Below are positions 1 through 36,471 of a stretch of 36,471 bases of DNA, one piece after another. A program made the translations under genes and the position numbers. A model generated the notes under the pieces. That model was not told where the DNA came from. It saw nothing but the letters and a program-made list of their open reading frames with translations, and did no database searches. How positions within the stretch are numbered: the first letter of the stretch is position 1; the number at the start of each line of letters is the position of its first letter. Where the stretch lies: assembly GCA_018304585.1 (NCBI GenBank), contig JAGVVY010000031.1:1-36471 (forward strand), given 5' to 3'. This stretch comes from Candidatus Aenigmatarchaeota archaeon (lineage in GTDB: Archaea > Aenigmatarchaeota > Aenigmatarchaeia > GW2011-AR5).

Positions 1-372
1 TCGCTGTCGGCTGGCCCTCTCCTGGCTGCGCAGCAGCAGCCAAGGGTGACGGAGTTCACGTATTAAAAGGGCACCTTAGTTGGGTTCAGAACGGCGCGAG
101 CCAGTTTGGTCTATATCTGCTAGAGGTGTTGCTGCCTGAGAGGAAGGAAGGATAAGTACGAAAGGAACATCCTTCCGTGGCCACTTGTTCACCAGCTGTC
201 CGACAGGGCAAGCTGGGTAGCTACGCCATACGCTGATAAGGCCTGAAAGCATCTAAGGCCTAAGCAGCTCTCAAAAATAGGCAGTAGGCAACCGGCAAGA
301 CTACCGGTCATGGAAGCGGGATGTACGCACGAAGCTTCGGCGACGTGTTCAGTCCACGCTCTCCTACGCCAA
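1..372 (+). rRNA. 23S rRNA, 3' end (partial)
   Basis: This is the last part of the large-subunit rRNA; the gene starts before the window. Landmarks are the GGTTCAGAACGGCGCGAG segment of domain V/VI, the sarcin-ricin loop at 155-168 on an 8-bp stem (146-153 with 169-176), and the CTGAAAGCATCTAAGGCCTAAG segment (in pieces around 242-267) that precedes the 3' end. The exact 3' end is not visible and is placed near 372. No 5S rRNA is recognisable in the next 500 bases, so 5S is probably unlinked. The sarcin-ricin tetraloop reads GAAA rather than GAGA. Confidence 0.95.
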
Positions 373-601
373 TGCTAGCCTTTAAAACGGAAAAGTTGCG
401 GCTTTTTCGTCCCGCTTGGCGGGATTTCGGGCCTGTGGTCGCCTAATCTTTTTATTTTGACGAATAGCTTTCCTTTTGCATCGCAGCGAATAGAAATCGT
501 TATATATAATAATATAACGCTAATAGTAGATGGCGTAAAGTTATCCGGCAGAAATGGGGATCTGCCTGATGCCATCTGCGCATACAAAACGGGGTGTGGT
601 T

Positions 602-724
602 ATGAAAACCATTGGCGAAAATTCAAAGAGTCTGCACAATTGCGGCAACGGCTTCAGGGGCCACATAGTCAAGGCCCGGGGAGTCAGCTTCTGCGGTTTC
701 TGTGGGAAAGAATTCGGGCTGTAA
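602..724 (+). CDS. Candidate 40-residue cysteine-containing small protein
   Basis: A short frame opens with ATG after GGGGTGTGGTT, a possible but weak ribosome-binding site, and encodes 40 residues. Cys14 is followed by the pair Cys36-Gly-Phe-Cys39-Gly near the C terminus, which resembles half of a zinc-binding knuckle. Basic residues lie between the two cysteine sites. It sits alone between the 23S rRNA end and a lipoprotein gene on the other strand. A longer overlapping frame (457-762) looks random. Nothing beyond the cysteine spacing supports a function, and it may be non-coding. Confidence 0.3.
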   Translation: MKTIGENSKSLHNCGNGFRGHIVKARGVSFCGFCGKEFGL

Positions 725-875
725 AATTAGAGAAACGAGTGCATCTTTCTATTCATATTTAGATTGCCTGTTCCACAGGAAATAGCGGTTCAGAACGCCT
801 GACAGATTCTGCTACGCAATCAACTCACGTTAAGGATTAACCGATTCAAGCCCCTGTCCGTATGTTTCCCATTTA

Positions 876-1334
876 TCAATAAAATCCTCCTCTATCAGGA
901 ACGCATGTCCTGCTGTCTTCCTGCACAAAAACGGTGAACTCCGGATGTTCCAGTATAATTGAACAAGGCGGGTTTTCGCATTTTTGTATTCCTCCCCATG
1001 CATAATCAACAACCCACCAGATTTCATCCGTTTCATTCAGTTGAAACAAATCCCGGTAAGAATCATCGTCCAAATACCACTCATTCATTTCTTCCGGAGT
1101 CAGTTTTCTCAAATTATATGCGTGCTCTAAGGTTGCGGCAGGATTATCCTTCTTCCATTCTTGGACTTCCTTAGTGCCGTCGCAAATGGGAACTATTGCT
1201 GCTATGCCGTATTCACACGTTTCCGCATCGTTCCAGGGGCAGACCGCTTCATACAAATTGGCTCCGGGATCTATTTGGGAAATGCATCCGGATAAAAAAA
1301 TAACAACCGACAACAAAAAGATTGAATTCCCCAT
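876..1334 (-). CDS. Putative lipoprotein of unknown function
   Basis: The 152-residue protein begins with a hydrophobic signal peptide ending in the lipobox Leu-Ser-Gly-Cys17, so the mature protein would be lipid-anchored at Cys17 on the outer face of the membrane. The rest is acidic and rich in Trp and Tyr, with four further cysteines (two close together in KCENPPC) that could form disulfides outside the cell. No enzymatic motif is recognised. No clear ribosome-binding site precedes the start. The signal peptide is seen directly; the surface role is inferred. Confidence 0.7.
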   Translation of the reverse strand: MGNSIFLLSVVIFLSGCISQIDPGANLYEAVCPWNDAETCEYGIAAIVPICDGTKEVQEWKKDNPAATLEHAYNLRKLTPEEMNEWYLDDDSYRDLFQLNETDEIWWVVDYAWGGIQKCENPPCSIILEHPEFTVFVQEDSRTCVPDRGGFY

Positions 1335-1530
1335 TTCTTATTTTGTCATTCGTGTTTATTTAACGGTATGCCGAATGGCGGCTTTGTTTAAATAATCCCT
1401 TACAGCCACAACAGGTTGTGCTATAGGTTTATCAAAACGCAACATCTTGTGTGAGAAAACCATTTATTAAACAAAGCTACCGCTAACATAAGAAATAAAT
1501 ACCGGCCCAAGCAATCTTACTAAGATAGTT

Positions 1531-1959
1531 ATGCTTGAGTACCTGCAGCCGGCCCAGATTACGTTCCTGATTGTAACGGCGCTTTCCGTGCTTTGTGGCC
1601 TTGTGATAGGGGCAGAGCGCGAACTGAGGAGCAAGCCGGCAGGCATAAGCACCCATATTCTGATTTGCTTTGGAGGGGCTTTGCTCACGTTGATTTCGCA
1701 ATCCATCGAGCCGAATACGCCTGCAAGAGTGGCTGCTAATATCGTTACAGGCGTGGGCTTTCTGGGCGCAGGCCTGATACTCAAGGGCAAGAACGGCTAC
1801 GTGCACGGCCTTACTTCGGCTGCAAGCATATGGTGCACCGCCGCAATAGGGCTTGCAATAGGCTTTGGCTGGTATTTTGAGGCAGTTGTTTCGGCATTGG
1901 TGGCGACGCTTGTGCCAAGGATTCCGCATATCCGCGGAACCAAATCGCGCGGGAAGTGA
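1531..1959 (+). CDS. mgtC: MgtC/SapB-family membrane protein
   Basis: The 142-residue protein is nearly all membrane-embedded, with about four hydrophobic segments. It carries the family signatures GLVIGAERELRSKPAGISTH in the first loop, GVGFLGAGLILK in the middle, and GLTSAASIWCTAAIGLAIG near the end. MgtC proteins are linked in bacteria to growth at low magnesium and to modulation of the F-type ATP synthase; the role in archaea is unsettled. The length matches the membrane domain alone, without the C-terminal ACT-like domain of longer members. It is a single gene just upstream of rnpB. Confidence 0.9.
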   Translation: MLEYLQPAQITFLIVTALSVLCGLVIGAERELRSKPAGISTHILICFGGALLTLISQSIEPNTPARVAANIVTGVGFLGAGLILKGKNGYVHGLTSAASIWCTAAIGLAIGFGWYFEAVVSALVATLVPRIPHIRGTKSRGK

Positions 1960-1988
1960 ACTGGAATTTTATTTTGCCGCACCAAAAT

Positions 1989-1997
1989 CTTTAATAC
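1989..1997 (+). promoter_or_regulatory. TATA box of rnpB
   Basis: CTTTAATAC is centred about 26 bases upstream of position 2019, the first base of the P1 helix of the RNase P RNA. That is the normal archaeal TATA-to-start distance and independently supports the 5' end chosen for the RNA. Confidence 0.65.
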
Positions 1998-2018
1998 TGC
2001 ATCGGAGCTATCTTATTC

Positions 2019-2345
2019 GGTGACCTGCCAGCAACGGCCATTGTATCCGCGGGCTCCTGTAAAAGGGAATCCGGGGAGCGGTGGAGGAAACTCTGTCCAC
2101 CCGCGGCGAAAGCCGAAAGTGCATCATCCGTCGGAAGGCGGCTGCCGGAAACAGAAACGATACCCTGGCTCTGATCCGTGATGCGCCGTTCGGGGATGAA
2201 ACGGTCCGGCATGCATGGGTGCAAGCGAGAAGAGATGCGAAGCCGTGCTTTGCATTGCTCAATGCTCAGACAAATGTTGCATGGCCTCCTGATGAACCCT
2301 TCATAGGGGGAAAGGCCTACAAAAGACAGGTTATGGCAGGTCACC
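2019..2345 (+). ncRNA. rnpB: RNase P RNA
   Basis: This 327-base segment folds like the catalytic RNA of RNase P, which removes tRNA 5' leaders. GGTGACCTGCCA (2019-2030) pairs perfectly with TGGCAGGTCACC (2334-2345), giving a 12-bp P1. The conserved block GGAGGAAACTCTGTCC around 2083-2098 corresponds to CR-I. AAC-U-CUGUC (2089-2097) pairs with GACAGGUU (2325-2332) to form P4 with its conserved bulged uridine at 2092. An internal GGAAACAGAAACGA block (about 2139-2152) resembles archaeal specificity-domain motifs. Protein frames across this stretch on either strand look random. The 3' end overlaps the integrase gene antisense by 15 bases and is the apparent integration target. Confidence 0.85.
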
Positions 2346-3536
2346 CTCATCTTTAAGGAAGGTGATTCCACCTTCCTCCTTTATTATTTTTCCTAGCTCG
2401 TGCTCTAGGAAGTCGCGGACGTTGGGCCTTTCCATCAGCTTGTCCATTACGCTGTCCGTCAGCCTTCTTTTCTCCTCAATTTCCATTACAGTTTTCAGGT
2501 CAAGCGGCATCCAGCATTTTTGGCAAACTTTGAAAGTAGCAGGATTGAGCTTGCCGCAGCGTGGGCAGTCCTTTGGCTTTAGCGTGCCATTGTCTTTCGG
2601 CTCGACCTTTTTGATGCCATTGATTTCGAGCAGCTTGTCATCGATATCTTGGCCTGATAAATGAATGTAAACAGCAGCCATCTTGCTCGAGCCTGCCCAG
2701 CCTGCGAATTTCCGGAGCTGGGCTTCGTTGAAGCCCGACTTGGCGAGATCTGTCAAGCGAGAATGCCGGAAAAGATGAGGATGCACGTACTTCTTGATCT
2801 CTGCCCTAGTTGCTATGATAAGTATTCTGTGCTGTATGCCTACCTGTGACATAGGCTTTCCAAAGTTCTTGCGGCCAACAGAAACCCAGAGATGAGCGTC
2901 TGGATCGTCCCGGTGCGGATGGTTGTTAAGCCATTCTTTCAGGTCAGGCGACGAATTGATGAGCCTTACCCTTCTTTGGCCTGTCTTGCCATCTACCATT
3001 AATATTGCGCCGTGCTCGTCAAATGTGCAGTGCTTTATCCTCAGGCTAAGCATCTCGCCTAAGCGGCACGCTGAATCGTAAAGCACAAGGACAAATGCAC
3101 GATCTCTTACGCTATCGCATGCCTCAGCCATTTTCTTGATTTCCTCTTTTGTAAGCAGCTCCTCAGGAAGCTTGTATTTGTTATTCCTGTTCTCCTTTAT
3201 CCAGCTCACGATTTCAGGGTACTCACCATTGTTGAGAAACTTGAAAAATTTCTTAATGGAGAGCTTTGCTAATTCCATTGTGCGATCGCCGCTCCCGTTT
3301 CGCAGGCTTTCGAACAAGGTTACGATATCTTCTTTTGTTATCTCGCTGAAAGGCTTGCTGATTTTCCTTACAAGATAATAGATTGATTTCATATAGCACA
3401 AGCGCGTAGCAGGCCTCAAGCCGTTTATGTAGCACTGCGTATCAAAATCCATGATAGCCTTTTCATTCTCCTGCGGAATGCCTAATTTCACTATCCTTTG
3501 CTTCAGGCTCTCCAGGCTGCGCTCAACTGAATCCAT
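2331..3536 (-). CDS. Tyrosine recombinase (integrase) with C-terminal zinc ribbon
   Basis: A XerC/D-type site-specific recombinase of 401 residues from the chosen start. Counting from an in-frame ATG 57 bases upstream (at 3593), the catalytic set is Arg177, Lys203, His273-x-x-Arg276, Trp299 in place of the third His, and the nucleophile Tyr309. The N-terminal half is a SAM-like core-binding domain. A four-cysteine zinc ribbon (Cys343, 346, 357, 360) follows the catalytic domain, as in many archaeal integrases, and then a charged helical tail. The start at 3536 is preferred because AGGTGA lies just upstream and a TATA box sits 41 bases away inside the longer frame. Its 3' end overlaps rnpB antisense, next to attL, and it probably drives integration and excision of the element. 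Confidence 0.92.
   Translation of the reverse strand: MDSVERSLESLKQRIVKLGIPQENEKAIMDFDTQCYINGLRPATRLCYMKSIYYLVRKISKPFSEITKEDIVTLFESLRNGSGDRTMELAKLSIKKFFKFLNNGEYPEIVSWIKENRNNKYKLPEELLTKEEIKKMAEACDSVRDRAFVLVLYDSACRLGEMLSLRIKHCTFDEHGAILMVDGKTGQRRVRLINSSPDLKEWLNNHPHRDDPDAHLWVSVGRKNFGKPMSQVGIQHRILIIATRAEIKKYVHPHLFRHSRLTDLAKSGFNEAQLRKFAGWAGSSKMAAVYIHLSGQDIDDKLLEINGIKKVEPKDNGTLKPKDCPRCGKLNPATFKVCQKCWMPLDLKTVMEIEEKRRLTDSVMDKLMERPNVRDFLEHELGKIIKEEGGITFLKDEGDLP
2333..2345 (+). repeat. attL: left copy of the 13-bp attachment core
   Basis: ATGGCAGGTCACC lies within the 3' strand of the RNase P RNA P1 helix and also spans the last codons of the integrase. The same 13 bases recur at 11454-11466 in the same orientation. 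That they coincide with an RNA 3' end and an integrase gene end makes them a likely recombination core. Confidence 0.65.
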
Positions 3537-3540
3537 GTAG

Positions 3541-3669
3541 TCACCTGCCTTGGGCGTACGGGTGATGCTGAGTTTTATAAAGCTTGCCTTCATGCTCGGC
3601 TTTCGCCCTTTCTACCATTTTCATTAGCTCCTCACACCAGAGTGGCAAAGCTTTTTTCACGCCATTCAT
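3541..3669 (-). CDS. Candidate 42-residue protein upstream of the integrase
   Basis: This short frame ends with a TGA that forms part of the integrase ribosome-binding sequence (GGCAGGTGACTAC before ATG), so translation of the two could be coupled. The product has a likely amphipathic helix with a Trp-Cys-Glu-Glu stretch in the middle and a polar tail rich in His, Tyr and Gln. It resembles small leader or excisionase-sized frames next to integrases in position only. An in-frame GTG nine bases upstream is an alternative start. The TATA box assigned to the integrase lies inside it. Coding status is uncertain. Confidence 0.35.
   Translation of the reverse strand: MNGVKKALPLWCEELMKMVERAKAEHEGKLYKTQHHPYAQGR
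3573..3582 (-). promoter_or_regulatory. Probable TATA box of the integrase gene
   Basis: On the minus strand this reads CTTTATAAAA, centred about 41 bases upstream of the ATG at 3536. It predicts a leader of roughly 15 bases that just includes the AGGTGA ribosome-binding site. It favours the 3536 start over the ATG at 3593. Confidence 0.5.
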
Positions 3670-3826
3670 AGAAGCCACTCTCTCTGTATCTCTCTTGCCA
3701 AAGCACGAGAAGAACTGATGAAAGAAAAAGAATTTCTACAAAAAATCGCCACTTCGGTTATGTAGGTTAGTATGTTATATGTTATGTATGTATTATGTGG
3801 TTGAGAGAGTGAGAGATAGAGAGGCT

Positions 3827-4018
3827 TCATACATGACCAGCCTCTCTCAGCTCTTCAATCATCTGCTTTATGGTTTCTATTCTGTATCCTATCTGCAAGG
3901 AAAACAGTGCTGCAATCTTGTTTTCCTCCATGTCAGGATTGTCCTTGAACATCTTCAGCAGCCTTAGCTTGTCCTGCCGACGCTTCTCAACGAAGTAGTT
4001 GTTAGGCATTATTCTCAT
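3827..4018 (-). CDS. Small winged-helix-like DNA-binding protein
   Basis: A 63-residue protein whose start overlaps the end of the Sm-like gene by 17 bases; ATG codons at 4018 and 4009 are both possible. The sequence is basic at the N terminus and then consists of two or three helices (RLLKMFKDNPDMEENKIAAL, then ETIKQMIEELREAGHV). The pattern fits a helix-turn-helix in which IETIKQMIEELREAG would be the recognition helix leading to a wing. It is co-transcribed with the Sm-like gene on the mobile element and is probably an element regulator, but the assignment rests on helix pattern alone. Confidence 0.65.
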   Translation of the reverse strand: MRIMPNNYFVEKRRQDKLRLLKMFKDNPDMEENKIAALFSLQIGYRIETIKQMIEELREAGHV

Positions 4019-4202
4019 CCCCTGCTTCGTGGATCTTGATAATGCTGGCCCGCCTGATATAGAAATCCTTGTTGAGCGTTTGGAGAACCAGCACCTCGGG
4101 ATCGAAGTTTACAAGGGTGCCTCGCAGAACTCGTATCTTTCCGCCGTCGTCGAATAGCACTTTCACAAACTTTCCCTTTAACGGTGCGAACACGTCTGAC
4201 AT
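4002..4202 (-). CDS. Sm-like (LSm-fold) small protein
   Basis: The 66-residue product has an Sm-like pattern. A strand GKFVKVLFDDGGKIRVLRG is followed by TLVNFDPEVLVLQTL, whose Asp lies in the position of the Sm1 motif, and then by a strand ending IRRASIIKIHEA like the Sm2 motif. LSm proteins form RNA-binding rings; small mobile-element versions exist in archaea with mostly unknown targets. The start is supported by GGTGAT six bases upstream. Expression probably comes from a palindromic TATA box at 4248-4256 shared with the divergent gene. A generic SH3-like barrel is the main alternative. Confidence 0.6.
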   Translation of the reverse strand: MSDVFAPLKGKFVKVLFDDGGKIRVLRGTLVNFDPEVLVLQTLNKDFYIRRASIIKIHEAGDENNA

Positions 4203-4247
4203 CTGCGATCACCTTTTATCTTTCTTCGCACAAGTAAGATTCGGGAT

Positions 4248-4256
4248 GGATATATC
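4248..4256. promoter_or_regulatory. Palindromic TATA box between divergent element genes
   Basis: GATATATCC, within the palindrome GGATATATCC, lies between the Sm-like gene (start 4202, minus) and the HTH gene (start 4300, plus). It is nearly equidistant from the two starts, about 48 bases each, so one symmetrical element could serve both directions with short leaders. Confidence 0.45.
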
Positions 4257-4299
4257 CTTTTGAAGTCCGAGTCCCGCCCTGTTCGTGATAGTGATTGTT

Positions 4300-4701
4300 A
4301 TGGGAAAGAAGTCAATGCAGCAATCTATAGGGAACCATCTGCGCGTTCTTGCACTCCTGAGGGATGAAGGCCCTAAGTCTGCCGTAGAAATTTACAAGTC
4401 TATGAAAATACGCCGAAACACGCTCTACGATCTTCTGGATAGGATAGTTAACACGAAATGGGCGATCATAATAAAAGACGGGCCCAACGAAGGCAAGTAC
4501 GCATTCTACTGGTACAAGGACCTTGAATGGGAAATAGAGAAAGCGCTCAAGGCAAAATACCCTGATATGATAAAGAAAGGCTTCGTGCGCGGCAATACAG
4601 ACTTCTTTATAGCTCACGAGGTCGGCGTTGTTAATAATGAGAAGTTCAAGCATGCTTATGGTACTGTCGTTGAAAGGTTAGGCTTGCAGAAGATCAGTTA
4701 G
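4300..4701 (+). CDS. Winged-helix transcriptional regulator
   Basis: A 133-residue protein from the ATG at 4300; a GTG at 4285 would add five residues. The N-terminal half reads as a winged helix: HLRVLALLRDEGPKSAVEIY, a recognition helix near RRNTLYDLLDRIVNT, and a wing WAIIIKDGPNEGKYAFYWY. The C-terminal half, with an FVRGNTDFFIAHEVG stretch, is not recognised and may bind a ligand or partner. It is divergent from the Sm-like gene and convergent with the GHKL gene. A role as a regulator of the element is inferred. Confidence 0.7.
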   Translation: MGKKSMQQSIGNHLRVLALLRDEGPKSAVEIYKSMKIRRNTLYDLLDRIVNTKWAIIIKDGPNEGKYAFYWYKDLEWEIEKALKAKYPDMIKKGFVRGNTDFFIAHEVGVVNNEKFKHAYGTVVERLGLQKIS

Positions 4702-4753
4702 TTTCTATCAACCATGCATAGAATTATCGCTGCGAATTCCGGAAGTGACCAGA

Positions 4754-6160
4754 TTACCGTCTTTCAATACTCAATCCTTTGCTTGCTGCTAATCCTAAAA
4801 GCCTAGACAGCTCTTGTTCGAATTCCTTTGAGACGTCGCTCGCACCGCTTTTTGCATGGGCGATTTCATGCAGCAGTGTTCCGGCGTATAGCTCTAGATT
4901 CTTTAACTGGTCTCTCTTTATTACTATCCTGTTGTTTTGCTCTTCCCATACACCTGCAGCTTCTCTATAACCCATCGTTTCAAGTCTCATAGTTTCAGAA
5001 ATCAATATTTTCTTGACACTCCTCGGCGCACCACCAACAATTTCTAAAATTTTCTTTGTCCTACTGAACACTTCCCGTTCTTTTGAAGATAAATTTTTTT
5101 CATTTACGAATTTGAATTCAAAACTTTCATCCCATTCAGATTTATACTCTTCAAGATCACGTATAGGATTTCCTTTAAGATCTGTAAGTCCCCGAATTTT
5201 TGATTTTATATTGTCTGGAATAGTTACAATTTTGAAGCCATCATCTACTGCTCTATCAGCCATATCCTTTGCATAAACAAGTTCACTTGGAGTTAAGAAT
5301 ATTACCTTTTCATTAGCATTGAGGAGTTTGCACGCGTGAACAGCAACGTCTGTCCATTTTAATTCATCGCTAAGAAGCCCTGTTTCGTATTCTTTTAAGT
5401 TGTCCACGAGAAACATAGCGACATTTTTATCTCGGCATAATAAAAGTATAGCCTTTACCCTATCTGTATATGCCGTCCTGCCTACATGTGTTCTTTCCCT
5501 GTTAAGGGCTTTGCGCATGACCCTCGTTAAAGAAGTTATGTTATAAGAAAAAAGGAAATTCTCTTCCTCTGCAACTCGAAGGCCATTTATGTATATTTTG
5601 GCAGTGTTGCTGCTCTTTTTTAAGACTTCTCCAAATTCAGTTTTCTCGAGAAGCTCCTCTCCAGAGAACTTCAAAAAGAAGCTTTTAGCCTTATCTATGT
5701 CATCCTTCTTGCAGCCTCCAAGAATGAATTCAGTTCCAATAATCTTTTTTTCTGTCGGGTCATTTATGAGAGCATGCAATGTTGTGATATCTTCAAATCC
5801 GTGCTTAGATGATTTTCCTATTGTAATGTCACCATATTTTGATTTTATCAAGACACGCACTTTATGCCTGTCAAACGTTGCAAGTGCATCTTTTAACCCT
5901 ACTCCGAATTTCCCAATGACAAGATGCGATTTTTTTAATTTCTCTTCATTCTCATTCTGCGTTAAATGCTCATATTTTATTCCTCTTCCAAAATCACGTA
6001 TATGCCAGACTCCTTTGCCATCCTTGAAAATTTTAATGTCGGAAGTTTCAGTCAACAATTGCTCGTCTAAGGCATTAGAAATAATTTCCCTGATAGCATG
6101 ATATACTTCCCAGTCCTCAAGAACTTTCTCTATATTTAGATCAAATTTTTTTGTATCCAT
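4754..6160 (-). CDS. GHKL ATPase fused to HExxH metallopeptidase-like domain
   Basis: The 468-residue protein starts with a GHKL (Hsp90/MutL/MORC-type) ATP-binding domain. The N box is Glu25-x3-Asn29-x2-Asp32, the G1 box is Asp56-Phe-Gly58-Arg-Gly60, and the G2 box is Gly83-Lys-Phe-Gly86-Val-Gly88. A middle region of about 250 residues is unassigned. The C terminus has His431-Glu432-Ile-Ala-His435 followed by Ser-Gly-Ala-Ser-Asp and Glu-Phe-Glu (446-448), typical of a zinc metallopeptidase with a downstream acidic ligand. It is the last gene of an operon, 10 bases after the YhaN-like gene, and AT-rich like its two partners. ATP-driven clamp closure coupled to proteolysis is inferred; neither activity is shown. 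Confidence 0.85.
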   Translation of the reverse strand: MDTKKFDLNIEKVLEDWEVYHAIREIISNALDEQLLTETSDIKIFKDGKGVWHIRDFGRGIKYEHLTQNENEEKLKKSHLVIGKFGVGLKDALATFDRHKVRVLIKSKYGDITIGKSSKHGFEDITTLHALINDPTEKKIIGTEFILGGCKKDDIDKAKSFFLKFSGEELLEKTEFGEVLKKSSNTAKIYINGLRVAEEENFLFSYNITSLTRVMRKALNRERTHVGRTAYTDRVKAILLLCRDKNVAMFLVDNLKEYETGLLSDELKWTDVAVHACKLLNANEKVIFLTPSELVYAKDMADRAVDDGFKIVTIPDNIKSKIRGLTDLKGNPIRDLEEYKSEWDESFEFKFVNEKNLSSKEREVFSRTKKILEIVGGAPRSVKKILISETMRLETMGYREAAGVWEEQNNRIVIKRDQLKNLELYAGTLLHEIAHAKSGASDVSKEFEQELSRLLGLAASKGLSIERR

Positions 6161-6170
6161 ACTTCAAACC

Positions 6171-7904
6171 TTATACTTCAATAACATTTTCTGCAAAATT
6201 CTTGAACTCTTTGTGGTATGGTCTATGTGATATTAAGATTATTTGCTTATTTTTTGCAAGTTGCTTTATGATATCAATTGTTTTGATTAATCGTGTGTCG
6301 TCAAAATTGTGAAATGGATCGTCCAAGATAAGTGGAATGCCTCTGTTGCCACTGAGTAAGTCCGACATTACAGATCTTAATGCGAAGTATAGTTGGTCTC
6401 TAGCACCTTGGCTTAAATAAAAAATATCTACAAACTCTTTTATTTCAGGCGCTTTGATTTTAACATCTAGTGTATCTTCTGATATTTTAAGATCGGCATA
6501 TCGACCATTTGTTATCTCTTTTAAAATAGGTTTTGAATTAGATACAATAGATGGGGTGAATTTCTGATGAACTTTAGATTCCGCAATTTCAAGATATTTA
6601 ACGGCTATTCTATATTCTTCAATCCGTCTCTTTAGATCATGTGTTCTTTCTTCTATAGCATCTAATTTTTCCTTTATCTCCTCTGGGCTCTCGACGAGAG
6701 AAGTGGTAGTTTTGATAGTTGCATGTAATTCCACTTTCTTTGATTTTAGGGAATCTACCTCTTTTTCTAATTCATCCAATTCATCGAAATCATTTATTGT
6801 AAACTTAACAAGCTTGTACTCATCTAGTCGGCTTTCTAAGACAGCCTTTTTGTTTATCAAATCCTTTTTCTCTTTTTGATACTTTCTAAGTTTCTCATCA
6901 CTCCTCTGAATTGGTTTTGTTTTCTTTTCTTTTTTGCGTAACAGTACTATACCATAAATTATCATTGGTATACCGATTAATGCCCCGATACCTGTTAATG
7001 AAATAAGAACTCCAATTATAATTAGCCCGTATCCGATAGTTTTGTTTGAAGCCATTGGTTGTGATTCAACTTTTTCTTCTGATAGTGTTTGAATCAGTTC
7101 CTCAGCCTTTTCTATTTGCTTGTCTATGTGATCCATGTCACTAAGCAGCTTTTCCTTCTCGTCAAAAAGTTTCTTATTCTTTTTTAATTTCTCTAATTCT
7201 TTTGCTTTATCAGAAAGTCTTTTGTTTGTAGTTTCAAATTCTCCACTGTCCTTAACCACAGTTTCTTTTGTTTCCTCTGCTGATTCAAGACGCTCTTTTA
7301 ATTCATCACGTTCTGTACCAAAATCATCAATTTCCTTTGTGCAATCTTTTACAGCCTTCCGTATTTTTGCCAGAGCTTTAGTTGCAGATGCTTCTGACCT
7401 GCCAGCAAATACTTCCTCGATCATGTCTTTTATTTTGTTTCTTACAGAATTGTCCTCTAGAATAGCCATTTGTGATTGCCTAATAAAAGCTGTATTTTCA
7501 AAAACTTTTTTGTCGTCGAAACCAAAGTGCTCTTTTAGAAGCGGGTCTATATTCTTGTCAACAGTGGCAATCTCCTTGAACTTACCTTTTTCTAATGATT
7601 CTAACTTTCTCTTTGATGATTTGTAGTCACACGTTATTCTGAAAACATGACTCTTACTTCTACTTACTTTGTATGTTAGAGCGACTCTACATATTTTATC
7701 ATTTTTCCAACATATGAATGGCTGAATTTGATTTTTTGTATACTTGAATATTGAAGCCATTATAGCTTCTAACATGGTGCTTTTTCCGGTTTCATTCAAA
7801 CCTGTTATGAAGTTTATCTGCTTATCAAACTTTATCGTAGTATAGGAAGCAAATTTTCCAAAGCCTTCCATTTCAAGTTTCAACAATTCAACCATAACTA
7901 TCAC
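6171..7904 (-). CDS. Rad50/SMC-like ATPase with transmembrane hairpin (YhaN-like)
   Basis: The 577-residue ATPase has the split architecture of Rad50. Walker A is GLNETGKST (35-43), with a Q-loop Gln143 in FIRQSQM. A coiled coil spans about 190-450, then come the LSQG signature (497-500), Walker B LILDDP (525-530) and a switch His560. At the coiled-coil apex (289-322) is a strongly hydrophobic stretch long enough for two short membrane helices, followed by RKKEKK. No CxxC zinc hook is seen. This matches bacterial YhaN-type proteins, thought to tether the complex to the membrane. The GTG at 7904 overlaps the nuclease stop by 4 bases (ATG at 7895 is the alternative), so the pair should be coupled. 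Confidence 0.9.
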   Translation of the reverse strand: MIVMVELLKLEMEGFGKFASYTTIKFDKQINFITGLNETGKSTMLEAIMASIFKYTKNQIQPFICWKNDKICRVALTYKVSRSKSHVFRITCDYKSSKRKLESLEKGKFKEIATVDKNIDPLLKEHFGFDDKKVFENTAFIRQSQMAILEDNSVRNKIKDMIEEVFAGRSEASATKALAKIRKAVKDCTKEIDDFGTERDELKERLESAEETKETVVKDSGEFETTNKRLSDKAKELEKLKKNKKLFDEKEKLLSDMDHIDKQIEKAEELIQTLSEEKVESQPMASNKTIGYGLIIIGVLISLTGIGALIGIPMIIYGIVLLRKKEKKTKPIQRSDEKLRKYQKEKKDLINKKAVLESRLDEYKLVKFTINDFDELDELEKEVDSLKSKKVELHATIKTTTSLVESPEEIKEKLDAIEERTHDLKRRIEEYRIAVKYLEIAESKVHQKFTPSIVSNSKPILKEITNGRYADLKISEDTLDVKIKAPEIKEFVDIFYLSQGARDQLYFALRSVMSDLLSGNRGIPLILDDPFHNFDDTRLIKTIDIIKQLAKNKQIILISHRPYHKEFKNFAENVIEV

Positions 7905-9001
7905 ATTTTCTTATCTAAATAGCCCACTCCAGTTCTCAATGCGTTTTCTAGTATCTTTTTTCTATCAGCATCCTTCTCTTTTATAATTTCCTGCCTAACC
8001 AGTCGGATAAAATGTCCTCTGATTGTTTCGTCTTGGGCTAAGTTTTCAGGCAGATGAATGCTATCAACAACTTTCAGAAAGAAATATTTTTGATCAAACT
8101 CTTTCATCAACAAATCTATGTCTAGATTTAGCTCTAGTGACGGGCTACCCTTCATGATCAGCCTGAGTATTTTATTTTCGCCCTTATTCTTTTCTAGTAT
8201 TTTTCTAATTTCGTTATCAGTTTCAAAGTTTGTGCAGTCTACTTCTATGGTTTCAAATTCTCTCAAGTTAGTTTTTATCGGTTTTATATCAATTTTTTTA
8301 TTGAAATATGAAACTAATAGGCAGAATTTATCTCCTTTATTCTTAAAAGTCAGACCTTCTGGCGTACCTGAGTAGAAACATTTCACCTTTGTTTTTATGT
8401 CTAAAAGGTCGTGGAAATGCCCCAAAGCTATGTAATCTAAGTTACTATTCTCGATATGCTCTTTGAGTATCCTTCTGTAGCCTGCCTCGGGTTCTTCGTC
8501 CCAATTTATGTTAGTAGTAGAGCCGTGTATCAATCCCACTTTGAAATTGTCTTCTTCATCTGCTTCAAAGCTTTTTAGCGGTTCTTTTGTATCGGAAGTA
8601 TATGCTAGACCATAAACTGTCAATCCGTCTATCTTTTTTGGTTCCAAATTGGCACAGTCGAAGACAAACACATTAGAAGGAAATTTGTATTCGATCCAAA
8701 CACTATCTTTCTTATATGGATCATGATTTCCAGTAGATACAAAGACTTGTATACCCTCTTTTTTCAGCCGTTCAAATTCGTTTATTACAAATTTAACAAA
8801 AGATTTTTGTGGGTCCATTGAATCAAAAAGATCACCCGCTATCAATAATGCTGAAACTTTTTCCTTTATACAAAGATCTATGATATTTGAAAATACATCT
8901 TGGCAGTCAATTCTGTGTAATTTAGATTTATCGCCTAGGCCTTTGAATGTCATGCCCAAATGCAAATCTGACGTATGAATTAATTTTATTGGCTTCTTCA
9001 T
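7901..9001 (-). CDS. Mre11/SbcD-like nuclease (YhaO-like)
   Basis: A 366-residue calcineurin-type phosphoesterase with every metal-binding motif of Mre11: Asp12-Leu-His14, Gly-Asp57, Gly-Asn92-His93-Asp, His159 in IHGST, and Gly-His195-Phe-His197. It should cut DNA ends with manganese, gated by its Rad50-like partner encoded next. Translation starts after a strong ribosome-binding site, AAGGAGGGTT, five bases before the ATG. It is the first gene of the three-gene operon. The usual archaeal HerA/NurA neighbours are absent, and the genes sit on a mobile element, so this looks like a specialised pair rather than the housekeeping Mre11-Rad50. Confidence 0.92.
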   Translation of the reverse strand: MKKPIKLIHTSDLHLGMTFKGLGDKSKLHRIDCQDVFSNIIDLCIKEKVSALLIAGDLFDSMDPQKSFVKFVINEFERLKKEGIQVFVSTGNHDPYKKDSVWIEYKFPSNVFVFDCANLEPKKIDGLTVYGLAYTSDTKEPLKSFEADEEDNFKVGLIHGSTTNINWDEEPEAGYRRILKEHIENSNLDYIALGHFHDLLDIKTKVKCFYSGTPEGLTFKNKGDKFCLLVSYFNKKIDIKPIKTNLREFETIEVDCTNFETDNEIRKILEKNKGENKILRLIMKGSPSLELNLDIDLLMKEFDQKYFFLKVVDSIHLPENLAQDETIRGHFIRLVRQEIIKEKDADRKKILENALRTGVGYLDKKM

Positions 9002-9068
9002 TTTAACCCTCCTTCATAATTCATATTTTTAATGACTGTTTTCTTAAACCCTCAAGTTTGCACTTCCT

Positions 9069-10757
9069 CTAAAGCAGTGAGAGAAATATTTCTATTGGAA
9101 TCATTGTGTAGTTTTCTTGTATTTCGAATTTTTCTGAATTTGTAACTACAATCAATCTAGGTATTTTGAATTGTTCCTTTAGGATTTCTGCCTTCTCTTT
9201 GATTTCTCTCATGCTCGGATTATTGCCATACTTGACTTCAACAGGCAAAACAATAAACTTATTTTTGAAATTGATGTACCAGGCCATGCCATCTACGATC
9301 TCCTTTTCTTTACCATCTTGGTCCAATAACATGTATCCAACATTCTTAGACAGCATTGACCTTTTCAGTACAGGTGCATGTTGCAAATGTGAAACGACTA
9401 TCGACTCTGCTAGATGCTCCATTATTATGTCGTTTGCGAGCAGACCTTTGGCGGCTCTAAATATTGATGACGTGCCTCTTGAACAGAGATACGATGCTAT
9501 GAATACAGATGGATCACTAATCACAAGTTTGAGCTTGTCCCGGCTAGGACTCACAATTTGCTGCTCTATGTTCACTTGGTCTGGCGAAGAGATATTTGGA
9601 AGGAAATTAAATAGACCAGAAGCTTCCAAATATTCTATGCACCGTTCTATCTGGTCTTTCTTTGGAGTTAGATTCTTTGGTACAATAGAGTCATAATTTC
9701 CTGAAATTCTCATAGAAGGAAGCGGCATGTTGGATAAAATGCCTCTGATTATTGTTTCATCCAGATCAAACTTTTTCGAGTCTGTCAAAATTAGGTTGTA
9801 AATGTCGTCCCTATACCGCGCATCTGATACGCTTGTTTCTCCTTGTCTCTGAGTTGTTACAGCCTCGAATATAGATTTCGGGTATCCGCCCGTGTAAATG
9901 TAGGTATTGATGAAAAGAGTATGCAAATCCGTATAGTGATTTTTGATAAAACTCTCCAGCAAATTATCATAATTATATGAGGCGTCGTTTGCAGAAGTTT
10001 GATATCCTGCTAGGTATTCAATCATACCCATTCTTTTGCCAAATTTGCCCAGATTTCTTGCGAAAAAACTCTTGAAACTGGAGCCGAGTACAGATTCAGA
10101 AACCTCTATGAACCGCCTAGGAAAGAAGAACAGATCACCGCCCATGTTTTCTCCCAGCGGTCCGAATCTTCCTGAAAGCTCGGTTTTGGCGCTGCTCAGA
10201 TCCAGCGAGTAGCTTCCGGTATTGATTATGCCTATTCCAGGTCCTATTGAACCAGAGTCAACAAGATTTTTTATGGCGCGTGCCCATCCTTTGTAAAATG
10301 TTACCTCATCCAGAATTAAAATTAGAGGTTTACCAGGCTTCCTGAATCTGGTTATAATCGCATCCACAAGTTCTCTTAAGATTCGCTTTCTGTCCAACTC
10401 TGCCAGCAGCTCATCAGCATCAAGAGATAGGTATACAAAACACTCAGCAGGATAGCCAGAATCTATCATGGTCTTGATCAGATACTTCAATGTCGATGTT
10501 TTTCCAATTCTACGCGGGCCTCTGATTATGAGAATTCCATGTTTTTCTGGCTCGCTAAACAGTCTTCTGAAAAAGTCCTTGTCCAGATAAAAGAAGATTT
10601 TCGGCGGTTCAAACAGACCCTGGTTCTCTGCAATTATCACTTCTCTAAGAGAGCCGTCGCTCAAGAACCAGTCCTTGTTTTTAGGATCGTGCCAAGGATT
10701 GTTTTTGGCTATCATCTCCATGAGATTGTCTATTTCACTCCCGTTTGTCATTCTCAT
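9069..10757 (-). CDS. Walker-type ATPase with DUF4143-like C-terminal domain
   Basis: The 562-residue protein has a Walker A GPRRIGKTS around residues 80-88 and a Walker B LILILDEV ending at Asp150-Glu151, followed by FYKGW, the layout of the archaeal AAA-type ATPase family. The C-terminal region has DGMAWYINF then LPVEVKYG, matching the D...ExK core of the PD-(D/E)xK-like DUF4143 domain; whether it cuts DNA is unknown. The start overlaps the ribbon-helix-helix gene by 23 bases, so the two form one transcription unit. Such genes are common in archaea near mobile elements and often occur with small regulators. A role in element maintenance or toxicity is inference. Confidence 0.88.
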   Translation of the reverse strand: MRMTNGSEIDNLMEMIAKNNPWHDPKNKDWFLSDGSLREVIIAENQGLFEPPKIFFYLDKDFFRRLFSEPEKHGILIIRGPRRIGKTSTLKYLIKTMIDSGYPAECFVYLSLDADELLAELDRKRILRELVDAIITRFRKPGKPLILILDEVTFYKGWARAIKNLVDSGSIGPGIGIINTGSYSLDLSSAKTELSGRFGPLGENMGGDLFFFPRRFIEVSESVLGSSFKSFFARNLGKFGKRMGMIEYLAGYQTSANDASYNYDNLLESFIKNHYTDLHTLFINTYIYTGGYPKSIFEAVTTQRQGETSVSDARYRDDIYNLILTDSKKFDLDETIIRGILSNMPLPSMRISGNYDSIVPKNLTPKKDQIERCIEYLEASGLFNFLPNISSPDQVNIEQQIVSPSRDKLKLVISDPSVFIASYLCSRGTSSIFRAAKGLLANDIIMEHLAESIVVSHLQHAPVLKRSMLSKNVGYMLLDQDGKEKEIVDGMAWYINFKNKFIVLPVEVKYGNNPSMREIKEKAEILKEQFKIPRLIVVTNSEKFEIQENYTMIPIEIFLSLL

Positions 10758-11019
10758 TCACCCGCTTGATCAAGAAATCAACCTGCTTGGTTATTATATT
10801 GAGTCTATTTAGCATAGCATTTTGCTTGTTTTCGATTTCAAGGACTTTACCAGCTAAGCCCGACATATCTGGTTGCTTTGCACCGTAAGACTGGACAAAA
10901 GACTTTACTGCTTTGTTAAGTAGAGTGCTTCTGCTGATGCCTTCACTCTTGGCTAATTCTGAAAGTCTTTTCAATGCATCATCATCGAGCCTTACCGATA
11001 TGGGTCCTTTGTTTTTCAT
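10735..11019 (-). CDS. Ribbon-helix-helix (CopG/Arc-type) regulator
   Basis: The 94-residue protein opens with a ribbon-helix-helix domain. The DNA-contacting strand is ISVRLDDDAL, helix 1 is KRLSELAKSEG, and ISRSTLLNKAVKSFVQSY completes the fold. A second region of about 45 residues (KVLEIENKQNAMLNRLNII and following) has a heptad pattern and probably oligomerises as a coiled coil. The ATG lies about 26 bases downstream of a TATA-like CTTTAAATAAT, so the transcript is probably leaderless. Upstream are at least five TGTAGT-type half-sites, three spaced exactly 10 bp apart, the expected target of such a protein. It probably represses itself and the overlapping ATPase. Confidence 0.88.
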   Translation of the reverse strand: MKNKGPISVRLDDDALKRLSELAKSEGISRSTLLNKAVKSFVQSYGAKQPDMSGLAGKVLEIENKQNAMLNRLNIITKQVDFLIKRVNENDKRE

Positions 11020-11039
11020 AGAGTTACATTACACTGTAA

Positions 11040-11113
11040 ATTATTTAAAGCATGTAGTTATTTGTAGTCTTTTGTAGTCATTATTTGACTACATTGTAAT
11101 ACATTTAACTACA
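11040..11113. promoter_or_regulatory. Phased operator array for the ribbon-helix-helix protein
   Basis: TGTAGTTA (11053-11060), TGTAGTCT (11063-11070) and TGTAGTCA (11073-11080) are direct half-sites exactly 10 bp apart. They are followed by inverted half-sites TGACTACA (11086-11093) and TAACTACA (11106-11113), 20 bp apart. The third and fourth form a perfect 8-bp inverted repeat with a 5-bp spacer. Sites on one face of the helix suggest cooperative binding. The regulator's own TATA box lies at 11040-11050, beside the array. Confidence 0.7.
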
Positions 11114-11135
11114 AGACTTGTGTAGGTTAGAAAGT

Positions 11136-11344
11136 GTGTCAAATCTCTGACACCTTTGCGACACCCAGACCGCCTAAGGGTGTCGTTTTTCCGACACCTG
11201 TCAAGCCAAGAGTGTCCATGTGGACACATAAATGTCCAAAAGGATGTCCTTTTAGGGACCCCTTACCACGAAATCGCCTAAACCCCGTTAGTTTTCTAAC
11301 ACCCTTCTAACAGGGTGTATCACGAAATCGCCAAAAACCCGTTA
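11136..11344. repeat. Iteron-like repeat cluster at the right end of the element
   Basis: Seven GTGTC/GACAC half-sites lie between 11136 and 11227, six of them in inverted pairs. One is a 7-bp stem GGTGTCG/CGACACC (11179-11185 and 11192-11198); another is GTGTCCA/TGGACAC (11212-11218 and 11221-11227). Next comes a 24-bp direct repeat beginning CACGAAATCGCC at 11267-11290 and 11321-11344, with 22 of 24 bases identical. Between its copies are two small hairpins (GTTAG/CTAAC at 11287-11300 and ACACCCT/AGGGTGT at 11299-11318). Together they resemble a replication or partition site of a small replicon. From 11345 to 11453 nothing further is recognised except an inverted partner of attR near 11433. 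Confidence 0.6.
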
Positions 11345-11453
11345 CAAGTGTACCGTTTCGGACCAAGCGTTAAGAGAGCCCGTTTAACCCGTTAAATTCA
11401 TAACACCTTATCAGAACCAGAATCACCTGCCACCTTCCTTCTTCGTATCTTTG

Positions 11454-11466
11454 ATGGCAGGTCACC
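11454..11466 (+). repeat. attR: right copy of the 13-bp attachment core
   Basis: ATGGCAGGTCACC is identical to the end of rnpB at 2333-2345. An inverted copy of part of it (ACCTGCCA near 11433) lies 13 bases upstream and could be an integrase arm or core site. The sequence to the right should be the host DNA that originally followed rnpB. Confidence 0.65.
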
Positions 11467-11477
11467 TATACTCATAT

Positions 11478-11506
11478 GATGGGCTAATGGAAATCGTTAG
11501 CCCATC
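11478..11506 (+). terminator. Hairpin, probably the original rnpB terminator
   Basis: GATGGGCTAA (11478-11487) pairs perfectly with TTAGCCCATC (11497-11506) around a 9-base loop, followed by TTCATGTTTATAA. It starts 12 bases after attR. If the element is removed in silico, this hairpin lies directly behind the RNase P RNA, consistent with a displaced terminator. Confidence 0.45.
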
Positions 11507-11513
11507 TTCATGT

Positions 11514-11704
11514 TTATAACCCGCATATCAAAAACCACCCGCTTGAGCGGGTGGATGAGGCAAGAACGGGTTCGTGCTGCCTCTAATCACAAGAGAATGT
11601 TCTAAAGCAGGGAAAAGAAGAACGGATGGAGCAAACCTGTCGGCCAAAATTCATAGAATTCTCCAGCCCGTAACGCCCGCCACTTCAGTGGCGGGATTAT
11701 TTAC
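11514..11704 (+). mobile_element. IS200/IS605-like remnant or structured RNA element, copy A
   Basis: The stretch begins TTTATAACCCGCATATC and ends with the palindrome CCCGCCACTTCAGTGGCGGG followed by ATTATTTAC, the form of IS200/IS605 right-end hairpins. Its first 60 bases fold as an outer stem AACCCG (11518-11523) with CGGGTT (11567-11572) around a perfect inner hairpin CCACCCGC-TTGA-GCGGGTGG (11535-11554). The inner and outer stems are separated by CATATCAAAAA on one side and ATGAGGCAAGAA on the other. The same plan recurs at 35641-35908. No transposase gene is present, so it is a non-autonomous copy, a solo end, or a transposon-derived RNA. Confidence 0.5.
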
Positions 11705-11707
11705 CCT

Positions 11708-11962
11708 CAGAAAGCAAAGCTTTCTGGGATCTCAAAAAGGCAGGCTTTTTGTAGATCGTCAACTACGCATCAAAGTAGCGGTTACAGCCTACAAAATCCG
11801 CTCTGTGCAGTTGGCGGACCCCCGAACTACACGCCTGGTCAGCTTTGGAGAAGCCGAGCTTCTCCAAACGCTCGATCCCGCATGCGGGATCGCAGATAGC
11901 CGAAGCTTTGCCTTGTTGAGAGCTTCGACGCCGAACCTGAACGCGTTCCAGACAGTTTCAGG
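11708..11962. other. Hairpin-dense intergenic region
   Basis: Six hairpins follow one another: CAGAAAGC/GCTTTCTG (11708-11726); a 7-bp stem at 11733-11751; a perfect 11-bp stem TTTGGAGAAGC/GCTTCTCCAAA with loop CGA (11844-11868); a perfect 20-bp palindrome with half-site CGATCCCGCA (11873-11892); CGAAGCT/AGCTTCG (11901-11927); and CCTGAA/TTCAGG (11936-11962). TTTTGTAG (11747-11754) also pairs with CTACAAAA (11789-11796), enclosing a smaller CTAC/GTAG stem. No convincing protein is encoded. It may be a structured RNA or the wreck of a transposon. Confidence 0.55.
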
Positions 11963-11990
11963 CTCTTTGAATTAAGAACTATGCCTATCT

Positions 11991-12383
11991 TCATGACCTC
12001 GCCTTCTCTATGATGTCTATTATGTCTGTCTCGGCTTCCCGTGCTTCTTGTTCATCTACTTCAGGGAAAAACTGCGATATCATTGTAGGTTTCATGCCGA
12101 TTATCTTTACTTTGCCGTTGTCCTCAACAACATTGATCTTGCAGGGCATGCAGAGCGAAATGAGCCTGTTTTTGTTAAGAAACTGGTTGGCATACTTGGC
12201 CGAGCACATTTCAATGATTTTCAACGGCTTCTGGCTGAAGCCCTTGGCAGCCAGCCGCTCCTTGACATCATAAACCTGGAACAACGACCAGCCTTTCTGT
12301 TCTATAGATTTGAGCACCGAAACAATTGCTTCGTCAAAGCTCTTTTTCGTTTCCACAATATATGCAAAATCCCCTATATCCAT
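11991..12383 (-). CDS. DUF302 family protein
   Basis: The 130-residue protein matches the DUF302 pattern. An N-terminal segment FDEAIVSVLKSIEQKGWSLF is followed by a strand-helix centre with IIEMCSAKYANQFL, then LISLCMPCKINVVEDNGKV, where the conserved proline-cysteine strand leads into the charged turn. The fold is a small alpha/beta domain; the function is unknown, though the family often occurs near metal, sulfur and redox genes. It is the last gene of an operon with an ArsR-type regulator and a small membrane protein, suggesting a stress- or metal-responsive unit. The two cysteines in LCMPC could bind metal or react with thiols. Confidence 0.85.
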   Translation of the reverse strand: MDIGDFAYIVETKKSFDEAIVSVLKSIEQKGWSLFQVYDVKERLAAKGFSQKPLKIIEMCSAKYANQFLNKNRLISLCMPCKINVVEDNGKVKIIGMKPTMISQFFPEVDEQEAREAETDIIDIIEKARS

Positions 12384-12392
12384 CTCATCGCC

Positions 12393-12584
12393 TTATTTTT
12401 GAGCAAGGGTCACTGCCAGCCAGACCACAAGGACCAGTACCAGTATCATAAATACAGGCCCGAAAAAGAACATCCCGCCCATATGGCCGAATCCCCAGCC
12501 AAAGCTCAGGAGAAGCAATGCAACCAGGATAGCAATAATTGCGAGTATGTTATTGGCATATTTTTGCTTTTTCATCATAATCAC
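12393..12584 (-). CDS. Small two-helix membrane protein
   Basis: A 63-residue protein with two hydrophobic segments (ILAIIAILVALLLLSFGWGF and FFFGPVFMILVLVLVVWLAV) joined by a short glycine- and methionine-rich turn. GTG at 12584 overlaps the stop of the ArsR gene by 4 bases; the in-frame ATG at 12578 is an alternative. It lies between the regulator and the DUF302 gene and is presumably co-transcribed. No family is recognised. The His/Met-Gly turn might contact metal, but this is only a suggestion. Confidence 0.75.
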   Translation of the reverse strand: MIMMKKQKYANNILAIIAILVALLLLSFGWGFGHMGGMFFFGPVFMILVLVLVVWLAVTLAQK

Positions 12585-12895
12585 CCTAGGGTTGTAATTA
12601 TCCTATCCTTTTTCATCTTCTCGATAAGCGCGTCCCTTATTATGTCGAACGCCTTCACTATTTTCGGACTGGCAAGCCTGTAATACATGTTCTTGCCGCC
12701 CCTTCTCGAAACAACAATGCCTCTGGCCTTCATTATACCTAAGTGCTGGGATATGTTCGCCTGGCTAAGCTTCGACTTTTCAATAAGTTCTGTTACTGAT
12801 AACTCATCGTACCTCAGCAGGTGCAGGATTTCCAGCCTGATAGGATTGGAGAATACCTTGCACATCTCGGCATGAACCATGTAGAGATCTTTCAT
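12581..12895 (-). CDS. ArsR-family winged-helix repressor
   Basis: The 104-residue protein is a classic ArsR/SmtB fold: HAEMCKVFSNPIRLEILHLL, then the recognition helix LSQANISQHLGIMKARGIV, then the wing SRRGGKNMYYRL and a C-terminal dimerisation helix. Only one cysteine is present, so the usual paired-cysteine metal site is absent and the inducer is unclear. The start lies 27 bases downstream of a TATA-like GAATTTAAATATT, fitting a leaderless transcript. It is the first gene of a three-gene operon, and the inverted repeat around its TATA box is the probable operator. Confidence 0.92.
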   Translation of the reverse strand: MKDLYMVHAEMCKVFSNPIRLEILHLLRYDELSVTELIEKSKLSQANISQHLGIMKARGIVVSRRGGKNMYYRLASPKIVKAFDIIRDALIEKMKKDRIITTLG

Positions 12896-12908
12896 ATTAG
12901 ACTATTAG

Positions 12909-12934
12909 AATATGTTAATATTTAAATTCATATT
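12909..12934 (-). promoter_or_regulatory. Promoter and probable operator of the ArsR operon
   Basis: AATATG (12909-12914) and CATATT (12929-12934) form an inverted repeat flanking the TATA-like TTTAAATT about 27 bases upstream of the ArsR start. Binding there would block TBP, the usual mode of archaeal repression. The short arms make the operator call tentative. Confidence 0.45.
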
Positions 12935-12969
12935 TATTGAATGTTACATAATTAATGTTCTTTACTATT

Positions 12970-13060
12970 ATAGCAAATGACAGAGGCATTTCGACAAAAT
13001 TCTGTCTTTGCTATATGTAGATGACATTAGTTTTTAGGCATTTCAATGTCATCTACTATA
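12970..13060. repeat. Palindromic element, copy 1
   Basis: Two hairpins lie side by side. The first pairs ATAGCAAA-t-GACAGA with TCTGTC-TTTGCTAT; the second is a perfect 12-bp stem GTAGATGACATT/AATGTCATCTAC. A related copy at 16063-16142 has the first hairpin in the same orientation but the loop and stem of the second inverted. The right end supplies the last codons and stop of the HEPN gene. It is MITE-like: small, palindromic and without a coding region. Confidence 0.6.
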
Positions 13061-13522
13061 GTCGACGTTTGCGATGTCATCCCTGACGAGTTTTTCGAGA
13101 ATGGGATATATTCTACCAAGAAATTCCATGATTTTCTTTGCATATTCCGCATCAAGGCTTTTGCCGTAATAGACGACACCGTTCCTAAAATACCTGAGTT
13201 CATTCGCGAACTTTACGTCGGATTCATGAAAAGCGAGTTTCCGAAGATAAGAAACTTCCGCTTCATGCGCGTTCAATCCTGCGGCCTTGAAGCCGTCTGC
13301 AAACATCTTCGCACGGGTCAGCTCCATTATTGTGTCGTATGCGTTTTCGACGAAATAATTGGCGTTATGATCCGATATGCCGAGTTTGATCGATATTTCC
13401 TGAAGGAAATGCCTTCTTCTGTGAGCCTCTTGGGCAAGATCCGCCGCCCTTGATATATCAGGCCTCCGCCTTTTTACAACGCCTTCTTGCAGGAATTCTT
13501 CAAATCTTCTGAGAGCGTTCAT
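13049..13522 (-). CDS. HEPN-domain protein, partner of HTH-nucleotidyltransferase
   Basis: The 157-residue helical protein fits the HEPN family that pairs with minimal nucleotidyltransferases. The motif region is ELRYFRNGVVYYGKSLD: Arg113-Asn114 are kept, but the His expected four to six positions later is Tyr (118/119), so the RNase centre looks incomplete. Many archaeal HEPN partners have this Tyr-Tyr-Gly form, and some are targets for AMPylation rather than nucleases. Its ATG overlaps the stop of the nucleotidyltransferase gene by 4 bases, the usual order of this two-gene module. The last codons lie in a mobile palindromic element, so the C terminus may have been altered by insertion. Confidence 0.8.
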   Translation of the reverse strand: MNALRRFEEFLQEGVVKRRRPDISRAADLAQEAHRRRHFLQEISIKLGISDHNANYFVENAYDTIMELTRAKMFADGFKAAGLNAHEAEVSYLRKLAFHESDVKFANELRYFRNGVVYYGKSLDAEYAKKIMEFLGRIYPILEKLVRDDIANVDYSR

Positions 13523-14064
13523 AGTCGTATGCTCCCGTTTAGCACGATGCCGTTGAGTATGTTTTCTTTCAAACTTTTGTTGATCCCCCTGAAATCCGGG
13601 TAGAAGTTGAGAGAAATGCGCCTTTCCAGCAGCTTCCGGAATTTTTCAACGGCCACTTCCTTTTTTGCCGTGCCTACAATTGCTATGTCAATGTCGGAAT
13701 CGGCGGCATCTTCACCGAATGAGTAGCTTCCAAAAAGAATGATCGCACAGCCCGGAAAGGTTTCCGACAGGCATTCCGGAAGGCCTGATTCGTAAACAGC
13801 CCTTAAGTTCTCAATTCTTTTCAGAAAAAACACCTTCGGGTTTTCCTTATTGAGGCTTATTGAAAGCCGCCCGGATTCCGGGTCTTTTGTGACTGCTATC
13901 AACCGTTCTTTTTGCAGCAACGGCAGAGAATTGGAAACTGCGGTCGGGGATGCTTTAAGCCTGCCGGCAAGTGACCTTTCCGTGAATCTTGCGCCGGATT
14001 TCAGAAAAAGAAATCTAAGCATTTCCTGCTGCAATGCTGTAAACCTTACTTTATATATGTCCAT
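13519..14064 (-). CDS. HTH-fused minimal nucleotidyltransferase
   Basis: The 181-residue protein has an N-terminal winged helix (about 8-75, with SLAGRLKASPTAVSNSLPLL as the recognition region) and a C-terminal nucleotidyltransferase domain. The catalytic signature is Gly112-Ser113 followed by Asp124-x-Asp126. With the HEPN gene downstream it forms an MNT-HEPN pair, a toxin-antitoxin type in which the transferase can AMPylate and silence its HEPN partner. The helix-turn-helix could let it repress its own promoter, where a 15-bp direct repeat is seen. A TATA box 28 bases upstream suggests a leaderless transcript. Confidence 0.88.
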   Translation of the reverse strand: MDIYKVRFTALQQEMLRFLFLKSGARFTERSLAGRLKASPTAVSNSLPLLQKERLIAVTKDPESGRLSISLNKENPKVFFLKRIENLRAVYESGLPECLSETFPGCAIILFGSYSFGEDAADSDIDIAIVGTAKKEVAVEKFRKLLERRISLNFYPDFRGINKSLKENILNGIVLNGSIRL

Positions 14065-14100
14065 TTTACTTTATATATGTAAAATCAAGTTTATATATCT
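14046..14100. promoter_or_regulatory. Direct-repeat operator and promoter of the nucleotidyltransferase gene
   Basis: TTACTTTATATATGT occurs at 14046-14060 and again at 14066-14080, exactly 20 bp apart, and a related AGTTTATATATCT follows at 14088-14100. The last contains the TATA box about 28 bases upstream of the minus-strand start at 14064. Two-turn phasing of the repeats suggests cooperative binding on one DNA face, most simply by the HTH domain of the gene itself. Confidence 0.5.
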
Positions 14101-14142
14101 TGGCAAACGCCATTTTTGTACTTTATTTTCCAATTTTATTGC

Positions 14143-15039
14143 ATGGATTTTGACGCGATTTTCATAATCATCGGGCTCGGGCTTTTCGAGATGATAACAA
14201 GCATTGACAACGCCGTCATCAATGCGGAAGTCCTGTCGACCGTTTCGCAGAAGATGCGCCGCTTGTTCCTGACGTGGGGAATATTCTTTGCAGTGTTCGT
14301 CATGCGCGGGCTTCTGCCCCTCATCATCGTCATGCTCAGCCATCCGGGCATCGGGCTCGCTGAAGCGATCACGTTCTCAGCGGAAGAAAGCGCGATAGAG
14401 TCGTCGTCCAGCGTGCTGCTTATAGCAGGCGGCGTTTTTCTGGTATTCGTGTTCCTTAATTGGCTTTTCATGGAGCCGAAGGCCTACGGCCTCGGCATTG
14501 AGCGAAGGCTTCAGGATTTCAACGTCTGGTTCTATGCGGTGGTGTCGGTATTCCTCGCGGCGCTTGTATGGTTCGCCGCCGACAAGGACGGCATGATGGC
14601 GTTCGGTGCCGTTCTGGGCTCTACCATATTCTTCATAGTCCACGGCTTCAGGCTGAATGCCGAGAAGATGGAGCAGGAAATGATGCATAAGAAGGGCATG
14701 AGCGACTGGTCAAAGATATTCTATCTTGAAGCGATAGACGCAAGCTTCTCCATAGACGGCGTCATAGGCGCGTTCGCGTTTACTATGTCCGTCCCGCTCA
14801 TAATACTGGGCAACGGACTTGGCGCCATAGCGGTCCGCCAGCTAACCGTAGCGAACATAGACCGCATAAAGAAGTACAAATACCTGAAGCACGGCGCGAT
14901 GTATTCTATCCTCATCCTCGGCGCGGTCATGATAGCCGAAAGCTTCGGGTGGCATGCGCCGTCGTGGCTGTCGCCGCTCGCGGCTATTGCGGTAATGGGC
15001 TACTTCTTCCGGCGCTCGGTCAAAGAAATGGGGGCTTAA
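14143..15039 (+). CDS. TerC-like/DUF475 integral membrane protein
   Basis: The 298-residue protein has about eight membrane segments. It carries the two acidic membrane motifs of the TerC superfamily, FEMITSIDNAVINAEVLS near the start and FYLEAIDASFSIDGVIGAF about two thirds along. Family members are linked to tellurite resistance and to metal export in bacteria, and the Asp residues in these motifs are the likely cation ligands. The ATG at 14143 is preferred over a TTG at 14116, because the shorter form begins right at the first family segment. The stop overlaps the convergent SRPBCC gene by 4 bases. Confidence 0.88.
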   Translation: MDFDAIFIIIGLGLFEMITSIDNAVINAEVLSTVSQKMRRLFLTWGIFFAVFVMRGLLPLIIVMLSHPGIGLAEAITFSAEESAIESSSSVLLIAGGVFLVFVFLNWLFMEPKAYGLGIERRLQDFNVWFYAVVSVFLAALVWFAADKDGMMAFGAVLGSTIFFIVHGFRLNAEKMEQEMMHKKGMSDWSKIFYLEAIDASFSIDGVIGAFAFTMSVPLIILGNGLGAIAVRQLTVANIDRIKKYKYLKHGAMYSILILGAVMIAESFGWHAPSWLSPLAAIAVMGYFFRRSVKEMGA

Positions 15040-15437
15040 CGGGATTCCATTACTGCTTTGAGATTCGCAAGATCCTTTTCAATCAGCTTGGCGTCTTCGT
15101 TAAATTTCCTGTCCTCAACGCCGGGCTGGCGGAAAAGCGTGAAGAGCAATTCGCTGCCCTTGCCGTTTCGTATGACTCGCATTGCATTGAATGCCTTGAC
15201 GCCCGAAACCGTGACGCAGTGATCCATGACGCCGAATGCATTCCTTTCAACGAATTCGATTTTCACGGGGCCGGACGGGGTTTCCGCTATCCAGAGGTTT
15301 TCTGATTTCTTGACGGATATGCAAAACGACTTGGCCCACTTCGGCATATTTTCCGGATTAGAAGCGAATTCGTAAACTTCCTTGTGGTCGCAGTTTATGG
15401 AGACGCTCAAAGTCCGCGATTCGGGAAGAGGCTCCAT
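15036..15437 (-). CDS. SRPBCC-fold (START-like) protein
   Basis: The 133-residue protein shows the helix-grip pattern: a first strand SRTLSVSINCDHKEVYEFAS, the WAKSF helix region, several strands (IEFVERNAFGVMDHCVTV, ELLFTLFRQPG) and a long C-terminal helix with KDLANLKAVMESR. Such proteins bind hydrophobic ligands or modify them, and the ligand here is unknown. A TATA-like GCCTTAAAGC lies about 27 bases upstream, suggesting a leaderless transcript. It is convergent with the TerC-like gene, with a 4-base overlap. Confidence 0.82.
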   Translation of the reverse strand: MEPLPESRTLSVSINCDHKEVYEFASNPENMPKWAKSFCISVKKSENLWIAETPSGPVKIEFVERNAFGVMDHCVTVSGVKAFNAMRVIRNGKGSELLFTLFRQPGVEDRKFNEDAKLIEKDLANLKAVMESR

Positions 15438-15509
15438 ATTATTAATACCACTTTAACGGCTTTAAGGCAAGCGGTTGCAAATAACCAAATGCGATTTTCT
15501 CAGGGGGAA

Positions 15510-16001
15510 TTATTTGCTATAAATAGGGCACCCCGTCCTGCCGGCGAGTTCCTCCATGCCGACTTCTCCGGAAACGCGCGAGCCGTCGGGGAATTGCCAC
15601 GTCGGATAGCCCGTTATATTAGCGTCAATGCACGCCTGGGTCTGGCCCGACCTGTCGGAAGTCGAGCATTCGATATACGGAAGATATTTCGCAGAAGCTC
15701 CAAACGCCGCCTTCTGGTTGGCGCAGTGGGGGCACCAGAACGCCCCGTAGAACTTGGCGCCGCTGTCCGTTATGCATTTGGCAAAGTCGTCGTATTGGCC
15801 CGGCATTGAAGGCAGCGAATAAAGATAATATCCGCCGCCAAGAAGGGCCACGACAATCGCGGCATAGGCGATGTGCGACGTTTTGATTTTCGGCGCTGGA
15901 GCAGATTTGTCTTTCGCCGGATGTTTCGCCTTGTTGTGCTGTTCCAATGCATCTGCCGAAGGCAGAAGCTTGCCGCATTGATTGCATTTCATTTCATCCA
16001 T
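15510..16001 (-). CDS. Zinc finger-TM-thioredoxin fusion protein
   Basis: The 163-residue protein joins three parts. An N-terminal C2H2 finger (Cys6, Cys9, His22, His27) is followed by a charged linker, one membrane helix at about 42-62, and a thioredoxin-like domain with Cys90-Pro-His-Cys93 and a cis-Pro region GYPTW (131-135). The FYGAFWCPHCANQKAAFG segment closely resembles the domain fused to vitamin K epoxide reductase homologues. The topology puts the finger inside and the redox domain outside the cell, where it could form disulfides in secreted proteins. A separate VKOR-type partner would be expected but is not in the window. Joining of a cytoplasmic zinc finger is unusual. Confidence 0.88.
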   Translation of the reverse strand: MDEMKCNQCGKLLPSADALEQHNKAKHPAKDKSAPAPKIKTSHIAYAAIVVALLGGGYYLYSLPSMPGQYDDFAKCITDSGAKFYGAFWCPHCANQKAAFGASAKYLPYIECSTSDRSGQTQACIDANITGYPTWQFPDGSRVSGEVGMEELAGRTGCPIYSK

Positions 16002-16032
16002 AAATTATCGCAGACCTTCAACGTGGAATTGG

Positions 16033-16162
16033 ATATGGATAACTGCTTTCTATATGCCATCTATAGCAAATGACGGAAGTATCTGACAACTCTGTCTTTG
16101 CTGTATATAGAGAATGCCTGAAAACTAATGTCATCTACTATAACTTTTGCAGTTATCTATAT
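16033..16162. repeat. Palindromic element, copy 2, with outer inverted repeats
   Basis: The core at 16063-16142 is related to 12970-13060. Both start ATAGCAAATGAC and contain CTGTCTTTGCT, but the second half reads AATGCCTGAAAACTAATG, the reverse complement (one mismatch) of copy 1's loop. Outside the core are 14-bp inverted repeats, ATATGGATAACTGC (16033-16046) and GCAGTTATCTATAT (16149-16162), with 13 of 14 bases complementary. It occupies the gap between the thioredoxin fusion and a small unknown gene. Confidence 0.6.
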
Positions 16163-16240
16163 GTGCGGCTTCATGAATTTATGCGTATTGGCGACGTTAA
16201 AAATTTGCAACGTTTAAATCTTTTTGCCGTGAACCAAATC

Positions 16241-16549
16241 ATGGAAGCCGGAAAGCCTTTTGGAACGCCGTCAATTCTGCGTTATAAGGGAATGAAATTT
16301 TATATTAATTTTGGATGGGACGGAGACTCCATATTGGGGCCTTATGATACAATGCAAGACGTGCATGGAGCGGCCCTTTCTTTTCCAAAAGGCAGTGAAT
16401 ACGATGTCATTCTTAGATCCCTGGATGGCCCGGAAGACGTGCGTATAAGATACACCCGGGGCCAGGAGATGCTGGGAATCGAAGAGTCGGCACGAATAGT
16501 GCCGCAACCGAGAAGAGTCGTTCCCAGTGTTTATAGCCATGAAAACTGA
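16241..16549 (+). CDS. Conserved-looking 102-residue protein, function unknown
   Basis: From the ATG at 16241 this encodes 102 residues. A globular beta-rich N-terminal part (MKFYINFGWDGDSILGPYDT, then EYDVILRSLDGPEDVRIRYT) is followed by a basic, proline-rich tail. A TATA-like CGTTTAAATC about 25 bases upstream fits a leaderless transcript and argues against the longer in-frame extension, which would run into the palindromic element. It is convergent with the small zinc ribbon gene. No family is recognised. Confidence 0.65.
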   Translation: MEAGKPFGTPSILRYKGMKFYINFGWDGDSILGPYDTMQDVHGAALSFPKGSEYDVILRSLDGPEDVRIRYTRGQEMLGIEESARIVPQPRRVVPSVYSHEN

Positions 16550-16598
16550 CCGTTTTTGCGCGCTGAAGAACTCTGCCTTCGGCAAAGCAGATATATAA

Positions 16599-16748
16599 TC
16601 AGACCTTTCCTACAGAGAGCACCTTTCCGCACTTGGGGCACAGATAGAATAGCTTGTCCGCTCCCAGGCGCATGTCTCTTGTTGTGGCTATCTTCTGCTC
16701 GCAGAAGGGACATACGGGCCCTTGGTTGTGATAATCGCCTATTGCCAT
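16599..16748 (-). CDS. Small zinc ribbon protein
   Basis: The 49-residue protein has two Cys-x2-Cys knuckles, Cys13-Pro-Phe-Cys16 and Cys37-Pro-Lys-Cys40-Gly, 21 residues apart, forming a rubredoxin-type zinc ribbon. The start at 16748 is chosen because a TATA box lies 25 bases upstream; a longer frame running up through the promoter encodes no plausible sequence. It is divergent from Sec61-beta and shares one symmetrical TATA box with it. Such tiny ribbons in archaea often contact nucleic acid or the ribosome; the partner here is unknown. Confidence 0.75.
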   Translation of the reverse strand: MAIGDYHNQGPVCPFCEQKIATTRDMRLGADKLFYLCPKCGKVLSVGKV

Positions 16749-16767
16749 TGTTCTATGGGGCGACGAA

Positions 16768-16778
16768 GTTTTAATAAC
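16768..16778. promoter_or_regulatory. Shared bidirectional TATA box
   Basis: GTTTTAATAAC is centred at about 16773, exactly 25 bases upstream of both the zinc ribbon start (16748, minus) and the Sec61-beta start (16798, plus). The near-symmetric AT core could serve both directions, giving two leaderless transcripts from a 49-bp gap. Confidence 0.55.
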
Positions 16779-16797
16779 TTTGCGGCGAATGTAAATT

Positions 16798-16953
16798 ATG
16801 GCCGAAAAAAAAATGAGCATGCCTCAGGGAATGGCAGGCCTTACGCGGTATTACGACGTGAAGGAGGGTGCCGTCAGAATCTCACCAAAAGCGGTCGTGG
16901 CGCTTGCAACGGGCTTCTCGCTGTTTATAATCATCCTTAACGCAGTGGCTTAA
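16798..16953 (+). CDS. secG: Preprotein translocase subunit Sec61-beta
   Basis: The 51-residue protein matches archaeal Sec61-beta, the small subunit of the SecYEG translocon. A short Met- and Gly-rich cytoplasmic lead (MPQGMAGLTRYYDV) is followed by the conserved ISPKAVVALATGFSLFIIIL, one C-terminal membrane helix. The signature pattern of Gly-Leu-x-Arg-Tyr-Tyr-Asp followed by Ile-Ser-Pro-Lys is intact. Its partners SecY and SecE are not in the window. The start lies 25 bases after a TATA box, so the message is probably leaderless. Confidence 0.92.
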   Translation: MAEKKMSMPQGMAGLTRYYDVKEGAVRISPKAVVALATGFSLFIIILNAVA

Positions 16954-16958
16954 CTATA

Positions 16959-16993
16959 CCGAAGGGCATATAGGGATTCAACATACCCTTCGG
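16959..16993 (+). terminator. Hairpin after the Sec61-beta gene
   Basis: CCGAAGGG (16959-16966) pairs with CCCTTCGG (16986-16993) across a 19-base loop, starting six bases after the stop codon. The 3' side lacks a long T-run, so it may be a transcript end or a stabilising hairpin. Confidence 0.35.
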
Positions 16994-17068
16994 GATTTAT
17001 CCAAAGGCATTACTTGGACAAAATTAGCGTGTTCATGCATATTTCTTGGCACGCATACATGAATTCTT

Positions 17069-17866
17069 ATGAAAATCAGGATAGGCACTGCAGGCTCTCC
17101 TACGGGCAGCAACATGACGGGCATAGCTGCAGTTGAAGAGGCAGGCCTGCATGCAATGGAGGTTCAGTTCGGCCGCGGCATACAGATGGGCAACGGGCTT
17201 GCCGAAAAAATAGGGGAAGAGCGGAAGAGGCACAGCGTGGCGCTGAGCGTGCACGCGCCTTATTACGTGAATCTGCTTTCAGAAAAGGCGGAAGCAAGCC
17301 GCAAGCGGATAATCGATTCCTGCGATCGGGCGAGACGCATGGGGGCTTCTCCTGTCGTCTTTCATCCCGGATATTACGGCAAACTTTCAAAAGAACGGGC
17401 TTACGAAGAAGCAAAAAGACAGATAGCCATAATACTTGAGCACATCAAAGGATGGGGCGTTGAAATTGCCCCTGAGAATACGGGCAAAGACAGTCAGTTC
17501 GGAACAATCGAAGAAGTCCTCGGGCTTGCAAAGGAGCTCAAAACCTCGTTTTGCATAGACATAGCCCACTTCCGGGCAAAGCACCGGGGCAAGGAAAATC
17601 TTGACGAATTGTTCGCCGTTCTGCCGAAAAAGCACATCCATTTCCAGTATTCGGGAGTTGAATGGAATTCCGGAGGAGAAAAACGGCACATGCTCATAGA
17701 CAAGGCGCATTTTACGGCGTTTGCGCGGCATATACTTGAAAGAAAGATTGACTGCACGATAATATGCGAATCGCCCGAAACCTTTGAAGACGCGCAGAAG
17801 ATGAAGAAAATTTTTGAAGATTTGGGCTGGGAATTCGGGGCAAAGGCGTCAGTAAAAGCTAATTAA
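17069..17866 (+). CDS. nfo: Endonuclease IV family AP endonuclease
   Basis: The 265-residue protein is a TIM barrel with endonuclease IV motifs: ALSVHAPYYVNL, VVFHPGYYGKL, IAPENTGKDSQFG, FCIDIAHFRA and HIHFQYSGVEW, which place the three-zinc ligands His, Glu and Asp. It cleaves DNA at abasic sites in base excision repair. The length is close to the bacterial enzyme (about 285). The start is the only ATG giving the full first strand MKIRIGTAG. The C-terminal Glu in IICESPE fits the last metal ligand. It is upstream of, and co-oriented with, a sugar epimerase. Confidence 0.92.
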   Translation: MKIRIGTAGSPTGSNMTGIAAVEEAGLHAMEVQFGRGIQMGNGLAEKIGEERKRHSVALSVHAPYYVNLLSEKAEASRKRIIDSCDRARRMGASPVVFHPGYYGKLSKERAYEEAKRQIAIILEHIKGWGVEIAPENTGKDSQFGTIEEVLGLAKELKTSFCIDIAHFRAKHRGKENLDELFAVLPKKHIHFQYSGVEWNSGGEKRHMLIDKAHFTAFARHILERKIDCTIICESPETFEDAQKMKKIFEDLGWEFGAKASVKAN

Positions 17867-17888
17867 TTCATGCCGCCAATATATAGAT

Positions 17889-18731
17889 ATGATTCTTGTG
17901 ACAGGCGGCGCTGGTTTCATAGGCTCGCACCTTGTGAAAAAGCTGCAAAAAGCCGGCAATGACGTGCGGGTTCTTGACGACCTTTCTTCAGGAAAGAAGG
18001 AGAACGTGCAGGGCGCAGAATTCATCCGCGGGGACGTGAAGTCCGAAATAGACGTATCCAAAGCCGTCAAAGGATGCGAATACGTCTTTCATCTGGCCGC
18101 CCTTATCGACGCCCGCGACATGGGCGACGACGTCTTCAAGGTCAATTTCCTCGGGTCCAAAAACGTCTTTGCCGCTGCACAAAGGCACGGCGCAAAAGTT
18201 ATTTTCACGTCATCGGCGGCGGTTTACGGGGAAGGAACCGCGGGCGAAGAGTCGTCTCTGAAGCCGTTAAATGACTACGGCAAGAGCAAGGCCAAGGCGG
18301 AAAAATTGCTGAAAAGCGGTTTCATAGCAAGGCTCTTTAACGTTTACGGCCCTGGCGGCAAAAGCGTGATAAACAGGTTCGTCAAGGGCATCTGCGCCGG
18401 CAACGGCGACATAACGATCTACGGAACAGGGCTCCAGACGCGGGATTACGTTTACGTTGACGACGTAGTTGACGCCCTCATGCTCGGCATGAGCAACGAA
18501 GGAGTTTATAACGTAGGAACGGGTTCTGAGACGTCCCTGCTTAACTTGGTCACCATGATAGAAAGGTCCTGCGGCGCAGGAGCATCCATAAAATTTTGGG
18601 AAGCGAAAAACGAGATTCAGAGGAGCAAGGCAGTCATAACGAAAATAAAAACTATAGGCTGGTCGCCAAAAGTGACGCTTGAAGCGGGTATAGGCCGGAT
18701 TGCTAGCGCTTCTTCAGGGCATTCCGCATGA
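17889..18731 (+). CDS. NAD-dependent sugar epimerase/dehydratase
   Basis: A 280-residue extended short-chain dehydrogenase. The nucleotide-binding GGAGFIGSHL is at residues 6-15, the active-site pair is SSAAVYGEG and Tyr-Gly-Lys-Ser-Lys (the YxxxK motif), and the substrate-binding RDYVYVDDV follows. The pattern fits UDP-glucose 4-epimerase or a related sugar-nucleotide dehydratase; the exact substrate cannot be read. Together with the glycosyltransferase next door it probably makes sugars for surface glycans or protein glycosylation. Its last 29 bases overlap the end of the convergent glycosyltransferase gene. Confidence 0.9.
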   Translation: MILVTGGAGFIGSHLVKKLQKAGNDVRVLDDLSSGKKENVQGAEFIRGDVKSEIDVSKAVKGCEYVFHLAALIDARDMGDDVFKVNFLGSKNVFAAAQRHGAKVIFTSSAAVYGEGTAGEESSLKPLNDYGKSKAKAEKLLKSGFIARLFNVYGPGGKSVINRFVKGICAGNGDITIYGTGLQTRDYVYVDDVVDALMLGMSNEGVYNVGTGSETSLLNLVTMIERSCGAGASIKFWEAKNEIQRSKAVITKIKTIGWSPKVTLEAGIGRIASASSGHSA

Positions 18732-19404
18732 CGTACTTGAAATCTGCCCAGTAGTCCTTGATGCTCCTTTCCCGCCTTCGCATGAGGAAAAGGAAGTTCT
18801 TTATGCCGTCTGCAACCCCCACACCCTTGACGTATATGGGCGAGGATATCGGCACGTTGGCATATTTTATGCCGTTCCTGCCGACCTCAAATATTATTTC
18901 CACGGCAATTTCATAGCGCTCTGCAATCAGGCGCAGCTTCTTCAGCGCGTCTGTAGTAAAGGCGCGGGAGCCGGATTCCGTGTCCTTCAGGGACGTGCCT
19001 GATATGAAATTCGTTGCTGCATTAAGGAACAGGTTCCCGAATTTCTTGACGAACGGGTATTTGGAGAGATCCCGCCGGCCAAGGACAAAGCCGTATCCGC
19101 GGCGTATCCCTTCCAAAAGCTTTGGAATATCTTTAGGATCATGCTGGCCGTCGGCGTCTATGGTTATCACGATGTCCGCCTTCATCGAGAGCGCCTTGGA
19201 AAAGCCCGTTCTGAGCGCGGAACCAAGACCGCGGTTCTGATCGTGGCTTACCACAACCGCGCCTGCCTTGCGGGCCAGTGACGCCGTAGCGTCGGAAGAG
19301 GCGTCGTCGACTACAATGACCTTGTCGACAAACGCCTTGGTGCGCTGCACCGCCGAGAAAACGGTCTTTTCTTCATTGTATGCCGGCATTACCGCTATAA
19401 TCAT
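18703..19404 (-). CDS. Family 2 glycosyltransferase (dolichyl-phosphate sugar synthase-like)
   Basis: The 233-residue enzyme begins MIIAVMPAYNEEKTV, has VDDASSDAT as the nucleotide-binding strand, and DADGQHDPKDI carrying the Asp-x-Asp metal motif. A VLGRRD turn and EIIFEVGRNG helix complete the GT-A fold. No membrane segments follow the catalytic domain, as in the soluble form of dolichyl-phosphate mannose or glucose synthases. It probably transfers a sugar from a nucleotide donor to a lipid phosphate. A TATA-like AAATTTAAGCG is centred 25 bases upstream of the start, indicating a leaderless transcript. Confidence 0.92.
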   Translation of the reverse strand: MIIAVMPAYNEEKTVFSAVQRTKAFVDKVIVVDDASSDATASLARKAGAVVVSHDQNRGLGSALRTGFSKALSMKADIVITIDADGQHDPKDIPKLLEGIRRGYGFVLGRRDLSKYPFVKKFGNLFLNAATNFISGTSLKDTESGSRAFTTDALKKLRLIAERYEIAVEIIFEVGRNGIKYANVPISSPIYVKGVGVADGIKNFLFLMRRRERSIKDYWADFKYVMRNALKKR

Positions 19405-19434
19405 CCAGAAGAATTGTAAATGAGCGCTTAAATT

Positions 19435-19662
19435 TCAATGCTTGTCATGTGCCTCATGCAGGAGCCGGCGCGGCAGGCGGCTTTGCAATTTTTTCGAGGT
19501 TCCCGAAAAGGCGGCACGGTCGGGATTTTCGGGCCAGTATTCCTTTGCGATGAATTTGGCATCATAGGGCTCCTTTGCCGCAAATCCCCCAAAGAAATTA
19601 GCTATGGGTGACCGTATAGGAGCTTGGCTATAAAATATAAGATAAGCGCCTATGTCGGCCAT
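19435..19662 (-). CDS. Candidate 75-residue protein downstream of the histone gene
   Basis: A frame of 75 residues starts 22 bases after the histone stop. The first part is hydrophobic and aromatic (YLIFYSQAP, ANFFGGFAA), then IAKEYWPENPDR, then a basic Arg/Lys-rich tail. Codon choice is like that of host genes. There is only a weak ribosome-binding-like GACAGG before the ATG. No family is recognised, and it could be a chance frame in a 250-base gap; a longer version starting inside the histone gene is less likely. Confidence 0.35.
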   Translation of the reverse strand: MADIGAYLIFYSQAPIRSPIANFFGGFAAKEPYDAKFIAKEYWPENPDRAAFSGTSKKLQSRLPRRLLHEAHDKH

Positions 19663-19684
19663 CCTGTCAACGAAGGCATACGCC

Positions 19685-19879
19685 TTACCTGGAGGCAAAT
19701 TCGACGTCCTCCTTCTTGACGGTGCGCCGGCCGGCATGCTCGCAGAGCTTCACGGCGCTTGCCGCAATGGAAGAGCCATACTCCTCGGTCAAGTCCCGCA
19801 ATTCAGAGGCCGCTTCCCTGGCCATTCTCTTGGCACCGGCTTTCTTGGCGAGCTTCTCGAACGGCAACATCGGTAACAT
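19685..19879 (-). CDS. Archaeal histone
   Basis: The 64-residue protein is a full histone fold without tails. An N-terminal LPFEKLAKKAG with helix 1 is followed by long helix 2 (AASELRDLTEEYGSSIAASA), then RRTVKKEDVEFA, the L2 loop and last helix with the characteristic RTVKKEDV motif. It should dimerise and wrap DNA as in HMfB-type nucleosomes. The length is close to the 65-70 residues usual for the family. It sits alone, divergent from the TFB gene across a 160-base gap. Confidence 0.95.
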   Translation of the reverse strand: MLPMLPFEKLAKKAGAKRMAREAASELRDLTEEYGSSIAASAVKLCEHAGRRTVKKEDVEFASR

Positions 19880-20040
19880 AGCTATACTTAGCGCCTGATG
19901 GATAAAAACGTTCCCGTTGCCCAGAAAAAGAGCGAAATCTTTAAATACTTTATTGTTAGAATTTAAAGTTTAGAGGGATAACAGCATGTTACTTCATAGA
20001 AGTGACAAATAGTTTTTCATATATATAGAGGGTGATGATA

Positions 20041-20967
20041 ATGGCAGTTAGCAAATGTCCGGAATGCGGTTCGACTAAATTCTATAACGATCCCGACCGC
20101 GCAGAGAAGACCTGCGCCAAATGCGGGATGGTGATAGAAGGAAATATAATAGACGTAGGCCAGGAATGGCGCGCTTTCGATTACGAGCAGAAAGTCAAGC
20201 GCGCAAGAACGGGCGCCCCGCTCACGCACAAAAGGCACGACAAAGGCCTTACGACGGAAATAGGCAAAGGATCGACCGAGTTGTTCAAAGTTCCCGCAAA
20301 GAAAAGGGGGCAGTTCTTCAGGATAAGGAAATGGCAGAAGAGGCTTCTCACAAGCAAGGACAGGAACATGTCTTTTGCAATGAGCGAACTTCAGAGGCTT
20401 GTTTCTTACTTGGGCTTACCCAAGACGCTTCATGAAGAAGTGGCGAAGCTTTACGAGAAGGCGCTGCAGAAGGGCCTTGTCAGGGGACGGTCGATTGAAA
20501 GCATAATAGCCGCCCTTGTATATTCGCTTTCCAGAGAATACCACACGCCAAGAACGCTGACTGAAATTTCCCAGGCTTCCGGCATAGGCAAGCGCGAACT
20601 GGGAAGGACGTACAGGTATATTTCAAGAAAACTTGACATAAGAATCCTGCCTGCAAGAGCCGACACGTACATACCAAGATTCTCCTCGATGCTCAAGCTG
20701 TCCGACAGGACGCAGATACACGCGATAAAGATACTGAAAGCTGCGAAGGACAAGGACGTCATTTCCGGCAAGGGCCCGACGGGGTGCGCCGCCGCGGCAA
20801 TATACATCGCGTCCGTCCTTGAAGGCGAAAGGAAGACGCAGAGAGAAGTCGCCGACGTGGTCGGCGTCACGGAAGTGACGATAAGGAACCGCTACAAGGA
20901 GATGGCAGAAGCGCTGAACATCGAAGAGGAAGTTGAGAAGAAGGCCAAGGAAGAAGAAGTGAAATGA
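20041..20967 (+). CDS. tfb: Transcription initiation factor B (TFB/TFIIB)
   Basis: The 308-residue protein has the N-terminal zinc ribbon CPECGSTKFYND with CAKCGMVIEG, the B-finger/linker region, and two cyclin repeats. ALVYSLSREYHTPRTLTEIS lies in the first and AAAIYIASVLEGERKTQREV in the second, followed by the recognition helix TEVTIRNRYKEM that contacts the BRE. It recruits RNA polymerase to TBP-bound promoters. The start is the ATG after GAGGGTG, with alternative upstream GTG/ATG codons nine and six bases away. The C terminus is a lysine/glutamate-rich tail. It is a single gene with a long AT-rich leader. Confidence 0.96.
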   Translation: MAVSKCPECGSTKFYNDPDRAEKTCAKCGMVIEGNIIDVGQEWRAFDYEQKVKRARTGAPLTHKRHDKGLTTEIGKGSTELFKVPAKKRGQFFRIRKWQKRLLTSKDRNMSFAMSELQRLVSYLGLPKTLHEEVAKLYEKALQKGLVRGRSIESIIAALVYSLSREYHTPRTLTEISQASGIGKRELGRTYRYISRKLDIRILPARADTYIPRFSSMLKLSDRTQIHAIKILKAAKDKDVISGKGPTGCAAAAIYIASVLEGERKTQREVADVVGVTEVTIRNRYKEMAEALNIEEEVEKKAKEEEVK

Positions 20968-21159
20968 ATGCTTGAACAGCAGTCTGGCGTCATAGCCTTG
21001 TTCCCCAAGAGAATTCCTTATTTTTTGCAGCCCCAATTTGACGCGCGTTCTTATTGTGCTTGCGGGATGCCGCTTTGCTGATGACCATCTCCGCTCTCGT
21101 CCTTCCCGGAGGGCATTTAGAGCGGTAATCGCGGCCTTGGCGGCATCTTGGGCGTATGC

Positions 21160-22020
21160 CTATTCCAGCATTCTGACGGAATCCACAGCTCCGTCGCCGT
21201 CTTCGTCAACCCCTTCTACGATGACATAGCCTTTTTCGAGCTCCTGCTTATGGCGGAAGAGCGCAAGTATTGCGGCCTTCGTGCCGGAATGCCTCCTTCC
21301 GGCAAGCAGGAGTATGCCGGCGTCCTTGTTAAGCGGGTTTTTTGACCTGATTATAAACCCTGCTTCGTCTGATTTGTATGTTTTTCCGCTGTAAGATGAA
21401 TATACGTTGCTTCCGGCAAAGCGCACGGGCAGCGAAGGATTCACGAGTTTCGTTATCTTGTTGGTGACGGGGCCGCCTACTATTATCAAGTTGCCCCTGG
21501 TTTCTTCCTTGTCTATGTCCGTGTCAAGCACGACAGAGGGCGAGGCGCTGGCTATGTGGGAGCCGATGAAAAGCGCAAGATCCACTGCGTAATAGGCGTC
21601 ACGGGATCGCGCCTTCTCGGGGCCGTGGGGGTCCGGGGAGCCTATGACGATTTTCGCGTTCAGGACGCCGTTTTTGACGAACGGAGAAAGGAAGCCGGAA
21701 TATGAAGGAACCCTTTCCGCAGGCACGAAGTCGCCGAAGCGCATGACAAAGGCATGCCGCGTCAGGGAATAGACTTTTGCGACGCCGCCTATCGCCTCCT
21801 GCCGCCCGGCCCGGATAAGCTTCATCTTCTCCATTTTCCGGATGTGATAGTATATCTTCTGCTCTTCCTCCTTCAGCAGGCGGGATATCTCTTTCGGATA
21901 CGACGGTTTTTTTGCAAGATGCTGGAGTATCCTTATCGCGAGCTTTGATCGCGGGAATTCCTGAACTTCCCTGGCAGCCACAAGCTCCTTTCCGTTTTCC
22001 GAATCGCGTACCACGAACAC
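21160..22020 (-). CDS. HTH protein with S-layer-like C-terminal domain
   Basis: A 286-residue protein from a GTG start. Residues 25-90 form an ArsR-type winged helix (RILQHLAKKPSYPKEISRLL, recognition helix QKIYYHIRKMEKM, wing VAKVYSLT). The remainder, with IVIGSPDPHGPEKARSRDAY, NLIIVGGPVTNKITKLVN and AGILLLAGRRHSGTKAAILA, resembles the conserved domain of archaeal S-layer-associated proteins. No signal peptide or membrane segment is seen, so it acts in the cytoplasm, perhaps sensing a ligand. A TATA box lies about 35 bases upstream in the gap shared with the divergent glmU. The 192-base gap to TFB on the other side holds nothing clear. Confidence 0.8.
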   Translation of the reverse strand: MFVVRDSENGKELVAAREVQEFPRSKLAIRILQHLAKKPSYPKEISRLLKEEEQKIYYHIRKMEKMKLIRAGRQEAIGGVAKVYSLTRHAFVMRFGDFVPAERVPSYSGFLSPFVKNGVLNAKIVIGSPDPHGPEKARSRDAYYAVDLALFIGSHIASASPSVVLDTDIDKEETRGNLIIVGGPVTNKITKLVNPSLPVRFAGSNVYSSYSGKTYKSDEAGFIIRSKNPLNKDAGILLLAGRRHSGTKAAILALFRHKQELEKGYVIVEGVDEDGDGAVDSVRMLE

Positions 22021-22050
22021 GTTATCACTAAAAATTATTTTTTACTGGTA

Positions 22051-22083
22051 TTATAAATTTTTTACTACAAGTATTTAAAAGCC
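22051..22083. promoter_or_regulatory. Divergent promoters of the HTH/S-layer-like gene and glmU
   Basis: On the minus strand AAATTTATAA at 22051-22060 lies 35 bases before the GTG at 22020. On the plus strand TATTTAAAAG at 22074-22083 is centred 24 bases before the glmU ATG at 22102, so glmU is probably leaderless. TTTTTTACT occurs twice in the gap, a possible operator half-site for the HTH protein. Confidence 0.5.
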
Positions 22084-22101
22084 CCGTGTTCATGTAAAAG
22101 G

Positions 22102-23259
22102 ATGGACGTAATATTCTTTGCGGCCGGCAAAGGCGAAAGAATGATGCCTTTGACGGAAAATTCGTCGAAAGTCATGCTGCCGGTTGCAAACGTGCCGTTT
22201 ATGCGGTGGTCCATGGAAGCGGCGAAAAAATTGGGGCGCGCAGGCATCGTCTGCAGGAGGGAACAGGAAGACGTGCAGTCTTTCGCGCGGAGCGCCGGCG
22301 CCGAGATCATAATCCAGGAAAAGCCGCTCGGCACTTTAGATGCGCTAAAGGCGTGCAAGGCGCGGATTGCAGGCGATTTCCTGCTCATCAACGGCGATTG
22401 CATGTTTTCAGAAGAAGACGTGATGAAGGTTGCATCATGCAACGGCAATGCCGCGGGAATTTTCCGCGTACAGTCACTGAAGAATTTCGGCGCAGTGGAG
22501 TCTTCCGGCGGAATGCTGCAACGCATACGCGAAAAGCCGCCTGAAGGCGGGGAAGGATTTGCAAACGCCGCGATATACCGGTTCACCAGAGACATATTCG
22601 ATTATCTGGACGCGCCTCTTTCACGGAGGGGCGAGTATGAACTTACTGACGCCATAAACGAGATGGCGAAACGCGTCAAGATAAACGTAATCGAGGTGCC
22701 AAGCTGGATTACCCTGACGTATCCCTGGGACGTTCTTGACGCGAACCAAAAAATTCTTGATGCGCGGGGCAGCATGATAGCAGCGGGCGCGGAGATAAGA
22801 AGCGGCTCGGTGATAGAGGAGCCGGTTGCCATAGGCGAGGGTGCCGTGATAGGCCCGAACGCTTACGTAAGAAAATACTCGTCGATAGGGAGGGGCTGCC
22901 GCATAGGCAATGCAGTCGAGATAAAAAGCTCGATCATAATGGACGGCACGAAGGTGCCGCACCTGTCGTATGTCGGCGATTCGGTTGTCGGGAAGGGATG
23001 CAATCTTGGGGCGGGGTTCGTCACCGCGAACCTGCGGCTCAACGAGCAGAGCATAGGCTCGCGGGTCAAAGGAATTGTCGTCGATACCGGCAGGAAAAAG
23101 CTGGGCGCGATAATAGGCGATGATGTTAAGGCAGGAGTGCGCGTATCGGTCATGCCGGGCAAGAAGATATGGCCGGGCATTGCAGTGCCCGCAGGCGTGA
23201 TAATAAAGAACGACGTTGAAAAACAGCCGAACATATCAAAGATGGGGAAAGTGATATAG
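22102..23259 (+). CDS. glmU: Bifunctional GlmU-type UDP-GlcNAc synthesis enzyme
   Basis: The 385-residue protein has an N-terminal nucleotidyltransferase domain ([19 protein letters not shown], with Gly-x-Gly-x-Arg and the catalytic Lys) and a metal-binding ING-D region. A C-terminal left-handed beta helix of hexapeptide repeats ([20 protein letters not shown] onward, ending [13 protein letters not shown]) is typical of acetyltransferases. The two domains together match the archaeal enzyme that makes UDP-GlcNAc from glucosamine-1-phosphate. It lies one base upstream of glmS, so both steps of amino-sugar synthesis are co-transcribed. The substrate range (glucose, galactosamine) cannot be read. 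Confidence 0.9.
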
Positions 23260-23260
23260 A

Positions 23261-24976
23261 ATGTGCGGAATTGTCGGGTTCGCTTTCAGGCAGCCGTTTT
23301 CGGCGAAGGAAATACTCACGGCGCTGAAGCGCCTTGAATACAGGGGATACGATTCATTCGGATATGCCGACAATTCCGGCGCCTGCATCAAGCGCGTCGG
23401 GGAAATAGCCGTTGACGCGGCGCCCGGATCGTTCTCCAGAACGGCCATCGTCCATACGCGCTGGGCCACGCACGGCGGGATCACGGAAACGAACGCGCAC
23501 CCGCATGCGGACTGCACGGGCGGGATAGCGATAGTGCACAACGGCATCATAAGCAATTACAGGGAATTGCGCGGCGACATGGAAGCAGCGGGGCACGTAT
23601 TCAGGTCCCAGACCGACAGCGAAACCATAGCGCACTTCTTCGAGGGGAAAGACGTGAAGAAGGCGATGCCGGAGTTCTTTTCCCGTTTTCAGGGCGAATT
23701 TGCGGTGCTGCTGATACGGAAAGGCGATGAAAAGATATACGCCTTCAAGCGCGGATCGCCGCTCGTCCTCGGCATTGCGCAGGACGGAAACATGGTCGCC
23801 AGCGACATCTATGCGTTTTCAAACAAGACGAACAGGGCGATATTCTTCAACGAAGACGAATTCGCGGAGATAACGTGGGAAGGATGGAAATTCTATTCCA
23901 TAGGGGAAGGGGCGGCGCCGGTTGAGAAGGAAATCACGCCGTTCTCCTGGAAAGAGGGGGAAGAGCTTGGCGAATATCCGCATTACATGATTAAAGAAAT
24001 AAAGGAGATACCCCAAGCGGCCGGCCGGTTGCTTCTTTCGCTGCAGGCCGAGCAGAAGCCCGCGGTAGAAAAGATCGTGCAGATGATGAAGAACGCCGGG
24101 CGTGTCATATTCGTGGCGTCCGGCAGCTCGTACCACGCAGCGCTCATAGGCGTGCAGTTCCTTGCGCGCGCGGGCATGGAAGCGCGGGCGATAGTGGCGT
24201 CGGAATTCAGGAGCTTCATGATTCTCGATGAAAGCACGCTGGCCATCGCCGTTTCCCAGTCCGGAGAGACGATGGACGTCATAGAGGCCATGCGCGGCAT
24301 AAAGGCGAAGGGGGTCAAGATAGCGTCGCTTGTGAACGTTCCCTATTCCACGGTGCAAAGGATGTCGAACGCCCATCTGAACATAGCGGCAGGGCAGGAA
24401 ATCTGCGTTGCGGCCACGAAGACGTTCGTGAATCAGGTGATAGCCATGGCATACATGGCGTCAATGGTCGGCTACAAGGCCGATTTCGCTTCGCTTGACG
24501 GCTGCATTGCAAAGGCGTTCTCGCAGGAAGAGCGAATAAAGGAGATAGCGGCAGAGCTGAAAGACAGGAAGGACATTTACATACTTGGCAGGGGAATATC
24601 ATACCCGGTGGCGAGGGAAATCGCCCTGAAGCTGAAGGAAATATCGTACGTGCACGCCGAAGGCATGATGGCCGGCGAACTGAAGCACGGGACGCTGGCG
24701 CTCATAGAAGACGGAACGCCGGTCATATGCTTGATGCCCAAGAACGACAAAGACATAGTTTCCAGCGCCGAGGAAGTCAAAGCTCGCGGGGCAAGGGTGA
24801 TAGCTTTCAACGGCAACGGGATTGAAGAAGGCGTGAAAATAGGCGGCGCGGATGCAGTGGCTTTCTGCATCGCATCGACGATAGCGGGGCAGCTCCTCAC
24901 ATATTACATTGCCAGGGAGAAAGGGTTGCCGATTGACAAGCCGAGAAATCTTGCAAAAAGCGTGACGGTAAAGTAG
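23261..24976 (+). CDS. glmS: Glutamine-fructose-6-phosphate aminotransferase
   Basis: The 571-residue enzyme begins MCGIVGF, with the N-terminal nucleophile Cys2 exposed after Met removal. Glutaminase motifs are RLEYRGYDSFGYA and TRWATHGGITETNAHPH. Two SIS sugar-isomerase domains follow (VASGSSYHAALIG, VAVSQSGETMDVI read as AIAVSQSGETMDVIEAM, EISYVHAEGMMAGELKHG), and the family's C-terminal PRNLAKSVTV is intact. It converts fructose-6-phosphate and glutamine to glucosamine-6-phosphate, feeding GlmU through a phosphoglucosamine mutase not seen here. It is slightly shorter than the bacterial form (about 608). The start overlaps nothing but lies one base after the glmU stop. Confidence 0.96.
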   Translation: MCGIVGFAFRQPFSAKEILTALKRLEYRGYDSFGYADNSGACIKRVGEIAVDAAPGSFSRTAIVHTRWATHGGITETNAHPHADCTGGIAIVHNGIISNYRELRGDMEAAGHVFRSQTDSETIAHFFEGKDVKKAMPEFFSRFQGEFAVLLIRKGDEKIYAFKRGSPLVLGIAQDGNMVASDIYAFSNKTNRAIFFNEDEFAEITWEGWKFYSIGEGAAPVEKEITPFSWKEGEELGEYPHYMIKEIKEIPQAAGRLLLSLQAEQKPAVEKIVQMMKNAGRVIFVASGSSYHAALIGVQFLARAGMEARAIVASEFRSFMILDESTLAIAVSQSGETMDVIEAMRGIKAKGVKIASLVNVPYSTVQRMSNAHLNIAAGQEICVAATKTFVNQVIAMAYMASMVGYKADFASLDGCIAKAFSQEERIKEIAAELKDRKDIYILGRGISYPVAREIALKLKEISYVHAEGMMAGELKHGTLALIEDGTPVICLMPKNDKDIVSSAEEVKARGARVIAFNGNGIEEGVKIGGADAVAFCIASTIAGQLLTYYIAREKGLPIDKPRNLAKSVTVK

Positions 24977-24990
24977 GCATCGCCCATTTG

Positions 24991-25000
24991 TTTTATAAAA
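24991..25000 (+). promoter_or_regulatory. TATA box of the HAD hydrolase gene
   Basis: TTTTATAAAA is centred 25 bases before the ATG at 25020, predicting a leaderless transcript separate from the glmU-glmS unit. Confidence 0.6.
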
Positions 25001-25019
25001 ATTCGCGACTTATTATAAT

Positions 25020-25724
25020 ATGGACAGATTCCGGCACCTTGTTCTCTGGGACGTAGGAGGCGTGCTTCTCAGGCTGAATTACGGGCAGTTCTACGACGAA
25101 GGGGCGAGGCTTTCCGGGCGGCTCACACGCGGCCAGTTCAAAGACGCATATATAGGATCAAGAATCGATTATCGGGCAATGAAGGGAGAACTTGACAAAG
25201 CGGGATTTGTTTCCGAATTGCGAAGAATTTTAGGAAGGCCTGTCGCCGAAGCGGATGCAAAAAAGCTGCTAAGGCTCTCGCTGGGGAGGCTATATCCTCC
25301 TGCGATAGAACTCAAGGAACGGGCCTACCGTTCAGAATATCCGGTAGGGGTGCTATCGAATGCCTCGCAAATGGTCCATGAGATCCTCAAGGATGATTTC
25401 CCCGAAGCCGTCGAAACCTTCTCGTATGAAAATCCCTCGGTATTTTCTTATCAGGTCGGGGCAGTAAAACCCGAAGACGCGATTTACAGGGCAGTGCCCA
25501 AGTTCGATGAAGTCACGTTCATAGATGACAAGGTATCTTACGTCAGGAAAGCCATAGATGACTTCGGATGGAACGGAATATTGTTCACCCCCATTATAGA
25601 CAAGGAAGAGGCAATCCGGGCCGGGCATAATGACGCAAGAAAACCGGGGAAGAACTTTTCAGAAGCCGGCTCTATGGAGCAGCTTGCCGAGGCATTAAAC
25701 CGGTTCGGGATTTCACTGCTTTGA
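25020..25724 (+). CDS. HAD-superfamily hydrolase
   Basis: The 234-residue protein shows the four HAD motifs: LWDVGGVL (nucleophile Asp in motif I, the second Asp replaced by Gly as in many haloacid dehalogenase-type members), LSNAS (motif II), a Lys before PED (motif III) and FIDDK (motif IV). A helical cap lies between motifs I and II. It is likely a phosphatase for a small metabolite; the missing second Asp lowers certainty for phosphatase over other HAD chemistries. It is convergent with the DNA ligase, overlapping by 12 bases. Confidence 0.85.
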   Translation: MDRFRHLVLWDVGGVLLRLNYGQFYDEGARLSGRLTRGQFKDAYIGSRIDYRAMKGELDKAGFVSELRRILGRPVAEADAKKLLRLSLGRLYPPAIELKERAYRSEYPVGVLSNASQMVHEILKDDFPEAVETFSYENPSVFSYQVGAVKPEDAIYRAVPKFDEVTFIDDKVSYVRKAIDDFGWNGILFTPIIDKEEAIRAGHNDARKPGKNFSEAGSMEQLAEALNRFGISLL

Positions 25725-27374
25725 CTTCCCTATAGCCTGCATCGCAAAAAGCTTCTTCACGCGTTTTATGTTGTCGGCATCTGCCGGCCCCTTGTCATAG
25801 CGTATGCGCTTGAGGCGGGGGAAGCGCAATGCCATGCCGCTGTCATACGTTGGCGATTTCTGTATCTCCTCGTATGCGACTTCCACGACTATTTCAGGCA
25901 TGACCTCGGCGATGCGGTCCTGCTCGCGGATTACGGCTTTCTTCAGCATCTGCGTCAGCTTTTCCAGTTCTTCTTCCGTGGTGCCTGAAGCCATCTTGCC
26001 TATTTCAACTAACTTTTCTTTCTTCTCGTCCCACACGGAAAGCAGGAACGAGCCGAACCACGCCGAGCGCTTGCCTTCGCCTGCTACCGCTTTCGTGATT
26101 ATGCAGTCGAGGGTTTCCATGATTTCCTTGACCTTGAGCCAGTAGCCTACGCGCTTGCCCGGCTGGTAGGGGGCGTCAAGGTTCTTGACCATCACGCCCT
26201 CCTGCCCGGCGTCAAGGGCCTTCTGATAGAACGCGTTCGCTTCTTTGTAATCTGCAGTTTCCAGATGCTCGGCAAGACCGAATCCGCCGGCGGGCTTCAC
26301 AGTTTCTTTGAGCCGGCTCCACCTCTCCTTCAGGGGGGATTTCATGAGATTCTCGCCTTCAAGGTATATGATATCGAACATCCTGACCTGCACGGGAATT
26401 TGCCTGACCATCTCGTCAATCGAATGCTTTCTCTGGATCCTTCGCGAAAGCATCTGGAACGGCAGAGGATTGCCTTTTCTGTCAATGGCCACCACTTCGC
26501 CCTCTGCTATGCATTGCTTTGCCCGCATGCATTCGCGCGCATGCGCGACGATGTCGGGGAACTGGCGCGAAACCTCTTCGAGATTGCGGGAAAATATTTT
26601 GATATCAGAATTTTTCTTGTGGGCCTGAATGCGGAATCCGTCATATTTAGTCTCAACTGCAGCAGCCATGCCGAATTTTTCAAGGGCGGCCTTGAGGTCG
26701 GGCGCCCTTTCGGCAAGCATCATGCGCACGGGAACGAAGACTTCCATCTTGGCGGTCTTCCCTTCGGCCGCCATAGTAGCCACCCTGCCAAAGTCGCCGG
26801 TGACGTCAAAAAGATGCTCTATATCCCTGGGCTCGCGTGAGAAGGCCTTGGCTATGGCGTCCCTTACCGTTCCGGCGGCGACTCCCACGCGCATCTCGCC
26901 AAGCACGGTCCTTACGATGTACCTGGCTTCTTTCGGCGATGCCGCGGACAAAAGCTCGGAAATCAAAGCGATTTTCTTTTCGCGCGATCCCTTGCCCTGC
27001 ATTTCAGGCAGTTTCTTGGTGTTCTCGACCACCTTTCGGGTAGTGAGCTTTCTGCGGCCGAGCGTGTTTTGCTTCCTGCTTTTCATGAGGCGCTCTGCGG
27101 CAAGGCCCGGATCCCCTGTTTCCCTGAAGGCGGCATCGAATTCCTTTTCAGCCGCGCCTGTGACGTTAATGATTATCTTTTTCATGAGTTCCGATGCGAT
27201 GCCAAGGTTTTCCTGCCCTGAAGGGAATACCTGGCCCAAAGAAAGCAGCACTATGTCATATAATTCATTCTTCGGCGTCCTGAAATAGAATTCGTTCAAT
27301 ATGTCGCGCTTCTGCAGTTTCTTGGTCGTGGACTCAAGTTTTTCGTAGCAGTCTGCAAGCTCCGAATAATCCAT
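25713..27374 (-). CDS. lig: ATP-dependent DNA ligase
   Basis: The 553-residue protein has the archaeal/eukaryotic ligase I layout. An N-terminal DNA-binding domain is followed by adenylation motif I ETKYDGFRIQ with Lys243, motif III-type FSRNLEEVSRQFPDI, motif IV EGVMVKNLD and motif V WLKVKE. A C-terminal OB fold ends with ALRFPRLKRIRYDKGP. It seals nicks during replication and repair. The ATG at 27374 is favoured because a TATA-like TTTAAG lies about 24 bases upstream, while the longer frame has an unlike N terminus. It is downstream of a small basic protein in the same direction and convergent with the HAD gene. Confidence 0.94.
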   Translation of the reverse strand: MDYSELADCYEKLESTTKKLQKRDILNEFYFRTPKNELYDIVLLSLGQVFPSGQENLGIASELMKKIIINVTGAAEKEFDAAFRETGDPGLAAERLMKSRKQNTLGRRKLTTRKVVENTKKLPEMQGKGSREKKIALISELLSAASPKEARYIVRTVLGEMRVGVAAGTVRDAIAKAFSREPRDIEHLFDVTGDFGRVATMAAEGKTAKMEVFVPVRMMLAERAPDLKAALEKFGMAAAVETKYDGFRIQAHKKNSDIKIFSRNLEEVSRQFPDIVAHARECMRAKQCIAEGEVVAIDRKGNPLPFQMLSRRIQRKHSIDEMVRQIPVQVRMFDIIYLEGENLMKSPLKERWSRLKETVKPAGGFGLAEHLETADYKEANAFYQKALDAGQEGVMVKNLDAPYQPGKRVGYWLKVKEIMETLDCIITKAVAGEGKRSAWFGSFLLSVWDEKKEKLVEIGKMASGTTEEELEKLTQMLKKAVIREQDRIAEVMPEIVVEVAYEEIQKSPTYDSGMALRFPRLKRIRYDKGPADADNIKRVKKLFAMQAIGKSKQ

Positions 27375-27421
27375 GCTAAAATAAGGCAACAGGGGCTTAA
27401 ATCCTTCAGTCCAGCGGAATA

Positions 27422-27604
27422 TTAGGCGCCCCACCCTTTGCGGTAGCTTATTCTTATCGCGCGGGGATTGGACGAAGCCGGGACAAGATTCATGCCCAGC
27501 ATCCTGGCATATTTTGCATCACGCCTGTGAAGCATGGCGGAGTAGAACTGCTCCCCTCGTCTTTTGCGGCGAATGCCCCCGGCTTCCGAAAAATGCGTTT
27601 TCAA
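27422..27604 (-). CDS. Candidate 60-residue basic protein upstream of DNA ligase
   Basis: A 60-residue frame starts with TTG at 27604. It is strongly basic (GIRRKRRGEQF, LHRRDAKYARM, RISYRKGWGA) and codon use is host-like. TTTTAAGG lies about 25 bases upstream, the right distance for a leaderless start, which is why the TTG is preferred to the internal ATG (37 residues). It lies 47 bases before DNA ligase in the same direction. It may bind nucleic acid; no family is recognised. Confidence 0.4.
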   Translation of the reverse strand: MKTHFSEAGGIRRKRRGEQFYSAMLHRRDAKYARMLGMNLVPASSNPRAIRISYRKGWGA

Positions 27605-27725
27605 TGCGCTGGCATCTCTTCCCCCCTTAAAACGTAAAATACATAGGGATAATCGGGGATGTGGAGGGATAAAGGCGGCAATACAACCTTTATAAAAATT
27701 GCTGTCAATAGAGGAAGGTGCTAAT

Positions 27726-28355
27726 ATGGCCGTGAAGAAGCAATGGTATGACATAGTAACCCCCAAGGCGTTCGGGGAAACGGTGGTAGGGGAAACGCTT
27801 GCCGCAGACCCCAAATTCCTGGTAGGAAGGACGCTTAACGTGAGCTTTGCAGACCTTTCCAATGATTTTGGAAAATACTACATAAAAGCCGTATTCCAGA
27901 TAGAAGCAACTGACGGCCAGAAGGCAAGAACGAAGTTCATAGGCCACGAATGCATGAGGGAACGCCTGTACAGGATGGTGCAGCGCGGCTCCAAGAAGGT
28001 TGAAGCTATTCAGGACGTGGAAACCAGGGACGGCATGCCCATAAGAGTCAAGAGCATAATGATACTCAGAAGCAACGCAGGCACGTCCATCAGGAACGCT
28101 GCAAGGAACAGGATGAAGGAAACAGTCATTGCGGTCGCCAAAGAAAACGACGCCGAAAAATTCATAGGCATGATGCTGACCGGCGAATTGCAGGCCAGAC
28201 TGAGGCAGGAATGCAAGAAGCTCACGCCCGTCATCAACGTCGAAATAAGGAAAAGCGAAGTCCTTGGCCAGAGAAAGATAATAGAAGGCGAGGAACACAA
28301 GGCTCTTCTTGCGGCCCAGGCCAAGGAGCAAGCTGAACAGGCCGAAGCTCAGTAA
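27726..28355 (+). CDS. rps3ae: Ribosomal protein S3Ae (eS1)
   Basis: The 209-residue small-subunit protein matches S3Ae of archaea and eukaryotes. Conserved segments are MAVKKQWYDIVTPKAFGE at the start, NVSFADLSNDFGKYYIKAVF, DGMPIRVKSIMILRSNAGTS and the basic centre. The alanine- and glutamine-rich tail is usual. The ATG at 27726 follows GAGGAAGGTG, a good ribosome-binding site, and a TTTATAAAA box lies about 33 bases before the ATG. The last 7 bases overlap the convergent Nudix gene. Confidence 0.95.
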   Translation: MAVKKQWYDIVTPKAFGETVVGETLAADPKFLVGRTLNVSFADLSNDFGKYYIKAVFQIEATDGQKARTKFIGHECMRERLYRMVQRGSKKVEAIQDVETRDGMPIRVKSIMILRSNAGTSIRNAARNRMKETVIAVAKENDAEKFIGMMLTGELQARLRQECKKLTPVINVEIRKSEVLGQRKIIEGEEHKALLAAQAKEQAEQAEAQ

Positions 28356-28750
28356 GGCTTATCGGAATTTTCAAAATATCTGATGCAAAACTGCCTCAAG
28401 TTCTTGGCGAGCTTATGTTTGCCAAGCATATTTACGGGCAGCCATATCATTTCGCCAAAAATCTCCGGCTCCATGATATTGGGTTCGCCCTCTATTATCT
28501 TTGCCAGAAAAATATGGCCTCTTAATTCCTTGTCTTGATAACTGACGTCATCATAGCCGCCGTATTGCAATATCTGTACCGTGCATACGATTTCTTCATT
28601 GGCTTCGCGTACGGCTGCCTGTTCAGGGGTTTCTCCCGGTTCAATTTTGCCGCCCGGAAGCTCATAGTGAGAATGCTTTTTCTTCCAAAGCAATAGAAGC
28701 TTGCCGTCCTTGATTATCGCGCAGCCTGCTATTTCTATCATGCAAAACAA
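28349..28750 (-). CDS. Nudix hydrolase
   Basis: The 133-residue protein contains a full Nudix box: Gly-Gly, then KIEPGETPEQAAVREANEEI with the catalytic Arg-Glu-x2-Glu-Glu helix. It starts with a strand CAIIKDGKLLLLWKKKHSHY. It should hydrolyse a nucleoside diphosphate linked to another group; MutT-like sanitising or NADH/ADP-sugar cleavage cannot be told apart. It is the last gene of the minus-strand cluster, 21 bases after a small membrane protein. Confidence 0.93.
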   Translation of the reverse strand: MFCMIEIAGCAIIKDGKLLLLWKKKHSHYELPGGKIEPGETPEQAAVREANEEIVCTVQILQYGGYDDVSYQDKELRGHIFLAKIIEGEPNIMEPEIFGEMIWLPVNMLGKHKLAKNLRQFCIRYFENSDKPY

Positions 28751-28771
28751 TAGCCGCGAGGGTTAAAAGAA

Positions 28772-28978
28772 TTATCGTTGTTCAACGTTGGCGGCTGAAG
28801 ATATCCACAAGACGCCCGCGGACAGGAACATGACAAGCGCGAGAATGAGCGCCACGCCGAAGCTTACGGGCGTCGTGCCCTCGACCCACTCGATGTTTCC
28901 GGCCAGCAGGGCGCCTGCCATCATGGCAAAGGAGCCGAGTATCCAGAGGCCGTGCACGTGGAAGTCGAATCCGGTCAT
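28772..28978 (-). CDS. Small membrane protein
   Basis: A 68-residue protein with two hydrophobic helices (LWILGSFAMMAGALLAG and SFGVALILALVMFLSAGVLW) and short polar ends. The ATG overlaps the stop of the nucleotidyltransferase-HEPN gene by 4 bases. The same organisation (soluble genes followed by a two-helix protein) suggests it anchors or modulates the products of the cluster. No family is recognised. Confidence 0.75.
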   Translation of the reverse strand: MTGFDFHVHGLWILGSFAMMAGALLAGNIEWVEGTTPVSFGVALILALVMFLSAGVLWISSAANVEQR

Positions 28979-30162
28979 TTCCTGCCCCTCTTCCTGTCGC
29001 CCGCTATCGCCGACATGTCCTTCACGAATCTCCGGACGTATTCGCGCATCAGTTCGAGGTCCCTCTGCGGAATCTCGCCTGTGCGGTCCTCGTCAAGCAT
29101 CTTTCTCATGGAAACCACTCGGTTCAGCACCTCGCCGTAGAACTGGTCAAGCCTTCCCGCGTCTATGAGGTGGGTTTTTATTGCGGCAGGCAGATCCTTG
29201 GGGTCAGGCGGAAGCTTGTCAAGGGTCTTGAGGCCGGCGACGGCCGCCTTGATCATGACCTCGTAATTGCGCTGCACGAGGTCTTTTTTCCTGTTCTTCT
29301 GCAACTGGAGGAGCATCTGCTCCATGCGCGAAACGAAGTTCTTGGATTTTTGTATGAAATCATCAAGCTGCACGCCGGTGATGTCCTTGATCTCCTTGTG
29401 CTCGACGCGCTTGCGGAAGTCTATGACGCTTTCCAGGTCTCTCAGGTAATTCTCTTCAAGGAGCTTGGTATCAACCAGATGCTCTTTCACGCTGTCGGTC
29501 GTGTGTTTTGGCGACGGCGGGTTGAGGCCCATGTACATGAGCACGGCTTGCGATGAATTGAGCATGGCGTAATAGACGTCTTCCGCGACCATGTAGAGTT
29601 TCGCGGTTTCCACGCGCGTGATCTTCTGGGGCGCTGATTCCATGAATTTTTCAACCGCTTCAAGGGTCGTGGGAATCTTGCCGTATTCCAGAAGCTTTCT
29701 TATAGGTATCCAAAAGCCCGTGTCGTACAGCGCCCATCCGTCCCTGACTATGGTATAAAGCAACGGATGCCCTATCCTTGCCATGTCCCAGAATTCCGTG
29801 AGCGTCCATGCCGGCTGGACGACGATATCCTCGGAAATTCTCTTTCCCATCGCATAAAGGTCGTCGTCAAACCTCACCTTCATCTCAGGCGTGAATCTGG
29901 ACAGGGTATCGTCGATTATGACAAGCATATCTATGTCGCTTTTCTTATGAAAGTCCGTTCTTGTGAACGATCCGAAAAGCACTACCGCCTTCACTATATC
30001 CTTGTATTTTTTGAGAATCTCGTCCTTGTATTTATTCGCTATAGCAAGCTGTTTTTTCCTGAATTCCTCGAGCCGCTTGTCCTGCAAAGCAGCAGGCTGG
30101 TCGCCTTTCTGGGCGGGGGCGGTCGTCTTTTTCGCTTTCTTCGCAACTTTTTTCGTGGGCAT
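28975..30162 (-). CDS. Nucleotidyltransferase fused to tandem HEPN-like domains
   Basis: The 395-residue protein from the ATG at 30162 starts with a lysine-rich tail. The nucleotidyltransferase domain follows, with Gly64-Ser65 and Asp76-x-Asp78. From about 160 to 390 it is all helical, with two similar halves. In the first, VIDFRKRVEHKEI has Arg250-x4-His255, the HEPN RNase motif. In the second, VVSMRKMLDEDRTGEI lines up with it but lacks the His. An MNT and HEPN pair in one chain is uncommon. A longer frame adds 80 residues of low-complexity sequence and is rejected. It is part of a six-gene minus-strand cluster. Confidence 0.8.
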   Translation of the reverse strand: MPTKKVAKKAKKTTAPAQKGDQPAALQDKRLEEFRKKQLAIANKYKDEILKKYKDIVKAVVLFGSFTRTDFHKKSDIDMLVIIDDTLSRFTPEMKVRFDDDLYAMGKRISEDIVVQPAWTLTEFWDMARIGHPLLYTIVRDGWALYDTGFWIPIRKLLEYGKIPTTLEAVEKFMESAPQKITRVETAKLYMVAEDVYYAMLNSSQAVLMYMGLNPPSPKHTTDSVKEHLVDTKLLEENYLRDLESVIDFRKRVEHKEIKDITGVQLDDFIQKSKNFVSRMEQMLLQLQKNRKKDLVQRNYEVMIKAAVAGLKTLDKLPPDPKDLPAAIKTHLIDAGRLDQFYGEVLNRVVSMRKMLDEDRTGEIPQRDLELMREYVRRFVKDMSAIAGDRKRGRK

Positions 30163-30202
30163 ATTATTACTTGGGAGGCGGTTATAAAAGTTTATCGTTA
30201 GC

Positions 30203-31933
30203 CTATCGGTACCTGCCCCTCTCCCATTCCTTGGCTTTGCCGGCATCGACTGCGGCCTTACCGAGGAACGTGTGCTTCTCCTCGGGTATCCTGAGAAGGC
30301 CCTGCAGAGGATCCCACGCGTGTTCGCGCATGGCAACAAGCTGCTGCGCGTAGATGTCCTTGTTCTCGAGCGAAAGCCCGTAGAATTCGGGCGGCAGCGC
30401 ATCGGGCCTCGTGTCTTTGTCGAGGTATTTCACTATCTGCCTCAGCACGTAAACGCTGTATTCAAAAATGTTGCTCATCTGCTGGTTGCCGGGAGATCTT
30501 CCGCTGCCCCGTTCAAATATAATATAACCGTCCTTGAAGCCTTTCTGGCGGAACCAGTATATCCACTTGTACAAAGTGTCTGCACCGCGGTCGGCGAGGG
30601 CTATGGGAATGTGCGCCGTTCCGAAGTAGGGTATGGGGTCGCCTAAGTGAAGCAAAAAGACTTGCGATCCAAAATCAGGAGGGAGCGCAGGTAATTCAAC
30701 GTTCAGGTCTATGTTCTGCCCCATCTCCTGCTCGAAGTCTATGCACTGCATCACTGCAGAAGAGCCTATCTTCTTGAGAAGATGATATGCATGAAGCGGG
30801 TGATAAAGGCGCGCTATCCCTTCCGTTCCCTGCCCGGACTGGGGGCACTCGAGAAGGAGTTTTACCTTGTTCTTCTCGCAGAATTCCACGACGCTTTGGC
30901 CACCCATATACTGCTTGTTATGATCGATTCTGCCGGGGCTTCTTCTCAGGGTGAAATGCGAATAAAGATAGAATGCAGCAACGGCGGCGTTGAATTCCCG
31001 CTGCTTCTCTATGTATGCTCGGTCGGCGTCTTCCGGCTTGTTGGAATAAGGCTCGCCTACTATGTTAACCCAGAGGGGGTCCCTGTTTGCTATCATGTAT
31101 ACGGCTGTGGCAATATATGCGTCTATCTCCCCGGCTTCGATCTCATATTTTTCTATCTCGGCTTCTTTCCAGATGTCAAACAGCTTTTCTTCATTCATTC
31201 TTCTACGCGTGGAGTTTTCGATGTCATCCCTCTGGGCGTTTACCACGTTTCTTACGTCATTCTCCAATTGCTCGTCGCTGAGGTTCTTGTACCTCTCGTC
31301 TTTTCGCAGCGCTTCTCTTGCGGTCTGTTCCGCCTTTTTCGCTTCTTCATGGAAAAGTTTTCCGATTTCCGTGCGGTATCTGGGCGTCTGCCTCAGTTCC
31401 TGCTCCACGCGGCCCCCTATCAGATGCCTCTTAAGCCAGTCTTTGAGCGCTGCAGCGCCTTTATCGCCCTGGGCAATTCGTTCGTCGACCCATTCGCCGA
31501 AGGGCTGGCCCGTCGGGGCCACGACCTGATAAGTGAAGCCGAAGGGCCTAAGCTCGCGCTCATGGAACGACATCCATGTGGTATTGGAAAGATGGAAATT
31601 GACATAGATGAATTTCAAATCCGAAGCGCCTTTCATCGTTATGCACAGCCTTTCGTGGCTCTGGTCCCAGCGTATGCGCTCGGCGCTCTCGAACATGGCG
31701 ACCTCGCCGATTTCGCCGTGAAGACCAAGCTCCATGTTTAATTTTTCCCGTACGCGATCGACGTACGTTTTTATGTCCGGCTCCAGGAACTCCAGCACGG
31801 TGTCAAGGTCTACCTGATTGAACTGTATGCCGAGCGTGGCGCCGAAGGAGCCTGCCTTGCTGCCCAGGCCAAGCAGGTTCGGGTCCTTGCCGATGTTCCA
31901 CCAGCCGGAAGAAATGCCAACCTTGTATGCCAT
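30203..31933 (-). CDS. TIM-barrel-like protein with large helical insertion
   Basis: The 576-residue protein is not recognised as a whole. Strand-like segments at both ends resemble the xylose-isomerase/AP-endonuclease barrel: LGLHGEIGE and FIYVNFHLSN near the start, then LLLECP, MQCIDFEQE, VFLLHLGDP and GYIIFERGSG towards the end, with Glu, Asp and His at the places where the family binds metal. Between about 180 and 330 is a helical, charged insertion. If real, this would be a barrel enzyme split by a helical domain. It lies between the nucleotidyltransferase and the 607-residue gene with short gaps (40 and 18 bases). Confidence 0.7.
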   Translation of the reverse strand: MAYKVGISSGWWNIGKDPNLLGLGSKAGSFGATLGIQFNQVDLDTVLEFLEPDIKTYVDRVREKLNMELGLHGEIGEVAMFESAERIRWDQSHERLCITMKGASDLKFIYVNFHLSNTTWMSFHERELRPFGFTYQVVAPTGQPFGEWVDERIAQGDKGAAALKDWLKRHLIGGRVEQELRQTPRYRTEIGKLFHEEAKKAEQTAREALRKDERYKNLSDEQLENDVRNVVNAQRDDIENSTRRRMNEEKLFDIWKEAEIEKYEIEAGEIDAYIATAVYMIANRDPLWVNIVGEPYSNKPEDADRAYIEKQREFNAAVAAFYLYSHFTLRRSPGRIDHNKQYMGGQSVVEFCEKNKVKLLLECPQSGQGTEGIARLYHPLHAYHLLKKIGSSAVMQCIDFEQEMGQNIDLNVELPALPPDFGSQVFLLHLGDPIPYFGTAHIPIALADRGADTLYKWIYWFRQKGFKDGYIIFERGSGRSPGNQQMSNIFEYSVYVLRQIVKYLDKDTRPDALPPEFYGLSLENKDIYAQQLVAMREHAWDPLQGLLRIPEEKHTFLGKAAVDAGKAKEWERGRYR

Positions 31934-31951
31934 GTTTTTACCTTATTGCAA

Positions 31952-33775
31952 CTAATGATGCGCGCCGCCCGCCGGGGCCGGGGGCTTTGGCGGAGGAGCG
32001 GGGGCCTCGCCGCCCTTCCCTATGCCTATCTTGTTCTTGAGGAAATTGACTATCGGCGCATATCTTTCCTTCGCCATGCCTCGAAGATGAATCTTCCCTA
32101 TCCTCTCGTCAAAGTCCTTTTCATAAGGCCGGTTCTTCATGAACTGGAAGTGGAGGCCTACCCTGTCAAGGGCTTCCCTTACCTTTTGCATTCCCTCCCT
32201 GAATCCCCCGTCAGGCTCTTTTTCATCATCTTTCTTCCCGTCGCCTTCGCCGTCTCCAGTGCCGCTTCCTTTGTCCTGTTGCCCTTTCTTTTTTTCTGCA
32301 GCGGCTTTCTCCGTTTTTTCACGGCGTTCTGCTTCGTGGACTACGTCATGCCAGGGCTTCCTGAGGCCGAGGAGCTCATCGACGTACCAGTCGAGCTGCT
32401 GCTTCATGGCCTCGTATTCAAGAAGCTTCACAAGCAGGACGTTCTGGCTCATGAAAACTCCGTATATATAGAAGTCAGCGTCTTCCATTTCATCACCTGA
32501 CGCAAGGCGCATATTCATCTTACTGATGTCGAGTATGAAGAATGAATAATAGAGCTTTCTTGCGGTGATAGATGTAGTTTCAGTAAGTATATGCTCTACT
32601 TTCTCATCGACCCATTCTTGAGTTATCCATTTGTATTTCACGACAAGCCCGTGATCTTTATGGAATATAAGATTATCCTGCGTCCACTTGTCATAAGGAG
32701 TAAAAGTCTTGTCTGCTTGCTCAACCGCCTGCTCTTCCGAGCCGGCCATACGGGCAAATTCAGTAGCAGTATAAAATCGCCATGCCCATGCCCTTATATT
32801 GTTCAGAGCAACGGCTTGCGACGGATTGAAAAGAAAATTTTCGTGCATATGGTGGCTCCCCATCCCCTTGCCCTCAAGGCCTTCTGCCAGGAGCTTGTGC
32901 CTCAGTATATTCGGAGCAAGCCAGTCCCTGTACATACGGACCGTATATTCTCTGCTTCTCACGAGTTCCGTTATTTTCTGATATCGTGACTTGAGTTCCG
33001 GCTCAAAGAGTTCTTTCCATTCTTTGAATAGTCGGTTCTTTGAAGAAAGCACGACTGCCTCGGCCTTGGAAACGTTCAGCTTCTCGGTTATTATGTTGAC
33101 GTCTGTTTCATTGTCCATGCGCATGAAGTCCGTTATCAGCGTCGGCCATCTGCTGACTATGTTGCGCATTGCTATGCTGTCGCCGGTATGCGCGTCAACC
33201 TGATCTATGAATACCGCCCGGAGCGCATGCTCGTCGCGCTTGTTGGTGGAAGACCAGCGTTCGTCTTCGGGGCCGTCGGGATTGTATTTCACGCCGAAAT
33301 AATCGAGGAATTCCCTGTATTTTCTTTCGTCATGCTTCAGAAGTTCAAGGTCGGCTATAGACTGGGATATGGACTGCAATCCGGCCTTTATCCTGCCTTC
33401 GATCTCGTCCTTCTGGGCGATCGTGATATGGTAATATTGCGAATATGTAGGGGTCACTTCTATCGTTTCGGAGATTTTTTTGACTCCGTTGTATTCCCAC
33501 TTTCTCAATTGGAGGAGCAGGCTCATCCAAATGCCGGATGTCATTCCAGGCGGGGTCGTGGGGTTTATCTTCGTGAACATCTCGAACGGCATTGCGCAGA
33601 CAGCGTGGCCAAGGTATTTGCCCTGGGGGCCGAAATACTCAGAGTCAAACCCCTTGCCGTTCACCGTGGCGCGAGGGATGCCTCTTATAAGGTCGCGGTT
33701 CATGAACATTTTGTCGTCAAGAATGAATTCCTTGGGCCTTTGCGGGGCAGCTTCTTTCTTCTTTTTTTCGGACAT
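31952..33775 (-). CDS. 607-residue protein of unknown fold
   Basis: A large soluble protein with no recognised domain. Charged and aromatic helices alternate through the first 450 residues, including MGSHHMHENFLFNPSQAVAL and several Trp-rich helices. A linker rich in Lys, Glu, Gly and Asp follows (around residues 500-530), then a short globular stretch and a tail of PAPPPKPPAPAGG ending His-His. It is 18 bases upstream of the TIM-barrel-like gene and 32 bases after the membrane protein, so it should be co-transcribed with both. Restriction to this archaeal lineage is suspected but not tested. Confidence 0.75.
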   Translation of the reverse strand: MSEKKKKEAAPQRPKEFILDDKMFMNRDLIRGIPRATVNGKGFDSEYFGPQGKYLGHAVCAMPFEMFTKINPTTPPGMTSGIWMSLLLQLRKWEYNGVKKISETIEVTPTYSQYYHITIAQKDEIEGRIKAGLQSISQSIADLELLKHDERKYREFLDYFGVKYNPDGPEDERWSSTNKRDEHALRAVFIDQVDAHTGDSIAMRNIVSRWPTLITDFMRMDNETDVNIITEKLNVSKAEAVVLSSKNRLFKEWKELFEPELKSRYQKITELVRSREYTVRMYRDWLAPNILRHKLLAEGLEGKGMGSHHMHENFLFNPSQAVALNNIRAWAWRFYTATEFARMAGSEEQAVEQADKTFTPYDKWTQDNLIFHKDHGLVVKYKWITQEWVDEKVEHILTETTSITARKLYYSFFILDISKMNMRLASGDEMEDADFYIYGVFMSQNVLLVKLLEYEAMKQQLDWYVDELLGLRKPWHDVVHEAERREKTEKAAAEKKKGQQDKGSGTGDGEGDGKKDDEKEPDGGFREGMQKVREALDRVGLHFQFMKNRPYEKDFDERIGKIHLRGMAKERYAPIVNFLKNKIGIGKGGEAPAPPPKPPAPAGGAHH

Positions 33776-33807
33776 TATTATATTATTCTGCTCGTGCTAT
33801 AAATGGT

Positions 33808-34152
33808 TTATGCAACGAGCAGCCAGACGCCGAGTATGCAGAGGACGATGCCTATGAATATTCCGGCCTTGCCCATGCCCTCTTTCTGGTAGTCTGTGAT
33901 GTCGGGGAACCCTACCACAAGGAAGAATCCTAAGCCTGCAAGGAAAAGGGCAAATAGCTTCTTCAGTATGAAGCCGAGTGTAAGCTTGGACACGTATATC
34001 CAGCCGCCGCCGAATATCGACAAGATGCCTATTACGAGAATTATCATAAGATGTGCGTCTTTAAGGACCGTGCCCCGCTGTTCTATGGAGAAATATATCG
34101 AAAGGATGCCGAAAGCTATCAGAATTGCCCCTATTACATATTCCACGACCAT
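33808..34152 (-). CDS. Four-helix membrane protein
   Basis: The 114-residue protein has four hydrophobic helices: VVEYVIGAILIAFGILSIYF, then LMIILVIGILSIFGGGWIYV, then FILKKLFALFLAGLGFFLVV, then KAGIFIGIVLCILGVWLLVA. The ATG at 34152 is supported by GAGGTCAT eight bases upstream, so the 25-residue upstream extension is rejected. It begins the minus-strand cluster and faces the divergent operon. It may be the membrane anchor of this cluster. No family is recognised. Confidence 0.75.
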   Translation of the reverse strand: MVVEYVIGAILIAFGILSIYFSIEQRGTVLKDAHLMIILVIGILSIFGGGWIYVSKLTLGFILKKLFALFLAGLGFFLVVGFPDITDYQKEGMGKAGIFIGIVLCILGVWLLVA

Positions 34153-34163
34153 GCGATGACCTC

Positions 34164-34196
34164 TGGCGCATAAATAGCGCCATAATTTTATATACC
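34164..34196. promoter_or_regulatory. Divergent promoter with palindromic operator candidate
   Basis: TGGCGC-ATAAATA-GCGCCA (34164-34182) is a perfect 6-bp inverted repeat around an AT core. TTTTATATA at 34187-34195 is about 35 bases from both divergent starts (34152 and 34226) and could serve both. The GC-arm palindrome between the starts is a good candidate site for coordinated control of the two operons. Confidence 0.45.
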
Positions 34197-34225
34197 GCGT
34201 ACTATAATAATAAATAGGTTTTAGC

Positions 34226-34747
34226 ATGGTTTGGGCAAGGACAAGGCTGCTGATTTGGGATTACATATTCGAGCCGGTAAAGAGGATAAAGATAAATTAC
34301 GTGGGCCCCCACCCGGACAAATTCTACAAGGAAGTCAACAAGCTCATAAGGACGGTTTTCAACGTTCCCGACGCCTACGTTCAGGAGAAAGAGTATGCGT
34401 GGGAAAAGGGCGAGGAAGCCGAGAAATTTGACGTAGACTGGGAAGTGAACAAGATGCTGGACACCTTCAGCTACATAACGGTTGAGATATCGCTTAAAGG
34501 GTTCGTTTCCCACGATCACGGAAAGGCCTCTATAGTGATGCGGCCGAGGCTTATTACGGAATATCCGCAGGACACGGTCTGGCAGAACAGCATAGTATAC
34601 GAAATGCTCAGGCGGGTATGGCACAAGTTCTTCTACCATCAGCGCAGGATGGAATACCTTGTGATGGGAAAGGAAATGGTAGTCACCTTTGAAAACAGCG
34701 TCAAGGCGTACGGGGAGCAGCTCAGGGAGAGCAAGGTGGAAGAGTGA
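34226..34747 (+). CDS. Unknown protein, paralogue of the next gene
   Basis: The 173-residue protein starts MVWARTRLLIWDYIFEP. A beta-rich body follows (IKINYVGPHPDKFYKEVNKL, FSYITVEISLKGFVSHDHG, ASIVMRPRLITEYP), then helices with VWHKFFYHQRRMEYLVMG. The second half resembles the neighbouring protein in order of features: the HP turn after a first strand, the Trp-Phe-Phe-His-like segment, and the last helix. Not assigned to a family. It is the first of three genes linked by 4-base overlaps, divergent from the membrane-protein cluster. Confidence 0.75.
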   Translation: MVWARTRLLIWDYIFEPVKRIKINYVGPHPDKFYKEVNKLIRTVFNVPDAYVQEKEYAWEKGEEAEKFDVDWEVNKMLDTFSYITVEISLKGFVSHDHGKASIVMRPRLITEYPQDTVWQNSIVYEMLRRVWHKFFYHQRRMEYLVMGKEMVVTFENSVKAYGEQLRESKVEE

Positions 34748-35232
34748 GCCCAACGGTCTCGGTAGAAGATGACATACTGCAGCCGTCCGATTCCATGAAG
34801 ATAGACTTCAAGGGAAAGCATCCCTTTGCGGCATGCGAAAAATTCCCGGAATACCTCAGGGACATAATGAAGATATCCCGGAAGGACGTGGTCGAAACGG
34901 ACCTGAGATGGGACATAACCTCGGACCCGCGCGGATTCTATGGCTGGTGGGCCGGGACAAGGAAAGAAGACAGGTGGACGCGGACCACCATAAGAATACT
35001 CGCTCAGGGGGAGCAGGGCACCAATTTCAAGGGTTCCATAAAGATCACGATCAAGGGCACCATAACGACAACCTACGAATACAGCAACTTCATACAGAAA
35101 AGCTTCTGGTGGTTCTTCAATCACATGTTTTATTACAGCAACAGAAGGCGATATTTTGAATTCGCGAAGGACAACATAATGGAGATACGCGAGAAGATAC
35201 TCAGGCAGTTCCAGATATACAAGGAGGTATGA
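34744..35232 (+). CDS. Unknown protein, paralogue of the preceding gene
   Basis: The 162-residue protein starts with GTG overlapping the upstream stop by 4 bases. It resembles the preceding protein: MKIDFKGKHPFAACEKF against IKINYVGPHPDKFYKEV, a central strand with SIKITIKGTITTTYE, then SFWWFFNHMFYYSNRRRYFE and a final long helix. Identity is low and length similar, pointing to an old duplication. The aromatic FWWFFNHMFYY stretch is conserved in position. Function unknown. Confidence 0.75.
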   Translation: MSPTVSVEDDILQPSDSMKIDFKGKHPFAACEKFPEYLRDIMKISRKDVVETDLRWDITSDPRGFYGWWAGTRKEDRWTRTTIRILAQGEQGTNFKGSIKITIKGTITTTYEYSNFIQKSFWWFFNHMFYYSNRRRYFEFAKDNIMEIREKILRQFQIYKEV

Positions 35233-35639
35233 CCATGGGAATAGGCGACATAATCGGCGGGGTAAAAAACAGGATTCTGGGAAGAAGCGAGAACGAGGAT
35301 ATTGACGACATAAAGTCCTATGTAACCAGCGGCGCAGACCCGTACGCGCAGAACTTCCGGGAAAACGTGATGGGCGCGCCTGCAGACGACGCCCCGCCAA
35401 AGCCGTGGGAAAGGGAAAATATCGCTACAGAGCCTTTCGCCCCCGAGGAGCCCTTTCCGGACAGGCGGAGCCTTACGATGGGGCCGGGCCGCGCAGGCCG
35501 CGGCGAAGCGAACTATGACGTAATGGAAAAGCTGACCATGATAGAATCCCAGCTTGCGGCCATACGCAGCCAGACGGAAACGATCAATGAGCGCCTGAAG
35601 AATCTCGAATTCAGGATGGGAAGCGCGAGACGATTTTGA
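35229..35639 (+). CDS. Coiled-coil protein with glycine-rich N terminus
   Basis: The 136-residue protein starts MTMGIGDIIGGVKNRILG, an amphipathic helix that could touch a membrane. A proline- and acidic-rich low-complexity middle follows, then a C-terminal heptad-repeat helix (VMEKLTMIESQLAAIRSQTE and after). It lies at the end of the three-gene plus-strand operon, overlapping the previous gene by 4 bases; an ATG six bases further in is an alternative start. The heptads suggest oligomerisation with its neighbours. No family is recognised. Confidence 0.75.
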   Translation: MTMGIGDIIGGVKNRILGRSENEDIDDIKSYVTSGADPYAQNFRENVMGAPADDAPPKPWERENIATEPFAPEEPFPDRRSLTMGPGRAGRGEANYDVMEKLTMIESQLAAIRSQTETINERLKNLEFRMGSARRF

Positions 35640-35640
35640 T

Positions 35641-35908
35641 TTTTTACAACCCGCATATCGAAAGCCACACGCTTAAGGTGGCGAAAACGCCGGCTAATCT
35701 TGGTGAAAACACCAAGACACGAAGATTCAGCGTGGGAATGAGGCAATCGCGGGTTAGTCCGCTATTTTGAACAGCGCTTACGACCAAGAAGTAAAGCCAA
35801 AGGAACCTCACCCATCAAAATCGCGAGGGCTTTCTGACATTTTCTTCCGTTTCAGCAAAGCCCGCCACTTTTTCACAGTTTTCACCATCAGTGGCGGGAT
35901 GGTTTACA
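35641..35908 (+). mobile_element. IS200/IS605-like remnant or structured RNA element, copy B
   Basis: It begins TTTTTACAACCCGCATATC and ends AGTGGCGGGATGGTTTAC, as does copy A at 11514-11704. An outer stem AACCCGC (35648-35654) pairs with GCGGGTT (35749-35755). The inner stem (35665-35673 with 35729-35736) has a compensatory change relative to copy A. Copy B also has inserted hairpins GGCG-AAAA-CGCC (35680-35691) and CTTGGTG-AAAA-CACCAAG (35699-35716). The spacing CATATC(R)AAA(R)/ATGAGGCAA between the stems is shared. No transposase frame is present. Confidence 0.5.
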
Positions 35909-36078
35909 GTCCGTTCATTGAACGCCATATGAAATGGAGCAATGGCCGTATGTTTGAACTGCGCTTACGACTGGAAGGAAAACCGAAGGAACGTGGTCGT
36001 CAGAATCGCATCACTTTTGACATTCCCTTTGTTTTCGCAACGCCCGTCGTTGCATCACTATTTCCACCATAGTGGCGG
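35756..36078 (+). repeat. Diverged tandem duplication of the element's 3' part
   Basis: The segment AGTCCG ... TTGAAC, GCGCTTACGAC, AAGGAAC, GACATT and AGTGGCGG of copy B is repeated from 35908 to 36078 in the same order, with offsets of about 150 to 180 bases and many substitutions. It includes a second right-end palindrome (CCATAGTGGCGG). No protein of clear type is encoded from 35640 to 36083. Confidence 0.5.
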
Positions 36079-36083
36079 ACTGT

Positions 36084-36471
36084 TTATGGCGCGAGCGCTT
36101 CCGGGAAGAAGTCCAGCTTGAGTTCTTCGGTTATCAGCAAATGCTCTGCGTTGAGTATTGAATTCTGGAACCTGTACTTCATGTCCTTGACAAGCGCTTC
36201 CAGTTCTTTCGGGCTGCCCACGGCTGCGTAGAAATAAATCTCCTGCTTGCCGACGGTTTCAAAGATTATCTTCACGTCGTTGCGATGGTTGAGATATCCG
36301 AAGACGCGCTTCCGCGAGTCAACGCTCATGTAGCGGAAGTTCACGATGACGAGATACGTGGAGATATTGAACTTGCCGTAGTTTATCTCGGGCGCGTATT
36401 TCAGTATCACGCCCTTCTTGCGCAGCGCATTCATCCGGTTCCGCACGGTTTCCATGGCGATGCCCGTTTCT
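36084..36471 (-). CDS. Lrp/AsnC-family regulator (partial)
   Basis: The frame is open at the right edge, so the N terminus lies outside the window. The visible part starts within the helix-turn-helix (ETGIAMETVRNRMNALRKKG) and continues into the ligand-binding RAM/ACT-like domain: STYLVIVNFRYMSVDSRKRV, DVKIIFETVGKQEIYFYAAV, and a last helix EALVKDMKYRFQNSI. It should form dimers and octamers that bind DNA in response to amino acids. The stop is at 36084, just beyond the IS-like element, where a right-end palindrome could double as a terminator. Confidence 0.88.
   Translation of the reverse strand, partial: ETGIAMETVRNRMNALRKKGVILKYAPEINYGKFNISTYLVIVNFRYMSVDSRKRVFGYLNHRNDVKIIFETVGKQEIYFYAAVGSPKELEALVKDMKYRFQNSILNAEHLLITEELKLDFFPEALAP

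Follow-up and report, generated by a model that had tools for sequence, protein, structure and literature searches.

The window, by which we mean the whole 36,471-nucleotide stretch analysed here, carries an RNase P RNA gene (rnpB) whose 3' end coincides with a 13-bp sequence found again 9.1 kb downstream, and between the two copies lie a tyrosine integrase gene, putative regulators and a set of cargo genes (Table 1). The original prediction had read 2019-2345 as RNase P RNA, and a search with the Rfam archaeal RNase P covariance model RF00373 accepted it at full length, model positions 1-288 covering 2020-2344 end to end with P1 and the conserved regions aligned. The score is below the gathering score of 84, and this is the sole credible RNase P RNA match in the genome, which belongs to an Aenigmatarchaeota archaeon (next-best E 1.6). 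RF00373 gives a match at E <= 1e-5 in 108 of 156 Aenigmatarchaeota genomes, only 57 of which exceed the gathering score; because about half of the rnpB genes detected in the phylum also fall below it, we identify 2019-2345 as rnpB by its model alignment although it scores under that value. P1 is a perfect 12-bp helix in which 2019-2030 pairs with 2334-2345.

Table 1. Features of the rnpB locus and of the sequence inserted at its 3' end.
Coordinates	Strand	Feature	Basis
2019-2345	+	rnpB, RNase P RNA gene, 3' end restored by left att copy	RF00373, 49.7 bits, E 4.3e-13, full-length
2331-3593	-	Tyrosine integrase, 420 aa	PF00589, E 8e-24
2333-2345	+	Left att core ATGGCAGGTCACC, 3' strand of the P1 helix	Exact repeat
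2355-2392	+	Palindrome AAGGAAGGTGATTCCACCTTCCT, then T-rich run; candidate rnpB replacement terminator and/or integrase arm site	Inferred
3827-4018	-	Small ORF, unassigned	ORF only, no Pfam match
4002-4202	-	Small protein, DUF2642-like, possibly Sm-like	PF10842, E 1e-4, just below cut-off
4285-4701	+	TrmB-like HTH regulator	PF01978, E 4e-4, below cut-off
4754-6160	-	GHKL/HATPase-type protein, cargo	PF02518, E 2e-4, below cut-off
6171-7904	-	Rad50/SMC-like ATPase, cargo	PF13476; PADLOC LmuB, 7.9e-18; Rad50 NCBIfam, 1.7e-26, below cut-off
7901-9001	-	Mre11/SbcD-like nuclease, cargo	PF00149, 1.3e-15; TIGR00619, above cut-off
9069-10757	-	AAA_14 ATPase	PF13173, 4e-21
10735-11019	-	Ribbon-helix-helix (RHH) regulator	PF01402, 2e-7
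11264-11354	+	Two 27-nt repeats close to right end	Similar sequence in rnpB-borne element of G006
11429-11466	+	Right end of element, conserved 'type A', closed by att core	95% over 39 bp in G005
11454-11466	+	Right att core ATGGCAGGTCACC	Exact repeat
11467-11518	+	Probable left end of second, decayed tandem element, hairpin inside	Sequence match to G004/G014

The predicted recurrence of the 13 bp that close P1, in the same orientation at both places, proved to be an exact match, and the same sequence is also present inverted, with one mismatch, at 2019-2031, the 5' strand of P1. An earlier caution was that 13 bp could recur by chance somewhere in 9 kb; the computed expectation is about 5e-5 exact same-strand matches in 9.65 kb. 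Between the copies, GC over 5-10 kb falls to 0.33-0.37, compared with about 0.5 elsewhere, and the AT-rich cargo operon foreseen there is confirmed as one of Rad50, Mre11 and GHKL genes. The GHKL/HATPase-type protein has a HEIAH motif close to its C-terminus and a homologue of 70% identity in G147. The Rad50/SMC-like ATPase recalls Lamassu in its match to PADLOC LmuB models (PDLC03859, which carries no curated cut-off here), but its partners are instead the Mre11/SbcD-like nuclease and the GHKL-type protein, and among the neighbouring genes no match to the LmuA or LmuC models was found at E <= 0.01. Regulators of small-replicon type had also been proposed; that label is weak, since only a TrmB-like HTH protein, an RHH protein and one that is possibly Sm-like were found.

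The predicted product of the integrase gene belongs to the tyrosine recombinase family and has intact catalytic motifs: the residues R-K-HxxR-W-Y are visible, with motifs at amino acids 175, 201, 273 and 298 (ACRLGEM, DGKTGQRR, HLFRHS and GWAGSSKMAAVYIH). Its only Pfam matches are to PF00589 and PF13495, PF16795 being absent, and its best general profile is NF040815 (XerA), at 107 bits against a curated cut-off of 220. The gene is adjacent to the left att copy, as predicted, and in fact goes further: it runs through the core, whose reverse complement forms its final codons, with GDLP as the C-terminus, and it ends at a TAA that rnpB provides. In the predicted excised circle the integrase would be extended by 18 residues (tail translation SKIRRRKVAGDSGSDKVL); only the C-terminal tail would differ between circle and integrated form, the 420-aa ORF keeping the catalytic domain intact. 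Across 156 genomes the 57-aa C-terminal tail had strong matches in only two others, G030 and G006; each of them lies at an att copy linked to rnpB and is in the same register. These two genes are remnants. Only the window has this integrase type at rnpB in intact form; none of this type was seen at rnpB in G004, G005, G007 or G009. Full-length integrases of about 40% identity in other genomes are without the rnpB-specific tail, and a search for other att sites belonging to them found no repeats of at least 14 bp near their 3' ends, with one chance-looking exception. No free form was found in viral_contigs by a protein search and three DNA patterns, with no circular contig, nor in plasmid and phage collections, which held only integrases of about 24-36% identity.

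The occupancy of the site was compared among genomes that are all metagenome assemblies. The uninterrupted rnpB expected in relatives exists in the same-genus genome G002, which has a single core, the same upstream gene and no insert, and which aligns to window 1483-2345 at 88% with divergence starting exactly past the core. Empty sites with a single core after rnpB are also present in G010, G016 and G018. The DNA to the right of rnpB in G002 differs from the right flank of the window, and the exact pre-insertion junction of the window was not matched. Seven family genomes, together with G030 from a sister family, have att copies or element ends at the 3' end of rnpB, arranged in tandem in three of the occupied genomes. 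No compared relative carried the same genes at this place without the repeat; rather, the repeat tracks occupancy across genera. Homology between the chromosomal right flanks of G006 and G009 starts exactly at the last att copy (78% over 539 bp). In G030 the present 3' strand of rnpB has three mismatches to the 5' P1 strand GGTGACCTGTCA, while that strand is complemented without any mismatch by TGACAGGTCACC, a copy lying 2.5 kb downstream; the original 3' end of rnpB has therefore been displaced in this genome. The repeats, the relatives and the empty sites thus support the original reading, and 2346-11466 is very probably a 9.1-kb integrative element inserted at the extreme 3' end of rnpB. 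Judged by these alignments, the rnpB 3' end is a shared hot spot which has been used repeatedly in the family and its sister family. The elements residing there are small, related and unrelated, mostly decayed and some of them in tandem. In G063 (family f15), where no core repeat was found within 8 kb up to the contig end, a second rnpB-adjacent integrase starts about 60 bp downstream of rnpB in the opposite orientation.

That the 13-bp match arose by chance, with the cargo being an ordinary AT-rich chromosomal island beside rnpB, is hardly credible. Thirteen base pairs are indeed short, and a lone matching pair would be weak evidence; however, apart from the low expectation and the uninterrupted rnpB of G002, a scan of 3,801 13-mers in ten genomes showed that only the 3'-terminal ones of rnpB are repeated downstream in several genomes (G000, G006 twice, G009 and G014), whereas internal ones gave scattered single matches and upstream DNA gave zero. 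Among 20 family genomes the 12-mer WTGGCAGGTCAC is paired on one contig in G000, G004, G006 (three copies), G009 and G014, and the reversed control pattern gave one match in 31 genomes; in G009 the repeat is 21 bp long. We count chance as refuted by the WTGGCAGGTCAC pairs, the att copies across genomes and the 13-mer scan. It is also very improbable that the repeats arose through transposition or recombination near rnpB, for example by IS activity or by spread of P1 through gene conversion, and not through a site-specific integrase. A 190-bp dispersed repeat immediately to the right of the element and the several inserts without an integrase would suit such a process, but the cores have fixed positions and constant orientation, always complete P1 and are preceded on the left by conserved element ends; three genomes have a tyrosine integrase or its remnant at the core, all read in one register, and the inserts lacking an integrase fit decayed elements or elements mobilised in trans.

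The right boundary could be drawn differently, as a single element from 2346 to about 14981 in which 11454-11466 is an internal or older att. G002 realigns to the window only at 14982, and hence 11467-14981 is missing there too, yet we think this unlikely: other att-bounded units begin with sequence that matches window 11467-11518, a homologue of the region at 12.4 kb lies in the chromosomal flank of G009 and G014, past their last att copy, GC is back to 0.42-0.51, and G002 has at 8234 a 3' piece of TerC that can be aligned to the window, which suggests a deletion in G002. The hairpin right of 11466 had been taken for the old rnpB terminator. It does exist, at about 11478-11510, but the terminator reading is unlikely, as the same sequence opens att-bounded units in G004 and partly in G014 (window 11454-11518, 65 bp including the core, is 89% identical to G004 323-387, and its beginning is also in G014), and the flanks of last copies or empty sites are T-rich, with 8-14 T in the first 20 nt. 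Going by these matches, the hairpin probably belongs to the left end of a further, decayed element. At the left end of the 9.1-kb element, the 21-bp core of the palindrome is confined, among 156 genomes, to the rnpB junctions of G000, G030 and G006, the reversed control pattern giving 0 matches, and the 'type A' right end recurs in G009 and G014.

The attB core is very probably the 3' strand of rnpB P1, with attP bringing the identical 13 bp, so that recombination restores an intact P1 while the strand that used to complete it ends up at the element's far end. On this reading attP sits within the integrase gene, at its 3' end. When integrated, the gene stops in rnpB, where CTATGG or TTATGG reads antisense as CCA TAG or CCA TAA; in the circle its reading frame would continue into the right end of the element. 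The 2331-3593 integrase would be the catalyst of insertion, the element may still be able to excise, and the change of tail may affect the enzyme.

Most of the known elements that target structured RNA genes use those for tRNA or tmRNA; the mobile elements of DPANN archaea, whose genomes are small, have been little studied. The element described here resembles the tRNA/tmRNA islands of the Islander/TIGER type, which use a tyrosine integrase, in that attB is the 3' terminus of a gene for a structured RNA, which is made whole by a 3' fragment that the element carries; both also have the integrase gene at one end and form tandem arrays. The target here, though, is rnpB. In the TIGER/Islander classification 33.8% of sites are tRNA/tmRNA, 43.4% protein-coding and 22.8% intergenic (PMC12424338); under these classes rnpB sites would therefore count as 'intergenic', and rnpB targeting may account for part of that class in genome-island surveys. 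The archaeal 'suicidal' integrases of SSV1, pTN3 and pT26-2 likewise have attP within the integrase gene, and they carry a PF16795 domain (PMC8371274). They are split into Int(N) and Int(C), whereas here only the last residues change; with PF00589 in place of PF16795 and no N/C pseudogene split, the integrase falls outside the SSV type. Its closest general profile likeness is to XerA and XerC/D, from which it differs by a score far under the XerA cut-off, a C-terminal zinc-ribbon-like region and a tail that crosses the att core. We found no report of rnpB as an attachment site in the mainly open-access literature searched, and a review of archaeal recombinases does not mention RNase P (PMC8371274). 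Repeated across several genera, the use of rnpB, the gene for a universal ribozyme, would add a new target class for integrative elements, offer a test case of how the P1 helix and terminator of an essential ribozyme are kept working after insertion in small DPANN genomes, and give a simple annotation rule, namely to search the DNA downstream of rnpB for copies of the 3' strand of P1.

A more speculative reading, to which we give a low probability, is that integration switches the integrase, a basic C-terminal tail of the free form being removed on insertion, and that rnpB gains a new terminator. The free-form tail would be ...GDLPSKIRRRKVAGDSGSDKVL in the window and GDLPSKIRRRKVADGGL at the right end of G005, and its loss would follow from the CCA-TAR provided by rnpB antisense. 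Free and integrated integrases might then differ in activity, the free form being for instance integration-proficient and the integrated form locked, and the left-end sequence would also supply rnpB with a new hairpin and T-run terminator. In the integration-dependent immunity of mycobacteriophages attP also lies in a gene, and truncation of its product by integration can serve as a switch; what is shortened there is the repressor, which loses an ssrA-like degradation tag (PMC9635641). Here it is the integrase that is truncated and the switch is a proposal only, which raises the testable question of a host-supplied stop codon as integrase control. Another type of right end has direct TTACGGG repeats, which may point to DNA arm sites rather than a conserved protein tail.

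The original prediction that an integrative element uses rnpB as its attachment site was right in substance, and its support spans many genomes beyond the window's single repeat pair; judged from sequence, the kind of element is familiar, and rnpB would be new as its target. We know of no clear precedent for this use of the gene, and no report of it was found in the literature searched, the coverage of which is incomplete. A large survey of islands sorts sites into tRNA/tmRNA, protein-coding and intergenic classes (PMC12424338), among which rnpB would not show up. The window opens with an archaeal 23S rRNA 3' end, and those of its relatives that have named records are MAGs of Candidatus Aenigmatarchaeota, obtained from groundwater and the like. 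Its rnpB, the sole credible copy in a 0.83-Mb draft genome, is matched from first to last position by the Rfam archaeal RNase P model at 49.7 bits, the gathering score being 84 (E 4.3e-13), and P1 is a perfect 12-bp helix. The 13-bp core recurs in the same orientation at the far end of the element, as predicted; elsewhere in the window it is found only as the 5' strand of P1, inverted and with one mismatch. The number of exact matches on the same strand that chance would give in 9.65 kb is about 5e-5.

Comparison between genomes is a stronger test than this expectation. When all 3,801 rnpB 13-mers from ten genomes with rnpB were searched for exact recurrence in as much as 12 kb of DNA to either side of the gene, downstream recurrences of 3'-terminal 13-mers were found in the window's genome (G000), in G006 (twice), in G009 (where the repeat is 21 bp long) and in G014; internal 13-mers gave scattered matches, each in a single genome, and upstream DNA gave zero recurrences. 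When 31 genomes of the order were scanned in full, copies of the 12-mer core shared a contig in G000, G004, G006, G009 and G014, and the reversed-pattern control matched once. The relative with an uninterrupted rnpB that had been sought is G002, of the same genus, whose alignment to the window (88%) ends exactly past the core, with T-rich DNA directly after rnpB and no second core; a single core is also present in G010, G016 and G018. The occupied sites of G006 and G009 have homologous chromosomal flanks (78% over 539 bp), the similarity starting exactly at the last core; by inspection, this shared flank carries an OsmC-like gene. Conserved element ends to the left of non-rnpB cores are of two types, A (CACCTTCCTTCTTCGTATCTTTG-core; window, G005, G009 and G014) and B (CCCGTAATGCxCCCGTAAGGT-core; G004, G006 and G007, and in a related form G014).

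Features of the window and of compared Aenigmatarchaeota genomes (L-numbers are contigs)
Genome	Feature	Position	Strand	Remark
Window	rnpB model match	2020-2344
Window	P1 helix	2019-2030 with 2334-2345
Window	Core, ATGGCAGGTCACC	2333-2345; 11454-11466
Window	Alignment to G002	1483-2345
Window	New palindrome and T-rich run	2355-2392
Window	Three-gene block	4754-9001	minus
Window	RHH regulator		minus	cargo
Window	AAA_14 ATPase		minus	cargo
Window	Mre11/SbcD-like nuclease		minus	cargo
Window	Rad50/SMC-like ATPase		minus	cargo; LmuB model 7.9e-18
Window	GHKL-type ATPase		minus	cargo; HExxH-like motif (HEIAH)
Window	Match to rnpB 5' end	7394-7409		14 bp
Window	Stretch similar to G004 323-387	11454-11518
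Window	Putative end of second element	11467-11518
Window	Dispersed repeat	11513-11704		190 bp
Window	HEPN-like/MNT pair	13049-14064
G002	Differing gene content	L065:7090-8010
G004	Occupied site			1.9 kb; contig starts within an element
G005	Occupied site			2.24 kb core to core
G006	Occupied site	L064:8376-10480		two units in tandem, 1.1 + 1.0 kb
G007	Occupied site			contig starts with element right end
G009	Occupied site			7.5 kb
G014	Occupied site			1.6 kb + second unit, decayed
G030 (sister family)	Occupied site			2.5 kb
G063 (family f15)	Tyrosine integrase	L212:8080-9282	minus	full-length
G147	Three-gene block	L166:6185-10384

The clearest single case of replacement of the rnpB 3' end is G030. 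Here the 5' strand of P1 is GGTGACCTGTCA. The 3' strand now within rnpB, GGGTAGGTCACC, deviates from its perfect complement at three positions, in part as G-U pairs; the copy that closes the insert on its far side, TGACAGGTCACC, complements the 5' strand perfectly, and T-rich DNA comes after it. The simplest reading of these sequences is that the element put its own version in place of the P1 3' strand, moving the original 2.5 kb downstream. The left core of G030 carries a remnant of the C-terminus of the same integrase as the window's.

That integrase is a full-length tyrosine recombinase of 420 aa, whose last 57 residues have strong matches, among the 156 phylum genomes searched, only in G030 and G006 besides the window, both at rnpB-linked cores and in the same frame; a 21-bp palindrome adjoining the core is likewise confined to the rnpB junctions of these three genomes. 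The gene runs through the core (GGT GAC CTG CCA TAA, GDLP-stop) and takes its stop from the conserved TTATGG/CTATGG of rnpB, read antisense; this frame likewise closes with a stop at those empty sites that were examined. In the predicted excised circle the reading would continue through the core (GDLPSKIRRRKVAGDSGSDKVL in the window, GDLPSKIRRRKVADGGL at the G005 right end), which places attP within the integrase gene. The same holds for the suicidal archaeal integrases (PMC8371274), but the window's catalytic domain survives integration. That the tail has a regulatory role is no more than a hypothesis; the right-end sequence may instead be conserved as DNA-binding sites. In G063 an integrase starts about 60 bp downstream of rnpB in the opposite orientation; the core repeat was not found up to the contig end, and this could be an independent rnpB-targeting element.

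After last cores or at empty sites, 8-14 of the first 20 nt are T, a richness in T that is expected of archaeal terminators. The hairpin to the right of the window's last core had been proposed as the original rnpB terminator, which is unlikely: this flank has 7 T in 20 nt and no T run, and with the core it is 89% identical to a G004 stretch inside an att-bounded unit. On these two grounds the flank is read as the putative left end of a second, decayed element. Next to it lies a dispersed repeat with hairpin ends, present in four copies in the genome (contigs C5, C15, C26 and C32; 89-95% identical), which resembles a non-autonomous transposable element, perhaps one of the IS200/IS605 type. The palindrome and T-rich run that the integrated element places after rnpB may act as its terminator.

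The cargo consists of five genes. Three of them (GHKL-type, Rad50/SMC-like and Mre11-like) form a block found in only 2 of 156 phylum genomes, the other being G147, of a distant family, where it is 66-71% identical and lies away from rnpB. The block is a candidate mobile defence or DNA-processing module, and a defence role is plausible; the ATPase matches the LmuB model, but no LmuA or LmuC match was found among the neighbouring genes, and by these defining partners the block is not a Lamassu. The similarity of a short piece of the Rad50-like gene to the rnpB 5' end (the 5' strand of P1 and the bases after it) is at chance level. The G006 tandem units are both short: one carries a TspO-like membrane protein, and in the other a small HTH/RelE-like pair accompanies an integrase remnant. 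In G002 a PhnB/glyoxalase-like gene (by inspection) and a TerC 3' fragment replace the window's DUF302, ArsR, HEPN/MNT and TerC genes, so that the neighbourhood varies beyond att-bounded elements; the HEPN-like and MNT nucleotidyltransferase genes in the stretch missing from G002 are likely a toxin-antitoxin pair.
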